Shown in pieces: positions 1 through 64,000 of a DNA stretch of 64,000 bases. Under the pieces are notes generated by a model. The model was not told the origin of the DNA. It ran no database searches and saw only the letters and a list, made by a program, of their open reading frames with translations. The translations under genes were made by a program, and so were the position numbers. The DNA comes from Pseudoclavibacter sp. AY1H1 (GTDB taxonomy: Bacteria > Actinomycetota > Actinomycetes > Actinomycetales > Microbacteriaceae). Position 1 is the stretch's first letter. Each line of letters begins with the position of its first letter. The stretch is taken from contig NZ_PSXX01000019.1 of the NCBI RefSeq assembly GCF_002931055.1, forward strand, positions 1 through 64,000, in the 5' to 3' direction.

Positions 1-121
1 GTCTGGGGGTCTGGCGCTGCGCGCCATCCCTCCCGTCGTCCGGCGAGCCGGACTCGGCATCAGTCCTCCCGCTTCGCGGTCGGCGCACTACCGCGTCTGT
101 CAGAGGCGAGTTGCGTTCGAG

Positions 122-141
122 TTGACAGATTGCGCTGTCAA
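122..141. promoter_or_regulatory. Inverted repeat TTGACAG-N6-CTGTCAA
   Basis: A perfect 7-bp inverted repeat with a 6-nt centre lies about 85 bases before the first gene. Its left arm contains a TTGACA -35-like hexamer, but no convincing -10 follows at 17 nt. It could be an operator for that gene. Bases 1-121 show no gene and no other structure that I can support. Confidence 0.35.
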
Positions 142-226
142 TGCGGCCGTGAACCGAACTGCACGCAGCGGACATTCCTATTTCGAAACCGAGGGCAGGT
201 GAGCCCTCCTGACCGATTGGAACCCC

Positions 227-748
227 ATGTTCACCCGAATTACCCGGATATTGACCGGTTTGAGCTGCATCGCTGCGCTCGCAGTTCTCACTGCTCCCCC
301 ATCGGCTGCTGATGTCACTGCCGCACCTGAATCACACTGCGGAGTTCAGATCACATACAACGGTGCAACAAAACAACCTGTCTGCTTTTCTACTGAAAGG
401 GATCGAGACCAATATATGGCGTCGGGTTCGATTAGCAGCGCGTCAGCGAGAGCCGCAAGCGCGTCCACACACATTGGAACTGTGTGGAAGGACGGCAACT
501 ACCAGGGGTCCAGTATGGCCTATTGGGGAACAAACGGATGCTCAGGGAGAACGTTCGGATTTTCGTCGAACACAACAGGTTGGGGAATCAGTTCGGTGAA
601 GGCAGCGAATGGATGTTGGGTGACGCTTTACACCGGCACTTCATACGGCGGCGCTAAGCTCAATTGCACGCCTAACTGCGCCGCGATTGGCTCGTGGAAT
701 GACTCTGTTCGTTCCCTGGTCTTCCGTCCAAAGGGAACCTTTGGGTGA
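227..748 (+). CDS. Secreted peptidase-inhibitor I36-like protein
   Basis: The 173-residue product starts with a Sec signal peptide (about residues 1-28, ending PPSAA before Asp). The mature part has a Cys/Gly/Trp-rich beta-type domain with paired GxW and GCxGR-type motifs, like the beta/gamma-crystallin fold of family I36 (SMPI) inhibitors. Four or more cysteines suggest disulfides outside the cell. A weak purine stretch (TTGGAA) lies upstream of the ATG. It faces the convergent sigma/anti-sigma pair. That it is exported is well supported; the inhibitor assignment rests on fold-pattern resemblance only, and no protease target can be named. Confidence 0.65.
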   Translation: MFTRITRILTGLSCIAALAVLTAPPSAADVTAAPESHCGVQITYNGATKQPVCFSTERDRDQYMASGSISSASARAASASTHIGTVWKDGNYQGSSMAYWGTNGCSGRTFGFSSNTTGWGISSVKAANGCWVTLYTGTSYGGAKLNCTPNCAAIGSWNDSVRSLVFRPKGTFG

Positions 749-751
749 GAT

Positions 752-1261
752 CTATTCCGCGAGTGATGCGAGACCCAAGCTTGGGCAAATTCCAGGGTTA
801 GCGCTTGGCACTACCGCTGCACTTCCGTCTTTCATCACACAAACCTGAAGGTCCGCCGGCGCTTCACCTGGGGGGAGTGCCGGCGCCCTCGGGTCTACAG
901 CCGGCTCTAGTACGCCGGCTTCCCACATCTGCACGCATAGGGCCTTTGCATCTGCGACGCGCCCCTGCTCATCGTCAGTCGCGATCGTTGCCGCTGAGCC
1001 GGGAAAGCTCCCATCTTGGTTCAGCGCGGTTGAACTGGCGCAATGCACCACGGTCTCGTTAGACACGTCCTGGGCTTGGAGCACAGCCGTCGCTCCCGCG
1101 GCCGCGACCCCGCAAATCGCCAACCCACCGACACCAGCCCAGATCCACCGAAGCCGCCGACGTGCACGAGCTGCGGCGGGTTCCGTTTGGACGTGCTGCA
1201 GGAGCATGGTTCGAATCGCCGCCACGCGGGCAGGACTCATCTGAGGATCACTCGAACTCAT
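752..1261 (-). CDS. Single-pass membrane protein, probable anti-sigma partner
   Basis: This 169-residue protein has an Arg-rich cytoplasmic N-terminus (about 1-40), one membrane helix (about 41-63) and an extracytoplasmic tail with several cysteines. Its start overlaps the stop of the ECF sigma gene by 4 bases (ATGA), the usual arrangement of a sigma factor and its membrane anti-sigma factor. No zinc-binding HxxxCxxC anti-sigma motif is visible in the short N-terminus, so the role is inferred from position and topology. It may instead be an accessory sensor. Confidence 0.6.
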   Translation of the reverse strand: MSSSDPQMSPARVAAIRTMLLQHVQTEPAAARARRRLRWIWAGVGGLAICGVAAAGATAVLQAQDVSNETVVHCASSTALNQDGSFPGSAATIATDDEQGRVADAKALCVQMWEAGVLEPAVDPRAPALPPGEAPADLQVCVMKDGSAAVVPSANPGICPSLGLASLAE

Positions 1262-1866
1262 CGGTTGGGCTCCTGCACATCAACTAGATCCTTCTCAAGC
1301 ACCCCATCGGACTCAAGCTCCCGTGCGAGCTGGCGTCGCGCTCGGTGTAGGCGAGACTTGACGGTTCCCTCAGGGATGTCAAGGGCTCTCGCGACCACAG
1401 ATTGCGGTAGTTCCTCGATCAAGCACATGTCAACCACGGCTCGGTCCCCGGACGAGAGCTTACGCAGAGCCCTCCTCAACGACTCGGTCCGTTTTTCGCC
1501 ATCAACGAGCTGCTCGACACTGGCGGCGTGGTCCGCCTCATCGAGACTGGGCGGCAGCGTATCGAGCATGCGGCGGTATCGCCTCTGCGCACGGGTGAAG
1601 TTAAGCGATGTGTTCGTCGTGACCGCGAGCAACCACGGAAGCACCGAGCCGTCCACGATGCGTACCTTGCGCCGAAGCCGCCATGCCTCGAGGAAGACCA
1701 TCGCCACGACGTCTTCAGCATCGGCCACTGCGCCGAGCTTCCTGTACGCCGATCTGAAGACGCGTTCCCGGTGGCGGTCATAGAGCACCGCAAACGAGCG
1801 TTCCGTCCCGGAGATTGCCTCTAACCAGAGCACACCATCCGAAATCTCTGCCCCCGTCACAGTCAA
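1258..1866 (-). CDS. ECF-type RNA polymerase sigma factor
   Basis: The 202-residue protein has the two-domain ECF layout. Region 2 (about residues 25-95) carries the FAVLYDRHRERVFRSAYR and DAEDVVAMVFLEAWR patterns. Region 4 (about 130-185) ends in a helix-turn-helix with SVVARALDIPEGTVKSRLHRA, typical for -35 recognition. There is no SnoaL-like extension. It heads a two-gene operon with the membrane protein that overlaps its stop. The upstream 150 bases lack the S-type promoter found elsewhere in the window, so this pair looks outside that regulon. The family assignment is firm; its signal and targets are unknown. Confidence 0.9.
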   Translation of the reverse strand: MTVTGAEISDGVLWLEAISGTERSFAVLYDRHRERVFRSAYRKLGAVADAEDVVAMVFLEAWRLRRKVRIVDGSVLPWLLAVTTNTSLNFTRAQRRYRRMLDTLPPSLDEADHAASVEQLVDGEKRTESLRRALRKLSSGDRAVVDMCLIEELPQSVVARALDIPEGTVKSRLHRARRQLARELESDGVLEKDLVDVQEPNR

Positions 1867-2011
1867 AGTTTACGAGTCGTATCGGATTCAGCGTGCCAAC
1901 CACGACACGCCGGTGAACCTCCACTGTGAACCTCATACCCCTGACCGGACATCACTAGGCAGGTGGAAGCTCATCCGCCGGGCACCTCTCCCTCTCACTC
2001 ATTGGAGAACT

Positions 2012-3010
2012 ATGACCACGACACACCGCCAGAGCACAGCCCGCAGGTGGACCACCTGCCTCCTCACCGGCGCTCTCGCTGTAGGCACCGCGACATCATT
2101 CGCGATGCCAGCTTTCGCAGACGACAACGAACTATCCTCCGACGAAGTACTCGCCCTCCTTGAGCAGCACGGGGTAGATACAGATCCCGGCGCAGCAGCT
2201 GACGAGGTCACAGATCCCTCCGAAGCTGAACTCCCAGCAGAGTCCACCGGAGAGATCAGCGTCGCGACAAGCGAGAGTGCCGTCACCATCTCCTTGCCGG
2301 AGTCAGGCCTGGACGAGAAGAACGAGCTCACATCGTCAGCCGCATCGTACGACCATGGCGACGGATCCACGAGCGTTCCCATCGCCAGCCCGAGCGGCCT
2401 GCAAATCGTGACCATCATTGACGGCCCGGACGCACCGACGTCCTACACCTATCAGTTCCAAACCGACGGGGGGCGGCTCGAAGTTGTCGAAAGCGGAGAA
2501 GTCGCAATCTACGACGCGGCCGGGGATCTCGTAGGTGCCGTCGATGTGCCGTGGGCGAAAGATGACAGCGGCCGCGACCTGCCCACGCACTACGTCGTTG
2601 ACGGCGACAGCTTGACGCAGGTCGTCGACCACACCTCAGTGGAAGGCACCGTTTACCCGGTCGTTGCTGATCCGAACTACACCAACTCCATATTCACCAA
2701 GAGCACGGTGTCGGCGTACTCGGCGTCCAACCCGGGTTACAAAGTGTCCGCATACATTTCCGCCTACGGGCGTCTGCTTTATGCTGGCAACAGCGGGCAA
2801 TTCAGTTCGGTCGGCTGGGGAATTCTGTCGTCCAACCACCCCGGATACATCAACAACAAGCCGACCATGTACCAGCAGTGGCGATGCCACATCACCGGCG
2901 GATTCGCTGAGTGGGGTAGCTGGGACCTCGAGACAGGGCGCTCGAACAACCCCAACTGGGTGACACGAATTGGTACCGTATGGCCAGCATCGAAGGTCTG
3001 CAACTGGTAA
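2012..3010 (+). CDS. Secreted DUF2599-domain protein
   Basis: The start is taken at 2012 because GGAG precedes it by 4 bases and a clean signal peptide follows (basic TTTHRQSTARR, hydrophobic core, AFA before Asp-Asp). An upstream in-frame start would bury that signal. The 332-residue protein has an acidic N-terminal region, a central beta domain ending in YPVVADP, as in many actinobacterial exoproteins, and a C-terminal DUF2599-like domain with QQWRCH, WDLETGR and a terminal CNW. Some DUF2599 exoproteins are suspected antagonists or wall-associated proteins, but the activity is not known. It is tightly followed by a polytopic membrane protein. Confidence 0.7.
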   Translation: MTTTHRQSTARRWTTCLLTGALAVGTATSFAMPAFADDNELSSDEVLALLEQHGVDTDPGAAADEVTDPSEAELPAESTGEISVATSESAVTISLPESGLDEKNELTSSAASYDHGDGSTSVPIASPSGLQIVTIIDGPDAPTSYTYQFQTDGGRLEVVESGEVAIYDAAGDLVGAVDVPWAKDDSGRDLPTHYVVDGDSLTQVVDHTSVEGTVYPVVADPNYTNSIFTKSTVSAYSASNPGYKVSAYISAYGRLLYAGNSGQFSSVGWGILSSNHPGYINNKPTMYQQWRCHITGGFAEWGSWDLETGRSNNPNWVTRIGTVWPASKVCNW

Positions 3011-3021
3011 GGAACCAACCC

Positions 3022-3510
3022 ATGACCACGCCGAACTACGCACGGGCTTCGCTCATCGTCGCAACCGCATCGCTAATTCCCTACGGCTTGTTCGCCAGCC
3101 TGTACTGGCCGTTCACTGCCATCAGCGAAGATGTTTTCAGCGACGCTTACAGCAAGCTCTACGTTGGCAACCTCATAGCTCTCCTCATCGTGACGGCGAT
3201 TTGGGCGCTACTTGTTGCCGGTGGGGCAGTTTGGCTCGGGGCACGGTCCACAGCCCTGCGAGGGCAGGGCCGCACATCAACGGCGTTCGCTCAGGTATTG
3301 CTCCTCACAGGCGCAGGCGCAGTCACACTCGTGGGCCCAACGACCTTCGCGAGCGTAGCTCTGTACAACGTCGTCAATTGGGATGCTGCCTACCCGGACA
3401 ACGCCACACCCGTTGTCCTCTGGGGTGGTGCCCTTCTGATGATTTGCGCCGGGGCGATCGGAGTGATCGACGCTCTGAGGACTCGACGCGAGGTGAACAC
3501 CATCCACTAG
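3022..3510 (+). CDS. Four-helix membrane protein paired with the DUF2599 exoprotein
   Basis: The ATG at 3022 has AAGGA 8 bases upstream, overlapping the end of the preceding gene, so the two genes are co-transcribed and probably coupled. The 162-residue product has about four hydrophobic helices (near residues 8-30, 48-72, 85-110 and 125-148) and a short basic tail. I do not recognise the family. A cotranscribed exoprotein and polytopic membrane protein could be a toxin/immunity or secretion pair; this is inference from arrangement only. A strong terminator closes the operon. Confidence 0.7.
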   Translation: MTTPNYARASLIVATASLIPYGLFASLYWPFTAISEDVFSDAYSKLYVGNLIALLIVTAIWALLVAGGAVWLGARSTALRGQGRTSTAFAQVLLLTGAGAVTLVGPTTFASVALYNVVNWDAAYPDNATPVVLWGGALLMICAGAIGVIDALRTRREVNTIH

Positions 3511-3555
3511 TCAGCGTCGAATGACAGGCGGTGTGCCGAGCACGCCGCGGGTCGA

Positions 3556-3583
3556 GTGGGGCAGCCCAGTTGGGCTGCCCCAC
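3556..3583 (+). terminator. Strong hairpin terminator after the DUF2599 operon
   Basis: A perfect 13-bp stem (GTGGGGCAGCCCA and its complement) with a 2-nt loop is followed by TTTGTT. Confidence 0.85.
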
Positions 3584-3620
3584 TTTGTTCTCAACCGCAA
3601 CTCGCAGCCCGGAATGACAG

Positions 3621-3678
3621 TGCGTGCGGGTTGACACTTTCCTTCGGTCCAGCTAAGTTAGTAACTGTCAGAGTTACT
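3621..3678 (+). promoter_or_regulatory. Promoter/operator A (first of four repeated promoters)
   Basis: TTGACA at 3631-3636, a 17-nt spacer and TAAGTT at 3654-3659 form a near-consensus promoter. The operator AGTAACT-GTCAG-AGTTACT (3660-3678) lies over the start-site region. The GCGTGCGGG block just before the -35 box is shared with the other copies. It drives the gene at 3703. Confidence 0.8.
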
Positions 3679-3702
3679 AACTTTCAGATCGGAGAACGCC
3701 TC

Positions 3703-4170
3703 ATGACCGCCCTTCTTCTCGCCTCGTCCATCACTCCCCCCGTGGTGTCACAGACACTCGTCGCCCTCATCAAGCGAGATCACCTCATCTCGCAACTCGC
3801 AGAAGCACGATCAGAGTTCGAAACCCTCGCCACGCGACGGGTCCGCGGGGACGATCCACGCCTCGAGAACTTCTGGGACGACGCCCACGAAATCAGCCGA
3901 GATCATGAATGGTGCGAGGTCTACGACCGGATCGTCGAAGCCATGCGAGGCCCTGAGCGATACCAGGAAAGCGACTACGACGTGACGGTAACCGTCTCAC
4001 TCCTCATCGACGTCCCCTACACGGTGCGAGCAACCAGCGCCGACTCAGCACGAGATGTGGCCTACGACTCGTTTGAAACTGCAGATGCCATCGAGTACAT
4101 GCGCAGTTACGGCAACACGGCCTACAACAACGTGAGAGACATCGACATTCAAGAAGTCGAAGTCGACTAG
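3703..4170 (+). CDS. Plasmid-type hypothetical protein, paralogue of the next gene
   Basis: This start lies just downstream of promoter A and has GGAGA 8 bases before the ATG. The 155-residue acidic protein has a helical N-terminal half and a C-terminal alpha/beta half (from about residue 85). It shares with the gene at 4280 the pattern DDxRxExxW, then a GPxxxxxxY step, then an AR-A-YxxF helix and a final RDxxI strand. No catalytic motif is visible and the family is not recognised. Possession of the same promoter and operator as its paralogue suggests dosage or regulatory use on the element. Confidence 0.7.
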   Translation: MTALLLASSITPPVVSQTLVALIKRDHLISQLAEARSEFETLATRRVRGDDPRLENFWDDAHEISRDHEWCEVYDRIVEAMRGPERYQESDYDVTVTVSLLIDVPYTVRATSADSARDVAYDSFETADAIEYMRSYGNTAYNNVRDIDIQEVEVD

Positions 4171-4173
4171 GGC

Positions 4174-4210
4174 CGTACAAGTGGGGCCGGTTCCCGGCCC
4201 CACTTGTACG
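4174..4210 (+). terminator. Hairpin terminator with perfect 17-bp stem
   Basis: The stem runs CGTACAAGTGGGGCCGG with a 3-nt loop and an exact complement. It ends only 6 bases before the -35 box of promoter B, which insulates the two paralogous genes. Confidence 0.85.
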
Positions 4211-4216
4211 TGCAGG

Positions 4217-4265
4217 TTGACACTTTTTCATCGAGCGACTACACTTAGTAACTGTCAGAGTTACT
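4217..4265 (+). promoter_or_regulatory. Promoter/operator B
   Basis: TTGACA (4217-4222), a 17-nt spacer and TACACT (4240-4245) are followed by the full palindrome AGTAACT-GTCAG-AGTTACT (4247-4265), identical to the operator of copy A. AAGGAG and the ATG of the second paralogue follow. Confidence 0.85.
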
Positions 4266-4279
4266 AACAAAGGAGCACC

Positions 4280-4708
4280 ATGAACCACAACCTCGACTCA
4301 GCACTCGCCGAGCACAACGCCCGACTTCAGGCCGAACTCGACGCAATGCTCGGCAGAGTCACCACCGAACGACACACCCAAATCCGCCCCGACGACAGCC
4401 GCATGGAATCACTCTGGCGACTCGCCCTCCGCTACGCGACCAGCCAGAACGAACTCGACAAGTTCCACACGGCCATCGAAGCCCTCGGCGGACCCGACTT
4501 CGAAAGCCCTTACCGCATCGGCGTCCGAGGCTCACTGCAACTCACGGGCTACTTCAACCTGACCGCCCTCAACGACGAACACGCACGCGAAAACGCCACC
4601 TACGAGGCGTTCAACACCCTCTCGCGCAACCTCGCACTGATCGGCTTCAACATCAACGGCAACAGCATGCGAGACCTCGAAGTCATCCACCTCCGCCGAA
4701 CTTCCTGA
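4280..4708 (+). CDS. Plasmid-type hypothetical protein, paralogue of the gene at 3703
   Basis: The 142-residue product has a helical N-terminus (about 1-80) and an alpha/beta C-terminal half with the same spaced motifs as its neighbour: DDSRMESLW, GGPDFES-Y, ARENATYEAF and a closing RDLEVI strand. AAGGAG 5 bases before the ATG is an excellent ribosome site. Sequence divergence between the two copies is large while their promoters are almost identical, so the promoter has been conserved or homogenised separately from the coding part. No function can be assigned. Confidence 0.75.
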   Translation: MNHNLDSALAEHNARLQAELDAMLGRVTTERHTQIRPDDSRMESLWRLALRYATSQNELDKFHTAIEALGGPDFESPYRIGVRGSLQLTGYFNLTALNDEHARENATYEAFNTLSRNLALIGFNINGNSMRDLEVIHLRRTS

Positions 4709-4712
4709 GCCA

Positions 4713-4748
4713 CACTGGGGGCCGTGGCCACCACCACGGCCCCCAGTG
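4713..4748 (+). terminator. Hairpin terminator
   Basis: A 15-bp perfect stem (CACTGGGGGCCGTGG) with a 6-nt loop directly follows the second paralogue. Confidence 0.85.
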
Positions 4749-4774
4749 GCCGTCCCCACATGTCTGCGTGCGGG

Positions 4775-4816
4775 TTGACATGTGGACAGGAATCGACTAC
4801 ACTTAGTAACTGTCAG
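4775..4816 (+). promoter_or_regulatory. Promoter C with operator half-site
   Basis: TTGACA (4775-4780), 17 nt and TACACT (4798-4803) are followed by AGTAACT-GTCAG at 4805-4816. The second palindrome arm is missing. No good gene lies between this promoter and promoter D, so it may transcribe a short RNA or act as a tandem promoter for the DUF3560 gene. Confidence 0.75.
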
Positions 4817-5104
4817 GTATACAAACTTAACAGCGAAAATTCGCCCGCTAGCCCAGCAAAACAGGGGATGTGCAGAACCTCACCCACGAGCAGCCAGATG
4901 CGCTCGCGGGAGTGCGGCACACAGGCTTCATGTCATTGCTGATCCAGTGTTGCGTGCAGGTTGACAGATTCCAAATGGCCGACTACACTTAGTAACTGTC
5001 ACCAATACAAACTAAACAGAGACCACACCACCCGCCCACGCCAGGAACTCAACCCCCAGGCCGCGCTCGCGGGAGGCTCAGAACTTCGAGTCAGGGGAAC
5101 CCGA
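4817..5104 (+). repeat. Duplicated untranslated leader around promoters C and D
   Basis: After promoters C and D the transcribed leaders share ATACAAACT (4819-4827 and 5005-5013), an AACAG element, and GCGCTCGCGGGAG (4900-4912 and 5063-5075), in the same order. This is a duplicated promoter-plus-leader unit. A 24-codon reading frame at about 4868-4942 has no credible ribosome site. Otherwise I see no gene in 4709-5104. Confidence 0.55.
4961..5001 (+). promoter_or_regulatory. Promoter D with operator half-site
   Basis: TTGACA (4961-4966), 17 nt and TACACT (4984-4989) precede AGTAACT at 4991-4997 followed by GTCAC. It is the nearest promoter to the DUF3560 gene, leaving a leader of about 110 nt. 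Confidence 0.8.
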
Positions 5105-6064
5105 ATGATCACCATCACCCACACCCACGAGGCCGGCACCACGGCAGCCGGCACTAACCGCGGGGACGGCACCGCCGACATTTTCAAGCGCGAGGGATGG
5201 CGCTGGGGGCGCAGCATCAGCTGTTGGTACCTACCTCACAGCCGCGACAAGGTCGCGAACCGGTACCGGATCAAGGACGCGGCACGAGCACTCGAGGCAG
5301 CCGGCCGCCAGGTCACCCTCACCGTCGATGACACAGCCCGACCAGCTGCGCAGGTCGAGGCCGACAGAGCGGCCCGTCAGGCCCACCGCGTCACCGGCCT
5401 CACCACCCGCGCCGCCCACCTCGCCGAAATCGAGAAGAGCGCCGATGCCCGCCTCGAAGTCGCGAAACAGTCAGTCCCACCCATGGGGCAGCCGATCCTG
5501 GTCGGTCACCACTCCGAGAGCAAACACCGGAGGTCGATCGACAAGCTCGACAAGGCCATGCGTCAGAGCATCGACGCCGGCCTCAACGCCCAACGCGGGG
5601 AGCAGGCAGCCGCCACCGCGGCGAAGACCACTGAGCACCGCTACAGCCCGATCACCGTCGCCAACCGCATCGAGAACATCGAGAAAGAGATCCGCAGTGT
5701 CGAGCGGCTCCTCAACGGCTACCGACGAGCCCCCGGGACCCCGTACGCCGAGGACGTCCCGCCGGCAACCGGCGAAGTCCGTGACCAACTGCTCAACCGG
5801 CGCAACATCGAGTCCGACGCCCTCACATACTGGCAGCAGATCCGCGCCGACCAGGTGGCGGACGGCGCGACCACGAACTATCAAGCGAGCGACATCGCGA
5901 AGGGTGACGAGGTGCTGTACCGAGGGTCCTGGTACGAGGTTGCGCGCGTCAACGAGAAGACAGTGAGCGTGCTCGTTCGACCTGGATCGACTGTGACCCA
6001 CACCATTGCCTACGCCAAGCTGCGCGACCACAGGGCCGCAGACACCAGCCCACTATCCTCCTAG
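5105..6064 (+). CDS. DUF3560-domain plasmid protein
   Basis: The start at 5105 is downstream of promoters C/D and has AGGGGAA before it. The 319-residue protein opens with ITITHTHEAGTTAAGT-RGDG and continues with WRWGRSISCWYLPHSRD and GQPILVGHHSE-KHRR. These are the hallmark blocks of the DUF3560 family, common on actinobacterial plasmids and phages. A helical Ala-rich middle (about 85-215) is followed by a beta-rich tail (about 250-319) with a GDEVLYRGSWYEV barrel-like strand set. The biochemical role of DUF3560 is not established. It ends in an elaborate terminator hairpin. Confidence 0.85.
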   Translation: MITITHTHEAGTTAAGTNRGDGTADIFKREGWRWGRSISCWYLPHSRDKVANRYRIKDAARALEAAGRQVTLTVDDTARPAAQVEADRAARQAHRVTGLTTRAAHLAEIEKSADARLEVAKQSVPPMGQPILVGHHSESKHRRSIDKLDKAMRQSIDAGLNAQRGEQAAATAAKTTEHRYSPITVANRIENIEKEIRSVERLLNGYRRAPGTPYAEDVPPATGEVRDQLLNRRNIESDALTYWQQIRADQVADGATTNYQASDIAKGDEVLYRGSWYEVARVNEKTVSVLVRPGSTVTHTIAYAKLRDHRAADTSPLSS

Positions 6065-6067
6065 GAC

Positions 6068-6127
6068 GGGCGCCAGACCGCAGAGTAGTAACTCTGACAA
6101 GCCGCTTCTCCTCGCGGTCTGGTGCCC
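6068..6127 (+). terminator. Nested terminator hairpin containing an operator-like half-site
   Basis: GGGCGCCAGACCGC (6068-6081) pairs with 6114-6127, with one G-T pair. Inside it, CAGAGT-AGTA-ACTCTG (6081-6096) forms a second stem, and AGTAACT-CTGAC (6087-6098) matches one arm plus centre of the operator at promoters A and B in reverse orientation. It ends transcription of the DUF3560 gene and may also bind the same regulator. Confidence 0.6.
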
Positions 6128-6166
6128 CTCCGTCTCCGTGCTCACCACTCACGAACGGAACGACCC

Positions 6167-6667
6167 ATGACTCACCCAGCAGCATTCGTCCAGCTCATCG
6201 GCGAACTCCAGCTCACCGCCAACGCGGCCGCCAAGGCCAAGGCGGAGAAGCAGCAGCTGACTATCAAGCGCAACGACCTCTGCGGCCAGGCACTCGGTGC
6301 CGGCATCAAAATGGCGGCGCTCGCCAGGCTCTCCGGCATCAGCCGAGCCATGCTCTACAAGCTCAACCCAGCACCAACGGTGCCTGCTGGAGGCGAAAGC
6401 ACTGAGACCCTCCGAGCGCGGCTCGAGGACACCGCCGAACGGCTGCGTGCCGCCGATCACGAGCTCGCGATGAACATCACCCGCCGCGGGCAGATCCTGC
6501 GCACCATCAGCGTGCACTTCCCGAACGCACTCGCAGTCAAGGAAATCGCCGGCTTCTCCGGCCTCAGTTACGACCGAGCTCGGCGCTACATGGAGGACGA
6601 CACGATCAAGCCCGATCACATTCCCGCGGAAATCGATGTCCAAATCGATGCCGCCGAAGGCCACTAA
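6167..6667 (+). CDS. Coiled-coil protein with two helix-turn-helix motifs
   Basis: The 166-residue product starts with a helical segment (1-45) and has two predicted helix-turn-helix stretches, ALARLSGISRAMLYKL (about 52-68) and VKEIAGFSGLSYDRARRYM (about 122-141), separated by a coiled-coil-like helix. It is probably a DNA-binding regulator or structural protein. The gene at 16048 has the same helix/HTH/helix/HTH layout, so the two form a family on this element. Its last codons contain promoter S8 for the next gene. Start choice: GGAACG precedes the ATG. Confidence 0.65.
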   Translation: MTHPAAFVQLIGELQLTANAAAKAKAEKQQLTIKRNDLCGQALGAGIKMAALARLSGISRAMLYKLNPAPTVPAGGESTETLRARLEDTAERLRAADHELAMNITRRGQILRTISVHFPNALAVKEIAGFSGLSYDRARRYMEDDTIKPDHIPAEIDVQIDAAEGH

Positions 6668-6670
6668 CTA
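6637..6670 (+). promoter_or_regulatory. S-type promoter S8
   Basis: TGTCCAAA (6637-6644), 15 nt, then GCCACTAACTA (6660-6670). It overlaps the 3' end of the preceding coding region and points to the exported HNH nuclease gene. Confidence 0.75.
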
Positions 6671-6702
6671 CGTAGGCCCATCCGGCTGCACCCTGCGGGC
6701 CC

Positions 6703-6736
6703 AAGGGGGCTGACTCGTCACGCGAGCAGCCCCCTT
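6703..6736 (+). terminator. Hairpin between promoter S8 and the HNH gene
   Basis: AAGGGGGCTG pairs with CAGCCCCCTT around a 14-nt loop. It would terminate the upstream gene, but it also lies inside the leader of the S8 transcript, so it may act as an attenuator or stabilising leader. Confidence 0.6.
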
Positions 6737-6764
6737 CCGCATACCCAGAGCAAGGACACCGACC

Positions 6765-7505
6765 ATGCTGAATCGACGCAACACCGCCATGATCTCGCTC
6801 CTCGCCGTCGCCATCGCCGGCTGGGCAGTCATCGGCCTTTCAACTCCGCACCACGAGGCGACCCCTGCCCAACCCATCGGCAGCGCCGCAACTGTCGCCC
6901 CGATCACGTCGACGATGACGGCCGAGGAGATCAGCCAACGCCTCCAGGTGCTCGCGATCGCGCAGCAGGTCGAGGCGGACCCCCAAACTCCCGCATACGA
7001 GCGCGACGAGTTCGGTACCCGCTGGGCCGACGTCGACCGCAACGGATGCGACACCCGAAACGACATCCTCAACCGCGACCTGACCGACCTCGTGCACAAA
7101 CCAGGCACCAACGACTGCAAAGTCGTCGCCGGCACACTTCATGACCCCTACACCGGGCAGCTGATCCATGTGAACACACCACAGGAGCTCGGCGATCAGA
7201 TCGACGTCGACCACATCGTGCCCCTCAACCTCGCCTGGCTCCACGGCGCGGCGACTTGGACGCCCGAGCAGCGTCGCAACTTCGCGAACGATCCAGCAAA
7301 CCTTCGCGCCGTCGACGCGAGTACCAACAACAGCAAGAGCGACGACGGCCCCAGCGCCTGGGAGCCACCCAACACCGACTACCGCTGCCAGTTCGCAGCC
7401 GCATACGTCGACGTCGTCGACGCCTACAAGCTCACGCTCTCGCCTGCCGATCACGACAGCCTCACAGCGACACTCACCCGCTGCCTCCCAACAGCGACGA
7501 CATAA
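6765..7505 (+). CDS. Exported HNH nuclease (DUF1524/GmrSD-C-like)
   Basis: The 246-residue protein has an N-terminal signal/anchor helix (about 8-26). Its domain (about 80-225) carries EFGTRWADVDRNGCDTRND, LHDPYTGQLI, the catalytic DVDHIVPL block and NDPANLRAVDASTNNSKSD, the HNH-type beta-beta-alpha metal site of the DUF1524 family. Such exported nucleases are common in actinobacteria and cut DNA non-specifically. AAGGAC precedes the ATG. It is under the S8 promoter, which ties it to the conjugation and pilus operons; DNA processing, nutrition or attack on competitors are all possible. Confidence 0.85.
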   Translation: MLNRRNTAMISLLAVAIAGWAVIGLSTPHHEATPAQPIGSAATVAPITSTMTAEEISQRLQVLAIAQQVEADPQTPAYERDEFGTRWADVDRNGCDTRNDILNRDLTDLVHKPGTNDCKVVAGTLHDPYTGQLIHVNTPQELGDQIDVDHIVPLNLAWLHGAATWTPEQRRNFANDPANLRAVDASTNNSKSDDGPSAWEPPNTDYRCQFAAAYVDVVDAYKLTLSPADHDSLTATLTRCLPTATT

Positions 7506-7522
7506 CGCGCAGCACCACGTGG

Positions 7523-7556
7523 TGTCCAAACCAACAGGTCGAGCTGCCACTACCTA
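7523..7556 (+). promoter_or_regulatory. S-type promoter S1
   Basis: TGTCCAAA (7523-7530), 15 nt, GCCACTACCTA (7546-7556), identical at both blocks to S2. It stands 88 nt before the first gene of the 7645-8695 operon. Confidence 0.8.
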
Positions 7557-7644
7557 CATAGGCACCTCCTCCGTGCCGATCGCTAAACACTGCGCGAACA
7601 CCGACCACAGGTAGGGCGCGCAACTCCAGCAGACGGGACATCTC

Positions 7645-8010
7645 ATGGCACAGCCCAACGGGACCACACTCTCCACACTCACAGCGGCTCAGCACAAGCT
7701 CGAAGCCCTCAAAGCCGAAGCCGCACTGGGCACCTGGTCGCCGTTCTCACTCGCGACATCCCACAGCGGCACACGTGACGCTGACGCCCTGGCTCTGCTC
7801 GTGACGCTCCTACCGCCGTCGGCAGCCTCGCTCCTCACCGTGATGTGCCATCACGTCGTCGTCGACGAGGTCCTTCACGTCTTGAGCCTCGCGGCCCACG
7901 AAGAGCGACTCGGCCGGTCATTTCCGCCACGTGCGCTCCGGCTCGCTGAGGTCATCCTCCAGCAGGCATCGTCCTCCGAGGTGCACGACGCAACACCGAA
8001 GGTCCTCTAG
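7645..8010 (+). CDS. Hypothetical protein, first gene of the S1 operon
   Basis: This 121-residue protein is not recognised. It is mostly helical, with an Ala-rich N-terminus and a central Leu/Val-rich segment (about 48-80, LLVTLLPPSAASLLTVMCHHVVVDEVL) that is more like a buried helix pair than a membrane helix. It is the promoter-proximal gene of three coupled genes; its stop overlaps the GTG start of the next. Confidence 0.65.
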   Translation: MAQPNGTTLSTLTAAQHKLEALKAEAALGTWSPFSLATSHSGTRDADALALLVTLLPPSAASLLTVMCHHVVVDEVLHVLSLAAHEERLGRSFPPRALRLAEVILQQASSSEVHDATPKVL

Positions 8011-8384
8011 TGCGCTCGATGACCGCGTGGGCGGCCCCCGTCATCGCGCGCACTTCATGCCGTCGGGCGACCTTCACACCGTCGCCCACGCTCCTGCAAC
8101 TGCTCAACGACGCCGATTCCAGCGACAGGCCTCCACTTCGGAGAAGACTCAAGCGACTTCAGACTCGCTGCCTAAGCCGTCTCAGGCACAAAGCCTGGGC
8201 CGCCGAGGCCGCAGCAACCTCTGCCCAACTCCACGTGGATGCCACCCATCTCGAGCTCGTCCATGCTTGCCGGCACGGCAGCGTCAGCATCAAAGCCCCG
8301 GGTGGAGGGACCGCCGTCCTCACCGCGCGGCGCATGCGTGGCGCCCGAGACCACGTCTTCACGATCCTGGCGGATCGCGCATGA
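8010..8384 (+). CDS. Hypothetical basic protein of the S1 operon
   Basis: The GTG start overlaps the previous stop by one base and the end overlaps the next start by ATGA, which supports a real gene. The 124-residue product is Arg-rich in the middle (about 43-65) and ends in a short beta-type region. The family is unknown; a nucleic-acid-binding role is possible from charge alone. Confidence 0.55.
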   Translation: MRSMTAWAAPVIARTSCRRATFTPSPTLLQLLNDADSSDRPPLRRRLKRLQTRCLSRLRHKAWAAEAAATSAQLHVDATHLELVHACRHGSVSIKAPGGGTAVLTARRMRGARDHVFTILADRA

Positions 8385-8695
8385 ATCCCTCACCCGAGAT
8401 TCAAGCCGCCGTTCTCGAAACAATCGCCCGTGAGCTCGACCCGCCTGCCTGGAAGCTCCATGACCTCGAGCTGACCGAATCGACAACCCCGGCAGCCTGG
8501 TTGCACCACGTAGTCACCCCATCCCTACAACTCGCCCGTGCGCAACTGACCAACGAAATGCCCGTAGAACCGCAACAGATGGTCACCCGGTACACCAGGG
8601 CCGTCGCCGCGCACCCCTTCGGGCCGCTCACACGCCGCGAATCAATCGAGATCTCGAACCTCGCCCACTGGCGTCGGCGAGCGAACCTCCAGTAG
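8381..8695 (+). CDS. Hypothetical protein, last gene of the S1 operon
   Basis: ATG overlaps the stop of the upstream gene (ATGA). The 104-residue acidic helical protein has no recognised motif; blocks such as LETIARELDPPAWKL and MVTRYTRAVAAHPFGPL suggest a small folded domain. A strong terminator follows at 8717-8772. Confidence 0.65.
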   Translation: MNPSPEIQAAVLETIARELDPPAWKLHDLELTESTTPAAWLHHVVTPSLQLARAQLTNEMPVEPQQMVTRYTRAVAAHPFGPLTRRESIEISNLAHWRRRANLQ

Positions 8696-8716
8696 CGAGG
8701 ACATCCACAGATTCGT

Positions 8717-8772
8717 AGAGCGCCCGACGGTGCTGGCTAGCTTGACACCTGCCTCGCCCCGTCGGGCGCTCT
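8717..8772 (+). terminator. Terminator of the S1 operon
   Basis: AGAGCGCCCGACGG and its complement form a 14-bp stem around a 28-nt loop, followed by TTTC. Confidence 0.75.
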
Positions 8773-8786
8773 TTCGATGGATCAAC

Positions 8787-8984
8787 TCAGCCCAGCATCG
8801 CGCGACTCGACTCGTGCTCAAACGCATCTCTCAGCGCAGCTCGCTCCGCCGCACGCGATCGCACCGTTCGAAGTTCACCCCGCCAACCGCAGACACACTC
8901 TGCTCGATGTCCAGCTAGGTACACCCCAACAGCACCGCCCGCACGCCTCGTGGCGTACGCATCAACGATGCTCACAACGTGCAT
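8787..8984 (-). CDS. Small CxCGW-motif protein
   Basis: The 65-residue product contains AECVCGWRG, a short Cys-X-Cys-Gly-Trp knuckle seen in many small actinobacterial mobile-element proteins, followed by a charged helix. GAGG precedes the ATG. A plus-strand frame covers the same bases but has a low-complexity His/Arg/Ser-rich product. It may be the distal gene of the surface operon upstream on the minus strand. Function unknown. Confidence 0.45.
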   Translation of the reverse strand: MHVVSIVDAYATRRAGGAVGVYLAGHRAECVCGWRGELRTVRSRAAERAALRDAFEHESSRAMLG

Positions 8985-9132
8985 CAGCTCACCTCACTCG
9001 ACACCTGGTCCATACACGCTCTGCGAAACGTTCGGTCGACACCTCATTGCGCGATGGCACGGTTGTCAGAGACGGTACCGTTCCGCCCGCGCCGCAAGGC
9101 GTTCCACGTTCTCCTCTACGACGGGCATGACG

Positions 9133-9528
9133 TCATGGGGCACTCCAGGAGATGCACGCCACGGACGCGCTGCCGTCTGTGTTCAGCGAAATGACCTCAA
9201 CGAGGACGCCAGGGACGACCTGAGCAGGAGTGGCAGGCTGGATCTGCCCATTCGCGAGCTGCGCGAGCAGGGATCGGACGGTGGAGCGCACCGCATACTC
9301 CTCGAGCAGCGATCCCCCGTCGCGTACCGCCGCGCGCAGCGCGAGCATCGTCTCGTCGCCGCTCGGGGAGCGGAACGTGCCACCGGCCGCGCGAGCTGCA
9401 CGCAGCCAGTCCCGGCGGCGGTCGCCTCCGAAGAAGAAGCGCGAACGATCCCCCTCAGCCGATCCGTTGAAACGACGGAGCGGGAAGGCCCGTGTGCGAG
9501 TCATGGAACTGCTTTCTGTAGTGGTCAT
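9133..9528 (-). CDS. Hypothetical protein of the surface operon
   Basis: The 131-residue product has an Arg-rich N-terminal half (about 10-50) and a C-terminal beta-strand region (about 100-131, VVPGVLVEVISLN). AGGGA precedes the ATG, and only 8 bases separate it from the stop of the toroid enzyme, so it is cotranscribed. The family is not recognised and no signal peptide is present. Confidence 0.6.
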   Translation of the reverse strand: MTTTESSSMTRTRAFPLRRFNGSAEGDRSRFFFGGDRRRDWLRAARAAGGTFRSPSGDETMLALRAAVRDGGSLLEEYAVRSTVRSLLAQLANGQIQPATPAQVVPGVLVEVISLNTDGSASVACISWSAP

Positions 9529-9536
9529 GAGAATCC

Positions 9537-11795
9537 CTAGTTGATTGTCGTGGCGGCTTGACCAGCGACCTCGCCGGCCACGGTCACTGCGGAAACGGTC
9601 ACGTCGCTTGGAGATCCACCGGAAGCGCGAGCCGCCGATGACGTCGCCTTGAGGGTCTGTTCCGAGACGCTGTAGTCGTCCACGTTCGGGATAGCGAGCT
9701 GTGCGCCCTCCGCGGCACCCGCGAATCTGAGCTGCGCGCCACGAAGCGCCGGCAGGCTGATGACTCGCATGGAAATGTCACCGTTCCCGTGGCGGTGAGC
9801 TTCGACCTGGAGCGTCTGCGCATGGTCGTCAGCCAGAAACGCGATGTTCAGGTCGATCTGCTTCTGGAAGATCACCCCGACGCGGTGAACCACCCCACCG
9901 GCAGCTGCTTCGTTCGTGCGCTTCACAAAGACCCGCAACGGCATCTTGCCGAGGCTGAACAGCACGCTGTTGCCCCCACGGGTCAGGACGATGCTCGTGG
10001 TCACGACTTCTCGGTCTGCGTCGCCAAACACGTACGTGGACCCTCCAGCGAACGTGAGGACGTCGCCCTGCTTCATGAGCAGCGGCAGGCGCTGGGTGCA
10101 GTCGCCGGCCCGCTGCGTGATGAAGGTGTAGCGCAAGCCGGTATCCCAGTAGCCCCAGCCGGTCACGTACTCGGCGGAGCCCGCGGTCGATTCGGTGCGC
10201 TGCGCGAAGAGTGTGGCCCGATCGACGAGCTGCTCACCGCGCAATGCCTGAGCTCCACTGGAGGTTCGGCTGTCGAAGTATCTGCTAGACGCACTCGACT
10301 GGCGCGTAGAGAACCCACCGTTCGGCCCCACGGTTTCCCATCCCTCGGGCGAGTCCGGGTTGTTGGTACCGACCAAGATGGTGCCCATGGTGGGGCTCCA
10401 GAGCGTTCCCAGCTGCCGAGTGGACCGGTAGGGCTTGAGCCACTCACCGAAGACCCCGACCGCGTAGTACGAGGGTCGACGCACGAACAGGTACTGGTCC
10501 CCCTTGGAGCCAGCGGCGTACTTTGTGAATCGGCTCCCGACCAGCATGGGGAGCTCAGCCTCCGCGGCTGCGCGAGCCTCACCGGATGGCCCTTCGGGCG
10601 CGAGGATCCCGTACATCCACGTGCGGGGCGAGGTGTCTGGCTTGGTGAGGGCGGTGATCCCCTTCGTGTGCGCGGCGAACGAGCTCCGCTCACGGCGCTT
10701 CTGCTCTGCCGTTGGCATGAACAGGGCGAGCTTTGGGGCGCCGGGAAGGAAGTCCTTGGCCAGCGCCGCGCGGTCCGAGAGGTCGTCAGCTGGCCGCACG
10801 ACGGTGGAGACGACGTTGCGCACGTGCAGCGCAGGGACATGGGTCAGCTCGCCGGTTCCCGGTTCGGGGATGACCGCGTAGCTCATGAAGTCGGCGTAGC
10901 GCTGGACTCCTGCGAGCAGGTCCGGGTGTGCCGTGTGCCGGTAGAGCCAGGCGAGATCAGGGAGGGTGACGGTGAAGTTGTAGCCGAAGTCGGCCCCGAA
11001 TGGTTCGTGGAAGAACCCGGCTGGGGACTGGCCGTTCTTCATCAGGTACGAGATCCGTTCGTTCACCGCTTCCTGTGTCGTGGTGGGCTTGTCGAGCACC
11101 TGGAGCGAGCGCTGCGCCGCCACGAGCCCAGCAGCAACTTGGTTGAAGTAGAGCACCGGGGCGCTCCAGTGCGCGGCCTTCGTGTTCATGAACCACGTGA
11201 CGGACCGCTCGATGCTCCGCCGCAGCTGCAGGCGACTGTCGTAGGAGACGCCGAACTTCCGCAGCGCTTCGTAGGTGACGGCCTGCGCCGTCGTCCCGAA
11301 GGTCGTGGAGGCCAGATTCGTCTTGCCGGGCAGCTCCGGGTAGCTGCCGTCCCGCAACTGCAGCGACGTGTAGTACCGAATCGAAGCCTCAAGTCGCTTG
11401 AGCAAATTCGCGTCCCGGTAGTACGGGTTCCACGGCCGTTCGCTCGCGTAGAACCAGGCGAGCGTCGCGACGTGCTCCATGACGCTGGCGTTCGACGGGG
11501 ACTGCGTCTCGACCGGACGCCACCACCCGCCGCCCATGAACCCGTAGAGCTTGGGGTCGTTGTCGACGATGTCGTTCGCCATGCCCGCCACGCTCATCAG
11601 GTAGCGCGCCAAGACTTGCTCGTTCTCCGCGAAGAGGCTTCGAGCGGGCGACGCGATCGCCGCGACCTTCGGGAGGGCGGCTGCGGCCGCCGCAGGCGCG
11701 GGGAGTGCGAGCTGAGCGGCTGCGCTAAGGGCGCCGATCCCGAGCGTGCCGAGCAGCATGGATCGCCGGCTGAGCCCGGTGGAGGTGTCGTTCAT
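9537..11795 (-). CDS. Tat-exported alpha/alpha-toroid protein, polysaccharide-lyase-like
   Basis: The 752-residue protein begins with a twin-arginine signal (LSRRSMLLGTLGIG, cleavage near residue 38). The next roughly 350 residues are long amphipathic helices rich in W/Y/H, consistent with an alpha/alpha toroid. The C-terminal half is beta-rich, with TGWGYWDTGLRYTF and a supersandwich-like layout, as in PL8 or heparinase II/III-type lyases. I cannot point to a definite family signature or catalytic triad. AAGGAG lies 9 bases before the ATG. Its place behind the adhesin and sortase suggests a secreted enzyme acting on extracellular polymer; this is inference. Confidence 0.6.
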   Translation of the reverse strand: MNDTSTGLSRRSMLLGTLGIGALSAAAQLALPAPAAAAAALPKVAAIASPARSLFAENEQVLARYLMSVAGMANDIVDNDPKLYGFMGGGWWRPVETQSPSNASVMEHVATLAWFYASERPWNPYYRDANLLKRLEASIRYYTSLQLRDGSYPELPGKTNLASTTFGTTAQAVTYEALRKFGVSYDSRLQLRRSIERSVTWFMNTKAAHWSAPVLYFNQVAAGLVAAQRSLQVLDKPTTTQEAVNERISYLMKNGQSPAGFFHEPFGADFGYNFTVTLPDLAWLYRHTAHPDLLAGVQRYADFMSYAVIPEPGTGELTHVPALHVRNVVSTVVRPADDLSDRAALAKDFLPGAPKLALFMPTAEQKRRERSSFAAHTKGITALTKPDTSPRTWMYGILAPEGPSGEARAAAEAELPMLVGSRFTKYAAGSKGDQYLFVRRPSYYAVGVFGEWLKPYRSTRQLGTLWSPTMGTILVGTNNPDSPEGWETVGPNGGFSTRQSSASSRYFDSRTSSGAQALRGEQLVDRATLFAQRTESTAGSAEYVTGWGYWDTGLRYTFITQRAGDCTQRLPLLMKQGDVLTFAGGSTYVFGDADREVVTTSIVLTRGGNSVLFSLGKMPLRVFVKRTNEAAAGGVVHRVGVIFQKQIDLNIAFLADDHAQTLQVEAHRHGNGDISMRVISLPALRGAQLRFAGAAEGAQLAIPNVDDYSVSEQTLKATSSAARASGGSPSDVTVSAVTVAGEVAGQAATTIN

Positions 11796-11863
11796 GGGGG
11801 AATCTCCTTGAAAGCAGTGGGGGCGGTCCCGAACGGCTGACCGCGAAGGGGGAAGAAGCGGGG

Positions 11864-12487
11864 TCAGACCGCGGGGGATAGGGCAACGAACCGCATGACG
11901 GGTTCGCCCCAGTGGCAGGTCTGGAGCAGCAGTGCCCCGCTCATGCCCGTCACGTCTGCCGTGGTGGCCGTGTACTTGTCCACGTCGCGCAACTCCGTGA
12001 CCTGGTAGGTCTGCGCAGCGCCGGTGGTGTCCTCGATGACCAAGCGCGATCCGACGTCGAGCGGCAGGATCACGTCTCCACCGCAGCCGTTGTGCGCCGC
12101 GTAGACGGGCTGCAGGCTTGCGTCGACCGCATATGAGGCCAGCTGCGGAAAGGAGCCGTCACACGCGTCCAGGGCCGCGTCTGGACCAAGTGAGCCCAAG
12201 GACACGACGGGGAGCTTTTCTCCGCCTGCGATGGGGGCTGGGGCGAGCTCCACGGCCATCTCATTTGTCGCGGTGCGCAGGGCGCCAATCCCGCGTTCAG
12301 CGACCGCGGGGGCGAATGCCGCCGTGCCAGCGATCGCCACGCCAAGCGTGAGGGTGGCGCAGATTGAGGCAACGGCGACGGTGTGCCGCCGTCGTTGTTT
12401 TCGCGTGCGGGACTCGCGAGCAGCGCGACGGCCAATTGGAATCTCGGGGGTGAGGAGCGTTTCGACAGAGAGCGGGTGTCCGGTCAC
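11864..12487 (-). CDS. Sortase, probable partner of the LVKTG adhesin
   Basis: The 207-residue protein has an Arg-rich cytoplasmic start and one membrane helix (about 36-58). The extracellular domain shows the sortase pattern: His in VYAAHNGCGGD, LPLDVGSRLVIED, then catalytic Cys in LLLQTCHWG and Arg in VMRFVAL, giving the His-Cys-Arg triad in the right order. GTG with GGAAGAA upstream is the start. Sortases join C-terminal sorting signals to the cell wall. The adjacent upstream gene encodes an LVKTG-type substrate, so a dedicated pair is likely. Small size and LVKTG partner fit actinobacterial class E/F-like enzymes. Confidence 0.75.
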   Translation of the reverse strand: MTGHPLSVETLLTPEIPIGRRAARESRTRKQRRRHTVAVASICATLTLGVAIAGTAAFAPAVAERGIGALRTATNEMAVELAPAPIAGGEKLPVVSLGSLGPDAALDACDGSFPQLASYAVDASLQPVYAAHNGCGGDVILPLDVGSRLVIEDTTGAAQTYQVTELRDVDKYTATTADVTGMSGALLLQTCHWGEPVMRFVALSPAV

Positions 12488-12532
12488 GGTTTCTTCCGAT
12501 CGTGCGGTGCTGCGGCGAGCTGGTTAATGGAC

Positions 12533-12567
12533 GACGGCCCACACCCGAGGGGAGGGTGTGGGCCGTC
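12533..12567 (-). terminator. Hairpin between adhesin and sortase genes
   Basis: GACGGCCCACACCC and its complement form a 14-bp stem with a 7-nt loop. It probably reduces read-through from the adhesin into the sortase, giving more adhesin than sortase. Confidence 0.75.
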
Positions 12568-12578
12568 AGTTCGGGGGA

Positions 12579-14594
12579 CTAGTCCTGCTCGGAAGCAGCT
12601 GCCGCCTTGCGGCGACGCAGCACGAGTGTTCCGAGCGTCGCCAGCGCCGCGGCGATGATGCCGCCACCGGTCCAGAGCGCGGCCTGAGCGTCAGCGCCGG
12701 TCTTCACCAGATCAACAGAGCCAACCGGCGTTGCTGCCGGCGAGGCCGGAGTCGTCGGGGTTGCCGTGGGCGTTGGGGCCGGAGCGGGCGTCACGGGCGT
12801 CTCGACCGAGTCGCCAACGGGAGGACCGTCCGGGACGCTGACGGTGGCCTCGTTGAGGACCGACTCGGCCTTCTCGTCCTCGACCGTGATCGTGTAGACG
12901 TACTCGCCCGGGAGCATGATCGACGCCTTGGGCTCCAGCGGCACATCCAGGATGATGTCCACGCCGTCGATGCCGAGCAGCTTGTCCGTGAGCGTGATCG
13001 TGCTCTCGGGTGCGTTGCCCGTGTTCGTGACGTTGAAGCCGTACGTGATCTGGTCGCCAGCGTTGCCGGTCGTGCCATCGCCGTTGCTGTCTTCGACGCC
13101 GAGCTCCTGCTTGTCGAGCTCGAGGCCGACGCGGGTCAGGGTGTCGGAAACGCTCGCCTCGCACACGCTGCCGGTGTCGTCGCCCTCGAAGCAGGTGTTG
13201 GAGCCGGTGTTGACGACCTTGTTGGTGATGAGATCAGCGGCGGTGTCGAGCACCTTCACGCGCACGCGGACGCTCTTCTCCTGGCCGGGTGCGTAGTCGG
13301 ATGCGCCCCAAACGACCGTGCCGTCGGGCTTGAGCTGGCCGCCCTGCGACGCGGAGATGAACTCGACGCCTGCAGGCAGCGTGTCGACCGTCTTCAGGTC
13401 GTACGCGGTGCGCAGCTCTTCGAGGTTCTTCGTGGTGATCGTGTAGACCACTTCCATGCCCGGGAGGAGTCGGTCTGGCGCATCCGACGTCTTCGCGACC
13501 GTGGTCTGTGCGGGACGAACGACCCCATCTGCGGCACCCGCCAGCGACGGCGACGTTCCCCTGCCGGTCTTCTCCACGGTCTGCCCCTGACCCGTGATCG
13601 GGCCGGTGAACTCGTACGACTTCGCGGGAGTGTCTGCGACCCACTCGGAGTAGAACGTGAACCCGTTCACACCCTCAGGCACGGTGACACCGGCGGGCAT
13701 GCTGAGCACGACCTTGCCGGTTTCGAGGTCGCAGGACTCAACGACGGCCTTGTATCCGCTGTTGACCGTCTTGGTGCCGCCCTCGGTGATCCAGCCCACG
13801 GTGAAATCACCGTCACAGTTGGGGAGCGCCCCCTTCGATGCGGTGACCTCCGTACGGGCACCAGCGAGGTCAGCAGCGGTGAGGGTCGCATTCTTGTCCA
13901 CGTACTGCGAGGCGACCAGGAGGCCGACCTCGTTGCCGTTGATGATGCGCGGCGAGATGACGTGGCCCGTGCTGGCTGGCTGCAGGTGGGCGATCGTGTA
14001 GGACGTGCCCGGCCCGAGGATTGAACCGTCCGCGCCGACCAGGGTCAGCGTCGCCGTCTTGTCTTCCTCGGGGTCGGCCACCGGCTGCACGGTGACCGTG
14101 GTGGAGCCGACGATGCCGGAGGAGACTGCGACGGCGTCGGTGAGCGTGATGAACATCGTGCCGCGATCGCCCGCAGCGCTCTTCGCGGTCGCGACCACGG
14201 TTCCGTCGGCGCTCTTGATTTCCAGTCCATCGAATGCGCGGAACAGGAAGTCACCGCTCTCCGCGATCTTCACCGTGAACGTGTCACCCGGAACAGCATC
14301 GTCCGGGATCGCCATGTCGAAGCTAACCGCCATAGCGGTCCTCCAGAGCAGCGCCCCGTCGTCACGCACCGGGTCGGCCGAGTCGACCTTGACGTTCGAG
14401 AACACATCGGCATAGTTCGCCGTCGACGCCGCCATGGGCTTGAAACCAGGCGACTGCGCGGCCGAGGCCGCCGCAGCACCAGGAGCCATAGCCAGCGCCG
14501 AAAACGCGATAACGCCGACGGCACCCGCCGACAACGTTCGGACAAGCGCACGCCCGGAGCGGGCCGGGGCGGTTGCTACTTCAGTTTTGGTCAT
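12579..14594 (-). CDS. LVKTG-anchored surface adhesin with DUF11-type repeats
   Basis: The start at 14594 is chosen because promoter S3 lies just upstream (14644-14677) and an export signal follows (hydrophobic stretch about 18-44). The 671-residue protein has an N-terminal adhesin-like region, at least two DUF11/isopeptide-type beta domains (roughly 345-460 and 465-575, with MEVVYTITTKN and DQITYGFNVTNTG), a Pro/Thr-rich wall-spanning segment, then VDLVKTG, a hydrophobic helix and RRRK. This is a complete sorting signal with LVKTG in place of LPXTG. On conjugative elements such proteins often promote aggregation or mating contact; that role is inferred here. Confidence 0.85.
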   Translation of the reverse strand: MTKTEVATAPARSGRALVRTLSAGAVGVIAFSALAMAPGAAAASAAQSPGFKPMAASTANYADVFSNVKVDSADPVRDDGALLWRTAMAVSFDMAIPDDAVPGDTFTVKIAESGDFLFRAFDGLEIKSADGTVVATAKSAAGDRGTMFITLTDAVAVSSGIVGSTTVTVQPVADPEEDKTATLTLVGADGSILGPGTSYTIAHLQPASTGHVISPRIINGNEVGLLVASQYVDKNATLTAADLAGARTEVTASKGALPNCDGDFTVGWITEGGTKTVNSGYKAVVESCDLETGKVVLSMPAGVTVPEGVNGFTFYSEWVADTPAKSYEFTGPITGQGQTVEKTGRGTSPSLAGAADGVVRPAQTTVAKTSDAPDRLLPGMEVVYTITTKNLEELRTAYDLKTVDTLPAGVEFISASQGGQLKPDGTVVWGASDYAPGQEKSVRVRVKVLDTAADLITNKVVNTGSNTCFEGDDTGSVCEASVSDTLTRVGLELDKQELGVEDSNGDGTTGNAGDQITYGFNVTNTGNAPESTITLTDKLLGIDGVDIILDVPLEPKASIMLPGEYVYTITVEDEKAESVLNEATVSVPDGPPVGDSVETPVTPAPAPTPTATPTTPASPAATPVGSVDLVKTGADAQAALWTGGGIIAAALATLGTLVLRRRKAAAASEQD

Positions 14595-14643
14595 TCGTGT
14601 CTTCTTCCAGGAAGCGAGTTGAAGGCGGCCAAATGGGCCTACG

Positions 14644-14677
14644 TGGGTAATGGCCCCCTGCCACCCAGATTTGGACA
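14644..14677 (-). promoter_or_regulatory. S-type promoter S3
   Basis: On the minus strand: TGTCCAAA (14677-14670), 15 nt, GCCATTACCCA (14654-14644). It lies 50 nt before the adhesin start and is divergent from S9. Confidence 0.8.
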
Positions 14678-14766
14678 ACCCATTCAGGAATTTTTTTCGG
14701 GGGCGTGCTTCACAAAGACAGCGGCGACCCAGAACCCATGCGATCGACAAAGAGGAGCGACTGAGC

Positions 14767-14800
14767 TGTCCAAATCACGAAGCCAGACGGGCACTACCGG
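14767..14800 (+). promoter_or_regulatory. S-type promoter S9
   Basis: TGTCCAAA (14767-14774), 15 nt, GGCACTACCGG (14790-14800). It points to the gene at 14866. S3 and S9 form a back-to-back pair 89 nt apart. Confidence 0.7.
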
Positions 14801-14865
14801 GACAGGGCCCTCCACGCGCATCCGCGCCCCCGTTCGACGGGCCTCACCCAGATCAAGGAGACCCG

Positions 14866-15276
14866 ATGACCCAGCCACGCCTTTCCACCCAGCCCGACCA
14901 GCCACTTAGCCGCCTGAAGGCGCTCGGTAACAACATCCGCCTGTGCGTGCCCGCACTCGCACCAGCCGTCAGAGTTCAACCCGATCAGGAACACTGCCTG
15001 GAGCTCGAGCTCTCCACCCGTCTCGCGATGGTGATCAGCACAGCCGAGGCGAACTGGTACCTGCGGACGAAACACCGCGGCGACCTCGGTGAAGCCCTCT
15101 CCCCCAGCACGGCACTGCAGATGCCCACTCGAGGAGACGCTCTGATCCTTCTCGAGGCCGTCGCTACCGAACTCCGCGCCCACCTGGAGGACCTCCGTCA
15201 CCGCCCCGCAGACCGCGATCCCGAGCTGATAGCGGAAGTGCAGCTGCGACTCCAACTGGTTCAGGAACACCTCTAA
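14866..15276 (+). CDS. Hypothetical protein, first gene of the S9 operon
   Basis: AAGGAG 8 bases upstream and promoter S9 fix this start. The 136-residue product is largely helical and acidic in its second half (ILLEAVATELRAHLEDL, about 94-110). No motif or family is recognised. It leads a group of three small genes ending in a helix-turn-helix protein, a pattern resembling the 5105-8695 region. Confidence 0.7.
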   Translation: MTQPRLSTQPDQPLSRLKALGNNIRLCVPALAPAVRVQPDQEHCLELELSTRLAMVISTAEANWYLRTKHRGDLGEALSPSTALQMPTRGDALILLEAVATELRAHLEDLRHRPADRDPELIAEVQLRLQLVQEHL

Positions 15277-15380
15277 GCGGCGCGGAACGACCCAGGCCAG
15301 TTCGGACAGGTCACTTCATGGAAGCCGAGCATGTCTCCCCTTCGAATCCGAGTGTTAAGCCAGCCAACAGAAGGCAACCC

Positions 15381-15818
15381 ATGCTCACTTTCCGACCCCA
15401 GATTCACGACGAAGTGGATCTCCTGCTCTCCGGCCTCTATGTCGTCACGCGCGACTTCTCGGCGATCAACGATCCGAAACACCTACGCGACGTCGTCACC
15501 GTCAGCGACGAGCTCGGGAGCGAGCTTCTGGCCCAGAACGGACACGACAGCAACTACATCTGGCACCCAGTCCGAGAGGTCATCATCGAACGAGAGCCAC
15601 AGCGGTTCCTCACCCTCGAGCGGGTCCGCCGCAAGTGGGTCGCCGCGAGCACGAACGTCATGAGCGTGCGTTCCTGGATCATCTACGAGACCCTGCGTGT
15701 TGGCCTCGCTGACGAACTTCTTGACGTGCCCGCGTCCGCCATCGCGGAACCTGCAGGGACAGCAGCAGAGCCCACCGGGTGGCGTCGCGAGCAGTGGATG
15801 CCCGCGCTCCTCCCCTAG
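15381..15818 (+). CDS. Hypothetical protein of the S9 operon
   Basis: Start at 15381 (AGAAGG upstream) is preferred to an in-frame ATG at 15318, whose extra residues are low-quality. The 145-residue acidic protein has conserved-looking blocks (DEVDLLLSGLYVVTRDF, SWIIYETLRVGLADELL) but no recognised domain and no signal peptide. Confidence 0.6.
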   Translation: MLTFRPQIHDEVDLLLSGLYVVTRDFSAINDPKHLRDVVTVSDELGSELLAQNGHDSNYIWHPVREVIIEREPQRFLTLERVRRKWVAASTNVMSVRSWIIYETLRVGLADELLDVPASAIAEPAGTAAEPTGWRREQWMPALLP

Positions 15819-16047
15819 GAGCGTTGAAGCACTCAGTTGCCCTTCCATCAACCACAGGTCAGACCGGAGACGCCTGTATCTGCGGTTCAGGCCTCGCGCA
15901 GCGAAGGTCGAAAGCTACGCTTGGCCGCGTGCAGTCGCCGCAATCATTCGAGTGCCCTACGTACGCCCCCGTGCGCCACGAGGTCCGAGCTCCGCGACTG
16001 AACACCGAATTTCTCGCCTGCAGGGCGCCGAAGCACGGAACGACATC

Positions 16048-16485
16048 GTGAATCGCCCCGTCGAGCAGCTCCTCAACGAGATTCGCGACGCTGTGACGCT
16101 CCAACGGTCGCTGAGCTCGCAGCTAGAAGCGTGCCGGCAGCAGCGCCTCTCGTTGCTCGTAATCGGGCGAGGCCTCGAGCTATCCGCCGGCACGCTCATC
16201 AATGCCACCCAACTCAGTCGGGGGACCTTCTACCGAGATCTCCTCGCCGCGAAACTGACCGGAGACGCCTCCTCGATCACGAGTGGCCCTGAACTGCTAG
16301 ACCTACTGCGCTCCAATGCCGGCCAACGCCTCGCGCTACAGCCGAAAATCGAGCGTGTCCAGGAGCAGATATCGCTACTGTTCGCGCAGCTCCGCCAAAC
16401 AGCTCCCAACATCACCCCGGCCACAATCCACCAAGCGACAGGCCTCCCGCAGTCCACGATCTACCTGCACCTCAGCAGGCAATGA
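16048..16485 (+). CDS. Coiled-coil/double HTH protein, similar to the gene at 6167
   Basis: A GTG start at 16048 with ACGGAAC upstream gives 145 residues. The protein has two helix-turn-helix-like segments (INATQLSRGTFYRDLL about 52-67; IHQATGLPQSTIYLHL about 126-141) separated by a coiled coil (QRLALQPKIERVQEQISLLF). The layout matches the 166-residue protein at 6167. It could be a regulator of the element. Longer upstream starts are in frame but would add a Pro/Arg-rich tail of poor quality. Confidence 0.55.
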   Translation: MNRPVEQLLNEIRDAVTLQRSLSSQLEACRQQRLSLLVIGRGLELSAGTLINATQLSRGTFYRDLLAAKLTGDASSITSGPELLDLLRSNAGQRLALQPKIERVQEQISLLFAQLRQTAPNITPATIHQATGLPQSTIYLHLSRQ

Positions 16486-16526
16486 GATCGGGGGTCCTCC
16501 ACTCTCGTGGAACACCCCCGACCTCA
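16483..16526. terminator. Bidirectional terminator between convergent operons
   Basis: An imperfect inverted repeat (TGAGATCGGGGGT against ACCCCCGACCTCA, one mismatch) separates the S9 operon from the end of the S10 operon. Confidence 0.7.
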
Positions 16527-16534
16527 TCGACTCA

Positions 16535-16879
16535 CTAACGCCGGTCTCGCTCTTCCCGGCGCTTCACTGCCGCCTCCTTCAACCGACGTCGCGCACGGCG
16601 CCATGCCTGCACAGCAGCAACCGTCCCGACGATTAGCAGCAGGACGATGACCCCCAGGATGACGAGACGGATGATGTCCAAGCCGGATCCGTTGCCAAAA
16701 TCAAGCACCAAGTCAGCGTCTACGCCCGCAAGCACGTGCACGTTCACTAGCCAATCCGTGAGTGGCTTCGCGAGGCGATTGAGAGCGAAGAGACCTCCGC
16801 CACCCAACCCGCAAAGCAGGAAGATCCAAGTCAGGGTTTCGCCGTCGATCCCGTTCGAGGATCCTGAATTGTTGCTCAT
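16535..16879 (-). CDS. Two-helix membrane protein, last gene of the coupling-ATPase operon
   Basis: The 114-residue product has a membrane helix at about 16-36 and a second at about 70-92, then a long basic tail (RRARRRLKEAAVKRREERDRR). Its start overlaps the upstream stop by 4 bases. No family is recognised; position suggests an accessory conjugation protein. Confidence 0.7.
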   Translation of the reverse strand: MSNNSGSSNGIDGETLTWIFLLCGLGGGGLFALNRLAKPLTDWLVNVHVLAGVDADLVLDFGNGSGLDIIRLVILGVIVLLLIVGTVAAVQAWRRARRRLKEAAVKRREERDRR

Positions 16880-17415
16880 CGCCGCCCCTTACTCTCTCGC
16901 CGCTTCGCGTCTTCAGATCTGCCTGCCTGGTCATAAACACGGGCCCACTCATGTTCGAAATCCACGGGACACAGATCACTGGTGTCGAGCAACTCAAGTT
17001 GACCGAGAAGGCGCTCCATCAACTCAACATCGCCCGCCTGCCCCCTTCGGTAGGCCGTGACGCGAACCACCCTGGTCTGCAGGCCCAGCCGACGGCACGC
17101 CCCGCAAGCCCAGGCCCACACGGCGACCCAGGCGGCCAGAACGAGTCCAGCTCCGAGCCAGCCCCCAAGGAGTCCCATCACGGCGAACACCGACAGGTAG
17201 AGAACCCCTGATTCGGAGTAGAGGAAGTCCCGGATTCGGAGCAGGCGGCGTTCGCTGAGCCTTGTACCTGGTCGATGGATGATCAGCACAACCGAAATAC
17301 GGGTGACATACGGCCGCTTCGCAGGTGGAGTGATCAGCACTTGCCCCCAACGCGGGGCCGCCTGCCGTTCGCGCACAAGGGAACGCTCGACGGATTGTCT
17401 ACCCACGCCGCTCAC
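16876..17415 (-). CDS. Membrane protein of the coupling-ATPase operon (DUF6611-like)
   Basis: The 179-residue protein has an N-terminal cytoplasmic part, two adjacent membrane helices (about 70-105, VLYLSVFAVMGLLGGWLGAGLVLAAWVAVWAW) and a soluble C-terminal helix. The layout resembles small actinobacterial DUF6611-type proteins, a tentative match. The GTG start lies inside the end of the upstream gene (17-base overlap), so translation is coupled. Confidence 0.6.
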   Translation of the reverse strand: MSGVGRQSVERSLVRERQAAPRWGQVLITPPAKRPYVTRISVVLIIHRPGTRLSERRLLRIRDFLYSESGVLYLSVFAVMGLLGGWLGAGLVLAAWVAVWAWACGACRRLGLQTRVVRVTAYRRGQAGDVELMERLLGQLELLDTSDLCPVDFEHEWARVYDQAGRSEDAKRRESKGRR

Positions 17416-17818
17416 GCACCCTTCGCACGTACTTCAACCAGGGCACCGCAATGGCAGCCCCCATCAGGGCAAGGGAAGCCGAGAGTGCAGCACACAGCAC
17501 CACTCCCACCCACGCGAAGACGACCAGCCACCAGGTACCGGAAGCTTCAAGCGCCCACGTGCCGGCCTGCCAGAGCGCGGCAAGACAAAAGCCCAGCAAA
17601 GTGCCGATAAGGACGAGGCCAATCCAGGCCCCCTTGTGTCGATCGGCACCGAGCTGAGTGACATTCGAAGATGCGCGGAGAGCGACTGCTCCCGTCGCAT
17701 CCGCAACAGAGGCGGGAAGTTGTCTCTGCGCCGCGCCTCCGGAGAAGTTGCGGATGGCGGTCCGATTCAGGGAGCCGCTCATGCTGGATTCTTTCGCTGG
17801 AGTTGCTTGCAAGATCAT
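17399..17818 (-). CDS. Membrane protein behind the FtsK/TraD-like ATPase
   Basis: Its ATG overlaps the stop of the ATPase gene (ATGA). The 139-residue product has a soluble N-terminus of about 60 residues, two membrane helices (about 66-90 and 96-125) and a short basic end. Not recognised; probably a membrane partner of the ATPase. An internal ATG at 17782 is an alternative start. Confidence 0.65.
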   Translation of the reverse strand: MILQATPAKESSMSGSLNRTAIRNFSGGAAQRQLPASVADATGAVALRASSNVTQLGADRHKGAWIGLVLIGTLLGFCLAALWQAGTWALEASGTWWLVVFAWVGVVLCAALSASLALMGAAIAVPWLKYVRRVRERRG

Positions 17819-19854
17819 GCGGCCTGAACCTCCAGGTGGGGCCGGCGCAGCGTGAGCAGCTCGCCAGACTCGATGGACATGAACTCCTCATCTCCGGTGT
17901 CGACGTCGGCGAACGAGATGACCGTTTGGTCCTCGTCGACGAGATCAACTTCGACACTGACGACGACGCCCCAGACGCCGAGATCGGGATCCGCCAGCAC
18001 CAGGTCTCCGACGGAGATTTCTGCGGCGCGGGCAGATTCCTCTGCCGTGTAGCCGTCATCCTCAGTCCCGGTGTCGACGAACTCCGCGCCTTCGGCTTCA
18101 ATCTCAGCCGCGGCACTGCGGACGACCGCGGGCCCACCCGCCACACGCTCAGATCGCGGGGCCCAGGGCACAATCGGGGCTGTGGCGTAGTCACCGTAGG
18201 TCGGCTCGATGAGCAGCCCCTCGCCGTCGAGGTCCGGAACCGCCACCGGGGTCCGAAACATCTTCCGCGGATATCTGGTCGTGGAAGGCCGCACCCGTTC
18301 GATGTGAGCCTTTGACCCATCGTCGAAATCCTTCGAGGGGTCAGGCACGAAATGCACTTTCGCCCGCACGGGCTCTCCTGAGCGGTTGATCACCATTGCC
18401 TGGCCGGGTGGAGTGCGCACGACACCGATCGCTGGCGAGTCCCACATCATGACGGCACCCTGCGGGCTGAGGCGCCCCATGGACATACGCCAGGCCATGT
18501 TGTCGCGCATCTCGCCGCCGAGGATCTCCGCGTCGGGACGCTGGAGACCCATGAGAATGTGAATCATCGCGGTTCGCGCCAGGCGCATCAGGTTAGCCAT
18601 CAGTGCCAACACAGGTGGCTGGGGAGGGTCGCCCTTCTGCTTGATGCCTCGATAGAAGTCGCGGACACGATCGCGGAAGGTCGTGTACTCGTCGATCACC
18701 ATGACGAGCGGCTCGAAATCAGAAGCCACGGCCTGGCCGTTCTCGATCATGTCGTAGCGCTCTTCCATGAGGTCATGCGCTGCATGGATCATCCGGATCT
18801 GGTCACCGATGGACGACGCGATGATTTCAACGTTCGGCCACCCCCCGAAGCCCAGGAACTCGATTCGCTTGCCGTCGAGGATCCAGATGCGGAACCCCTG
18901 GTTTGCGAGCTTGCACACGAACGCCTGCTCAGCCTTGGTCTTGCCTGATCCCGTCCCACCGACGATGAGAGCGTGCGCGTCGTGTTTTGGGCGCCATCCG
19001 ATCAGGCCAGCGTCTTCGTCAGTTGCGACCTCGAGTACCGCGTTCGCGTAGGTTTCGTAGGTGGGGTCAAGCTCTTCCTCATCGACCTCGAGGTTGATGA
19101 TCTTGGGAAGGACGGGGCGCAGCTCGAAGGTCACCTTGTCGGTTTCGAGATCCCACCGTGACCGCCAGCTGCCAGGCAGCATTGCATCGACCACGTTCTC
19201 GAGGCGCTTCCGGTAGCCCTCGAGGGTGACGTTCGGGCCGCGGTCATGTGCGACGACGACCCGAGTGACGACGCCCTTGTCGTCGCAAACGACCTTTGCT
19301 TGGCTGCTCTCGCCGAACAGCTTTCCCATCACCGCTTCTGCGCGACGTCGCGCTTTCGAGAACGGATCGTTCGCGTCGAGCACGGCGGTGGGCTCGAGCA
19401 CGACCCGGCAGCGTCGTGAATCGTGTGAGGTCACCTCCCAGGAGACGCCCGTGCGCTTCAAAGCGATGTCTCGCAAATTCGCGATCATCCGGGGATCGTC
19501 CTTTTGAGACGCGTAACTGCAAACGATCCGTTGCACTTCTCCGACTCCCCAGCGCTTGGTCCAGCGGTCCAGGCGCACCAGCGTTCGCGTGGGCATGGTT
19601 GCACCGAGCTCGAGCGACATCGCCCGAACCATCGGATCGGTGATCTCCCGGCGAGCTCGGTTGCGGATCGACAGTGCGGCGATGCCCAGCAGCAGGACGC
19701 CAGCGATGGTTGGAGCGCCGACTGCGAGCAGCCCGTCTTGCATGAGCGCACCGATGCCCCAGCCGATGACCGAAGCAGCGAGGAGCACCACAACCCAGCC
19801 ACGACTTGCAGACCGGTATCGCGGCAGCTGGGCAAACCCCCCATCGGATTTCAT
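17815..19854 (-). CDS. FtsK/TraD-like DNA translocase or coupling ATPase
   Basis: Start at 19854 (ATGA overlap with the upstream small gene) gives 679 residues. Two membrane helices (about 20-62) precede a cytoplasmic FtsK-type motor with Walker A GGTGSGKT (about residue 300) and Walker B LVMVIDEY. The segment GLQRPDAEILGGEMRDNMAWR is the conserved sensor-like FtsK motif. In actinobacterial conjugation such proteins pump plasmid DNA or couple the relaxosome to the channel. The C-terminal tail from about residue 520 is acidic and unusual. A relaxase is not seen nearby, so single-strand and double-strand transfer both remain possible. Confidence 0.85.
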   Translation of the reverse strand: MKSDGGFAQLPRYRSASRGWVVVLLAASVIGWGIGALMQDGLLAVGAPTIAGVLLLGIAALSIRNRARREITDPMVRAMSLELGATMPTRTLVRLDRWTKRWGVGEVQRIVCSYASQKDDPRMIANLRDIALKRTGVSWEVTSHDSRRCRVVLEPTAVLDANDPFSKARRRAEAVMGKLFGESSQAKVVCDDKGVVTRVVVAHDRGPNVTLEGYRKRLENVVDAMLPGSWRSRWDLETDKVTFELRPVLPKIINLEVDEEELDPTYETYANAVLEVATDEDAGLIGWRPKHDAHALIVGGTGSGKTKAEQAFVCKLANQGFRIWILDGKRIEFLGFGGWPNVEIIASSIGDQIRMIHAAHDLMEERYDMIENGQAVASDFEPLVMVIDEYTTFRDRVRDFYRGIKQKGDPPQPPVLALMANLMRLARTAMIHILMGLQRPDAEILGGEMRDNMAWRMSMGRLSPQGAVMMWDSPAIGVVRTPPGQAMVINRSGEPVRAKVHFVPDPSKDFDDGSKAHIERVRPSTTRYPRKMFRTPVAVPDLDGEGLLIEPTYGDYATAPIVPWAPRSERVAGGPAVVRSAAAEIEAEGAEFVDTGTEDDGYTAEESARAAEISVGDLVLADPDLGVWGVVVSVEVDLVDEDQTVISFADVDTGDEEFMSIESGELLTLRRPHLEVQAA

Positions 19855-20069
19855 GCGCTGCGGGCCATCTGGGACAGCTCCCTGAACTGTGCCCGACGTG
19901 CCACCGGGTTGTCGGGCCAGGGCGCCCAAGCTCCGTCAGCCATGGGCATTCGATGCATGGGAGGAAGAGGGACGCGACCAGTTCCGGCCGTACCAGCTTG
20001 GAGGTCATGCGTCACGCTCGGCGGGTATGGCATCCACTTATCCGTGGGTTCGTTCGTTGGCGTTGTCAT
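19851..20069 (-). CDS. Small leader gene of the coupling-ATPase operon
   Basis: The 72-residue soluble protein starts at 20069 behind AAAGGAA, 25 nt downstream of promoter S10. It ends with ATGA overlap into the ATPase gene. It is rich in Pro, Met and Trp; the family is unknown. It could be a small adaptor of the ATPase or serve for translational coupling. Confidence 0.6.
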   Translation of the reverse strand: MTTPTNEPTDKWMPYPPSVTHDLQAGTAGTGRVPLPPMHRMPMADGAWAPWPDNPVARRAQFRELSQMARSA

Positions 20070-20093
20070 CAGGTTGTTCCTTTCGGCTCTACC

Positions 20094-20127
20094 TCGGTAG
20101 TGCCCTCTGGAACGCGGGTCTTGGACA
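20094..20127 (-). promoter_or_regulatory. S-type promoter S10
   Basis: Minus strand: TGTCCAAG (20127-20120), 15 nt, GGCACTACCGA (20104-20094). It drives the FtsK/TraD-like operon. The rest of the 20070-20378 gap holds a hairpin and no gene. Confidence 0.75.
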
Positions 20128-20299
20128 CCAGCAGTCAGACAAACCTTCCCCTGCACCTGTACGGCCCACGAGGCTCGAGAGTTGCGAGCCAGGTGTGACT
20201 CAAGCAACGACGCCGACACAAGACTGAAGCGCTACCTCTACGCAACAGACATGCTGGCCCAGCGAAGTAGGTGCAAAACAGGGTTGTCACACTTGACAT

Positions 20300-20353
20300 G
20301 GGGGTGTAGGCTCGCCGGAATGAAGCTTGCGTAAAGACGAGCGAGCCTCCCCC
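20300..20353 (-). terminator. Large stem-loop downstream of the conjugation operon
   Basis: AGGCTCGC (20308-20315) pairs with GCGAGCCT (20341-20348), extended by a run of G and a run of C on either side, around a 25-nt loop. It lies just past the stop of the wall-hydrolase gene, so it probably terminates that operon. A transfer-origin hairpin is an alternative that the sequence cannot decide. Confidence 0.5.
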
Positions 20354-20378
20354 ACCCACATCAGGTTCTAGGTTCCGC

Positions 20379-21563
20379 TCACGCGGCATACGGCGTCGCA
20401 CCGAGATCCACTCCGTAGAGGGCCATGTAGGCCTGGGGATCGACGTAGCCGGCGGCCGTCGACGAGCCACCGACATGCGGCAGCGACAGCACTGCAGCGT
20501 CCGTACTCCCGAGTGTGGTCACGCGAATGTCGAGGTGGCAGCCGGACGACGGGCCAGCATTTCCTACAGCACCCACCTGCTGCCCAACGCTCACAGTGTC
20601 GCCCACCTTCACGATCACGTCGTCCATGAACATGTGGAGGTAGGCGACCTCAGTGCCGTCCGGAGTCGTGATGCCAAGCCAGTAGCCACTCAACGTCGTG
20701 ACAGTCCCTGGACGGATCGCCAGGACTGGCGTCCCGCAGGCGGCTCCGAAGTCGAGCGCGGGATGCCACGTCGACGCAGCACAGCCGCTTCCGCTCGAGA
20801 CCGGGCACCCCCGAGGGCCGACACCATCCGTGATCGGGTGAGGTTCCGTGAAGGGGTAGCCACCCTCACCCGAAGCACTCGTGGCTGCGCAGCCAGCACC
20901 AGATCCTCCACCGCCAACAGCAGCGATCAGCTGCTTCGCCGCTGCTTCCCAGCGCCCGTACGCATTCGGGGTCGCAGAGCCCTGAACCTTCTGGGCAGCA
21001 TCGTTCGGAGTCATCGACTCCCAGCCCGCAATGTCGAAGAGCCCGGGCGGGCTGCCGCCGTTGGGACCTTCTGGGCCACCCAGAAACGCACGAGCGTTGA
21101 ACTTCGCGTCCATCAGGTCTTTTACGGAGCCCCATCCAATTGAAGGGCGCTGCTGCAGGAGGCCGATCGAGTCGTGGTCACTGCCGTCTGCGTCGTGCGG
21201 GTAGTTCACCGATTCGGGTACCGCCGTCGAATTCGCGTACATGCGCATTCGCGACTCGGCGAGGGCACCCATGACGAGGATGAGCTGCGCCTTCGGGTTG
21301 GCTTTTGCTTGAGCTGCCCCTTCGAGGAGATCCACGACGTGCTGCATGCGGGCAGCATCGAGAGCAACCTCTTCGCCGTCGCTGGCCGCCACGGTGAGCG
21401 ATCCCCCAGGGGCAGAGAGGGACGGCAAGCAGATCGCCGCCCCTCCCTTCCCGACCGCACCAGGGTTGAAGACCGTAAAGAAGGCCAGTGTGAGCGCCAG
21501 GACGAGCACAGCCGGCACGGAAAGGACCACGACACCGGCAGCCGCGATGATCCACTTCTTCAT
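20379..21563 (-). CDS. Conjugation wall hydrolase: lysozyme-like domain plus M23-like domain
   Basis: The 394-residue protein has an N-terminal membrane anchor (about 5-30). A lysozyme/transglycosylase-like domain follows (about 75-210, LILVMGALAESRM, SIGLLQQRPSIGWG), then a Gly-rich linker and a C-terminal peptidase M23 fold (about 240-390). The M23 motif HPALDFG keeps the His and Asp ligands. The usual HLH triplet reads HLD at GCHLDIRV, replacing the third zinc ligand. Such bifunctional enzymes open peptidoglycan for type IV secretion in monoderm bacteria. It closes the operon starting at 28412. Confidence 0.8.
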   Translation of the reverse strand: MKKWIIAAAGVVVLSVPAVLVLALTLAFFTVFNPGAVGKGGAAICLPSLSAPGGSLTVAASDGEEVALDAARMQHVVDLLEGAAQAKANPKAQLILVMGALAESRMRMYANSTAVPESVNYPHDADGSDHDSIGLLQQRPSIGWGSVKDLMDAKFNARAFLGGPEGPNGGSPPGLFDIAGWESMTPNDAAQKVQGSATPNAYGRWEAAAKQLIAAVGGGGSGAGCAATSASGEGGYPFTEPHPITDGVGPRGCPVSSGSGCAASTWHPALDFGAACGTPVLAIRPGTVTTLSGYWLGITTPDGTEVAYLHMFMDDVIVKVGDTVSVGQQVGAVGNAGPSSGCHLDIRVTTLGSTDAAVLSLPHVGGSSTAAGYVDPQAYMALYGVDLGATPYAA

Positions 21564-21566
21564 GAG

Positions 21567-23759
21567 TTAGCGGAGGGACCGAACGGGCGCCGCAGGTGGC
21601 CCTGGTGGCGCGGCGACCGGTGCTGATGCCGGGGAGGCGTACTGCTTCCGGAAGGACGCGATGCGGGCTTCAGAGGCTGAGGAACGGGGGCGTGAGGGGC
21701 GCACCGTCGATGCTGCTGGACGCTCATTCGTGCTCTGCACCAGCTTCCCCCGTCCATCACTGCCGACCTCCACACGGTTGCCTCCGGGGCTCTCGACACT
21801 CGAACCGAGCGTGAGTCGCTCCGGCGCGTGCGTGGTGACCCGGACATCGGGAAGGCCAGCTTCTGCCCGGTGCGCGGTGTGAGCTGAGGCTGCAGCGTCG
21901 GGAGTTCCCGATTTGTTTCGCGACTGGAGCCCCTTAGTGACGATCTTCTCCGCGGCGATCTTTCCGCTCTCCGCTCCGATGGCACCCCAGCCGCCTGGAG
22001 CAGCCTTTGCGAGGCGGTAGACGACCTTGCCGGCCTCTGCGGCGCCCCGTGCGATGTCTTTTGCCTTGTCGCCGTTCGGCTCCTCCGCGCTCGCACTGTC
22101 ACGGGGCGACGGGGAGTCCGATCCCGCCACACCCTGCACACTGCTTGGCGGTTCCTCGCCACGTGGGCGCGAGGTAGCCGGGACTGTCGTTGACGGTGCA
22201 ATTTCCTGCTCCGCTGGCGCAGCGATCTCCGTGGAAGGTTCGGGTTTTTCATTCTTCGATGTCGTGCGGGTGTCGCCGAATTTCTTGGCCATCCGCGACG
22301 TCCTCTCGACGGCGCGGACGCCCATATCCAAGACCTGGACCGGGTGGAGCCCCGTGCCATCGGCGGAGTCCTTGCCCAGGCCCAGCTTGCCGAGCAGGCT
22401 GCCCCAGGTCTTGCCTTGTTTGCGCATGGCGATCGTGGCGACGATCAGACCGATAGTGATGATGAAGGTGAAGGTGCCGATCATCATCAGCTGTAACAGC
22501 ACGTCGAGGCCAGCAGCGGCGAGAGAGCGGGCGATGCTCAGGGTCATCGCAAGCGAGCCACTGAGCAGGACCAGCATGAAGACGACGGACACAAGACCTA
22601 GAACCATGTCGGTGACGGCTCGTCCCAGCTGTGGACGCCCGATGGCGGGGAGGACCGCGATGTTGACCCAGATCATGGTTCGGATGCCGGCCCAGATCGT
22701 GCTGAGAACTCTCCAGACGAACAGGACGCACAGAACCCCGATCAGGAACCAGAGCGCAATGCTGCCGGCTGACGACAAGTACGCAGCCAGTGGCTGCCAA
22801 ACCGACGGGTTCTCAACGTAGTTCTTCGCCTCTTCGTCGCAGCTGCTGATCTTGCTGCGTACGTCGTTGTTCTGCAGGGACGGCGGGCTCGAGATCATGA
22901 CCTCGGTGAACTCTGCGTTGCACACCTCGTCGAGGGTCTTCCCGAAGGTGACGGACTGTGCCGGCTGGCGCACAAAGATATCCACGATCTCCGCGATGAC
23001 GACTGTGCTGAGCGCAGATTTAGCCTCAGCCCCACTGTCGCCGTCGAGGTCGACCACGGCCCCTGTGCTTCCCTCGGAGCCAGTGTCCTCCACAACGGCG
23101 ACCGCGATCTCGGCGCCCCAGGAACGGACCGTAGCGAAAGCTCCTTCGGTGCCCTGCATGTTTACGAGCGGGTTGGCGAGCATCCCCACAGCAGCTATGC
23201 CGCAGGCCACCGAAATGATGATGTCCATGAGTCCTGCGGCTCGCTTTCCGAACCACATGGCCATGCTGCCCACGAAAGCGGAGATTCCGAGCGCAAACGG
23301 GATCCATTCGAGGCCCTCGAACTGCTGCTTCAGCAGTCCCGACCAGCCCACCACCGGGGCCAGCAGCCAATCGATCCATTCGAACTCGAGGAGGAGCGTG
23401 AGCACGTTGAGCGCGATGGTGATGGAGACCATGTGCCCGACCCACAGGAAGTCCGTCAGAACCCCGTAGATGCCCTTCTGCGGGGTCATGACGTCACCAC
23501 GGTCGATCGGTAGGAGGTCATAGGCCTCGAGTGGCACCCCGCTGGAATCAGTAGCCCCCAAGGCTGCGATGAGTTCGTTGCCAGGATCGGCGTAGGCGAA
23601 CACGAGATTGCCGAAGATGACCTGCCCAGCCCAAAGCGCGATCGCCAGGAACACCGCCGAACGGCGCGGGCGCTGCCGGCACCATCTCCAGGCTGAGCGG
23701 ATCTGCGCCCGGAGGCGACGTGGATGCCCTAGGACGCGACCGGCCAGGTGGAGGATCAT
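21567..23759 (-). CDS. VirB6/TrbL-like polytopic conjugation protein
   Basis: The 730-residue protein has a short basic N-terminus and about eight membrane helices in its first 480 residues. A large extracytoplasmic loop (about 205-320) contains paired cysteines. A long soluble, charged, low-complexity C-terminal tail (about 500-730) follows. This is the layout of monoderm VirB6-like channel proteins. It overlaps the VirB4 gene by ATGA, and the wall hydrolase starts 3 bases after it. Family-level sequence motifs are weak, so the call relies on topology and position. Confidence 0.8.
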   Translation of the reverse strand: MILHLAGRVLGHPRRLRAQIRSAWRWCRQRPRRSAVFLAIALWAGQVIFGNLVFAYADPGNELIAALGATDSSGVPLEAYDLLPIDRGDVMTPQKGIYGVLTDFLWVGHMVSITIALNVLTLLLEFEWIDWLLAPVVGWSGLLKQQFEGLEWIPFALGISAFVGSMAMWFGKRAAGLMDIIISVACGIAAVGMLANPLVNMQGTEGAFATVRSWGAEIAVAVVEDTGSEGSTGAVVDLDGDSGAEAKSALSTVVIAEIVDIFVRQPAQSVTFGKTLDEVCNAEFTEVMISSPPSLQNNDVRSKISSCDEEAKNYVENPSVWQPLAAYLSSAGSIALWFLIGVLCVLFVWRVLSTIWAGIRTMIWVNIAVLPAIGRPQLGRAVTDMVLGLVSVVFMLVLLSGSLAMTLSIARSLAAAGLDVLLQLMMIGTFTFIITIGLIVATIAMRKQGKTWGSLLGKLGLGKDSADGTGLHPVQVLDMGVRAVERTSRMAKKFGDTRTTSKNEKPEPSTEIAAPAEQEIAPSTTVPATSRPRGEEPPSSVQGVAGSDSPSPRDSASAEEPNGDKAKDIARGAAEAGKVVYRLAKAAPGGWGAIGAESGKIAAEKIVTKGLQSRNKSGTPDAAASAHTAHRAEAGLPDVRVTTHAPERLTLGSSVESPGGNRVEVGSDGRGKLVQSTNERPAASTVRPSRPRSSASEARIASFRKQYASPASAPVAAPPGPPAAPVRSLR

Positions 23760-26296
23760 GCTGCACCTCCCGCGGTCGTGAGCACGGCCTGGCGGCGCTC
23801 AGCTCGGCTCGGCAGCATGAACCGGACCTTGCCAACGCGTCCCTGAGGATCGCGCAGGAAGCCCTCACCTCGGCGGTGGGGTGGGGTCTCGCCGGTCTCG
23901 TCGAGCGGCGAGGTGTCCTCCACGAGAATGCGAGCGATGTCCCGTGCCGACTCGTCGAGGTCGATGTCGTCTCCGGACAGAGCGCGCTCCTCGTTGTCCT
24001 CGCCCATGAACCAGGCCACACTGCGCCGCGCAAGCGATGAGTCCCCGTGCCGGAACAGGATCCGCGTGGGGATCATTCGCCGGCCGTCTTCGTTGCCGAG
24101 ATGCTCCTCGGTCTGTGACGCCACGATGGCGCATGCGAAGTGCTTGCGTCCGTCGAGCTGGAACTCGTTGAGGTACCCCCTGCCTTCCTCGCTGATGGAG
24201 ATGTGGGAGGCCTCGTCGACGCCGAAGATCGCGAGCTGCTTCGAGTCGGCGAAGCAGTACTCGCGGGCGAGGCCAGCGAGGTAGGCGTAGTAGGCGCGCC
24301 CTGCGATGGCCTCCATCGGGAGGTCGTTGAACAGGTGAGCTGCGTTGAGCGAGGCATCCGAGGGGAGACGCAACCCCGCAGTCAAAGCGATGACGGCTCG
24401 CCGCGAAAGGTCTGCCGGCGGCAGGGAAGGGTCGAAGAGCACGCGCCCGAAGTCTCGATCGGCGATCACGTTCATGATCCCGTTGAGGTGCGCACGCACC
24501 GAGTCCCGCTCCCCCGCCGCGGTGATCCTGCGTAGGTCGTCCATGCTTCTGACACCGAGCTCGGCGATGTTCTTCGGGCTCAGGAGTGACGCGAGCTCGA
24601 TACCCATCGGGTCGCGCGGACGCACGCCCAGCATCATCGCCATGAGCGAGAACACGTGCTTCGCCCCGGCCTCCGGGCCGAGCATGCGGATCGGGTCCAG
24701 CGAGAGCTCCGGGTTCAACAGGTCAACGATCGCCGTGTCATCGGGCAGCAGCGACTTGGCGAAGACTGCGTACTCGCGAAGCACGGTTCGGTCGATGATG
24801 AAGGCACGTGCACCCTGGTCGATGTTGTCGCCGAGGATTCCCTTCATGAAGACGCTCTTGCCGCCACCTGGCTCCCCGACGATGCCGATGCTGCCGGACT
24901 TGTTCTCGCGGATGAGCGCCGCGATCGAGTGGCAGACCGGGACTTCGCGTCCCGTTGAGATGTTCGTGGCGATCAGTGACCCAGAGCGCCCGCCGAGCTC
25001 GGCGTCGGTGAGCGGCATCGCTGTGGCAAATTCTCGGCTCGTCGTGATCTGCGCGAGCTCTCGGACCAGCGAAGTCGTGGGCGACCCGGGCAGCATGGCC
25101 CACCACAGCTCTTCTTGACCGCCCAGAATCGGGTCGAAGACGAACTCGCTACTGCCGTAGACCGACTTGATCTGTTCTGCCTGCCAACGGGCGTCCTCCG
25201 CGCTGGGTCCAGCGACAGCAGCGATCACGGTTGCCTGAACTTCGACTTCCTTCTCCGAGAGGTTCAGCGACGCAGCGTACGACTGCAGCGCTTCCGCGAC
25301 GTCTTTGAGGTGTGCGCCACCACCGAAAGGTGACTGATCGCCGTCCTGCTGCTTCATCTGGTCGTTGAGCTCGTTGACCGCCTTCTTATTGCGCTGCTGC
25401 ACGACCTTGCCGGAGGAGATCTGCAGCCGCAGCGACCAGTCCACGGCGAAGGGGAACTCGTCGAGCTTCGCCAACCATTCGACTCCAGGTGTGCTCCAGC
25501 CACCCTTGGGGCCGCCCGTGAGGGCAAGCAGTGCCTGGTAGGAGGGTTCCTCCGTCAGAGCGCTCGTGACTTTCACGTAGCGCCGTTTGAACGGGTTGAT
25601 CCGGCCCAGCGAAGAGGTATCCGACTGGGCGCCCTCGTCGAGCAGCGGCTCGGGGATCACGGTCGGCCGCTGGAACGACACTTCATCGAGCGGACTGCCA
25701 GCAGAGGGCACCGCTCCATCAACGCCAAGACCCCGCTGCTGGGCATGCCCGAACAACCACGCGGTCTCGGCGGGTGTGGCCGCGCGAGGACGGAAGGGAA
25801 ACGGCAGCGACTGCCCGATCAGGTGAGCACTCTTCCTTGCTTTTTCCAGCGTGGAGGTGGAGGGGAACCGCCGCGGAAGCGCCAGCGAGTCGCGGAGGCT
25901 CGACTCAGCACTGTATGCGGCCCCTCGCACCCGGTTGACGGGATCATTCACCGCCAACGGCACAGCTATCCAGAAACTCCGCTCACCGATCTGCATGCCG
26001 GCGAGCTGATCCAAGGTGAGCACAACCTCTTCCGCCCACTGGGGGTGCTCCGCAACATCGACACCTTCGAGCATCCGTTCGACGACGGACACGGGATCGC
26101 GATCCGAGCAGACGCTGTAGAGCAGCGCTTCACCCCGGAGCGCGCGCAGGAGTGCCTGGTGGGCCATCAACGCCTGCTGCTGCTTCTTGGAGCTCGTGTA
26201 GCGGTACTCGACGCCCTGCAAGCGCCAGACGGCCCAGACGACGCCAGAGCGCGTCCACAGGAGATTGTCTGCGAGGGCAATGATCGGGATTCGCAT
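23756..26296 (-). CDS. virB4: VirB4/TraC-family conjugation ATPase
   Basis: The 846-residue protein shows Walker A GEPGGGKS near residue 478 and Walker B IFGVDEASHIS near 690, within a C-terminal VirB4/FtsK-HerA-type ATPase domain. The N-terminal 400 residues match the SCO6880-like region of actinobacterial VirB4 proteins. VirB4 powers assembly and operation of the transfer channel at the inner face of the membrane. It is separated by only 20 bases from the PrgI-like gene and overlaps the VirB6-like gene by ATGA. Length and motifs are normal. Confidence 0.92.
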   Translation of the reverse strand: MRIPIIALADNLLWTRSGVVWAVWRLQGVEYRYTSSKKQQQALMAHQALLRALRGEALLYSVCSDRDPVSVVERMLEGVDVAEHPQWAEEVVLTLDQLAGMQIGERSFWIAVPLAVNDPVNRVRGAAYSAESSLRDSLALPRRFPSTSTLEKARKSAHLIGQSLPFPFRPRAATPAETAWLFGHAQQRGLGVDGAVPSAGSPLDEVSFQRPTVIPEPLLDEGAQSDTSSLGRINPFKRRYVKVTSALTEEPSYQALLALTGGPKGGWSTPGVEWLAKLDEFPFAVDWSLRLQISSGKVVQQRNKKAVNELNDQMKQQDGDQSPFGGGAHLKDVAEALQSYAASLNLSEKEVEVQATVIAAVAGPSAEDARWQAEQIKSVYGSSEFVFDPILGGQEELWWAMLPGSPTTSLVRELAQITTSREFATAMPLTDAELGGRSGSLIATNISTGREVPVCHSIAALIRENKSGSIGIVGEPGGGKSVFMKGILGDNIDQGARAFIIDRTVLREYAVFAKSLLPDDTAIVDLLNPELSLDPIRMLGPEAGAKHVFSLMAMMLGVRPRDPMGIELASLLSPKNIAELGVRSMDDLRRITAAGERDSVRAHLNGIMNVIADRDFGRVLFDPSLPPADLSRRAVIALTAGLRLPSDASLNAAHLFNDLPMEAIAGRAYYAYLAGLAREYCFADSKQLAIFGVDEASHISISEEGRGYLNEFQLDGRKHFACAIVASQTEEHLGNEDGRRMIPTRILFRHGDSSLARRSVAWFMGEDNEERALSGDDIDLDESARDIARILVEDTSPLDETGETPPHRRGEGFLRDPQGRVGKVRFMLPSRAERRQAVLTTAGGAA

Positions 26297-26316
26297 GGGA
26301 ACGCTCCGCTTTCGTG

Positions 26317-26922
26317 TCAGTGGGATGAGGTTTGAGCGAGAAGACGCTCGACACCGGTGAGTGCACGTGGTGGTTGTGCTTCAGAAGCGGTGGGCGATGC
26401 GTCCACGACAGGAGGTTGCTCTTCGAGCAGCGGCTCGACGAGCGGTGTCCGAGCTTCCGCCACCGTGGGCGCGCTCAGCTCGACGGCGGGCTCCGCGAGC
26501 TGAAGACCCGCAGCCTTTCGTCTCGGCTGCGCCAGCGACCTCGTGGGCACAGGACGCGGGGGCTTCAGGCGAAACTTCACACCCTTGTAGGTGCCCGTCT
26601 GATGCGTGAAGACGGCATGTGCGCCAGCCGAGATCAGCAGCATTGGGTTGAGGTTGGTGACTGGCAAGTACCGCAGTGCGAAACCGACCAGCGCACCTGC
26701 TACCGCGGCTCCAAAGAGGGCGACGATCGTGTTGGGTGCCCACGCGTTTTGCGTCACCCACGCCAACGCGATCGTGAGGGCCGCACCGATCGCCTGGGCG
26801 AAGCTGTACGGCCCTCCGGGAATGCGAGCTCCGCCGGCGTGCCCGATCATCTTCGGGTAGCGGCGTGACTTTGTGTAGAAGCGAGCTACGCGAGTGATGT
26901 CGTGGCCAGCCTGGGTGCTCAT
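26317..26922 (-). CDS. PrgI/VirB3-like conjugation membrane protein
   Basis: The 201-residue protein has a basic N-terminus, two membrane helices (about 42-60 and 66-85, FAQAIGAALTIALAW and IVALFGAAVAGALVGF) and a Pro-rich cytoplasmic tail. A short PrgI/VirB3-like protein immediately before virB4 is a standard arrangement in monoderm type IV systems. It overlaps the VirB2-like gene by 4 bases. Confidence 0.7.
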   Translation of the reverse strand: MSTQAGHDITRVARFYTKSRRYPKMIGHAGGARIPGGPYSFAQAIGAALTIALAWVTQNAWAPNTIVALFGAAVAGALVGFALRYLPVTNLNPMLLISAGAHAVFTHQTGTYKGVKFRLKPPRPVPTRSLAQPRRKAAGLQLAEPAVELSAPTVAEARTPLVEPLLEEQPPVVDASPTASEAQPPRALTGVERLLAQTSSH

Positions 26923-27251
26923 GCGAGTGCGGGATGCGATTCGATGGTCACGACAGTGGCGCTGGATTCGAGTTCACTGCCGACGGAACCGCTGAGGTTC
27001 ACAAGACCGCTGCCCACGACGAGCCAGATCACGAGTGCACCTACGAGGCCCGAACTGACGAGCTTGACGACGGTGAAGCCGCCCTTGAGGGTGACGATAA
27101 GGACCACGACGCAGACGACGAAGACAACCGCCGTGTTGAAGACGGCGGTCATGTCGACGATGAGGCCATTCGCGCGATCGAGGATTCCTTCGGCCCGGAG
27201 GCTTTCGACAGCAGAGGTCGTGCTGGCGCGTGCGATAAGGGTGTCAAGCAT
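26919..27251 (-). CDS. VirB2/TrbC-like two-helix pilin-type protein
   Basis: The 110-residue product has two membrane helices (about 40-60 and 67-92) separated by a short KGG loop, the typical layout of VirB2/TrbC conjugative pilins and their monoderm equivalents. No classical signal peptide is present. It overlaps genes on both sides by 4-8 bases. The identification is by size, topology and position. Confidence 0.65.
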   Translation of the reverse strand: MLDTLIARASTTSAVESLRAEGILDRANGLIVDMTAVFNTAVVFVVCVVVLIVTLKGGFTVVKLVSSGLVGALVIWLVVGSGLVNLSGSVGSELESSATVVTIESHPALA

Positions 27252-28212
27252 TTGGTGTCTCCGTTGGTGTAGTGGTGAATGGGTAGGGGTCGAGTGACGA
27301 GACTTCCCAGCGGCCGTCTCGTGAGGTCACGGTGATCCAGGCCACGTAGGTATGCACGCTCTCCGCGGCCGCCGTCGCGCGAATCGTGGCCTCGAGGTGA
27401 AGGACCTCCCCGTTGACTGGCTCCGCGGGAATTTCTTCGTGAGCGCCGACTCGGACGAGGTCGATGGCGACGTAGTTTGGGCTGGTCGGCGGGGTCAGGT
27501 CAGCGCCTGGGGTCACCGATCGAGTGATGTCGCCGGTTCCCGTGAAGTAGGGCACGAGGAAGTCATTGGCCGCGGTCCATACCGGACTGGAAGATGCCAC
27601 CGCGGGGTAGTCACGTTTTGTTGTGTCGAGCCCTGTTTCCTCCTGCACCAACATGGGCGGAGCTACGACAGCCAAGGTGCTGTCGACGCCTGAGACGGCG
27701 ACCTGATACTGCCGATTGACCCACTGCATCTGCCCACTCGTTGTGACTTCGTTGACAAGCGCGCTGAGCGTGACCGTGAACTGCCCCTCGTCACCCTCAT
27801 CGACGCCGGCAACGACCAAATCGCGGTACTCAACAGCGACTGTGCTGCTGACCTCGAAGTTCGTGAGGAACTCGGCCAGAGGGGCGGTGTCGTCGCGAGT
27901 TGCCCGGAAGTACGCGCTCAGGAACTGCTCCCCGAAGGCACCGGCGCGCTGCTCTGCAGCCGTCAGCCCCACCGGGCTTGGAGCAGCTGCCACCGGCAAC
28001 GGCGCTTCGGCACTCCCGCTCAAAGCCCAAACTCCCAACCCGACCGGCCCGCACGCGATCGCCCCGAAGAGGAGCGCCGACAACGCCTTCGCCCCCATGG
28101 ACGCTCCCCCAGTCCACGCTTCCGTGCGCATCGGGGCGATGGTGTCTACCGCCTCTTCAACCTCGTCAGCGCCTGCGTCGTTCGCCTCTTTGGACCGCCC
28201 GAAGAGCTTCAT
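27244..28212 (-). CDS. TcpC/VirB8-like conjugation protein
   Basis: The start at 28212 forms ATGA with the small upstream gene and gives 322 residues. A short cytoplasmic N-terminus and one membrane helix (about 40-66) are followed by two extracellular alpha+beta domains (about 85-190 and 200-320) with FGEQFLSAYFRATRDD and FLVPYFTGTG, the tandem NTF2-like layout of TcpC. TcpC-like proteins form the wall-side scaffold of the transfer channel. The C-terminus is Thr/Pro-rich. Confidence 0.8.
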   Translation of the reverse strand: MKLFGRSKEANDAGADEVEEAVDTIAPMRTEAWTGGASMGAKALSALLFGAIACGPVGLGVWALSGSAEAPLPVAAAPSPVGLTAAEQRAGAFGEQFLSAYFRATRDDTAPLAEFLTNFEVSSTVAVEYRDLVVAGVDEGDEGQFTVTLSALVNEVTTSGQMQWVNRQYQVAVSGVDSTLAVVAPPMLVQEETGLDTTKRDYPAVASSSPVWTAANDFLVPYFTGTGDITRSVTPGADLTPPTSPNYVAIDLVRVGAHEEIPAEPVNGEVLHLEATIRATAAAESVHTYVAWITVTSRDGRWEVSSLDPYPFTTTPTETPNA

Positions 28213-28412
28213 GCGGCACCGCCGACGACTCGACGAGCGGATTCCATCGCATCCGCCGTCGACGAGCTCTGCAGAAGCGTCACGACCCGCTGTTGAACTT
28301 GCACATCGAGCGGCTTCGTCGCGAGCTCCAGCGCCGTGAGGCTGATCTCGTCGCACGCGGAAAGCACCGTGGCTTCATCAGCCCACGACGCGGTCTCAGT
28401 GGGTTCAGACAT
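28209..28412 (-). CDS. Small first gene of the type IV transfer operon
   Basis: The 67-residue acidic helical protein starts 32 nt after promoter S4 and overlaps the TcpC-like gene by ATGA. There is no membrane helix and no recognised family. It may be a chaperone-like or regulatory peptide. Confidence 0.65.
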   Translation of the reverse strand: MSEPTETASWADEATVLSACDEISLTALELATKPLDVQVQQRVVTLLQSSSTADAMESARRVVGGAA

Positions 28413-28443
28413 GGGAAGTCCCTCCGGTTAGAGCTAGGTCACA

Positions 28444-28477
28444 TAGGTAATGGCCGAAGGCGACGCTCATTTGGACA
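28444..28477 (-). promoter_or_regulatory. S-type promoter S4
   Basis: Minus strand: TGTCCAAA (28477-28470), 15 nt, GCCATTACCTA (28454-28444). It drives the seven-gene transfer operon 28412-20379. The remainder of the gap to the sigma-like gene is comparatively T-rich and holds no further S site. Confidence 0.85.
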
Positions 28478-28604
28478 GGCCGCCGGGAATCTTTTTTCTG
28501 CCCGTTTATCAGCCCTTTTTCAGACCCGTCCGGAAGTGACCAAGAACCCGGCCAAGACCCCGTGAGGACCGTGAAGAGCACCACGACAGAAGAGGTGCAG
28601 CTTC

Positions 28605-29333
28605 ATGTGGACTTCCGCAGAACACTCATGCCCGACCCAAGTCAGGCGCCACTGGTCACTCAGCTCGATGCAGGTGACCTCTTTCGGATCGCTCGGTGAA
28701 CACACCAGCGCCGACCTCTACGCGCAGTACCAAGCTGCCGACCTTCCCGAAACCAACGCCATCCTGCTCGAGCTCATCCGGCTCGCTCAGCTACGTCACG
28801 GGCCAGCGACAGACTTCCTGCTCTACGCGTTCCTCCCCCGCGCTCTCCGCCTCGCACGCGGCACCGTCGGCCTCCGCCGCCACGAAGTGCGGAACGCCCG
28901 GGACATCGCCATTGCGGCAGTCTGGGAAGCCATCCAGCTCTTCCCCCTGGACACCACGTGCACGAGCGTTGCCTTCAACCTCGGGGCGCGAACGCTCAGC
29001 ATCATCACGCGCACCGAGACGAAGCTCGCCATTGCCCCTGAAGACGCGGCCCCAGACGACACCCTCGAGGCCGCACTGGGCCCCGTGTCTGCCAACGACT
29101 CGAGCACCCGCGAGCTGCAGGAGGTTCTGCGGTGGGCCCGAGAGTCGCGCTGCCTCACCGCGGACGAGATCCGCCTGCTGACCGCCTACGAGCTCGGCGA
29201 GAAGCAAAGCCGCCTTGACCTCGCAACCGTCGAGGGACTCAGCGCTGCCGCCCTCACCAAGCGCGTACAGCGCATCCGCTACAAGCTCCGCGACGGCGTT
29301 CGCGCGCACATCGTCGAACACGGGCGCTGGTAA
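28605..29333 (+). CDS. Divergent sigma-70-like factor of the element
   Basis: The 242-residue protein has a helical region (about 65-140, FLLYAFLPRALRLARGTVGL then ARDIAIAAVWEAIQLF) that aligns in pattern with sigma region 2. The C-terminal helix-turn-helix (about 205-232, LSAAALTKRVQRIRYKLRDGV) resembles sigma region 4. A region 3 and a typical region 1.1 are absent. GAAGAGG stands 9 bases before the ATG; an internal ATG at 28668 is possible. It sits between promoter S4 and the partition genes. It is the best candidate to read the ten S promoters, which is a hypothesis. It could also be a sigma-like transcriptional activator. Confidence 0.65.
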   Translation: MWTSAEHSCPTQVRRHWSLSSMQVTSFGSLGEHTSADLYAQYQAADLPETNAILLELIRLAQLRHGPATDFLLYAFLPRALRLARGTVGLRRHEVRNARDIAIAAVWEAIQLFPLDTTCTSVAFNLGARTLSIITRTETKLAIAPEDAAPDDTLEAALGPVSANDSSTRELQEVLRWARESRCLTADEIRLLTAYELGEKQSRLDLATVEGLSAAALTKRVQRIRYKLRDGVRAHIVEHGRW

Positions 29334-29352
29334 GCCCCACCACAGCCAACCC

Positions 29353-29393
29353 GGCCCCTGTCGAGATCTGCCCCGCAGACCTCGACAGGGGCC
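29353..29393 (+). terminator. Terminator after the sigma-like gene
   Basis: GGCCCCTGTCGAG and its complement form a 13-bp stem with a 15-nt loop. Confidence 0.8.
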
Positions 29394-29530
29394 GTTGCCG
29401 TCGACGCCCACCGACACACGTCGAGCATGGGACCCTCCCATTACGCGCCTGTCGTGCTCCCTGTAGCTCACCCGTACGCTTCAGGCTGTCTATGAGTGCC
29501 TTGCCTGTTTCGTCTGGGGCGCACGACTGC

Positions 29531-29760
29531 TGTGCAGTTGGTACTCGCAGACTGTGCACCTGTTGCAGACCCGTTGCAGACCATTGCGAGTCCTGCTGTG
29601 TAACAGTTACGTACCTGGTTGTTGGTTGATGCGCATATGTTGCGTGCATGTTGCGTCTCTGATGCAGTGCTGTAATGCGTTGGTAGCGGAGCTGGTACAG
29701 AACTGAATAGGATCTGTCATCGCGCTGGTATGTGTCTGACAGCGTGTTGGTACTTTCCAG
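29531..29760. repeat. Repeat-rich intergenic region before parA (candidate centromere or origin)
   Basis: Five copies of YTGGTA (29538, 29680, 29692, 29725, 29747) and a tandem GTTGCAGACC repeat (29562 and 29573, period 11) lie in a region richer in T and A than its surroundings. CTGTCA-N17-TGACAG (about 29714-29742) is also present. Centromeres of ParA-type systems often lie next to parA as short repeats, and iteron-type origins look similar. No coding signal is convincing in 29394-29816. Confidence 0.5.
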
Positions 29761-29816
29761 GGGGGTGACACTGGAGTAACCTGAACCTATGCAGCCGAAC
29801 AACACACGAGGTGCTC

Positions 29817-30770
29817 ATGCCTGAAACTCTGACTGACTTCCGATCCCAGCTCGACAACGTCGTCGCTGAAGCCTCCATGAAGGGAGGGGTCGGCAAGACC
29901 TCGACGACCGCCAACCTGGCTGGCATCACCGCGGCATCAGGGCAGCGCGTCCTTGTCGTTGACCTCGATCCGCAGGGGAACCTCGGCGAGGACCTCGGAT
30001 ATCGAGGCACTGAACTCGATGACGAGGGCCGCCAGCTGTTCGACGCGGTAGCGATGGGGGAGAAGCTCACCCCCATCGTGGGCGTGCGCCCGAACCTCGA
30101 CGTCATCCCTGGTGGGCGCATGACCGGCAAGCTGACGACCCAGCTCGCCGGCGACGGCATGAGCGGCGTGGACGTCACTGAGGCCCTGGCCCGCGCGCTC
30201 GCTCCACTGGCGCCGCAGTACTCGCTGGTGCTCCTGGACTGCCCTCCCGGCGAAGGGATCATGCAGACCCAGGCGCTCGTCGCTGCCAGATGGCTGATCA
30301 TTCCCACACTTCCCGATGACGCGTCCAAGAGTGGCATCTTCCAGATCGCACGACGTGTCGAGGAGCTTCGCCGCTACAACCCGACGCTCGGGATCCTCGG
30401 CGTGCTGCTCTGGGGAATCGGGTCAACCTCCACTCGAGTCCAGGCGAACGCGCGAGCGGAGCTCCGGGAGATGCTCGGTGAGGACGTCCCGGTGTTTGAG
30501 TCCTACATTCGTCACGCCCAGGCCTCCGCCGTCGCCGCGCGAAACTCGGGCCAGCTCGCGCATGAGCTCGCGAAGGAAGCCCAGGACCAGGACCCGTTCG
30601 CCTGGCGCAAGCAGCTCCTCGATGGCGAGCCAGCGACGCGACGGATCGGCAGCAGCGCCGGCCACCTCGCGGCCGACTACATTGCCGTGACCCGCGAGGT
30701 ACTGCAGACCATCAACACCCACACCGCCCAGACCAATCAGGAGCCTGAGAACGAAGGGGCATCCGCATGA
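29817..30770 (+). CDS. parA: ParA-family partition ATPase
   Basis: The 317-residue protein has the deviant Walker A MKGGVGKTSTTANLA at about residues 21-35, VVDLDPQGN and LLDCPPGEG, the three classic ParA motifs. It lacks a long N-terminal helix-turn-helix, so it is a type Ib-like small ParA that would rely on its partner for operator binding. The ATG at 29817 (GAGG 5 bases before) is preferred to a GTG at 29811. It overlaps the ParB-like gene by ATGA. Confidence 0.93.
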   Translation: MPETLTDFRSQLDNVVAEASMKGGVGKTSTTANLAGITAASGQRVLVVDLDPQGNLGEDLGYRGTELDDEGRQLFDAVAMGEKLTPIVGVRPNLDVIPGGRMTGKLTTQLAGDGMSGVDVTEALARALAPLAPQYSLVLLDCPPGEGIMQTQALVAARWLIIPTLPDDASKSGIFQIARRVEELRRYNPTLGILGVLLWGIGSTSTRVQANARAELREMLGEDVPVFESYIRHAQASAVAARNSGQLAHELAKEAQDQDPFAWRKQLLDGEPATRRIGSSAGHLAADYIAVTREVLQTINTHTAQTNQEPENEGASA

Positions 30771-31387
30771 ACCCGCAGAAGAAGCCGCTGCCAAAGCTCG
30801 GAGATCTCCTGAGCGACATCCCCACCGTCGAGCCAATACGGCAGGCCACGAAGACACCCGCCCCTGCCTCCGCTCCCACCGCAGCCGGGAGATCGCCAGC
30901 CACCGCATCGCAGGACATCCCCGCAATCCCCGAGCCCGAGAGCAACGACACGGCCAAGGCCCCGAAGGCTCGCGTCGCTCAGCCCACCAAGGCGCCCGAA
31001 TCCAGTTCGACAGCCCTGCAGGTCGACGGATACAAGCCCATTCCTGTCCCCATGTGGACCGAGCTCCTGCAGCGCCTCGAGGCCCACCGGAAGGCCACCG
31101 GGCGATCCAACCCAACGATCGTCTTCGACGCCATCGACGCCACGATCGACAAGCTTCCCGACCTGCTCGCAGGCCGGGTAGCAAGCGCACCCACCGCGAA
31201 GTCGCTCTTCGACCGCGAAGACCTCCGCGTCCACCAGGAACGACGGAACACAGAACGCATCAACATCCGCATTCGCGACAGCAACCGCACCGTGCTCGAC
31301 GAACTCGTGAAGCAGGTCGGTGCCCCCGACCGATCTGCCATGATCACCGCCGCGCTCGACTCCTACCTGCCGGAGATCTCCCACTGA
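30767..31387 (+). CDS. Non-canonical ParB-like centromere-binding protein
   Basis: The 206-residue product has a disordered Ala/Pro-rich N-terminal half, with a basic segment that could stimulate ParA ATPase. The C-terminal half (about 95-206) has NIRIRDSNRTVLDELVKQVGAPDRSAMITAAL, which fits a ribbon-helix-helix DNA-binding unit. It lacks the ParB/Srx nuclease-fold motifs of chromosomal ParB. Position and ATGA coupling to parA make it the likely centromere binder. Confidence 0.75.
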   Translation: MNPQKKPLPKLGDLLSDIPTVEPIRQATKTPAPASAPTAAGRSPATASQDIPAIPEPESNDTAKAPKARVAQPTKAPESSSTALQVDGYKPIPVPMWTELLQRLEAHRKATGRSNPTIVFDAIDATIDKLPDLLAGRVASAPTAKSLFDREDLRVHQERRNTERINIRIRDSNRTVLDELVKQVGAPDRSAMITAALDSYLPEISH

Positions 31388-31425
31388 TCGACACCTGCTG
31401 TCCTTACTGATTCGAGGCCAGCAGG

Positions 31426-31459
31426 TGTCCAAACGGCACGTAACGGATGCCAATACGTA
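31426..31459 (+). promoter_or_regulatory. S-type promoter S7
   Basis: TGTCCAAA (31426-31433), 15 nt, GCCAATACGTA (31449-31459). It heads the Tad machinery operon 31582-36366, leaving a leader of about 120 nt with no gene. Confidence 0.75.
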
Positions 31460-31581
31460 GGTAGCGACCAAAGGTCGCGCAACGAACTCAACGCCAGCGA
31501 ACACGCCACAGGTCGACCGCCCAACAACGCGGCCCGATGAGAGGCGCTGTCACCTGGTGACACGAACGGGGACGAAGAACC

Positions 31582-32265
31582 ATGACGACAGAACCATCGA
31601 CAGCCACGAAGCCACCGCGAGCGTCCGCCCGCCGAGGAGTGCAACCGGCAGCAACCCAGCCCGCCACCAAGCGGCGGCGCAGCACCGCTCTCATCGCCGG
31701 AGGCATGGCCATGGTCATCGTCGGTGGCCTGACCAGCTACTTCCTGTTCACCAGCATCACGCACAGCGACACCGTCGTGACAACCGCAACGAACGTCTCC
31801 CGCGGCGACATCATCGAGGCCACTGATCTCGGCACGATCGAGATCACGGGCGGGCAGAGCGCTGCGACCCTGAGCGTCGACGACATCGACAGCCTCATCG
31901 GCCAGGTCGCGGCCACCGACCTCCCCAAGGGCGCCCTGCTCAGCGCCGAGTCAGTGGGGAGCTCCACGAACGTCCCGGCCGATCAGTCCATCGTGGGCAT
32001 CGCCCTCGCCGGCGGCCAGCTGCCGAGCACCCCGCTCGTTGCCGGAGACACCGTGCGCATCGTGGCGACTCCGCTTGCGCAGAGCGACGTCCCCGGGGTC
32101 GAACCCACGACCATCGCAGCGACCGTCTACGCCATCGGACACGACGAACGCAGCGGTAGCACGATCGTCAACGTCCAAGTCCCCGCGAACCAAGCGGCGC
32201 TCGTCGCGGCACACGCGGCTACCGGTCGCGTCGCCGTCGTGCTCGACGCGGGTGGGGCGGCCTGA
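31582..32265 (+). CDS. SAF-domain protein, CpaB/RcpC-like, of the Tad pilus
   Basis: The 227-residue protein has a Lys/Arg-rich N-terminus, one membrane helix (about 35-56) and an extracytoplasmic SAF-type domain with NVSRGDIIEATDLGTIEI and TDLPKGALLSAESV, ending in a beta-rich region. In diderms CpaB/RcpC contacts the secretin; in monoderms its partner is unknown, and wall-sugar binding has been proposed for SAF domains. First gene of the operon. Confidence 0.8.
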   Translation: MTTEPSTATKPPRASARRGVQPAATQPATKRRRSTALIAGGMAMVIVGGLTSYFLFTSITHSDTVVTTATNVSRGDIIEATDLGTIEITGGQSAATLSVDDIDSLIGQVAATDLPKGALLSAESVGSSTNVPADQSIVGIALAGGQLPSTPLVAGDTVRIVATPLAQSDVPGVEPTTIAATVYAIGHDERSGSTIVNVQVPANQAALVAAHAATGRVAVVLDAGGAA

Positions 32266-32266
32266 C

Positions 32267-33094
32267 GTGGCACTCATCGCACTCTGCTCGATCGGCCACA
32301 GCGCAGGAACAACGACCACAGCCGTTGCCCTCACCATGAACTGGCCCCGGCCCGCGCTCCTCGTCGAGGCCGACCCGCGCTACACCTCCACCGTCCTGGC
32401 CGGTCACTTCCGCGGCCAGGTCGCACCGACCATCGGGCTGTCGCAGCTCTCGGCTCTCGCTGGCACAGCCGGATCCGTCACCGCGCAGCAGGTGTTCGAG
32501 CAGAGCCTCGAGCTCGCGCCCGAGCGCTACTTGGTCCCCGGTTTCGCGAGCCTGGGCGCTGCCCGTGGCGCGAGCGCATTCTGGCGCCACCTAGTCACGT
32601 CGCTTGCGGCCTTCCGCTCGAGCACCATGGACGTCCTGGTCGACCTCGGCTCGTTCACGCCGACAGATCCCGCACGCGCACAGGTCATCACGGCCGCAGA
32701 CCTCACAACTGTTGTGACCGGCAGCACCCTGCCAGACCTCGCCAGTCTTGTCGCCCGGGTGAACGACCACACCACCGTGCTCAACGAACTGCAGGCCATG
32801 ATCTCCGAGACCGGACGCGCTGAACGCCTCGCGGCGATCCTGATCGATCGCGCGACCGAGAACTACTCCCCACGTGAAGTCGAGCGAGCCGCCGGCATCC
32901 CCGTCCTCGGACACGTGCCATGGGCGCCGGAATCCGCGGCGAAGTACTCCCTCGGGAAGAGCGCACGCGATCGCCGAGACCGATACGCCAACTCGATCCG
33001 AGCAACGGGGGAGCGGCTCACCCAGTACGCCAGCCGCAACGATGCCGTCGTGAACGGCTCCACGCAGAACCCAAGGAGCGCGACACATGTCTGA
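32267..33094 (+). CDS. TadZ/CpaE-like MinD-family protein with altered Walker A
   Basis: A GTG start one base after the previous stop gives 275 residues. The N-terminus ALCSIGHSAGTTTTAVAL occupies the Walker A position, but the signature lysines are absent (GHSAGTTTT in place of KGGVGKT). VLVDLGSF and a RATENYSPREVE segment correspond to the later MinD-family motifs. TadZ proteins localise the pilus machine and many are degenerate ATPases. It overlaps the TadA gene by 8 bases. Confidence 0.75.
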   Translation: MALIALCSIGHSAGTTTTAVALTMNWPRPALLVEADPRYTSTVLAGHFRGQVAPTIGLSQLSALAGTAGSVTAQQVFEQSLELAPERYLVPGFASLGAARGASAFWRHLVTSLAAFRSSTMDVLVDLGSFTPTDPARAQVITAADLTTVVTGSTLPDLASLVARVNDHTTVLNELQAMISETGRAERLAAILIDRATENYSPREVERAAGIPVLGHVPWAPESAAKYSLGKSARDRRDRYANSIRATGERLTQYASRNDAVVNGSTQNPRSATHV

Positions 33095-34628
33095 ATCCGT
33101 GAACTCACCCGCTGACATCGCCTCTCTGCCGCTCTTCCTCACGAGCGCGGCGACGCCCACCGAACAGGCACACGTCTCGCATTCGAATCTCCAAGCAGCC
33201 TCCACCCTGCGCGCCCCCAGCTTCTCGAGACCACCGCAAGTCACTCCGGCCAGTACTACGCCGTCCGCAGCGACCGAAGCAGCGCACGACAGCCACCTGG
33301 AGTGGGATCTCATCAGCCAACTCCGCCAGCGCGTGTCAGAGCTCCTCTCCACCGCCATCGAGGCGAACCCCGGCATCACTGAGGCCGAGCAGCACGCCCA
33401 GGCACAGGCGCACATCCTCGAGGTCATCGAGCAGCACATTCACGAACAGATCCGCGTCTCCGGACAGGACGCCGCGTGGTCCATGGCGCGACGCGAATCC
33501 ACCGCGAAGGCACTGTTCGATGGGATCTTCAAGCTCGGCCGGCTCCAACCGCTCGTCGACGACCCCATGGTCGAGAACATCGACATCTACGGCGACCAAG
33601 TCTGGGTATCGAAGAGCGATGGGAGCCGCGAACAGCACCCACCGATCGCGCGCAACGACGCGGAGCTCGTCGCCGACATCGCGTTCCTCGCGCAGAGGTC
33701 GGGAAACGGCGCGGAGCCGCGCAACTTCACCTCCGTCGATCCCCTCCTAGACATGGACCTCCCCGGTGGAGCGCGTCTCGCCGCCGTCCATCCCGTTATC
33801 GCGCACCGGCCCAAGGCCGTCATCCGCGTCCACCGCCTCGTTGACGTCACCCTGGAATCGCTCGTCAAGGAGCACGGCACGCTCACCAGCGACGCCGCCG
33901 CGTTCCTGACGGCCGCGGTCGAAGCCGGACACAGCGTCGTTGTCGCCGGCCTCCCCGGTGCCGGCAAGACGACCCTGGTGCGCGCCCTCGCCGCAGCGAT
34001 CCCGGCACACGAGAAAATCGTGACGATCGAGAAGGAGCGCGAGCTCTACCTCGAGCGCATCGGACGTAACCACATCGTCACGCCGCTGCAGTATCGGCCC
34101 GGTCAGGGCGAGATGGGAACGGACGGCACCCGAGCCGGTGCTGTCACGCTCGTGGAGCTGCTCGAAGAGAGCCTGCGCCTCGACGCGACACGCATCATCG
34201 TTGGCGAGGTCCGTGGCGGTGAGGTGGACGCGATGTTCCAGGCCATGCAGGCAGGGGCCGGCTCCATCTCGACCATCCACGCGCTCTCGCCCACGAACAC
34301 CGTGGAGCGCCTCGCGTCACTCTCCCTGCGCAACCTCGGGTCGACGGACGCCTACGCCTATCGACAGATCGCACAGCACATCGACCTGGTCGTGCAGATC
34401 CAGCGCGTCTTCGACGAGACCGGCCGGCCGAAGCGTCGCGTCACGCACATCGCAGAAATTCAGCCCGGAGAAATCATCGGGGGAGTGCAACGCCCGATCG
34501 CCGCCGACCTCTTCGCCCGCTCATGGAGAGGAGCCGAACTCGAGCGCGTGGCTCGCCCCACGCCGCACATGCTCGAGGCAGTCGAGCACCACGGCTACCT
34601 CGGCTTCCGTGAAAGCGAGCACGCCTGA
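33087..34628 (+). CDS. tadA: TadA/CpaF secretion ATPase
   Basis: The 513-residue protein has a long N-terminal domain and a C-terminal VirB11-like ATPase with Walker A GLPGAGKT (about residues 290-297), the Asp box TIEKERELYLE, Walker B IIVGEVRGGEVDAM and the His box ISTIHA. It powers assembly of Tad/Flp pili from the cytoplasmic face. Length is normal for the family. Confidence 0.95.
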   Translation: MSESVNSPADIASLPLFLTSAATPTEQAHVSHSNLQAASTLRAPSFSRPPQVTPASTTPSAATEAAHDSHLEWDLISQLRQRVSELLSTAIEANPGITEAEQHAQAQAHILEVIEQHIHEQIRVSGQDAAWSMARRESTAKALFDGIFKLGRLQPLVDDPMVENIDIYGDQVWVSKSDGSREQHPPIARNDAELVADIAFLAQRSGNGAEPRNFTSVDPLLDMDLPGGARLAAVHPVIAHRPKAVIRVHRLVDVTLESLVKEHGTLTSDAAAFLTAAVEAGHSVVVAGLPGAGKTTLVRALAAAIPAHEKIVTIEKERELYLERIGRNHIVTPLQYRPGQGEMGTDGTRAGAVTLVELLEESLRLDATRIIVGEVRGGEVDAMFQAMQAGAGSISTIHALSPTNTVERLASLSLRNLGSTDAYAYRQIAQHIDLVVQIQRVFDETGRPKRRVTHIAEIQPGEIIGGVQRPIAADLFARSWRGAELERVARPTPHMLEAVEHHGYLGFRESEHA

Positions 34629-35485
34629 TGGCCGCCATCACTGCCCTCGCAGTCACCCTCACCCTCGCCGGCTTCCTCGTCTTCGGCCTCGGCTTCGCCC
34701 CTCCCCCCGAGGTGCGCAGTTACAAGCGCACCAGTGGCACGAGCGTCTTCGTGCAACAACTCGCGGCGAGCGTTGACCGGCGGACGCGGATCCTCGTTGC
34801 AGGTGCGACGCTCGCCGGCATCGGGCTCTGGCTCCTCAGCGGGTGGATCGTCTACCTCGTTGCGCTCCCGCTCGCTGCGATCGGCATTCCGCTCCTCCTG
34901 GGCAAGGGCAGCGTGCCAGCGCAGCTCGCTCGACTCGACGCGCTGGAGAGCTGGGCTCGCAACCTGGCTGGCCTCACGAGCACGGGAGCCGGCATGGAGC
35001 TCACAATCTCAACGAGCCTCGCGACGGCGCCAGAGGCGATTCGCCCCCAGGTGGCGACCCTCGTCGCGAGGCTTGGCGCCCGTTGGCGGACCGAGGACGC
35101 CCTGCGAGCGTTCGCGCAAGAGCTTAAAGACCCCACCGCCGATCTCCTCGTCTCGCACCTGCTCCTCGCCGAGAAGAAGCGGGGCCCCGGCCTCACTCGG
35201 GCGCTCGAGGATCTGGCGACAAGTATTTCGGATGAGGTGCGCGCTCGACGCGAGATCGAGACCGACCGGGCGAAGCCGCAGCAGAACGTGCGCATCATCA
35301 CCCTGATGACCACCGGCCTCATCGTGCTCCTGCCCGTCTTCGGTCAATTCATGGCGCCCTACAGCTCACCCATCGGGCAGCTGCTGCTCGCTGTGTGGCT
35401 CATCGTCTACGCCCTCGTCCTGGTCTGGATGAAGCGCATCGTCACCACGCCACCGACACCCCGCCTCCTCGGCCACCAGGAGTAG
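34628..35485 (+). CDS. tadB: TadB-like pilus platform protein
   Basis: The 285-residue membrane protein has an N-terminal helix (about 4-22), a hairpin pair near 58-92, a cytoplasmic T2SSF domain (about 95-215, with ALRAFAQELKDPTADLLVSHLLLAEK) and two C-terminal helices. The start overlaps the TadA stop by one base. TadB and TadC together form the inner-membrane platform. Confidence 0.9.
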   Translation: MAAITALAVTLTLAGFLVFGLGFAPPPEVRSYKRTSGTSVFVQQLAASVDRRTRILVAGATLAGIGLWLLSGWIVYLVALPLAAIGIPLLLGKGSVPAQLARLDALESWARNLAGLTSTGAGMELTISTSLATAPEAIRPQVATLVARLGARWRTEDALRAFAQELKDPTADLLVSHLLLAEKKRGPGLTRALEDLATSISDEVRARREIETDRAKPQQNVRIITLMTTGLIVLLPVFGQFMAPYSSPIGQLLLAVWLIVYALVLVWMKRIVTTPPTPRLLGHQE

Positions 35486-35487
35486 CC

Positions 35488-36366
35488 ATGTCCTTGCTCA
35501 CCTTCATCCCCGGCGCCATCGTCGCCATCGGCGCGGTCTTCCTGCTTCTCCCGCTGGCACCCACCAGGCCACAGCTCTCCGACGCGCTTGGGCGTCTCGG
35601 CAACAGCAACTTCGTGACCGTCGACTCTTCCCAACAGGCCCGCCCCGAGCGGGTCGGCACATGGGTCCAGAGCCGCCTTCCGGATCTGCCGTTCTTCACC
35701 ACCCCCGTCGACGACCTCGACCTGGTCGAGATGCCCTCGTGGCGGTTCTACTGGGAAAAGACGCTGCTTGCCCTCACCGGTTTCCTGGCACCCGCCGCGT
35801 TCGGGCTCATCATGCAAACCATCGGGGCCCTCCCGATGGGTATCCCCGCACTCATCGGCATCCCGCTCGGCATCGGGCTGTGGTTCATCCCTGACCATGA
35901 ACTGCGCCTCAAAGCGAAGGATGCTCGGCGCGAGTATGCGCGGGCAGTCTCCGTCTACCTCGAGCTCGTCGCAACCGAACGCCTCAGCGGCAGCTCCGCA
36001 GCGGACGCGCTCACGAACGCCGCACGCATCTCAACCAGCCCAGTGTTCCGCCGCATCCGCCAGGAGCTCACCCGAGCACAAATCGCCGGCACACCCCCCT
36101 GGACCGCGCTGAGCACGCTCTCCGACCAAATCCGAGTCCCCGAGCTCGGCGAAATCGCCAAAATCATGCGCCTCTCAGGCGACTCCGGAGCCTCGGTCGC
36201 AGAAACCCTCCGAGCTCGTGGCAAGACACTCCGAGTGCAGCTCCTCGCTGACGAGCACACGAGAGCCAACGAGGCCAGCGAACGGCTCTCCATCCCGCTC
36301 ACCCTGCTTGCTTTCGTCTTCGTCGGCATCATCCTCACGCCGCTGATGCTCAACCTCTTCAAGTAG
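35488..36366 (+). CDS. tadC: TadC-like pilus platform protein
   Basis: The start at 35488 lies 2 bases after the previous stop. The 292-residue product has membrane helices near 4-24, 90-130 and the C-terminus, with a T2SSF core (about 150-260) containing YLELVATERLSGSSAADAL and LGEIAKIMRLSGDSGASVAETL. It is the last gene of this half of the Tad locus and is followed by a strong terminator. Confidence 0.9.
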   Translation: MSLLTFIPGAIVAIGAVFLLLPLAPTRPQLSDALGRLGNSNFVTVDSSQQARPERVGTWVQSRLPDLPFFTTPVDDLDLVEMPSWRFYWEKTLLALTGFLAPAAFGLIMQTIGALPMGIPALIGIPLGIGLWFIPDHELRLKAKDARREYARAVSVYLELVATERLSGSSAADALTNAARISTSPVFRRIRQELTRAQIAGTPPWTALSTLSDQIRVPELGEIAKIMRLSGDSGASVAETLRARGKTLRVQLLADEHTRANEASERLSIPLTLLAFVFVGIILTPLMLNLFK

Positions 36367-36397
36367 GGCTAGACGGCACGCAGCGCGACAAACACAA

Positions 36398-36428
36398 GAG
36401 GGGCTGGGACGAAGCGTCCCAGCCCCTC
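36398..36428 (+). terminator. Terminator of the Tad machinery operon
   Basis: GAGGGGCTGGGACG with a 3-nt loop and exact complement. A nearly identical hairpin follows the next gene (37205-37245). Confidence 0.85.
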
Positions 36429-36593
36429 CGTCATATTCGATGACTCAATCCCGGGCAACAAACTGACCGAACACTGAACCTGAGATGTGAACTCACGCTC
36501 GCTACACAACCGTGATCAAAACTTCGAGCATGTCGAGCGAGCCTCCGGTTACTTTGAACGCACACACGCTGCACTAGTCAAAGGAGACTACTC

Positions 36594-37079
36594 ATGCGCA
36601 AGTTCATCCCACCCACGCTCCTCACGATGGCAGCAGCCGTCGCACTCACGTTCTCGATGGCCACTCCCGCTTCCGCCAGCGATTGGGGCGGGTATGCGAA
36701 CCCCGCGTCAGGTTCTTGCGCGACGAACTTCCTGGTGAAGCAAACCGATGTCGGCACCTGGGCGGGCAACTCCTGGCAGAAGCTCGGGACTCTCCAGATC
36801 AAATGGTCGAACGGCTGCCCGGGCAACTACGCGCGCTTCCAAGCAGCCGGCAGCCTCATGCCCCGCTACATCGGGATCAGCATCCACGGACAGGCGGCAC
36901 CCTACAACAAGGCCGGAGCGAACGAGGAGTACACCACCGTCGCCTACACCAAGGTCATCAAGCTCAACCAGAGCTCGGACAGGGTCTGCGCCTACCTCGA
37001 TGTCGGAGTCGCCCGCCCGAACTCGCTGCCGCAGAGCGTACCGACCACGCTCGTCGCGAGCCAGGTGCTCTGCGCCTGA
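36594..37079 (+). CDS. Secreted DUF2690-like protein
   Basis: The 161-residue protein has a clean signal peptide (about 1-28, ending ASAS before Asp-Trp). The mature domain has GSCATNFLVKQ, LGTLQIKWSNGCPGNYARF and a closing VLCA; four cysteines fit two disulfides. This matches the DUF2690 pattern of small secreted actinobacterial proteins with unknown role. AAAGGAG 8 bases before the ATG. It is a single-gene cassette between two almost identical hairpins. Confidence 0.75.
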   Translation: MRKFIPPTLLTMAAAVALTFSMATPASASDWGGYANPASGSCATNFLVKQTDVGTWAGNSWQKLGTLQIKWSNGCPGNYARFQAAGSLMPRYIGISIHGQAAPYNKAGANEEYTTVAYTKVIKLNQSSDRVCAYLDVGVARPNSLPQSVPTTLVASQVLCA

Positions 37080-37204
37080 CCCCGCGGCACGTCGGTGCTT
37101 GAACCGGGAACCCGACCAAGCACCAACGTGACACGCACACCAGCCAGAACCGGAGCGACGCCCGGAACTGCTCACCCCTCGAGAGAAATGGCTTCGACGA
37201 GCGA

Positions 37205-37245
37205 CGCAGGAGGGGCCGGGACGAAATGTCCCGGCCCCTCCTGCG
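37205..37245 (+). terminator. Terminator after the DUF2690-like gene
   Basis: CGCAGGAGGGGCCGGGAC (18 bp) pairs perfectly around a 5-nt loop; it resembles the hairpin at 36398-36428. Confidence 0.85.
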
Positions 37246-37257
37246 TTCTCCGTGAAC

Positions 37258-37494
37258 TCAGCTGCCCCCGCGTATGCGTCGACGCAACGGAGTCACCCCA
37301 CCGCGATCCACGGTGGCGAGCGCCTGATCTAACGCGGCCGCAAGCTCCGCATCGAGGGCGTGCTCGCGATCAAGCATCTCCCTCCCGTAAGCCGCAGCCT
37401 CACTCCCCGTCAAGGCCGTCGCGGGTCGCGCCATGGAGACAGACGGATCGGTATGACGCGCCTCGAACGCGGCGTAGTCGAGCTGATCACCCAT
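37258..37494 (-). CDS. Small hypothetical protein
   Basis: The 78-residue protein is helical and charged, with an acidic N-terminus and a basic end (PLRRRIRGGS). GAGAGGAG precedes the ATG, which supports it as a gene. The family is unknown; size and place beside toxin-antitoxin genes would suit an antitoxin-like protein, but no partner is adjacent on this strand. Confidence 0.55.
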   Translation of the reverse strand: MGDQLDYAAFEARHTDPSVSMARPATALTGSEAAAYGREMLDREHALDAELAAALDQALATVDRGGVTPLRRRIRGGS

Positions 37495-37765
37495 ATCGCT
37501 ACTCCTCTCGTTTCCTTCCGATACTCCGCCCCGACCAGGGCTTACGTCAACGCTCCGACCGACGCATGAACGGGACGGATTCCGCCGGACCGATGCGACA
37601 ACGGTGCGGCTCGAGCACTGGGAACCGGCCGATACTCACCGATGCGCCACACACGTCGTCCAGGAGCGCCCGCTGCGCGGATCCTGGGGCCGCAGTCGAG
37701 CTCACGAGCAACACCTGGCCGACTGCACGCGCCTCCACGAGAAATGCCTCCGGCACGAACCGCAG

Positions 37766-37785
37766 TGGTACATTTTCACGTACCA
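37766..37785 (+). promoter_or_regulatory. YefM-type operator
   Basis: TGGTAC-N8-GTACCA lies 16 bases before the yefM start and resembles the TTGTACA-N6-TGTACAA operator recognised by YefM. Confidence 0.7.
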
Positions 37786-37801
37786 GAATGGAGATGCCGA
37801 C

Positions 37802-38053
37802 ATGACCGCAATCACCGCCACTGAGGCACGCAAGAGCCTCTTCGGGCTCATCCAGCGCGTGAACGACGACCACACCCCCGTTGAGGTGGTTTCCAAGCAC
37901 GGCAACGCCGTTCTCATCTCGAAAGATGACTACGACGCCATCACAGAAACGGCCTACCTGCTCCGCAACCCCAAGAACGCGCAACGACTCCTCGAGTCCA
38001 TGGAGCGCGCACGCCGCGGCGAGACTGAGACGCACGCGCTCATCGAGGAATGA
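37802..38053 (+). CDS. yefM: YefM-family antitoxin
   Basis: The 83-residue Phd/YefM protein starts MTAITATEARKSLFGLIQRV, followed by PVEVVSKHGNAVLISKDDYDAI and LRNPKNAQRLLESM. The N-terminal half binds the operator and the C-terminal half wraps the toxin. ATGA overlap with yoeB. Start chosen at 37802 because the operator lies just upstream; an in-frame extension would overrun it. Confidence 0.95.
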   Translation: MTAITATEARKSLFGLIQRVNDDHTPVEVVSKHGNAVLISKDDYDAITETAYLLRNPKNAQRLLESMERARRGETETHALIEE

Positions 38054-38310
38054 GCCGACAGATCGCGTTCGACCCCAACGGCTGGGAGGACTACCTCTAC
38101 TGGCATGGGCAAGATCGCAAGACCCTGAAGCGCATCAACCAGCTCATCAACGACGTCCTCCGGGACCCCTTCACCGGCATCGGGAAGCCCGAACCGCTGC
38201 GGCACGTCCTGAGTGGAGCATGGTCCAGACGAATCGATGAGACGAACCGGCTTGTCTACTACGTCACCGACGAGCGAATTGTGATCCTGCAAGCGCGCGA
38301 TCACTACTAG
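38050..38310 (+). CDS. yoeB: YoeB-family ribosome-dependent mRNA endonuclease toxin
   Basis: The 86-residue product matches YoeB along its length: WEDYLYWHGQDRKTLKRIN, DPFTGIGKPEPL, GAWSRRIDETNRLVYYV and the terminal ARDHY. The catalytic Glu (KPEP), Arg (SRRID) and terminal His are all present, so it should be active. It cleaves mRNA in the ribosomal A site and helps keep the element in the cell. Confidence 0.96.
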   Translation: MSRQIAFDPNGWEDYLYWHGQDRKTLKRINQLINDVLRDPFTGIGKPEPLRHVLSGAWSRRIDETNRLVYYVTDERIVILQARDHY

Positions 38311-38344
38311 CGGCGACGTCATCAACTCACCGAGGACAAACGAC

Positions 38345-38680
38345 ATGGCAGCACCAGCACAACTTCCCAGCGCCCGCCTCATGGAACAGATCCGTGAGGA
38401 TCTGACGGCGACTGGTTCCGCATACGCGGAGATCGAAGAGCTACCCATCGAAGTGGAGCAATGGCGCGCGCTCGCGCGCCGCGTCGCGCGTGGACTTGGG
38501 CGGCCCGTGCAGACTCTCATTCTGCGGGACGGCAGAGTCATCGCTGCCCTCGGGGACTGGCCCGCAACGCCAGAAGAGGAGCGCGTTCACCGCGCCGACC
38601 TCCAAGCCGCGGTGAACGCGGCCGCGTTGCCGATATCCGAGGACCTCCGGCAACAGATCTTCCGCACACTGGGGGAGTAG
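38345..38680 (+). CDS. Hypothetical protein behind yefM-yoeB
   Basis: The 111-residue acidic protein has GAGGAC before its ATG and lies 34 bases after yoeB. The middle contains a possible beta-strand pair around LGRPVQTLILRDGRVIAAL. Not recognised; may be cotranscribed with the toxin-antitoxin pair. Bases 38681-38914 hold no gene that I can support. Confidence 0.55.
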   Translation: MAAPAQLPSARLMEQIREDLTATGSAYAEIEELPIEVEQWRALARRVARGLGRPVQTLILRDGRVIAALGDWPATPEEERVHRADLQAAVNAAALPISEDLRQQIFRTLGE

Positions 38681-38914
38681 CCACCATCAGCGGATCGCGA
38701 CGGACTGGATTCCCGCAAGAGGCGAAAATGGCCCCCACCTCCAGGTGGCGGAAGCGGGAGCCCATGCCTCGACTCTGGGGAGCGTCTGCGCGCCAACCCC
38801 ATCTTCGACCCATCTCGCATCACAGCAGTCGAGGTGCACTCGTCCCGCCGCCCGCACGGCGTGAGGCCTGCGCGTGATGGGCTTGTGCAAGAGGGTGGAC
38901 GACGGCACCTCGTC

Positions 38915-39907
38915 TCACTTGTCTGAGACGACAGCGATCGCGGCTGCTTCGACTGCATCCCAGGCTTCTTGGGTCTTCCATACGTTCTGGAGGGTGGCGC
39001 TCCGGATCTCGTCCGTGACTTCTTTCTTGATGAGGGCTTCGAAGCGATCTGGAGCGTTCACACAGTCGATCGCATATTTCAACGTGGACAAGAACGTCTC
39101 GTCACTAACGAGCAGCCTCAGTCGACGTGCCGAGTCAGTCAGCAGTTTCTGATCGGCTGCCATGGCACGGCCGGTGTCGGTCTCGACCCATTCCTCCCAG
39201 TCGCGCGCTTGCCACGCCCTCTTGTAGGTCATGAGCACCATGATTTCGATCGCCCGCGACCAGCGGTGGGCTGCAGCGACGCATTCGACGACGGCGTCCC
39301 GAATCTGTTCATTGCGCTTTGAGACGCGTTCGCGCTCAGCCGTGTTGGCGCCAGCGAGCAGACGATCTTGGAGCATCTCGATCTCGCTGCGTGATCCGCG
39401 CTCGGTGGCTCCTGGCTGGCGGACAAAGATCGTCCCCTCAGCGATGAGCGGGCCTTTGGCTGGTTGGAAACCCTTCTGCAGCAACGCGATCCTGTCGCCC
39501 ACCCGAGGAGGTTCGACTGTGATGACCAGCACCTCGGTCCCCTCGACATCGACCAGGCGTTGATCCCAGAGCGGGGAGCCATGCCCGGTATAGCGACGCA
39601 GCGCATTCAGCACTTCGGCACTGTCAGGAACCACCTGGCCGAGCAGAGTCCCCGGCTCGGCACCGACGACGACGTAGCCGACGCCCTCGAACGCGGAGGC
39701 AGCGACGTCCACGGGGCGATTCGCGAGTCCAAGAATCGCGCGAGCGATGGCGAAGGACGCGTCGGCGCTCAGGATGTTTGCGTAGCCGGACTTCCACTCA
39801 ATCGAACGAGATTCGTCGCCTTTGTCGGCACCCATCACTGCTTGGATCAGAGTGACGAGCTGGTCATGCGTGCGTAGAGCTCGGGAAGTGTCGATTCGCA
39901 GGGGCAT
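38915..39907 (-). CDS. AlbA/Schlafen-type DNA-binding-domain protein
   Basis: With the start at 39907 the protein has 330 residues. The N-terminal part (about 30-150) has SRSIEWKSGYANI and FAIARAILGLANRP, then FEGVGYVVVGAEPGTLLGQV, the Schlafen AlbA_2-type divergent AAA fold. The C-terminal part is a long helical domain (about 180-330). Proteins with this domain occur as regulators, nucleases and defence components. A GTG at 40000 would add 31 residues. It may be cotranscribed with the alpha/beta-hydrolase gene upstream. Confidence 0.6.
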   Translation of the reverse strand: MPLRIDTSRALRTHDQLVTLIQAVMGADKGDESRSIEWKSGYANILSADASFAIARAILGLANRPVDVAASAFEGVGYVVVGAEPGTLLGQVVPDSAEVLNALRRYTGHGSPLWDQRLVDVEGTEVLVITVEPPRVGDRIALLQKGFQPAKGPLIAEGTIFVRQPGATERGSRSEIEMLQDRLLAGANTAERERVSKRNEQIRDAVVECVAAAHRWSRAIEIMVLMTYKRAWQARDWEEWVETDTGRAMAADQKLLTDSARRLRLLVSDETFLSTLKYAIDCVNAPDRFEALIKKEVTDEIRSATLQNVWKTQEAWDAVEAAAIAVVSDK

Positions 39908-40030
39908 GCCAAGATCGTAGAGGCGTCCCAGATCGAGAGTGGCTGTTCCTCGGATGAGCCCTGCAGGGAACTGGAACCGCCGCCATCGTGTCTGAAGCAC
40001 GAGTAAGGGGTCGGGGAGCCGAGTGTGAGC

Positions 40031-41311
40031 TCAGTGAACTTCGCCGTGGTGGTAGTTCACGAAGTGTGTCAACTCAGGGGATCCCCAAGAACTTGCCGCG
40101 GTGTAGTGAGAGTGGGAGAACCAAGGCTTTGGTGTGTAGGTCGACGCTTTGTCTCCTAGCACGCTCTCCAGCGGCCGCAGGAGTGACGAGTGGCTCCTAG
40201 GGGCTGTTGCTGCGCGATCGAGCCAAACAACGAAGTCGAGGGTTGATGACAGAACGAGCACCATGCCGACGTTGTTTCGGATGGTTTTCCAGTCAGCTTT
40301 TTGCCTGGCGTGTACGGGCGTATGTAGCAACACGAGGAGCTCAACGCGGCCTCCGTTCGCGAGGTAGTCGAGGGCGATGTTGCCGCCGTGGCTGTGTGCG
40401 AATGCTCGGTGGAGGCCGTTGAAGTCTCGTTTGGTGACCCATTTGCTCAGCTGGGAAGCAGCGGCGACACGTCCCGACTGCGAGTAGGCGCCTCCCCAGG
40501 TGAACGACGAAGAGGTGCTGGTGTACAGGTCGCTGGCGACGCTCGATTGGATCTGCTTCGCGGTCGGATTCGTAGGCCAGAACCAACTCTCAGGACCCGC
40601 ATCGCCGGAGCGAGTCCCACCGATCAGGACACTGGGTGGCCGAAGGGGACCGTTCTGAGTGAGTTGGCTAGTCGGGGAGCTCGGTCGCGCGATCCGGTCC
40701 AGTCCGAGGTTGCGGCGTGCGACTTGGCCCAGAGCGCGGAGGTCGGGATCATCTGATTGTGCGAAAACATTCGCCGTGGATTCCAGGAACGTCGCGGTGG
40801 GCTGGATTTTGCTGAGGGCAGCTGTCGCCACTGCTCGCAAGTTCTCATCGGGGCTCCATAGATGCGCGGAGATGAACGCCATCGCGGAGAGCGCGTCTTC
40901 GGACTCGAGAACTCTATTCCAGGCACTGCTCACAAAGTCCGGCCGTTGCATTGCAGTAGCCACTGCTACTTGCTCATCGATCCACCAGCTGCGTTGTGGG
41001 GACTCGGTGGTCGATGGGACTTCGAAGGTGTCATGGATCAGCCTGGTCAGGATCCACGCATTCAGATCATGAAGGGGAGTTGCTGGGGAGATCTGCAGGG
41101 AGTAGGGATCTAGTTCTGGCGCTTCGGAGTCCAGTTGCTCACGAATCTCTCTATTTTCAGGGGTCAGTAGGACCGTGAGGGCGATGATTCTCGCGATGGT
41201 GTTGGGGGTCGCTTGCCGGCCTTCAGAGTCGAGTCGACTATTGAGGGGCGTGGGCTGGAACTCTTCGTAGCTGATCAAGTTGAACCTTTCGTTGGACTCA
41301 TTCTGGCCCAA
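40031..41311 (-). CDS. Alpha/beta-hydrolase-fold protein
   Basis: The 426-residue protein has a long helical N-terminal domain (about 1-215) of HEAT-like appearance (SAMAFISAHLWSPDENLRAVATAALSKI). The C-terminal alpha/beta-hydrolase segment has FAHSHGGNIALDYL (nucleophile elbow GxSxG with Ala for the first Gly), a strand with ELLVLLHTPV, and late His residues. The likely nucleophile is Ser in AHSHGG. A hydrolase fused to a helical sensor-type domain suggests an effector, perhaps a lipase or esterase, but this is inference. Confidence 0.65.
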   Translation of the reverse strand: MGQNESNERFNLISYEEFQPTPLNSRLDSEGRQATPNTIARIIALTVLLTPENREIREQLDSEAPELDPYSLQISPATPLHDLNAWILTRLIHDTFEVPSTTESPQRSWWIDEQVAVATAMQRPDFVSSAWNRVLESEDALSAMAFISAHLWSPDENLRAVATAALSKIQPTATFLESTANVFAQSDDPDLRALGQVARRNLGLDRIARPSSPTSQLTQNGPLRPPSVLIGGTRSGDAGPESWFWPTNPTAKQIQSSVASDLYTSTSSSFTWGGAYSQSGRVAAASQLSKWVTKRDFNGLHRAFAHSHGGNIALDYLANGGRVELLVLLHTPVHARQKADWKTIRNNVGMVLVLSSTLDFVVWLDRAATAPRSHSSLLRPLESVLGDKASTYTPKPWFSHSHYTAASSWGSPELTHFVNYHHGEVH

Positions 41312-41335
41312 ACAGCGACCCGCGCTCCTCGAGCA

Positions 41336-42163
41336 TCATGAGTGCGGTGGTGTGATCTGGTAGAAGAAGAGCCCCATACCTTCGACGCCTTCTGTCCAGC
41401 GATGAAACGCACTGTCGGCTACGAGATGGACGATCGCGTACGACCTGCTGGACACATGACGCGGCTCGATCGTCCATCGCAGTTCGACCTCGTCTCCTTC
41501 CACAATGACCTGGTCGACACCGCCCGGGGCTACCGCAAGATGCCAACGCAGCCCTCGACCGTGAGGGTCAGTGCCGCGGCACCGGAAGGTAACTACATCT
41601 CCGACCTCAAGCACCTGGTCGCACTGGACATAAGGGTTCGAGGTCTGAAGTGTTGCAACTCCATCGATTCGATTTCCGAAGCTATCTACCACTTCCTCGA
41701 TGCGCGCGAAGTGCTCACCGCTAGGTGCTTGGGTGCTCATATACAGCGTCACTCGATTCCTAATTTCCCCAGAGATGCCAGCCAGAAGGGCTTCCTCGAA
41801 CGGGAGCAAATCACGACTGTGCGCAACAGTGTTTCGAAGGTCGTCAAAACGATCAAGCAGCGCCCCCGTCACAGCCTTCTTGCCAAGGGCGGGCGCCACG
41901 TCGTTCCAGTTCTTCTTCACTAGACCGACGAGTTCGTAGAATTCGGCGTAGGCCAGGGGGTCGGACGCCACGGCAGCGACGCCTCGCGTCGTGCGCTTGC
42001 GCTCTTCTTCGAGACGCCGAGCTTCCCATTTGGCGATGGTCTCTGCGCTAACAGCTTCCTGGAGCCATGAAGCGCCGGACTTCTTCTCCAGCACATAAGC
42101 GAGCAACTGTCGGAGGGCACCTTCGCAGCTCGACAGAGCAACGGAGGGAGGAGGGTGAGACAC
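41336..42163 (-). CDS. Swt1-type HEPN protein with C-terminal Ig-like domain
   Basis: The GTG at 42163 lies 7 bases after the antitoxin stop with AGGGCGG upstream, giving 275 residues. The N-terminal half (about 10-160) is a HEPN-like helical domain with the RNTVAH (R-x4-H) ribonuclease motif after LLDRFDDL. The C-terminal half (about 190-275) is beta-rich with VVTFRCRGTDPHGRGLRW, as in Swt1-HEPN proteins. HEPN domains are commonly RNases in defence and toxin systems. Being cotranscribed with an XRE regulator suggests a regulated toxin. Confidence 0.7.
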   Translation of the reverse strand: MSHPPPSVALSSCEGALRQLLAYVLEKKSGASWLQEAVSAETIAKWEARRLEEERKRTTRGVAAVASDPLAYAEFYELVGLVKKNWNDVAPALGKKAVTGALLDRFDDLRNTVAHSRDLLPFEEALLAGISGEIRNRVTLYMSTQAPSGEHFARIEEVVDSFGNRIDGVATLQTSNPYVQCDQVLEVGDVVTFRCRGTDPHGRGLRWHLAVAPGGVDQVIVEGDEVELRWTIEPRHVSSRSYAIVHLVADSAFHRWTEGVEGMGLFFYQITPPHS

Positions 42164-42170
42164 CGCCGCC

Positions 42171-42500
42171 CTAGTGGGTCCGTGGTTCCGCGCTGTCGCG
42201 GGGGACGATCGCGAGCTTGAGATTGAGGGCATCGAGGAGACTGTGGAGCGTCTTCTGTGTGGCGTTGGCGACACCGCGTTCGACTCGGCTGATTTCTGGC
42301 TGACGTACACCGCTGAGCTCGGCGAGCTCAGGTTGCGTCAGGTTCTGGCGTGTGCGCGCTTCTGCGAGGCTGGCGCCGAGCGCTGCACGTTCCGCCATCT
42401 CGGTGCGGAAGGCGCTGCCGGCAGCGGCGTGGACGGCGTGAACCTCGGGAGTCCAGTCAGCTTTGCTTCGAGCGGCGAGCTCGCGGTAGCTCTTGGCCAT
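42171..42500 (-). CDS. XRE-family antitoxin/regulator (HigA-like)
   Basis: The 109-residue protein has a helix-turn-helix (about 48-95, LAEARTRQNLTQPELAELSGVRQPEISRVERG), typical for HigA-like antitoxins paired with RelE/Gp49-type toxins. AAGGAGG precedes the ATG. A perfect inverted repeat sits just upstream (42533-42560), between it and the toxin gene, so it can be transcribed separately from the toxin. The HEPN gene follows after 7 bases. Confidence 0.85.
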   Translation of the reverse strand: MAKSYRELAARSKADWTPEVHAVHAAAGSAFRTEMAERAALGASLAEARTRQNLTQPELAELSGVRQPEISRVERGVANATQKTLHSLLDALNLKLAIVPRDSAEPRTH

Positions 42501-42532
42501 GAGGGTCCTCCTTCGAGTGTTGAGTACTACGC

Positions 42533-42560
42533 CTCAGTATGCGTTTTAACACATACTGAG
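42533..42560 (-). promoter_or_regulatory. Operator upstream of the XRE antitoxin
   Basis: CTCAGTATG-N10-CATACTGAG is a perfect 9-bp inverted repeat 33 bases before the antitoxin start. It is the probable autoregulatory site. Confidence 0.75.
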
Positions 42561-42573
42561 TCAAGTGGGGTCA

Positions 42574-43032
42574 CTACCCAAGGCCCTTCTTTGCGCGGGC
42601 TGCAGCCTTCGCCTCGGCGACCTTCCAGGCCGTCAGCGCCTTGCGAGCCCTCTTGATTTCAGCGTTCTGACGCTTTTCTGATGGGTCCTTCTTCTTGTCG
42701 TAGCCGCCGAGGAGCAGGACGATTTTCTTGCCATGGAACGTGCAGAATGCGCGGAGGAGCACGGTGCGGCCCTCGGGATGGCCTGGCGGCGGTTTCACGC
42801 CGGCGTCTGAGCAGAGCGCTGCGAGAGATTTCTTGACGCGGAACTCGTACAGCCCCTTGCCGAGGTTCTTGCCCCACTCCGATTCGCAGATGTCGGGGCC
42901 GTGGAGTGTGAGCACGGACTCGATGGCCTGGTCGAGCACTGCTTGCTCGTATGAGGGCAGCCGTGTGAAGAACCGCTCGAAGCGGTTTCCCTCATACTCG
43001 ACTGTCCATTCGTCTGTCGGCGCCTCTGTCAT
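42574..43032 (-). CDS. RelE/HigB-like (Gp49-type) toxin
   Basis: The 152-residue protein contains LPSYEQAVLDQAIESVL, LGKGLYEFRV and VLLRAFCTFHGKKIVLLLGGYDKKKD, the core of phage-derived Gp49/HigB RelE-superfamily toxins, with basic catalytic candidates in the Arg/Lys-rich C-terminal part. A Lys/Ala-rich helix extends the C-terminus. Toxin-first order with the XRE antitoxin downstream is typical of HigBA. Confidence 0.85.
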   Translation of the reverse strand: MTEAPTDEWTVEYEGNRFERFFTRLPSYEQAVLDQAIESVLTLHGPDICESEWGKNLGKGLYEFRVKKSLAALCSDAGVKPPPGHPEGRTVLLRAFCTFHGKKIVLLLGGYDKKKDPSEKRQNAEIKRARKALTAWKVAEAKAAARAKKGLG

Positions 43033-43060
43033 GGCATGACACTAGTCCCAGCAACAAGCC

Positions 43061-43792
43061 TCAGTTGCTCGCTGCGCCTAGACCGCTGGACTTCCAAGAG
43101 TCTTTGTTCATATTGAACGTTCCGCGTTGCCCAATGAGCCAACGCTGGCTCTGTTCGGCCATTATCGGGTTCAGGGGCAGCGGGTCCGGGAGGTCATTGC
43201 CAATCACCAGGAGCTGCGTGGGAGACAGTGGGAAGGAAACTGTCGATAGGCCAGACCCCTCGGACTCCTGCCACAGCAGGACAGCGCCGTCTCCGGTCGC
43301 CAAGAAGCTGCCATCGGCCGATTGCGTGACCTGCCACGACCAGTCTTCGATACTGCGAGTAGCCAACCGGACTACTTCCGGGAACGACTGTGAGAGCAAC
43401 ATCCTGTCCGCCATGTTGAAATCGACGTCCTTCATCTGGCCGTCACTCATCATCATCACAGCAGGGGTCCCGACGTTCGCCTGGTCTGCGTACCGTCCCC
43501 GGTCCAGATGCATGTCGAGAAACGCGATCAACGACGTTTTCTCTGATCGAGACAGCCCATGGCCGCCCCGCAGTTTCGCGATCGTAGGGATCCCCTTGCT
43601 CTCGATTCGCGCGTATTCGCCTTCGAGGTCATGGGTGAGCACCGAGGGTTCGTATGCGTAGCTCACGACCGTAGCGTTTTCGAGCGAGGAAATGAAAGCG
43701 CGTTGATGTTCCATGTCGATGACCTCCACGCGTCCGCGCGAGTCCGCCCAGGCACGGAGGTACCCCTTGGAAACCATGTGGGCTCGTTTCAC
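43061..43792 (-). CDS. DUF4238-family protein
   Basis: A GTG start at 43792 gives 243 residues beginning near KRAHMVSKGYLRAWAD, the defining HxxxxxYLxxF-type opening of DUF4238. MDMEHQRAF-ISS, SYAYEPSVL and LIAFLDMHLDRGRY follow in order. DUF4238 proteins are widespread, often in accessory and defence-like islands, with unknown activity. An upstream start adding a Cys-rich leader is possible but unlikely. It does not overlap the toxin gene. Confidence 0.75.
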   Translation of the reverse strand: MKRAHMVSKGYLRAWADSRGRVEVIDMEHQRAFISSLENATVVSYAYEPSVLTHDLEGEYARIESKGIPTIAKLRGGHGLSRSEKTSLIAFLDMHLDRGRYADQANVGTPAVMMMSDGQMKDVDFNMADRMLLSQSFPEVVRLATRSIEDWSWQVTQSADGSFLATGDGAVLLWQESEGSGLSTVSFPLSPTQLLVIGNDLPDPLPLNPIMAEQSQRWLIGQRGTFNMNKDSWKSSGLGAASN

Positions 43793-44150
43793 CTTCAAGC
43801 TGCCAGACCCCCGCAAGTGTCCCGGCGCTTGGGGTTCAGTTCCACGGACAAGGCATGCGGCGCTCGCACCGTCACCGCTACAACTTCCACACTTCGCATG
43901 AGACTTGACTCCTGTCTTGGTCGCGCGCAACGCACCCTGCGTCAGATCTCCGCTGCGACAGCGGGAAACGGCTTGCCGCCGTCGTGCTTGCCATCCAGCC
44001 GTGCATCTCTGTCATGGAGACCCTATTCGTAGACCTGCTCAGCGTGCTCCTGGCCGTGCGGCCCCTGCGACACGAGCTCGGGAATCCTGAGAGTCCACGA
44101 ACCATCCGTGTCACGACCAGCGATCGACTCAAGTGCTCGAGCACCCACAA
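43793..44150. other. Intergenic region without a supported gene
   Basis: This gap of about 360 bases separates the DUF4238 gene from the end of the S5 operon. Frames on both strands are low-complexity and lack ribosome sites. I see no repeat or S-type motif; it probably holds the DUF4238 promoter. Confidence 0.4.
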
Positions 44151-44459
44151 TCAGGACCGCGTCTCGTCGCCCTCGTCAGACCTGATGGTGAGGTGCGGGA
44201 ATACGTCGCTCGCGCCGCTGATCACCGACAGATCCTGACCAACTGGGTTGAGCTGAGGAGGCACCCACACGACCACTGCCGATTCTGGAAGGCTGTGGGT
44301 CTCACTGCTTCCACCACTCGTGAAGTGCACGACATAGTCGGGCACTTCACGCTTTTCGGGAGTGTCTGCATCCCAGTCGAACCCGAAGCCCGTGAGCCGA
44401 TAGGCAATGCCCTCGTCATCGAGGTACAGCGTGCCGATCTCCGCCTGGTCTTTCGCCAT
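44151..44459 (-). CDS. Hypothetical protein, last gene of the S5 operon
   Basis: GAGAGGGG precedes the ATG at 44459. The 102-residue acidic protein appears beta-rich with paired segments (IGTLYLDDEGIAYRLTGFGF, VPDYVVHFTSGG) and no signal peptide. The family is unknown. Confidence 0.6.
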   Translation of the reverse strand: MAKDQAEIGTLYLDDEGIAYRLTGFGFDWDADTPEKREVPDYVVHFTSGGSSETHSLPESAVVVWVPPQLNPVGQDLSVISGASDVFPHLTIRSDEGDETRS

Positions 44460-44476
44460 GATGGCCCCTCTCGCCT

Positions 44477-44767
44477 TCACTTGCTCTCGTCGACATTGGC
44501 ACGCCGGTACAGGTCATGGAGCTCAGCCCACCGCGCCTGTTCCGCCAGCCGGTGCTCCTCGCGACGCTGTCGACGCCATCGAAGCACCAGCACGGCGAGA
44601 GCTGCAAGCATCAGAAGCGCACCCACGATGAACACCGGCCACCGCACGCCCGCCATGCCTCCACCAACGATCACGCCGGCACCAACCCCGAGCGGGGCCA
44701 ACCACAGAGGATTTGCCACCTCGCGCAGTGCCCCGCCTAGGGCCGATTCCCTGAACTTCATGTTCAC
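44477..44767 (-). CDS. Small two-helix membrane protein
   Basis: The 96-residue product has two membrane helices (about 20-38 and 43-65) followed by a basic amphipathic helix (RWRRQRREEHRLAEQARW). Its GTG start overlaps the previous stop; ATG at 44761 is an alternative. The layout resembles the small membrane proteins encoded at 16535 and 48811. Confidence 0.65.
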   Translation of the reverse strand: MNMKFRESALGGALREVANPLWLAPLGVGAGVIVGGGMAGVRWPVFIVGALLMLAALAVLVLRWRRQRREEHRLAEQARWAELHDLYRRANVDESK

Positions 44768-45258
44768 TAGTTTCCACCGCCGAGGATGCGCGCCTGCACC
44801 AGAGGCAGGAGCGCGGCACGTTGCGAGTGATTCAGTTTCGCGAAATGTCGCGTCAGCACGCGGAGCGCGTCGTCAAACTCGTCCGGCATTTCGCGGAGCC
44901 CCCTACGAACCCGCGCGACGACCACAGATTGCTGGTACTCCGCACGATCCAACACTCGCCACTCAGCAATCTCAGCTTCGTCCGACCACACGTCGACGAC
45001 GCGCGGCGCGTGCTCGCCCGCGACATAGGTACTCGCTGGCTGATCTGCTGGCCGCGAGATCTCGAACACGGCTCCGATCGCCTGATCGCGCGAGTACTTC
45101 TTCAGACTTCCGTAGAGCGATTCCTCACGCCTGACCGGCATGTACCAGTGGGCGATCTTGCCGGAAGAGCCCACCCGTCGACCGACGTAGACAACTCGCT
45201 CCTTCAGCACCGTCTCAGACGAAGCGACGGCGCCATCACCTATCGATACCTCAGCCAT
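44767..45258 (-). CDS. Hypothetical protein of the S5 operon
   Basis: The start at 45258 lies inside the end of the upstream gene (8-base overlap) and gives 163 residues. The N-terminal half is beta-rich (ERVVYVGRRVGSSGKIAHWYMPV), the C-terminal half helical. No family is recognised; genes of this kind are frequent on actinobacterial phages and plasmids. Confidence 0.65.
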   Translation of the reverse strand: MAEVSIGDGAVASSETVLKERVVYVGRRVGSSGKIAHWYMPVRREESLYGSLKKYSRDQAIGAVFEISRPADQPASTYVAGEHAPRVVDVWSDEAEIAEWRVLDRAEYQQSVVVARVRRGLREMPDEFDDALRVLTRHFAKLNHSQRAALLPLVQARILGGGN

Positions 45259-46216
45259 CGGACGGCTGTCGCGCGGCCGCTTCGAGGACAGCTCGAGCGC
45301 GCGTTCGGTAGATGGCACGAAGAGGCGCGTCGTCGAGCAACGCGTCCCACGCGCCCTCCGCATCGCCAGCAGCAGCTGTGTCGTACACGAACAGGCGCCG
45401 CGCTCCGGCCTCTATTCCCGCGCGTGTGACCACACGGTCAAGCAACCTCTCTCGCTCCGCGGAGCGCACCCTGTCGTCGTGCATGGCCTTCCAACGGAAC
45501 CAAGCGTCATGCGCTTGCTGGAACGTCTCCGAGTACCAGCCAAACGACCCACGGAGGAGAGCCTTAACCACAAGCTCGAACATCTGCCGATCGGTGAGGA
45601 TCGCTTTCCCGCTGGTGGCAACCTCCTCGACGCTCGGCTCATCGCTGGCCGCAGGTTCGTCAGCGATCACCGCGAATACGGCATCGGCCAGATTCTCACT
45701 GAGGTCAGGCCCCGTGAGCGAGCGGGAATCCTCCCAATCCGTTCGGCACTTGTCCATGGCAGCGATGAGCCGCGCTCGGTTGGGTCGTTTCGCGCGCTCC
45801 AATTGCTCTGCCAGGTTGACCTTCTGGGTCACCTCGTAGGCCAGATCCTTCTCCAAGACCTCGATTCGATCGAGGAGCTCCTGATCACCCTCGGGTTTGA
45901 GAGCGAGCGACGAGAGCACGGCGTCAACACCGCACTGCACCGCATGGCAGTAGGAATCGGGCAATGGATGCGGTCCGAGACCTTCGTCAACCGTACGGTT
46001 GATGCCGTCCGCGATCATCTGCTCCCGGTTGGGTCGTTTCGCGCGCTCGTCTGCGCGTGCCCACTCCATGAGCTCCCGAGCAGCGACTTTCGCCTTGTGG
46101 GTCCACTCGTCCGAGTCAGAGCCCGGGTACTCAATATTGCTGATCGCGTCATACACGCGGGTGAGCTCGTACGGTTCGTACTCCAGCTCAAGAGGCCGGC
46201 CTTGTTCTTCAGCCAT
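45251..46216 (-). CDS. Helical protein with internal ERAKRPNR repeat
   Basis: The start at 46216 (GGAAGGA upstream) gives 321 acidic residues, mostly helical. Two copies of ERAKRPNR followed by a helix (about 58 and 141) form an internal repeat, perhaps a phage-type motif. The C-terminal half has no recognised domain. A small gene ends 2 bases upstream. Function unknown. Confidence 0.65.
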   Translation of the reverse strand: MAEEQGRPLELEYEPYELTRVYDAISNIEYPGSDSDEWTHKAKVAARELMEWARADERAKRPNREQMIADGINRTVDEGLGPHPLPDSYCHAVQCGVDAVLSSLALKPEGDQELLDRIEVLEKDLAYEVTQKVNLAEQLERAKRPNRARLIAAMDKCRTDWEDSRSLTGPDLSENLADAVFAVIADEPAASDEPSVEEVATSGKAILTDRQMFELVVKALLRGSFGWYSETFQQAHDAWFRWKAMHDDRVRSAERERLLDRVVTRAGIEAGARRLFVYDTAAAGDAEGAWDALLDDAPLRAIYRTRARAVLEAAARQPSDG

Positions 46217-46218
46217 GG

Positions 46219-46326
46219 CTATCGTTCCTTCCTGGTTTCGTGGACGAGGATCCCAGCCTCGAAGAGCAGCTCGACCGCTTCGGTCTCGTCGGCCGCGTCG
46301 ACGACAATCCCGACTCGCTTCGTCAC
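46219..46326 (-). CDS. Candidate 35-residue overlapping gene
   Basis: A GTG overlaps the stop of the upstream gene (GTGA) and the frame ends 2 bases before the next ATG. The product VTKRVGIVVDAADETEAVEL continues with LLFEAGILVHETRKER. It shows a beta-strand/helix/strand pattern and fills the gap exactly, as coupled genes do. No homologue is known to me. Confidence 0.45.
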   Translation of the reverse strand: MTKRVGIVVDAADETEAVELLFEAGILVHETRKER

Positions 46327-46769
46327 TCGGACCCACCTCGCTCAGAGGCTGCCTGCAGAGCGGCCTCCTCGATACGCCGAACCGCGCGACGCAGCGCGTA
46401 CAGGGGCTTGGTATCAGGGAACCGAGGCTCGACTTGCAGACCCCGGAGACGAGAAGCGAGGATTTCGAGTTCATCGGCACTGAAGGCCAGGAGCACGTCC
46501 CCGTCCACGAGCGGCAACTGCCCATCCACCTCAGCGAGCACCGATCGCGCGCGGCATGCACGAACCTCGTCACCCACCTCGAGCTCTCCAAGAGCGGCAC
46601 GCACCACCGAGAGCGTCTGCTCCGCGCGAAACGCTCGACGATAGGCCCGTTCCGCCGACTCCGCGCACGAATGCCCGTCAAGCGTCTTCGCTCCCGCCTC
46701 GAGCTCGATCGCATCAAGCATCGCTTCGCCCTGACGGCGCGCGGAATCCTGATCGATCACGTCGCTCAC
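46323..46769 (-). CDS. Hypothetical helical protein, first gene of the S5 operon
   Basis: The 148-residue acidic protein begins at a GTG and is almost entirely helical (SAERAYRRAFRAEQTLSVVRAALGEL; ALRRAVRRIEEAALQ). No motif is recognised. It is the nearest real gene to promoter S5, with a leader of about 120 nt. Confidence 0.6.
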   Translation of the reverse strand: MSDVIDQDSARRQGEAMLDAIELEAGAKTLDGHSCAESAERAYRRAFRAEQTLSVVRAALGELEVGDEVRACRARSVLAEVDGQLPLVDGDVLLAFSADELEILASRLRGLQVEPRFPDTKPLYALRRAVRRIEEAALQAASERGGSE

Positions 46770-46887
46770 GAAGCTCTCTCCGCCTTCGCCGTCGTATCTC
46801 CGCTACTTGCCCGCGCCCAGGGCGGACCTTCTGAAGTTGCATCGAACCTGCATTCACCTGGAACCCTCCTTCATCGTTTCTCCTACC

Positions 46888-46921
46888 CAAGTAGTGGCGA
46901 CCGTGAGGGTCTCCTTGGACA
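46888..46921 (-). promoter_or_regulatory. S-type promoter S5
   Basis: Minus strand: TGTCCAAG (46921-46914), 15 nt, GCCACTACTTG (46898-46888). Directly upstream lies a remnant of a BTAD gene end, as at S6. Confidence 0.75.
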
Positions 46922-46937
46922 TGGGATGGTCGTGGTC

Positions 46938-47050
46938 TCATCGCAACTGCACGAAGCCGCGTTCGGTAAGCTCGCGCGTCTCCGGCTCGACCTCGTAGCC
47001 ATCGCGGAGGGCCCGGAGTGCACGCTGCAGCTGCGCACCAAGGGCGCATC
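46938..47050 (-). pseudogene. Remnant of the C-terminus of a BTAD regulator
   Basis: The minus-strand frame ending at 46938 encodes about 35 residues (QLQRALRALRDGYEVEPETRELTERG) that match the last residues of the BTAD proteins encoded at 49208 and 54046. No start or upstream homology is seen. It is a truncated copy carried along with promoter S5. Confidence 0.7.
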
Positions 47051-47132
47051 GGGCCAGACGACGTACGGCTGAAATGGGGCAGAATTCATTTCGCCCTGCC
47101 CCTCCAGAACGCCCTGATCTAGAATCTGTTGC

Positions 47133-47354
47133 ATGCGCCAGAACTCGAATCCCACGGGACGCTCCGTCGCTCGCAACTCGAGCACCGGGCGATTCGTTGT
47201 CGCGCACACGCACATCTCGATCCCGCAGGAGCGCGTCTCCAACGACGGCGACTCAACTCCCCGCCAGACGAAGACCGTGAAGCGTGAGGACGCGCTCGCA
47301 GCAGCCAAGCGCATAGCGGCCCGCAACAAGGAGCTCATGCGCCGGCTCGCATGA
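47133..47354 (+). CDS. Probable antitoxin of the Fic/Doc-like pair
   Basis: The 73-residue basic protein has a disordered N-terminus and a C-terminal helix (REDALAAAKRIAARNKELMRRLA) that could wrap a Doc-type toxin. It overlaps the Fic gene by ATGA. Not a classical Phd by sequence; the role is inferred from arrangement. Confidence 0.6.
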   Translation: MRQNSNPTGRSVARNSSTGRFVVAHTHISIPQERVSNDGDSTPRQTKTVKREDALAAAKRIAARNKELMRRLA

Positions 47355-47746
47355 GCGAGGACGACTACTTCTTCCTCGACTACGACATCGTCGCGATCAT
47401 CAACGAAACCTTCTGCGGCGCCGGTGCCGGCATCCGCGACCCCGACGGAGTCATGGGAATCGTGCTCAGACCTCGCCAAGAGTTCTTCGACCAGGTCATG
47501 TTCCCCGGCGTCTTCATGAAGGCAGCCGCACTCCTCCACGGGTTTGCCACGACGCAGTACTTCACCGACGGCAACAAGCGAACCTCGTTCCTGACAGCCA
47601 CGGTGTTCCTGGAATCGAATGGATACGAGTGGATCGGACCACACGTCGACGACGCCGAAGAATTCCTTCTCCGAGTGGCAGCGAATCAGGTCGATGTCAC
47701 TGACGTCGCGGCATGGCTAGAGGCCCACTCGAAGCCCAGACTGTAA
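47351..47746 (+). CDS. Fic/Doc-family protein with altered catalytic motif
   Basis: The 131-residue protein has Doc-like length and helices (KAAALLHGFATTQYFTDGNKRTSFLTATVFL). The Fic signature normally reads HxFx[D/N]xNKR; here Gln occupies the His position (QYFTDGNKR) while Phe, Asp, Asn, Lys and Arg are kept. The His is the general base in AMPylating or phosphorylating Fic/Doc enzymes, so activity is doubtful or changed. Bases 47747-47871 hold nothing clear. Confidence 0.85.
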   Translation: MSEDDYFFLDYDIVAIINETFCGAGAGIRDPDGVMGIVLRPRQEFFDQVMFPGVFMKAAALLHGFATTQYFTDGNKRTSFLTATVFLESNGYEWIGPHVDDAEEFLLRVAANQVDVTDVAAWLEAHSKPRL

Positions 47747-47871
47747 CGCCTGACCGTTGCCCTCCCGAGATGGAGGCCGTCCCCTCAAAGGAGGCCGCCG
47801 AGGTGCCCCGAGTGAACGTCGACGCGAGACGCGCACCTCATACGTGGCTGGACACGAGCCTCGTCCAATAA

Positions 47872-48657
47872 CTAGGAACCCGCCTCGCACAGGCGATCAA
47901 AACGCGACCAGCCATCCTTCAACAACCGGAAGGAGAGCAAGTATGGCTCCACAATGTGGCCCAAATCTCCGCCCGCCATCATCGTCCCAATCCCGCCCCT
48001 AGCGCCGCTCTTGATCACGTCCGCACGCTCGAACATCGACCAGCCCAGAACATGCGCATCAGCGCTCATCTGACGCCACAGCAGACGCCCGTCAAGACGA
48101 GCCTCTGGATCCTCGAACCGGAGATCCAACGCTGCCTTGATGACGTGGGTTTGGGTGAATTGCTGCTGCGACCTTCGAGCGTCTTTCACCTGCCCGACTC
48201 GCGTTTGACACCACTCCAGCTGTGATGCGAGCAGGGCACGCTGCGCCACCGTCAGCATCCGCACATCTTGCTCACCGAGATGAGCCCGCTTCTGCCGGTA
48301 CATCTCACCAATCAGCATCAAGCCCCGCTCACGCCGCTCCTCGCGATCCGGAGCCGCGAGAATCCACACGGCCTGCGCCGCTCCCATGAGGGCACTCCGC
48401 AGCACGGTGAAATGCGCCCCTGGGTACAGCTGGTCTGCCTCAATCAAGTCGCGCGCAGCCCGGAGGTGCTCACCAGCGAGAACCAGCGAAACTCGGCACA
48501 CTTCGCTGATGGGATGCCACGGAAATACAGCGTCATCGAGATGGAGTTCACTCCCGATCTCCGGCTCCTCCGGAGGATTGCGCCCAGCCCTGTACTGCCA
48601 TCGGGCAAGATGCGCATAGGTCGCGCGGATGGCCTCGAGGGACACCGATTCACTCAT
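47872..48657 (-). CDS. Hypothetical helical protein
   Basis: The 261-residue acidic protein is mainly helical with TVLRSALMGAAQAVWILAAPDREERRERGL, reminiscent of AbiV/HEPN-like helical bundles or DUF5677-type proteins, but no R-x4-H motif is clear. Single gene facing the Fic operon. Function unknown. Confidence 0.6.
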   Translation of the reverse strand: MSESVSLEAIRATYAHLARWQYRAGRNPPEEPEIGSELHLDDAVFPWHPISEVCRVSLVLAGEHLRAARDLIEADQLYPGAHFTVLRSALMGAAQAVWILAAPDREERRERGLMLIGEMYRQKRAHLGEQDVRMLTVAQRALLASQLEWCQTRVGQVKDARRSQQQFTQTHVIKAALDLRFEDPEARLDGRLLWRQMSADAHVLGWSMFERADVIKSGARGGIGTMMAGGDLGHIVEPYLLSFRLLKDGWSRFDRLCEAGS

Positions 48658-48760
48658 GTCAGCAATCCTGCACCTCGCGCGGCTAGCACCTGCGCACCGA
48701 CGGGTGCCAGTGTCTAACTCGGTAGCGGGGGATGAAAGAGTTGCTCAGAGCGCCAATTCG

Positions 48761-48789
48761 AGAAACCCACGCCCTGCGCGTGGGTTTCT
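48761..48789 (-). terminator. Hairpin terminator
   Basis: AGAAACCCACGC pairs with GCGTGGGTTTCT around a 5-nt loop, just past the end of the gene at 48811. Confidence 0.75.
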
Positions 48790-48810
48790 GCGTTTGCCGC
48801 CCAGGACGCA

Positions 48811-49125
48811 CTAACCACGGTGGCCGTTCTTCTTGCGCCGAGCCATGCACCAGAGCTGCGCGGCTTCGCAGATCGCTCCGCCGACGAGTAGCAGCACGGG
48901 GACCCCCAGAGCCAGGTACGCGAAGACCTCCGAGATCCCGATGCGAACCGTCACAGAAACAGCGACGTCGACGAGCAAGAACGCCAGGATCGCGGCAGCG
49001 GCAGCGAGAGTGAAGGAATCACCCACGCTCCGCCAGGCCAGCTGACTCCGTGATTCAGCTTCCATCGTTTGACGCGTGGGGCGCGGCGCCCTTGCCCGCC
49101 TGACGTGCGGAACACGTACCTTCAT
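48811..49125 (-). CDS. Small two-helix membrane protein under promoter S6
   Basis: GAGG 7 bases before the ATG and promoter S6 30 bases upstream fix the start. The 104-residue protein has an Arg-rich N-terminus, two membrane helices (about 38-60 and 68-90) and a short basic end. Similar in layout to the proteins at 44477 and 16535. The family is unknown. Confidence 0.7.
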   Translation of the reverse strand: MKVRVPHVRRARAPRPTRQTMEAESRSQLAWRSVGDSFTLAAAAAILAFLLVDVAVSVTVRIGISEVFAYLALGVPVLLLVGGAICEAAQLWCMARRKKNGHRG

Positions 49126-49154
49126 CGAGTTTCCTCACCGTTGATTTGTATACA

Positions 49155-49188
49155 GAGGTAGTGGCGGCCCGCGAGGCCACCTTGGACA
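49155..49188 (-). promoter_or_regulatory. S-type promoter S6
   Basis: Minus strand: TGTCCAAG (49188-49181), 15 nt, GCCACTACCTC (49165-49155). It begins 19 bases after the stop of the BTAD gene. Confidence 0.8.
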
Positions 49189-49207
49189 TGAGTCAGTCGG
49201 GGGCCTG

Positions 49208-50107
49208 TCACAGTTGCCCGCGGCCGCGGTCGATGAGCTCGCGGGTCTCCGCTTCGAGCTCATAGCCGTCGCCGAGGCCCTGGAGAGCGCGCTGCAGCTG
49301 CAGCGCAATGCGCTCGAACCCGACACGATCGCCAGCGAGCTGCTCAGCCAGGAGCGCGTCGCGCCAGACCAGCTCATTCAGCGATCCCATACTGCGAGCC
49401 CTCGCAGCGACCGCGCGAGCTCGCGCGACGTCGCCAGCATTGATGTACCGCTGGAACAGGACATGGCAGAGATCGTCGACCGTGGCGAGCATTCCCATCC
49501 GCAGGGACTCGGCCCACCCGTAGCGGTGGTCAGGCACATCGGCGAAGGGCTTGCCCTGGACGAGGTCGAAGGCCGCCTGCAGGCGCACGGTAGGTGCTTG
49601 CTCGACGTCGTCGCCGACCAGCTGCAGAAGCACTTCCCAGTCCGAAGTGACCGATTCGTGGAGCTGGTATGCGGCGGCGGTGCCACGAGGAAAGTACGGG
49701 GCACCGTCGGATGCGTGGCCGAGCCAACGACGAGCGCGGGAGGTCAACGTGTTTCGAGTACTCGACGCCGACGAACCCTCCGCCGGCCGACCCGGCCACA
49801 GCGCATCATGCACCTCAACAGCCGACGCAGCTGGGCGAGTAGCCAGCAGCGCAATCAGCTCGATCGCCCGCGAAATCGTCGCCTGGTTCGGTCGCCCCGT
49901 CTTGTCGTTGACCGGCTCATCGCCCGCAGCATTGTGCAGACGAACCGTGCCGAACAGCTGCACCCACGGCCGAGACTTCAGAGGCGCAAGAATGCGCGCA
50001 ACCTCAGCACGTGGCGACGACATGGGCTGGAATCTCGGAGTGAAACCAGCGTCACCATGACTATCAGGCTGTTGCTGCAGCCATCGCAGACCTGCAATGC
50101 TTCGCAT
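49208..50107 (-). CDS. Free-standing BTAD-domain regulator
   Basis: The 299-residue protein aligns along most of its length with the C-terminal third of the LysM-BTAD protein at 54046 (VRLHNAAGDEPVNDKTGRPN; VEVHDALWPGRPAEG; GKPFADVPDHRYGWAESLRM). It has a winged-HTH-like start followed by a bacterial transcriptional activation domain of helical repeats (about 165-295). AAGGAAAAG precedes the ATG. It may control the Tad genes or compete with its membrane-bound paralogue. Confidence 0.8.
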   Translation of the reverse strand: MRSIAGLRWLQQQPDSHGDAGFTPRFQPMSSPRAEVARILAPLKSRPWVQLFGTVRLHNAAGDEPVNDKTGRPNQATISRAIELIALLATRPAASAVEVHDALWPGRPAEGSSASSTRNTLTSRARRWLGHASDGAPYFPRGTAAAYQLHESVTSDWEVLLQLVGDDVEQAPTVRLQAAFDLVQGKPFADVPDHRYGWAESLRMGMLATVDDLCHVLFQRYINAGDVARARAVAARARSMGSLNELVWRDALLAEQLAGDRVGFERIALQLQRALQGLGDGYELEAETRELIDRGRGQL

Positions 50108-50143
50108 GTCGTCTCTTTTCCTTGCACAGGGTTGGGGAAGACC

Positions 50144-50180
50144 GCCCCCGGTGTTGGTAGCGCCGGGGGCACCTTCGTTT
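50144..50180 (+). terminator. Rho-independent terminator between divergent BTAD and XRE genes
   Basis: GCCCCCGG (50144-50151) pairs with CCGGGGGC (50163-50170), followed by a T-run (TTCGTTTTTT). It would stop plus-strand transcription before the XRE gene. Confidence 0.7.
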
Positions 50181-50247
50181 TTTACTCACACCACAGAGGT
50201 GCAACAAGAACGGAATTGGTAGTTCCGGTTTCGTTGATTTGACCGTA

Positions 50248-50270
50248 TAGACAAATTCCTGACTTGTCTA
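50248..50270 (+). promoter_or_regulatory. Operator of the XRE regulator
   Basis: TAGACAA-N9-TTGTCTA is a perfect inverted repeat 15 bases before the ATG at 50285, probably the autoregulatory site. Confidence 0.65.
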
Positions 50271-50284
50271 CTACTGTCAACAAG

Positions 50285-50782
50285 ATGGCAACGAGAAGAG
50301 TCGAGCTCGGCCCCGTGGGCGAGGCATTGGCGCGCAACCTGAAGCACCTCCGTGAGGCTCGACAGCTGCGACTCGACGATTTGGCGGAGCTGCTAGCCCA
50401 GGCAGGGCGCCCTCTTTCCAAGACGACCCTCAGCCAGATTGAGACGGGCGGACGGCGCGTCGACGTCGATGACCTCGTGACGATTGCCCAAGCCCTGCGC
50501 GTAGAGATTGCCGACCTACTCGCCTCTCCCTCGACATCCGAGTTTCGTGCTGCCGTCGAGCACGCCGAGGCCGAGCTCACTGCGCTTCACCGCCAGTGGG
50601 GCGCCTTCCTGGACGCACGTTCGGCCATATCGCTACTAACCGAAATCGACACAGACCACCCGGACCCCGCTGGCACAGAGGCAACAGCCGACCTCCAAGC
50701 GCGAGCTGAGTCCCTCGCTCGGCTGTCAGCCGAAGACCTCCTCACCCACTTGCAGGAATCTCACCCGAAACCCGGGCGATAG
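50285..50782 (+). CDS. XRE-family transcriptional regulator
   Basis: The 165-residue protein has an N-terminal HTH_3 domain (about 10-70, LKHLREARQLRLDDLAELL, then LSQIETGGRRV) and an acidic C-terminal helical domain. No ribosome site precedes the ATG at 50285, and a TTG at 50264 lies inside the operator, so the mRNA may be leaderless. It precedes the second Tad locus but has its own terminator-like hairpin downstream. Confidence 0.8.
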   Translation: MATRRVELGPVGEALARNLKHLREARQLRLDDLAELLAQAGRPLSKTTLSQIETGGRRVDVDDLVTIAQALRVEIADLLASPSTSEFRAAVEHAEAELTALHRQWGAFLDARSAISLLTEIDTDHPDPAGTEATADLQARAESLARLSAEDLLTHLQESHPKPGR

Positions 50783-51105
50783 ATCAAAGCCACGAACCAG
50801 TTGCCTTGCACGCCAACCGGTCGCAACTCATCTGCATGAGCCGCTCGCCGCAGGCCTTCTCCCTGACCTCATGTGCCACACACCCCTGGCACTGATTCAG
50901 CTTCACAACCTCCGCCCGGCACCCCTCAGTGCCGGGCGAGCCTGCTTCAGACCCGACTACCGCTCCCCACACCGATCGGGTAGGTGAACTCGATTCACTA
51001 GCGCGACAGCGCGGACGTTGGACACGAATTGTTGACCTGAGAGCAACACGAGTGCCGTGGTGCGACGAGGCCTAGAGAATGCGAGAAAATTCCCAGGGGG
51101 GGACT
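50783..51105. other. Intergenic region before the Flp operon
   Basis: It holds a strong stem-loop at 50913-50938 (CGCCCGGCAC with 6-nt loop), probably terminating the XRE gene. A short minus-strand frame with many Cys spans the hairpin and is not convincing. Nothing else is seen until promoter S2. Confidence 0.5.
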
Positions 51106-51139
51106 TGTCCAAACTGTGGGGCAAGTCAGCCACTACCTA
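51106..51139 (+). promoter_or_regulatory. S-type promoter S2
   Basis: TGTCCAAA (51106-51113), 15 nt, GCCACTACCTA (51129-51139). It starts the Flp/Tad pilin operon 38 bases upstream of the pilin ATG. Confidence 0.85.
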
Positions 51140-51176
51140 GATGGAATACCAGCACACTTCACCAAGGGGGCTTCAC

Positions 51177-51347
51177 ATGCTCAGCACCATCCGTACTCGC
51201 ATCCGCACGATCACTCGCGCGCCCGAGCAGGGCGCTTCCGCTGTCGAATGGATCTTCATCGTCGTAGGCGCACTCGTCATCGCCGGCATCGTCATCGCGG
51301 CCATCACCGCATTCGTGCAGGGCCAGATCGCCGAGCTCCCCGGATAG
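51177..51347 (+). CDS. flp: Flp-type major pilin
   Basis: The start at 51177 follows AAGGGGG and lies downstream of promoter S2; an earlier in-frame ATG would overlap the promoter. The 56-residue product has a basic leader, a prepilin cleavage site after Gly in QGASAVEWIF with Glu at +5 of the mature protein, and one hydrophobic helix. It is the probable structural subunit of the Tad pilus. Confidence 0.85.
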   Translation: MLSTIRTRIRTITRAPEQGASAVEWIFIVVGALVIAGIVIAAITAFVQGQIAELPG

Positions 51348-51351
51348 CCCG

Positions 51352-51729
51352 ATGCGCACCCCAAGAGAGGGGGAACGCGGCTCCTACAGCGTGGAGGCCA
51401 TCATGGTGCTCCCCGCGCTCCTCGTCATCATCTTCGCGATCATCCAGGGAGCAGCATTCATGCACGCCGGAAACATCGCGCAGGCGGCCGCACAGACCGC
51501 GTACGAACAGACGCGACAGCTCAACGGCACCGTCAGCGACGGCATTTCCGCTGGCTTGGACGCGGCCAACAGCGGAGGGGAAGCACTGGCTCACGCCAAC
51601 GTCAACGTCACCCGGACGGCAACAGACATCGACGTGACCGTGACCGGGGAGGCGCCGAGCATCCTGCCGTGGATTCCGTTGCATGTTGAGCGCTCCATCA
51701 CGGGGCCAGTCGAACGGTGGGTCGAATGA
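51352..51729 (+). CDS. tadE: TadE-like minor pilin
   Basis: The 125-residue protein starts with RGSYSVEAIMVLPALLVIIFAII, a type IV prepilin-like cleavage and helix, followed by a soluble C-terminal domain. Minor pilins of this family cap or anchor Flp pili. It overlaps the next gene by ATGA. Confidence 0.85.
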   Translation: MRTPREGERGSYSVEAIMVLPALLVIIFAIIQGAAFMHAGNIAQAAAQTAYEQTRQLNGTVSDGISAGLDAANSGGEALAHANVNVTRTATDIDVTVTGEAPSILPWIPLHVERSITGPVERWVE

Positions 51730-52184
51730 TGTTCGGTTTCAGACGAGCACGCAACGGCGAACTCGGCAGCGAGCGAGGCTCTCTCGCTGTCGAGTTCGCC
51801 GTCGCTGGACCAATCCTGATCCTGATCGTCGCTTTCCTCATCGCCGGAGCCCGACTCACCGTCGCCGGCAACGCAGTTGAATCCGCAGCCGCGTCCGCGG
51901 CCCGTGAGGCCTCCCTCTCGCGCAGCGGATTCGAAGCACAGATGAACGCGACCGAGACCGCTCAGCTCACGCTGTCCCAGTCCGGATACGCGTGCGACGC
52001 ACTTTCGGTCTCGATCAACGACTCAGGGCTCGGAGCGCAACTAGGTGAGACCGGCGTCGTGTCCGCGACGATCAATTGCACGGTCAGCATGAGCGACATC
52101 GCGCTCCCAGGCCTCGGAGGAACACGAACCCTCACCGCGACAGCCAATAGCCCCGTCGACGCGTACCGAGAGAGGAATGACTAG
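51726..52184 (+). CDS. TadE/F-like minor pilin
   Basis: Start ATG overlaps the previous stop. The 152-residue product has RGSLAVEFAVAGPILILIVAFLIAGA near residue 15-40, as in TadE/TadF proteins, and a beta-rich C-terminus with two cysteines. Second of three tandem pseudopilin genes. Confidence 0.85.
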   Translation: MMFGFRRARNGELGSERGSLAVEFAVAGPILILIVAFLIAGARLTVAGNAVESAAASAAREASLSRSGFEAQMNATETAQLTLSQSGYACDALSVSINDSGLGAQLGETGVVSATINCTVSMSDIALPGLGGTRTLTATANSPVDAYRERND

Positions 52185-52186
52185 CC

Positions 52187-52606
52187 ATGTTCCGCAACCT
52201 CAACCAGGCCGAGAACGAGCGAGGCTCCACCGCCCTGTTTCTGGTCCTCACGGTCGTCTCCCTCGTCCTCATCATTGGCCTCGTCGTCGACGGTGGCGGC
52301 AAGGTACAAGCAGCCACGAACGCACAACAGACAGCAGCCTCCGCGGCTCGCGCCGCAGCGAACTCGATCAGCGGGACCACGATGGTCGGCCAGACACTCT
52401 CGGTCGACAGCTACAAGGCCCAGGAGGCCGCGAGCGGCTACATCGCCGCCAGCGGCATGGAAGGAACCGTAGCCGTCGACGGGTTCACCGTGACCGTCAC
52501 GACAAGCACCACCTACGCGACGAGGTTCCTCAGCCTCATCGGCATCACACATCTGCCCGTCGACGGACAAGCAACCGCACAACTCATCGACGGCCCGACC
52601 GGCTGA
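52187..52606 (+). CDS. TadG-like pilus assembly protein
   Basis: The 139-residue protein has RGSTALFLVLTVVSLVLIIGLVVDGG, the TadE/G-like N-terminal helix, and a soluble domain rich in Ala. It lacks the von Willebrand domain of full-length TadG, as do many actinobacterial versions. It starts 2 bases after the previous stop. Confidence 0.8.
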   Translation: MFRNLNQAENERGSTALFLVLTVVSLVLIIGLVVDGGGKVQAATNAQQTAASAARAAANSISGTTMVGQTLSVDSYKAQEAASGYIAASGMEGTVAVDGFTVTVTTSTTYATRFLSLIGITHLPVDGQATAQLIDGPTG

Positions 52607-52621
52607 GCCAGAAAGAAGCCC

Positions 52622-53260
52622 ATGAAGAAACTCACCACCATCGCCGCGGGGTGCGGCATCCTCGCCACCATCGCCCTCGCGGGCTGCAGCCCAGCGTCAG
52701 AGACCACGCCGACTGACACGCCATCGACGTCAGCAGCGACGTCGACCGAGACAGCAACACCCACTGCAGAAGCGATCACCGCGGATCCCTATGTCACTGA
52801 GGCCCCCAGCTCCGCAGAAGAAGCAATCAGTTTCGCCTCAACAGCGGATGCGACCTTCGACGATCTGGTCTGGGCCCTCTACGCGAACCCTTCCGCTTCC
52901 GCGGACCTCGGCGCCCTCGCAGCAGGTGACCCTCTCGACAAGGCGCTGGAGAACGCAGCGACACTGAAAGATCTTGGCGCCCACATCGAGGGAGATTCGA
53001 GCTTCGAGGTGGACCGTTCGGCAACGTACACCCAAGACACGGTCGATCAAGGATCCGGCCAGTCAGTCCCATTCGGACTGGTCAACCTCAAGGGCTGCGC
53101 CGACTACTCCCGAGTCAGCATTGTCCGCGCCTCAGGCGAAATTGAACCCTTCACGGACCCACAACGAGTGCGAGTCACCTCTGTGCTCGTTTACTCACCT
53201 TCCGACGGTCGCTGGGTTCTCACCGGCGGCGGGACCGACGAACCGGTGACGACATGCTAA
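52622..53260 (+). CDS. Lipoprotein of the Tad pilin operon
   Basis: The 212-residue product has a lipobox (IALAGCSPA, Cys at about 22), a Thr/Ser-rich linker and an alpha+beta domain (about 55-212) with QGSGQSVPFGLVNLKGCADYS. The family is not recognised. It overlaps the next gene by 7 bases and belongs to the operon. It may anchor the pilus at the cell surface. Confidence 0.75.
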   Translation: MKKLTTIAAGCGILATIALAGCSPASETTPTDTPSTSAATSTETATPTAEAITADPYVTEAPSSAEEAISFASTADATFDDLVWALYANPSASADLGALAAGDPLDKALENAATLKDLGAHIEGDSSFEVDRSATYTQDTVDQGSGQSVPFGLVNLKGCADYSRVSIVRASGEIEPFTDPQRVRVTSVLVYSPSDGRWVLTGGGTDEPVTTC

Positions 53261-54033
53261 CTAAGGAATCCCGTCGCACGATCATCCGAACAGCAACCAT
53301 CGGAGCTCTCCTCCTCAGCCTCGTCGGCATTGCTACTCCGGCCTATGCAGCCGGAACTTCCATCGGCATTGACGGAAACGGCGGGGGAGCACCCGCCGTT
53401 CCATTCGACGGCACCGCTGCCACGTGCGGAGGCAACTTCCTACCCGCCCGCGACGGTGGAGCCGGCACATGTATCGAAGTCGCTGGCGAAGGCGGCGGAG
53501 GGGGCGGCGGACCGGCTGCTCCTGCAGTCCCGACCATGACACCGGCCGAGGCCGCACAGCAGCTCGTGAACTCGTTCAACCTGCAGCCGGTCGACATGGG
53601 CATGGTGCCGGAAAGCAACCCTGAATGGGGTCACCGACGTAGCTACGTCGGCGTTCCGATCTGGATGTGGGCTTCAACACAGACACCACTCAACTGGGGC
53701 ACCTATACGGCCTCCGCAGCGATCGGCGGGCACGCCATCACCGCCAACGCGAACGTGACCTCCGTCACCTGGACGATGGGCGACGGATCAACCGTGACTT
53801 GTGGTGCCGGCAACGCCTACTACGAGTCCTACGGCGTGGTCGAGTCGCCCTCCTGCGGTCACGTCTACACGAAGACCAGCGCCAGCCAGCCAGGCGGAAA
53901 GTACGCCGTGACCGCGACCAGCAACTGGTCCGTCACCTGGTCGACCACGGCCGGCGCCGGCGGCGTCATCCCAACCAGCACAACCACCACGACTGAGATC
54001 GAGATCCTCGAGCTCCAGGCCGTGAACATCTAG
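53254..54033 (+). CDS. Exported Tad-operon protein with PKD-like domain
   Basis: The 259-residue protein has a signal peptide (ending AYA before Ala-Gly), a Gly-rich linker with GGGGGGG and a beta domain (about 140-235) with VTSVTWTMGDGSTVTCG and GHVYTKTSA, the PKD-like WxxGDG...HxY pattern. Such proteins regularly accompany actinobacterial Tad loci. Possible role in pilus tip or wall passage. Confidence 0.75.
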   Translation: MLTKESRRTIIRTATIGALLLSLVGIATPAYAAGTSIGIDGNGGGAPAVPFDGTAATCGGNFLPARDGGAGTCIEVAGEGGGGGGGPAAPAVPTMTPAEAAQQLVNSFNLQPVDMGMVPESNPEWGHRRSYVGVPIWMWASTQTPLNWGTYTASAAIGGHAITANANVTSVTWTMGDGSTVTCGAGNAYYESYGVVESPSCGHVYTKTSASQPGGKYAVTATSNWSVTWSTTAGAGGVIPTSTTTTTEIEILELQAVNI

Positions 54034-54045
54034 CGAGGACCGCTC

Positions 54046-57000
54046 ATGCTTCGTCGTCTCACCTCCGGACTGGCTTCCCTCGTCGTCCTGTTGGGTCTGC
54101 TCGTCGGGATTCCCGTCGCGCTGATCCTGCTCGCCGGTAACCCGTTCCCCGATGGCCTGATGGGAACGCTGATGGCGGCCACCAGGCCGGACTACGGCGG
54201 GCAGCTGCTCATGGGTACGTTGCTGCCGCTCGTCGGGTGGGCGGCGTGGGCGTACTTCGCGTTCTCGGTGGTCGTCGAGGCGATCAGCATGGTCCGTGAG
54301 GGCCGTCTGCAGCCTCGATCCGCTCGCCGCTCGTCCGGGGCGTTCAACCCCGGACGAGCGTTGGCGTCGACGCTGCTCTCGGCGATCGCCATCATGATCG
54401 GTGGCACCGCGATCGCGGGCCCAGCCATGGCCGACGTCGCACCTCAGGTGCAATCAGTGTCGAGCTACCAGCAGGCGGCAGATGAAGCACCTACGAAGAC
54501 GAACCAGGACGACGAAGCCGCACCCGCAGCGGAGCAAGAGGCGCGGCGGGGACCAGTGGTGACGGTGAGCTACGGCGACTCTCTCTGGAGCCTCGCCCAG
54601 ACGCACCTCGGTCAGGGCGAGCGTTATATGGAGATCGCGCAGCTCAACATCGGCGTCCCACAAGCTGACGGACGAGCGCTCGGCGCAGACCTCTGGCTCT
54701 CCTCCGGCTGGGAGATCGAACTGCCCGCCGACGCGGCAACAGCGGCAACCACCCCGGACAGCGTCCAGCTGCAGGAAGGCCGGACGCTCTACCAAGTCGC
54801 GGAAACCTACCTGGGCAACGGGGACCGCTACCCCGAGATCGCCGCGGCATCCGGGATCATCGACGCGAACGAGATCTCAGCCGGCACGACCCTCACGATG
54901 CCGACGGCATCCAACGCTCAGCAGAGCGGACCCCAGGCAGCACCAGAGCAGGCCACTCCATCCACGCCCGAGGTAGCAGCACCGGTAGAAACGCCCGCAC
55001 CCGCCCCAGTGGCACCAGCAGCGCCTGCGAACCCTGCCACGACGGCGCCTGCACCTTCCCCAACCGCGTCGGCCTCGACAGCAACGACAGCCGACGCAGA
55101 GATCCCGACGCAGGTCGAGGAAGACGTCGACGAGGAGGACAACATCCTGCAGGTCGTCGGCGGCATCGGCGGACTCCTCGCGGCCGGACTCGTGAGCTGG
55201 CTCGGCGCGCGGCGCCTCATGCAGCTGCGTCGCCGCAGAATCGGCCAGCGCATCGCCATGCCAACCGGTGAAGACGAGCAGATCGAACGGGAGCTGCGCG
55301 CGACCGCGGCCCCGCACACCCTCGACGACGTCGACCGGGCACTTCGCGCACTCGCCGTCTGGGCGCAGGACGGCGACGGCGAGCTGCCATCCATCTACGC
55401 CCTCCGCCTCGCACCCGAAGAGATCGCGCTCTACCTCGAGACCCCCTTGGAGTTGCCGGCCCCGTTCCGTCCCGTGTCTGAGGACTCGATGGCGTGGACC
55501 GTTGACCCGAGCGAGATCACTCTGGACCGCACGCCGGCCGCTCCCTACCCAGCCCTCGTCACGCTCGGTCAGGACACCACGGACGCTCACCTGCTCGTGG
55601 ATCTCGAACGCCTCGGTGCACTCAACATCCACAGCGATGACGACGAGCTCGCACATGGGGCACTCACGGCTCTCACAGTGGAGCTCGCAACCTCCCGCTG
55701 GGCCGAAGACCTGCAGATCACGCTCGTCGGCCTCGCTCGAGGACTCCCCGTGCAGCTTCAGACCGGTCGAGTGCGCCACGTCGACGACGTCGCCACGTTG
55801 ATCCGCAACCTCGAGGGGCAGGCGACATCGACCCTCGCGACCCTGCACGAGCTCGGCGTCGAGAGCATCGACCAGGCCCGCGGCCTCAACCCCGACGCGG
55901 ACGCATGGGTTCCGGAGATCGTGATCCTCGGCGACGAACTCAGCGACGAACACCAGGCGCGCCTGACGGAGCTCGTCACGCAACTGCCTCGCGTCGGTAT
56001 CGCCGCCGTCGCCAAAGGACAGCTGGCAGGGGAGTGGCGGTTCGACGTCGCGAACTCGACGAGCTCCCAACTCACCCTCCCCGGGGACCAGGGCAGCATC
56101 GAGCTCAAGCCCCAGGTCCTCAGCCGTGAGGACTACGAGCGGATCCTGAACCTGATCCAGGCCACCGAGGCAGACGCCGTCGACGGTCCCGCATGGGCGA
56201 AGCACCTGGACGAGCACAGCGACGCGCTCCTCACCGTTCCCGCCGCTATCGCGGCGCCCGAGCTCGAGCCAGCCGAGGAAGCCCCGCAGGACGCGTGGGA
56301 CCAGATCATCCGCGATATCGTGCCCCGCGTCGGCACCACGGGAACGCCCGTCGCCACCCCAGAAGCAGCTCCGGCGCCAGTCGCACCACCGCAGCGGATC
56401 GCCACCGAAGAGCAACCACTCGACGAGGCGGCCGCGCAGCTCCTCGCATCTCTCAAGACTCAGCCGTGGATGCAGCTACTCGGCCCCGTCCGCCTCCACA
56501 ACGCGAAGGGGGAAGAACCCGTCAACGCAAAGACAGGGAAGCTGAACCGAGGAGCGATCGCGCGAGCCCACGAGCTCATCGCGTTCCTCTGCACCAGGCC
56601 TGTCGCGACGTCCGTGGAGATCCACGACGCCCTCTGGCCAGGAAGCCCGGCCGATGGGTCCACGGCCTCCAACACTCGCAACTCACAAACCGCTCGAGCT
56701 CGGAAGATCCTCGGGTCCACGCCTAACGGAGACCCCTACCTCCCACGTGCCACCGTCAACGCGTACCGACTCCACGAAGACGTCACCTCCGACTGGCAGG
56801 TACTCCAACAGCTGATCGGCGAGAACATCGCTGAGACGCCCACAGCGCGCCTCCAGGCCGCGTTCGAGCTCGTCCAGGGCAAACCATTCGCGGACGTCCC
56901 CGACCGCCGCTACGCGTGGGCTGAGACCGTCCGCATGGACATGCTCGCGACCATCGACGACCTCGGACACGTGCTCTTCCAACGACACCTCGCCGCCGAC

Positions 57001-57231
57001 GAAATCGCACAGGCTCGCGAAGTGGCCGCACGGGCACGCAGCATCGGATCGCTCAACGAGATCAACTGGCGCGATGCGCTCCTCGCGGAGCAGCGCGCCG
57101 GCGACGCCGACGGATTCGAGCGCATCGTCACGCAGCTGCAGACGAACCTCGACGACATCGAGGACGGCTACGAGCCCGAGCCAGAAACGCAGGAGCTCAT
57201 CATCCGCGGCCGCGAGCTCCTGAAGCACTGA
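54046..57231 (+). CDS. Membrane LysM-BTAD protein of the Tad locus
   Basis: The 1061-residue protein has membrane helices near residues 8-30, 50-78 and 108-130. Two LysM modules follow (about 170-225, SYGDSLWSLAQTHLG; about 240-290, GRTLYQVAETYLG), then a Pro/Ala-rich linker, another membrane helix (about 365-385), a large cytoplasmic middle domain and a C-terminal winged-helix/BTAD unit (about 810-1061). It joins wall sensing outside to a transcription-activator-type domain inside. The C-terminus is paralogous to the gene at 49208 and the remnant at 46938. Confidence 0.85.
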   Translation: MLRRLTSGLASLVVLLGLLVGIPVALILLAGNPFPDGLMGTLMAATRPDYGGQLLMGTLLPLVGWAAWAYFAFSVVVEAISMVREGRLQPRSARRSSGAFNPGRALASTLLSAIAIMIGGTAIAGPAMADVAPQVQSVSSYQQAADEAPTKTNQDDEAAPAAEQEARRGPVVTVSYGDSLWSLAQTHLGQGERYMEIAQLNIGVPQADGRALGADLWLSSGWEIELPADAATAATTPDSVQLQEGRTLYQVAETYLGNGDRYPEIAAASGIIDANEISAGTTLTMPTASNAQQSGPQAAPEQATPSTPEVAAPVETPAPAPVAPAAPANPATTAPAPSPTASASTATTADAEIPTQVEEDVDEEDNILQVVGGIGGLLAAGLVSWLGARRLMQLRRRRIGQRIAMPTGEDEQIERELRATAAPHTLDDVDRALRALAVWAQDGDGELPSIYALRLAPEEIALYLETPLELPAPFRPVSEDSMAWTVDPSEITLDRTPAAPYPALVTLGQDTTDAHLLVDLERLGALNIHSDDDELAHGALTALTVELATSRWAEDLQITLVGLARGLPVQLQTGRVRHVDDVATLIRNLEGQATSTLATLHELGVESIDQARGLNPDADAWVPEIVILGDELSDEHQARLTELVTQLPRVGIAAVAKGQLAGEWRFDVANSTSSQLTLPGDQGSIELKPQVLSREDYERILNLIQATEADAVDGPAWAKHLDEHSDALLTVPAAIAAPELEPAEEAPQDAWDQIIRDIVPRVGTTGTPVATPEAAPAPVAPPQRIATEEQPLDEAAAQLLASLKTQPWMQLLGPVRLHNAKGEEPVNAKTGKLNRGAIARAHELIAFLCTRPVATSVEIHDALWPGSPADGSTASNTRNSQTARARKILGSTPNGDPYLPRATVNAYRLHEDVTSDWQVLQQLIGENIAETPTARLQAAFELVQGKPFADVPDRRYAWAETVRMDMLATIDDLGHVLFQRHLAADEIAQAREVAARARSIGSLNEINWRDALLAEQRAGDADGFERIVTQLQTNLDDIEDGYEPEPETQELIIRGRELLKH

Positions 57232-57234
57232 CCC

Positions 57235-57843
57235 ATGACCCGCACCGATCTGCGCGTCGCGCCTGCAGCCCCCGAATCGCTGCAGGCGCGTCGCCGCGGC
57301 GTCTGGACGTGGAGCGCAGCGGCCGGCATCGCCACGGCCGCACTCACCCTCCTCGCGGGGATCCTCGGCGAGAACTCCACGCAGTGGGCACTGCGCTGGG
57401 CGGGCCTCGCCGGAGTCGGCATAGCCATCGCCGTCATCGACGGGCGCCAACGCCGCATCCCTGACCGCCTCACCATCCCCACCCTCACGGCCCTGCTCAC
57501 GAGCTACGCGTTCGCGATCGCACCCGACTCAGCTGGCATGATGCTCGCCCTCGGCACCGCTGGAGCCGCGGCCGCCGGTGCCGTCTTCTTCGCACTCGCT
57601 TTCATCGGCGGCATGGGCCTCGGCGACGTGAAGCTTGCCGCGCTCATCGGTGCCGCGATCGTTCCCGCCTTCGGCTGGCCGACGCTCCTCGCGGCCCTCA
57701 TCGCCGCGTTCCTTCTAGGCTTCCCGCACGCTCTGTTGCGAGTGATTCGGCCACGCCGGGACACCCATATGCCGTTCGGCCCGTACCTGGTTGCCGGGGC
57801 GGCCGCCGTGGCCTTGACCATTCACCTTGCGCCACTCGTTTGA
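57235..57843 (+). CDS. Prepilin peptidase (TadV/CpaA-like, A24 family)
   Basis: The 202-residue membrane protein has about six helices and both catalytic Asp motifs: AVIDGRQRRIPD (first Asp) and GGMGLGDVKLAAL (GxGDxKL, second Asp). It would cleave the leader of the Flp and TadE-like prepilins. It starts 3 bases after the LysM-BTAD gene and ends the Tad locus. Confidence 0.9.
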   Translation: MTRTDLRVAPAAPESLQARRRGVWTWSAAAGIATAALTLLAGILGENSTQWALRWAGLAGVGIAIAVIDGRQRRIPDRLTIPTLTALLTSYAFAIAPDSAGMMLALGTAGAAAAGAVFFALAFIGGMGLGDVKLAALIGAAIVPAFGWPTLLAALIAAFLLGFPHALLRVIRPRRDTHMPFGPYLVAGAAAVALTIHLAPLV

Positions 57844-57868
57844 ACTCATCCCAGCATCAGGAGCGCCC

Positions 57869-58402
57869 TTGAACACTCTCTCCCGTCGAACCCCGCTGGT
57901 TTCCGTGCACCAGGTCACCGGCGACATCTTCTCGATGACAGCAGACGCGTTCGTCAACCCGTGGAATCGGAACTTCGTCCCACGCCGGCTGCTGTTCCCG
58001 CAGGGGATCAGCGGCCACCTCAAGCGGCTCACCGGAAGCGAACCCTGGAAGCAGCTCGCCCGGGCTGGCACGCTGCCACTCGGTGCCGCAGTCGCGACCT
58101 CGAGCGGACACTGGACCAACACCCAGACGCTCATCCACGTTGCTGGCCTGGAATGGACCTGGAAAGCGAGCGAGCCCAGCGTCGGCGAATCGACCCGCAA
58201 CGCCGTACTGTGCGCGAGCGAGCACGGCGCCACCACGCTCCTCATGCCCCTCATCGGCGCCGGCACGGGAGGACTCAGCGCCGCGCAGGCACGCAACGCC
58301 ATCCTCGGAGCCCTCGAGGAATTCTCGGACACGGCAGCAGAAGCGAACACGAGCGAACTCCCCCTGCGCGTCTCCGTGGTTACCCGACCCGACTCGGCCT
58401 GA
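57869..58402 (+). CDS. Macro-domain protein
   Basis: A TTG start at 57869 with AGGAG 6 bases upstream gives 177 residues. VHQVTGDIFSMTADAFVNPWN, LPLGAAVATSSG and LLMPLIGAGTGGLSAAQARNAI are the macro-domain ADP-ribose-binding blocks, with NPWN in place of the usual NAAN. Macro domains bind or hydrolyse ADP-ribose adducts. An ART-like gene lies 2.5 kb downstream, so the two could be functionally linked; they are not in one operon. Confidence 0.85.
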   Translation: MNTLSRRTPLVSVHQVTGDIFSMTADAFVNPWNRNFVPRRLLFPQGISGHLKRLTGSEPWKQLARAGTLPLGAAVATSSGHWTNTQTLIHVAGLEWTWKASEPSVGESTRNAVLCASEHGATTLLMPLIGAGTGGLSAAQARNAILGALEEFSDTAAEANTSELPLRVSVVTRPDSA

Positions 58403-58455
58403 CCTGCTCAACCTCACCCACCGGAATGTCGGTGGGCCGATGCAGGATGAGCCAC

Positions 58456-58731
58456 ATGACCACCACCATCAACGAGGAGATCTCCGTCGAACTCGTCGAC
58501 GAAGCCCCTCACGTCTTCTGGTGGCAACGCTTCGCCTACCGAATCGTCGACACACCCCAGCTGTTCTACAAGCGGCGAGCCCCGTGGTGGACGAACGATC
58601 GAACTTCGATGCACCGCGTCGACGACGAGTTTTGGCGAGTCGCCGCGGTCCGTGACGGAGCTGAAGAAGAGCCCGAGCTCTACGACCTGAAGAACGACGG
58701 CGAGCGATGGATTCTGGCCATACGTTTCTGA
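58456..58731 (+). CDS. DUF6504-family small protein
   Basis: The 91-residue product has APHVFWWQRFAYRIVDT, EFWRVAAVRDG and ELYDLKNDGERWILAI, as in actinobacterial DUF6504 proteins, which often accompany DNA-repair polymerases on chromosomes. Start at 58456 is favoured by AGGATGAG; ATG at 58447 is possible. Confidence 0.75.
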   Translation: MTTTINEEISVELVDEAPHVFWWQRFAYRIVDTPQLFYKRRAPWWTNDRTSMHRVDDEFWRVAAVRDGAEEEPELYDLKNDGERWILAIRF

Positions 58732-58955
58732 TCGGGGGGCCCGAACCAGGGACCCCGGAAGAGCATCGCCAGCTCGCGTCTGCGCGCGCAGCGGGCTTCC
58801 TCGACTACACACTCACGGAGCTCCGCTACGAGCGCCTGGTGGAGCAGGACACCGCTCATCTCAGGACGATTCTTGCCGGTCGGCGTGCACAGCCCCCGGA
58901 GCCAGGCCCTGAGCGCAGCCGGCACCCGCTCGTTGAGCAGGGGCGGCCGCAGTGA
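58707..58955 (+). CDS. Hypothetical small protein overlapping DUF6504 gene
   Basis: The 82-residue frame starts inside the end of the DUF6504 gene. Its middle (RQLASARAAGFLDYTLTELRYERL) looks like a genuine helix; the Pro/Arg-rich end does not. It conflicts with the opposite-strand candidate at 58861-59106, so only one may be real at the overlap. Confidence 0.4.
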   Translation: MDSGHTFLIGGPEPGTPEEHRQLASARAAGFLDYTLTELRYERLVEQDTAHLRTILAGRRAQPPEPGPERSRHPLVEQGRPQ

Positions 58956-59106
58956 GTTCGCTGATGGCTTCGGATATCCCGCCGAACGCTGCTCCGAGCT
59001 CCCGCCACAGCTCCGGATCTGCGGAGGTGCGCCGCTTACCGAGCAAGGTGCCGAGATCACCGAGGTTCTGGGCGATTTCGTTGAGCTTCGCGATGTCGAG
59101 AGTCAT
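58861..59106 (-). CDS. Hypothetical small helical protein
   Basis: The 81-residue product opens TLDIAKLNEIAQNLGDLGTL and continues as helices, with a less convincing C-terminus. No good ribosome site is seen. Family unknown; conflicts with the plus-strand candidate. Confidence 0.4.
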   Translation of the reverse strand: MTLDIAKLNEIAQNLGDLGTLLGKRRTSADPELWRELGAAFGGISEAISELTAAAPAQRAGAGCAQGLAPGAVHADRQESS

Positions 59107-59293
59107 GACCGCGCTGTATCGGCGGCCCCCAACACGCGAGAAGAACGCGTGGGGCGCTGGGCAGAGCATTGCGGCAGTTCAGCAAACGTAGAGACGGTTG
59201 ACAACTCTCAGGACTACGTCTGGCCAGAAACTGTAGCGTTGACATTCCATCGGGAATCTAGGCGCTCTAGTTTCCAGTGACAGGAGGAGAACT

Positions 59294-60448
59294 GTGAGCA
59301 CACAACCAGTGTCGATCTACGGCGCTATCGCCATCGCCCATTCCGGCGGCCTCGATCTCACTGACAGCACTTTCCGGAGCTACGCAAGCAAGGGTCGAGC
59401 ACCTCGCGCAGTCACCCATGTGGGGCGGCAACCATTTTGGAATCCAGACGAGATCTGGCCCTGGGCGAAGCCTGCCGACAAGCGACGCGACAGCGAACCC
59501 GACCGACCCGGACCTCTGGAACTCGAGGCGCTTCATCTTCTCGCTGAGCCACCCGAAGATGAACTTGGCCAGGCCTACGCGGCCCTCCTCCAGCTACCAA
59601 CCATCGTCGACAAGCTCGAGGCGGGCACGGCGTCACACAAGGAGAAGTACCTGCGCTCTGCTCGTGCGTCCATGGACCCGCCAATTGACTCGTTCACGCC
59701 TGCCTCGCTAGCCCGGTGGTTTTTCGCTTCGCGGCGCGCGCGCCAGACGCGCGAAGTCACCGCTGAACACCTGGCATTGACGCGTCTGGCACAACAGGAG
59801 GAGAGCACAGCGCGCAGCGACCTCAGCCGCGCCCGCGCCTGGCTACCCAAGGCGGCCGCGTGGGCGGAATGGGCGCAGCAAGATCTCGACCTCCGTGCGG
59901 ATCACGTCGCCTTCGACCGTTGGCTCGACAGTTACGCCAAGCAGTTTCAGCCCCCCGCCCACGCGTTCATTTCGGTGAAGGAGTGGTGCTCTCAAGACCC
60001 CGCACGCGTCGCCTATCTGCACTCAGATCACTCCTATGGAGAACCCCCCACGGCGTGGAAGCGCCTGGACACCACACAGCAGAATCTCATCGCCGAGGAC
60101 CGAATTGAACTTGCTGGTGCCGACTTCGGTTACCGGTGGAGGATTCCGGGACAACCACTTGAGCATCGGCTCAGCTGGCACGAATCGACAGGCGAGCTCT
60201 ACCTGTGTGAAGCACTAAGACGCAACGGATCAAAGGTGCTTCCACTCACGCAATTGCCTGCCGGCACGACGCTCCGCCAGGTCATGGATTGGCTCCTGCC
60301 GTTCGAGCAGATGATCGGGCACCCGTCAGCATTTGGGCTCCTCTCCCTTGAACTCGAGGTACAACGTTCGACGAACTGGCGCAGCTTGAGCCCCTTGAAT
60401 GATGCAGAACCACCATTCCCGTCCATGACAACAACGTCCGAGCAGTAG
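59294..60448 (+). CDS. Hypothetical protein with N-terminal HTH-like segment
   Basis: The 384-residue protein begins SIYGAIAIAHSGGLDLTDST, with FRSYASKGRAPRAVTHVGRQ, which fits an excisionase/MerR-type winged helix, and is otherwise a helical protein of unknown family. GGAGGAG precedes the GTG. TTGACA occurs at about 59240 without a clear -10. A role in replication or DNA processing is possible but unsupported. Confidence 0.65.
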   Translation: MSTQPVSIYGAIAIAHSGGLDLTDSTFRSYASKGRAPRAVTHVGRQPFWNPDEIWPWAKPADKRRDSEPDRPGPLELEALHLLAEPPEDELGQAYAALLQLPTIVDKLEAGTASHKEKYLRSARASMDPPIDSFTPASLARWFFASRRARQTREVTAEHLALTRLAQQEESTARSDLSRARAWLPKAAAWAEWAQQDLDLRADHVAFDRWLDSYAKQFQPPAHAFISVKEWCSQDPARVAYLHSDHSYGEPPTAWKRLDTTQQNLIAEDRIELAGADFGYRWRIPGQPLEHRLSWHESTGELYLCEALRRNGSKVLPLTQLPAGTTLRQVMDWLLPFEQMIGHPSAFGLLSLELEVQRSTNWRSLSPLNDAEPPFPSMTTTSEQ

Positions 60449-60884
60449 AGGATCCGCGGTGACAACCTCAACAGGAAGGCCTGCGGTCGAGCATTGACAA
60501 CTTTCGCTGCTGCCCCACCCCGACCTGGATGCCTTTGCGAATGTGCGGTGGAGTTCAGGCCAGCCCGCCAACCGCGCAAGGCTCTCCCCGCGTTGGCTCC
60601 CCACCATCGCTTCGATCCCGCTCGCAGGGCACTTCTCCAAGGACCACCAACCCAAGCACTCATTGTCCTCTTCACCTCAAGCACGACCGTCGCGTCATCA
60701 CGAGAGCGTGGAATCCCAGCAGCGAGCCAAACCAAGTATCACCACCGAAAACCTCGCCGCCCACAGTGAGCATGGAGACCTCAGGCGAACGTCTCCACCC
60801 CAAACCTTCCGACCCCAAATGTTGAGGGCGCGAAGTAAGAAGCACCCGGACCCACACACGTACGGACACGAAGGAGCGACCTCG
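60449..60884. other. Intergenic region before the ART-like gene
   Basis: This stretch of about 436 bases has no supported gene; in-frame extension of the next gene through it is Pro/Arg/His-rich and lacks coding character. One TTGACA (about 60494) is seen without a convincing -10. No repeat or S-type motif found. Confidence 0.45.
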
Positions 60885-61856
60885 ATGGCCAACCAACGAC
60901 TAGACAGCACGCGGGCGGTTTGCATTCCCAGGCCATGCACAAACGAGCGACATTTCCGCTGGGCCATCCACTTTCGGGCGAGCACGCAGCTGCGGTGCGA
61001 CGTACTGCAGAAACAGCTGGATGAAACACTGATAGCGCGTCGCGACGACGACAGCCCTGGGCTTGACACCAAACCCTGGTGGCAAGAACAACAGAAACAG
61101 TGGGACCACTTGCAGGAACGTCGAAAGCGTAGGACGGTCGAAGACGCCATGGCGGCGCACGTCCCAGTCACCCCGACAGAAGCAGCCGAAGTGGCAGTGT
61201 CACGCAACGGTGAGCGTCAGCTCCTGGGCAGAGCAAGCACGTGGCTCGCCACCATCAACGTGATGGTGAGCTCCGACGTCTACCCCCTCAACGCGCGGCT
61301 ACGTCGAGGCGAGTCACTCGAACACGTCACTGGCGCACTCTTGGACTACTACGGGTACGGAACACTGAAAGAGTTCGACACCGACGCACGTGAGATGTTC
61401 ACAGACTTGGACGCCGAGCTACTGCTCGATGAACCAGTACGCCTCTACCGAGGAATCGGCCTACCCCTCCAGGACGAGTATCAACCAGTCGATTTCTGGG
61501 GACTCAGCGCGCACCTCCGGGACGGCATCCCACTGGATGTTCAGCCCCTCGTGGACACCGGATACGGGTTCGCCACACCACTCGAAGACATCGCAGCCTG
61601 CTTCGACGGACAAGACTCGCTCCTCGGGAAGGTATGCGATCCCGTGATGCTGGTGCTCGAGGTCCGCCGGGGAATATGCATCCCGGATCCCGCGCACAGG
61701 AGCAAAGAACTAACCGGCCTGACTGCTACAGAGCCTCTACTCAAGAATTCCATTGGCCAGGTACTCCTGCCGCCCGACAGCGAGTGGAGAGTCATCGAGT
61801 CCACACCAGCGACCGCTCAAGGGTGCGCGCGGATATCGCTCTCCCAATCGGCCTAA
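60885..61856 (+). CDS. ADP-ribosyltransferase-like protein
   Basis: AAGGAG 8 bases before the ATG at 60885 sets the start (323 residues). A helical N-terminal domain (1-170) precedes an ART-like fold: VRLYRGIG (Arg motif, about 186), GYGFATPLEDIAACF (position of the STS motif) and IGQVLLPPDSEWRVI (position of ExE-VLLP). The Glu that should precede VLLP is Gln here. It could be an inactive or altered ART effector. Family is uncertain, and the target is unknown. Confidence 0.55.
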   Translation: MANQRLDSTRAVCIPRPCTNERHFRWAIHFRASTQLRCDVLQKQLDETLIARRDDDSPGLDTKPWWQEQQKQWDHLQERRKRRTVEDAMAAHVPVTPTEAAEVAVSRNGERQLLGRASTWLATINVMVSSDVYPLNARLRRGESLEHVTGALLDYYGYGTLKEFDTDAREMFTDLDAELLLDEPVRLYRGIGLPLQDEYQPVDFWGLSAHLRDGIPLDVQPLVDTGYGFATPLEDIAACFDGQDSLLGKVCDPVMLVLEVRRGICIPDPAHRSKELTGLTATEPLLKNSIGQVLLPPDSEWRVIESTPATAQGCARISLSQSA

Positions 61857-61926
61857 CTCTTGCTCCGAAAAACCGAACACCTCAGCAGGAAGATGACTTG
61901 TCGGTGGCAGCACCTACCCTCGTCCC

Positions 61927-62427
61927 ATGGATGATGCACTGGGGTTTTACGGGGTTCTCGTCGGCGCGGGAGTCACGCTGATCGGAACCGTACTTGTGCC
62001 GTGGCTACGGGACCACCTTGACAGACGCCGGCGCCAGCAGGACCAAGAGAGGCTGGAACGTCGAGACTGGCTCATGACCGCCCTCGCCGAGCTCTTGAAT
62101 ATGCGGCAGGCGAAAGCGACCAGAGATGGCTCAGTGGGCGCAGCCCAAGCCCGATACGGCGCCGCATTCAACCAACTGACTATTCGACTCACGCCCGACG
62201 AGCAGCCAGTCCTCGACATCCTCAACGCAATGCTCGCCATCGTTCAAGAGCCAACCGCCCAGACTCCGAGCATTGTCGGGAACGCGATGCTCGTCCTCAC
62301 CTTGTGGGAGCGAGGCGATATCAAGACTTCCCAGGTTCTTAACGAGGTCGAGAGCCGAGCTCACCTCAAGTTCGACTACACCCGCGGACCAGAACCCATC
62401 GTTTCCTACATCCCACCCGGCACATAA
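61927..62427 (+). CDS. Membrane-anchored hypothetical protein
   Basis: The 166-residue product has one N-terminal membrane helix (about 8-27, VLVGAGVTLIGTVLVPWL) and a cytoplasmic helical domain with basic, then acidic segments. This bitopic layout resembles small prophage or defence accessory proteins, but no family is recognised. Confidence 0.65.
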   Translation: MDDALGFYGVLVGAGVTLIGTVLVPWLRDHLDRRRRQQDQERLERRDWLMTALAELLNMRQAKATRDGSVGAAQARYGAAFNQLTIRLTPDEQPVLDILNAMLAIVQEPTAQTPSIVGNAMLVLTLWERGDIKTSQVLNEVESRAHLKFDYTRGPEPIVSYIPPGT

Positions 62428-62450
62428 ACCTCCGCGAGACGAGCCCGAAC

Positions 62451-62678
62451 ATGCAGACCTTCAACCTCTTCATTCATCTCGATCGAGCCATCGACGAGGC
62501 CGAGTACGACCACCTTTTCGAAGCGGGCTTCGACGACGCCGCCCCCGGTATTGAGAACGGCATCGGCGTGCTCGACGTCAGCCGCCGTGCCGAATCGCGC
62601 GCCGACGCTGTCGAAAGCATCACTCGAGCCGTGGAACAAGCCGGCTTCAAAGTGACCGACATCCGAGCTTCGCCATAG
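62451..62678 (+). CDS. Small hypothetical protein
   Basis: The 75-residue acidic product has a beta-alpha-beta appearance (FNLFIHLDRAIDEAEYDHLF ... GIGVLDVSRRAESRADAVE). Similar small proteins are frequent in actinobacteria and may be antitoxin-like or nucleotide-binding; nothing is proven. It is convergent with the AbiE-type toxin. Confidence 0.55.
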   Translation: MQTFNLFIHLDRAIDEAEYDHLFEAGFDDAAPGIENGIGVLDVSRRAESRADAVESITRAVEQAGFKVTDIRASP

Positions 62679-62698
62679 GCAACCCAGCCCACCGGTCG

Positions 62699-63745
62699 CT
62701 ACCTCCGTTGACGCCAGTGCCCGCTGACCTCAACGCCATTGCGAGTATGGGGCTGGATCCAGACCTGGCCGCCCGCACCTGCAGAGACCGGGCCGCTCAC
62801 CCCATCCAACTGGTCAACCTCAACTGCCGTGTCAACCTGGGCGTGCTGGTCAGCACCCCACCCCTCGGTCGAGTTCCAGCGCCCCGTCGCCTCTCCACGA
62901 AGCACGGGAACGAGGCAGTCGTTGACCTCGCTCACTGCCGCATCGACGGACGCCACCCCGCGGCAGTGCGGCACACCGGCCGCCAGCTCGCGGTATCGCT
63001 GCTCCCACGTCGCGGGCACCGTGAGCTCGCTGATGGGGGAGAGCCCCCGTCTGTAGAGCCCCGTGTTGATCGCGAGCCGGAGCTCGTCGGCGTCGAACTG
63101 CTGCGTGCGCGTGAGCACGACCAGGTCGACGAGGTCTTTCGCTCGCGTCGACGCCAGCCCTTCATCGCCGTATCGGCGCACCGTCGCGCAGATCTTGTCC
63201 GCGATCTGATCGGTAACCGGATACATCCGGTACGGCACCGTCGACAGGAATGGCCGAGAAGGAACGTTCGCGGCCGGCAGCACGTCGACGCGGCCGACCG
63301 GCTCTGGGCTGACTACGACATCCATGCTGAGCACGCCGCGGCGCTGCTGCCCGATGTAGCACTCGAACGAGAGCGATGCGCCACTCTCACCGCCCACGAG
63401 CGCATGCCGTTTCTTGAGCACGAACCGCACGTGATCATCCGCGTCAGTAGCCGCAAGGCGCTGGAGATCCGCGATCGCCGCGGGAACGTCACCACCAGAG
63501 CGCTGCACGTCGACGTCGGTCGAGAAACGTCCATCCGGAACCCTGGCCAGGATCCCGAACCCACCCTTGAGCATCCACCCCGACTGCTGACCGTCGGCGA
63601 AGACTCGAGTCAGGAGACGGTGCTGCAGCAGCGTCAACTGCCGCTCCTGCACAGTCCTCGGCGTCGGCCAGGCATCATCGTTCTTCGCGATCGCACCCAT
63701 GGCGCTCACCACGGCGCGCGCATCACCGTAGCGACGGTCAGACAT
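62699..63745 (-). CDS. AbiEii/AbiGii-family nucleotidyltransferase toxin
   Basis: The 348-residue protein has the nucleotidyltransferase motif LKGGFGILARVPDGRFSTDVDV (KGG and the Ser-x-Asp-x-Asp metal site), followed by ADKICATVRRYGDEGL, as in type IV AbiEii toxins. The C-terminal part is less typical and Gly/Val-rich. It overlaps the upstream antitoxin gene by 8 bases. Confidence 0.85.
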   Translation of the reverse strand: MSDRRYGDARAVVSAMGAIAKNDDAWPTPRTVQERQLTLLQHRLLTRVFADGQQSGWMLKGGFGILARVPDGRFSTDVDVQRSGGDVPAAIADLQRLAATDADDHVRFVLKKRHALVGGESGASLSFECYIGQQRRGVLSMDVVVSPEPVGRVDVLPAANVPSRPFLSTVPYRMYPVTDQIADKICATVRRYGDEGLASTRAKDLVDLVVLTRTQQFDADELRLAINTGLYRRGLSPISELTVPATWEQRYRELAAGVPHCRGVASVDAAVSEVNDCLVPVLRGEATGRWNSTEGWGADQHAQVDTAVEVDQLDGVSGPVSAGAGGQVWIQPHTRNGVEVSGHWRQRR

Positions 63746-64000
63746 ACTGCGGCGCCCGCAGCTGCTCCTGCACGTACCCCTCGAGAGCCGCCCGGGTCGT
63801 CGGTTCGAAGTTCGCGTAGGCAGCTTCCAGCTCGAAAGTCGATGTCTTCCCGTCTCGCAGCGCGTCGACGACGAGGTCTCCCACCAGGGAGAGATCGACC
63901 GGGTAGGCGCCCTGCACGAGATCCCGCACCAGGCGGGGAATCGTCAGCACGGGGAGCCCCTTGACCGTCGTAACCTCCGTGTCGGAGAGCTGCTCGATGC
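63738..64000 (-). CDS. AbiEi-type antitoxin, 3' part (cut by the window end)
   Basis: Open from the window edge to 63738, it encodes TTVKGLPVLTIPRLVRDLVQ, with further helices after it, which matches the C-terminal part of AbiEi-type antitoxins that lie upstream of AbiEii toxins. The start is beyond 64000. It overlaps the toxin gene by 8 bases. Confidence 0.7.
   Translation of the reverse strand, partial: IEQLSDTEVTTVKGLPVLTIPRLVRDLVQGAYPVDLSLVGDLVVDALRDGKTSTFELEAAYANFEPTTRAALEGYVQEQLRAPQYV

Follow-up and report, generated by a model that had tools for sequence, protein, structure and literature searches.

The gene at positions 28605–29333 (plus strand) of the window, the 64,000-nucleotide stretch of Pseudoclavibacter sp. 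AY1H1 contig NZ_PSXX01000019.1 analyzed here, most probably encodes the element's own ECF-like sigma factor, which would direct the host core RNA polymerase to the recurrent S promoters as one regulon (estimated probability, roughly 0.84). The analysis revealed a protein family of sigma type, a motif of fixed spacing that is confined to one contig and positioned before genes, and plasmid-specific versions of this motif on relatives. A preliminary description had proposed a dedicated sigma factor encoded by the element as the reader of the S promoters, and the family profile, the predicted fold, the position adjacent to the T4SS operon, and the plasmid-specific motifs all argue for this proposal.

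As had been described, the ORF, which codes for 242 amino acids, lies between an S site at 28438–28477 (minus strand; S4 of the preliminary description) and parA (29811–30770), whose product is a ParA-type ATPase according to Pfam. The 242-aa protein alone gave zero matches to Pfam and weak matches to NCBIfam, three of the four being sigma families (E 0.017–0.097). A profile built from 11 homologues retrieved the ECF sigma factor CnrH as its best match in the PDB (E 1.9e-5); this match spanned profile positions 82–233, covering regions 2 and 4 in the correct order, and the second-best match was another sigma factor (E 0.061). Weak matches to Sigma70_r4_2 were observed in 7 of the 11 family members, with a best E of 7e-4. 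It is at the level of the family profile, beyond that of single-sequence searches, that the predicted product is sigma-like.

An AlphaFold2 (AF2) model of the protein, computed from an alignment of nine rows, had a pLDDT of 73 and a pTM of 0.53. It showed helices within residues 66–140 and 166–239, a low-confidence stretch at 140–165, and an N-terminal part at 9–62. Residues 66–140 constitute a sigma region 2-like segment (28800–29024, plus strand), as indicated by the AF2 helices, the CnrH profile match, and the fit to an RpoS fragment (5h6x; VIA-align Z 8.9, rmsd 2.5 Å over 94 residues), and residues 166–239 a region 4-like segment with an HTH (29100–29321, plus strand), as indicated by NCBIfam, the profile, Sigma70_r4_2, and AF2. 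VIA-align Z values for the window model were at most 10.1; because helical models can give such values without any relationship, weight rests on their agreement with the sequence profile. Judged by their titles, all 50 Foldseek matches listed for the window model concerned sigma factors, RNA polymerase, or transcription complexes, with a best E of 1.9e-3. The model of the relative on L056 was similar (pLDDT 75, pTM 0.54), its 50 listed matches likewise bearing sigma, RNA-polymerase, or transcription titles. Confidence in both models is moderate, and for both none of the matches listed fell below E 0.001. A fold lacking a sigma2 clamp helix had been named as a finding that would speak against the proposal; sigma2-like helices were predicted.

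The preliminary description had left the choice among FliA, WhiG, and ECF sigma factors to structure prediction. The results pointed to an ECF-like rather than a demonstrably FliA/WhiG-like protein. WhiG (7lq4) appeared in row 38 of the Foldseek matches (E 0.23), and a low-confidence linker alone separates the region 2- and region 4-like domains, the absence of sigma3 being judged from length and from the model with its pTM of 0.53. Members of the FliA/WhiG group possess a sigma3 domain and use TAAA-type promoters, a type that differs from the TGTC..CC of the S motif. The description of the protein as consisting of regions 2 and 4 only stood for the two regions but not for the word "only", since a family-conserved N-terminal segment of about 60 residues (9–62; 28629–28790, plus strand) is present, inside which the VIA alignments to some SigA chains start.

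In the order of regions 2 and 4 and in its predicted fold, the product resembles ECF sigma factors of the CnrH, SigL, AlgU, and RpoE type. Homology over both regions was detected by the profile and not by the single-sequence Pfam search, and the S motif supplies a bipartite candidate cognate promoter with constant spacing. The product differs from ECF sigma factors in lacking a Pfam match of its own, in carrying the extra N-terminal segment, and in belonging to a plasmid-borne family that lies beside a T4SS operon. An autoregulated gene and an adjacent anti-sigma gene are common, though not universal, among ECF sigma factors. Here, the window motif search found no S site pointing into 28605–29333, and no conserved adjacent anti-sigma gene was seen in the nine plasmids viewed, in which the following gene varies.

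The S motif, TGTCCAA-N17-CCACTACC, was found at 10 sites in the window, against 0.05 expected from shuffles. The preliminary description had reported one fixed spacing, and the spacing was indeed 17 bp at all 10 sites though gaps of 14–19 were permitted; three extra matches, with three mismatches at other gaps, were left out of the count. An 11th site lies beyond the window at contig position 66078 (plus strand). In the 4.2-Mb genome of the strain, all 10 matches to the exact pattern fell on the 74,231-bp contig (C11) that holds the window, and the reversed control gave 0; the site at 6637 has one mismatch and is hence absent from these 10. Among 198 other genomes, the exact pattern occurred once in each of five and the reversed control once in each of nine, so that the five look like chance, and the window-protein search had detected no homologue in any of them. 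S motifs on elements without the gene, which had been put forward as refuting evidence, were therefore limited to these five matches, below the reversed control.

Known ECF promoters offer a precedent for this geometry. In the passages of PMC3426412 that concern ECF41, the promoter is given as TGTCACA-n16-CGTC, which shares with the S motif the TGTC −35 core and a nearly equal distance to the −10 block, and a TGTC −35 at such a distance is thus an established sigma signal. The −10 element of ECF41 is CGTC, whereas the S-type −10 block contains CC and varies between plasmids. According to the same passages, ECF41 proteins carry a regulatory extension at the C terminus and have COE genes as neighbours; the extension is absent here, as the 28605 product ends at residue 242, just past the helix at 214–239.

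Most S sites were located upstream of genes. The site at 28438–28477 (minus strand) precedes the T4SS operon (20379–28412, minus strand), which comprises a small first gene (28209–28412), a TcpC-like gene (27244–28356), a VirB4-like ATPase gene (23756–26296), a gene at 21567–23759 whose product had no match in Pfam, and an M23 peptidase gene. The site at 31426–31465 (plus strand) precedes the SAF/CpaB-CpaE-TadA-TadB-TadC genes, named by synteny; that at 51106–51145 (plus strand) precedes a Flp-pilin-like gene of 56 aa (51177–51347, so named on inspection) and Tad genes further on; and that at 20088–20127 (minus strand) precedes a 72-aa ORF and an FtsK/TrwB-like coupling protein. Further sites were found at 6637–6676 (plus strand), upstream of ORF 6765–7505; at 7523–7562 (plus strand), where the next ORF is 7645–8010; at 46882–46921 (minus strand); and at 49149–49188 (minus strand), upstream of ORF 48811–49125. 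The sites at 14638–14677 (minus strand) and 14767–14806 (plus strand) form a divergent pair, the latter upstream of ORF 14866–15276. For 7523–7562 and 14638–14677, a scripted search gave no start with a clear SD. By inspection, several S-type transcripts would open with a short G+C-rich inverted repeat after the presumed start; such repeats occur at window sites 6637 and 7523 and in L029 and L034.

The sigma gene itself was correctly described as having no S site before it; the nearest, at 28477 (minus strand), is divergent. A different block, TGAGGACCGT (28563–28572, plus strand), which is not an S site, lies 33–42 nt upstream of the gene start. Generalized to [TC]G[AG]GGANCGT, the block was present in 11/11 aligned relatives, and it is a possible candidate for the input element of the sigma gene. 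CAAGA/CCAGG-like direct repeats precede this block in several relatives. A-rich repeats of the GAAAAAG type were seen by eye in the interval that separates the S site from the sigma gene (28490–28560, minus strand), with equivalents at the same place in several plasmids, L027 and L029 among them. A search of window positions 27000–32000 against Rfam gave no match at the gathering threshold.

Relatives of the gene were found on 30 plasmid records by tblastn (up to E 1, 26–36% identity), the few weakest matches possibly representing other proteins. Their annotations read hypothetical protein in 27 cases and sigma-70 family in two (Rhodococcus qingshengii), and one record had no annotated gene. 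In all nine plasmids viewed in detail, the homologue adjoins a divergent T4SS operon. The next annotated gene after it is parA in four (pC1c, No7B, No7A, and paraoxydans); in two, parA follows an intervening IS110 gene (YJNG) or BREX island (pAL1), and in three (pC1b, Cff, and sediminis) it is located elsewhere. The BREX defence island of pAL1 (L032) occupies 20778–33572. On the R. fascians and R. qingshengii plasmids (L079 and L083), a cutinase-family gene directly follows the homologue. With the window protein as query against 199 relatives, 10 genomes, counting that of the strain itself, reached E ≤ 0.001, and in two of these (G113 and G118) the match was limited to region 4. A profile run on 396 genomes belonging to the order identified 18 at E ≤ 1e-6, again counting the strain itself; a profile scan of viral contigs (A3) found no relative. 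Two same-genus homologues stand apart: that of G004 (L003, C1:151658–152386) contains one in-frame TAA and may be decayed, and that of G003 (L002, C1:3110403) lies within a 3.99-Mb single contig among T4SS-like neighbours, which suggests that it is part of an integrated element.

Many relatives carry motif versions of their own, with TGTC at base 1, CC near base 26, and GTRAG near base 36. The plasmid-specific version was found in the intergenic stretch between the gene and the T4SS operon and, in several plasmids, also before ftsK and the SAF gene. Across eight types, TGTC was invariant (the search required it), C at bases 26 and 27 each reached 0.88, and GTRAG near bases 36–40 was weaker than TGTC and CC. 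The distant G165, Glutamicibacter pGnB68 (Glut68), and Xylanimonas pXCEL01 (Xyl) showed the same register with other sequences, mostly with T or G at base 1. Of the 30 sites (at least 14/17 letters plus TGTC) on eight plasmids with gene annotation, 28 lay 61–139 nt upstream of a same-strand annotated start, against 1.35 expected, the range having been set post hoc from the data. The two others were No7A 35232, at an annotated start, and paraoxydans 36466, with no later annotated CDS in the stretch; the 14/17 limit excluded pC1b site 9766 (13/17, 98 nt upstream of a start).

The specificity of each version was evaluated by taking the site adjacent to the sigma gene as template, a match being at least 14/17 letters and the counts including the template. 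Matches on the element of origin numbered 10 for the window, 4 for pC1c, 4 for No7B, 3 for pC1b, 5 for No7A, 2 for YJNG, 6 for sediminis, 3 for L056, and 1 for G006. On elements of other types, the templates had 0 or 1 match on most; the exceptions were the pC1c template, with 2–3 on YJNG-type elements, and the No7A and YJNG templates, which match each other's elements. The G006 template matched itself alone on its own 10-kb contig and two places on G003. Eight shifted spacings, used as control, gave 0–5 template matches in total. Other TGTC sites tried as templates did equally well in 0/461 cases for the window, 0/254 for No7A, 0/282 for sediminis, 0/270 for paraoxydans, 2/294 for No7B, 5/250 for pC1c, and 6/224 for Cff; by this comparison the template was unexceptional for pC1b (45/227), L056 (22/124), and YJNG (312/312).

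Among 38 homologue-bearing elements, near-identical ones included, 19 had at least two sites of one version (the window, pC1c, No7B, pC1b, No7A, YJNG, sediminis, pAL1, Cff, paraoxydans, L044, L045, L046, L056, L057, Brevi, G165, Glut68, and Xyl), and five had one site beside the gene (L055, L058, G006, G494, and R. qingshengii). No motif was found, in about 10–74 kb per element, on the other 14: G003, G004, G151, G189, G397, G175, G153, G338, G137, G075, Cellulosimicrobium pCPRO01, R. fascians pFiD188, Micrococcus pLMV7, and Glutamicibacter pGnpA106. By distinct type, 13 had a repeated motif, three had one candidate site, and 14 had none. The expectation that homologues and motif would co-occur in related plasmids thus held in that plasmid-specific versions recur, and failed on the 14 motif-negative elements, which may use other codes, have decayed, or contradict the general reading. 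They include G003 and G004, the two relatives from the same genus that scored highest with the window protein, and of the two homologue plasmids of Glutamicibacter OTC-16 the motif was found on one only.

De novo searches of whole elements for two-block motifs mainly picked up coding-sequence composition and were set aside. Without correction, such a search returned mostly CGACGA-like words. When corrected by other registers, the search ranked the S motif first in the window; the top five words of sediminis, G165, Glut68, and Xyl included the motif register, and those of the other 24 of 29 did not. A TGTC-anchored search of 30 elements was clear in the window only. In a prior-free or loosely restricted search, the true spacing came first in 8 of 38 elements, through the motif in the window, No7B, No7A, pAL1, Brevi, and Glut68 and through an unrelated candidate in pC1b and L056. 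Under a crude non-coding mask, it came first in 7 of 34 (four of the 38 elements had no candidate), with L055 and L058 again owing to an unrelated candidate. A three-part pattern was matched on the divergent strand in 12 of the 16 elements used for training (0.54 expected; sense strand, 0) and in 6 of 22 other elements (0.94 expected; sense strand, 1/22), which is not a blind test because the pattern was devised after several cases were known.

Two strains with co-resident plasmids bear on the identity of the reader. The comparison covered stretches of 34–41 kb. In Microbacterium sp. No. 7, the No7A template had 5 matches on plasmid A and 0 on B, and the No7B template 4 on B and 0 on A; in Curtobacterium sp. 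C1, the pC1c template had 4 on pC1c and 1 on pC1b, and the pC1b template 3 on pC1b and 0 on pC1c. Differing versions in two such pairs point to a plasmid-encoded reader, as a common host factor would hardly yield this pattern. Use of the S promoters by a sigma factor or regulator of the host, with the 28605 gene unrelated, is accordingly most improbable: the genome has 29 Sigma70_r4_2 matches, the ECF factor on C11 included, and so offers many candidate host sigma factors, but apart from this contig it has no exact S-pattern match.

The plasmid-encoded candidates were narrowed by gene content. A comparison of 422 window ORFs of at least 60 aa with 29 elements (ORFs present in at least 5 of the 29 being listed; the window ends before contig positions 64001–74231) revealed nine genes common to all 14 motif-positive elements: the three T4SS genes at 21567–23759, 23756–26296, and 27244–28356, five SAF/Tad genes from 31582 to 36366, and 28605–29333, which is the sole recognizably DNA-binding gene among the nine. 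ParA was absent from 1 of the 14 in the stretch covered. The same contig also encodes a conventional ECF sigma factor (1258–1866, minus strand), with clear Pfam matches to region 2 (E 1.9e-11) and region 4 (E 4.4e-14) and with SigE, SigL, and SigW as PDB relatives, and this protein might read the S promoters while the 28605 gene does something else. We regard this as very unlikely, as ORF 1258–1866 is missing from the window ORFs listed as common to at least 5 of the 29 elements, and Sigma70_r4_2, searched over the whole records of nine relative plasmids, exceeded the cut-off on two only: No7A (W04:27568) and No7B (W02:43024), the latter inside an annotated recombinase. The 1258–1866 gene overlaps by four bases a gene for a 169-aa protein (752–1866 for the two, minus strand); this protein had no match in Pfam and could be the anti-sigma factor of the ECF factor.

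Divergence of motif and protein was compared across 19 elements. Motif distance correlated with sigma distance (Mantel r 0.45, p 0.001; the elements are related and non-independent), the values being 0.38 for VirB4, 0.35 for another T4SS protein, and 0.24 for TcpC. Partial correlations, calculated as r values without p, were 0.27 for sigma after VirB4, 0.08 for VirB4 after sigma, and 0.35 for sigma versus −0.04 for TcpC. By eye, L056 and Brevibacterium share SRxALYQRV and the −35 sequence TGTCAGAT, No7A and YJNG share SR(D/E)TLNRRV and TGTCCGCG, and G165 and Xylanimonas share GTCAC. When sigma residues and motif parts were scanned for covariation in sliding windows, neither the −35 (P 0.63) nor the −10 (P 0.16) reached significance; near-identical elements were removed in one run and in the significance test. 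The best signal of the scan placed similarity of the −10 block, rather than of the −35, at the recognition helix, which runs against the simplest expectation for a sigma factor.

This signal, together with the HTH in region 4 of the 28605 product, would also suit operators: the S sites might bind a conventional activator or repressor acting with the main sigma factor of the host, and the sigma-like protein may be that regulator. Against this, the signal is not significant, the bipartite geometry is close to that of the ECF41 promoter, and the spacing between S-type sites and start codons is that of promoters. Moreover, a region 2-like domain would be needless in an operator-binding protein, and no other recognizably DNA-binding window ORF occurs in all 14 motif-positive elements. 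We therefore consider operators an unlikely explanation.

For a sigma factor as reader, we infer promoter reading, polymerase binding, the start site, and use as a transfer switch from these computed features. The 28605 product would associate with the core RNA polymerase of the host and bring it to the S promoters, of which 28477 (minus strand) would drive the conjugative T4SS operon, 20127 (minus strand) the coupling-protein region, 31426 (plus strand) the SAF/Tad operon, and 51106 (plus strand) the Flp-pilin-like gene and the following Tad genes; a few accessory genes would belong to the same regulon. With base 1 of TGTC set at −35, the second block would occupy −11 to −8 and GTRAG +1 to +5. 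The sigma gene itself, which has a different conserved block upstream in place of an S site, may respond to another signal.

Very probably, then, a mobile element carries its own transcription-initiation factor for DNA-transfer and pilus genes, with a promoter code that varies between plasmids, and we take the family for a new ECF-like group that would drive the genes of conjugation and of the Tad pilus. Phage-encoded sigma factors and plasmid- or phage-borne ones of the TcdR/UviA type are likewise brought by mobile elements, and their regulons consist of phage or toxin/bacteriocin genes; here, in contrast, conjugation and pilus genes are involved, with diverging promoter codes. It is an even chance that this widespread actinobacterial conjugative plasmid family, each member with a private sigma factor, insulates its transfer regulons within a shared cell through sigma–promoter co-divergence, as a compatibility barrier at the level of transcription. 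A sigma factor reserved for conjugation and pilus genes would account for how little-annotated actinobacterial plasmids switch on transfer, would give a name to a gene family that 27 of 30 plasmid records list as hypothetical, and would provide natural orthogonal sigma–promoter pairs, some within one strain. Among the open PMC papers listed in literature searches, none described a sigma factor for actinobacterial plasmid transfer in its title or the opening of its abstract, and neither "sigma" nor "promoter" occurs in the main text of PMC6305408.

A second, separate promoter group is present on the element. Three host-type promoters of the form GTTGACA-N17-TACACT were observed at 4216–4257, 4774–4815, and 4960–5001 (plus strand), against 0 expected in shuffles, with a related one near 3630–3680. 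Each of the three is followed by TTAGTAACTGTCA, and at two places, near 3660 and 4250, this sequence is extended to the palindrome TTAGTAAC..GTTACTAA.
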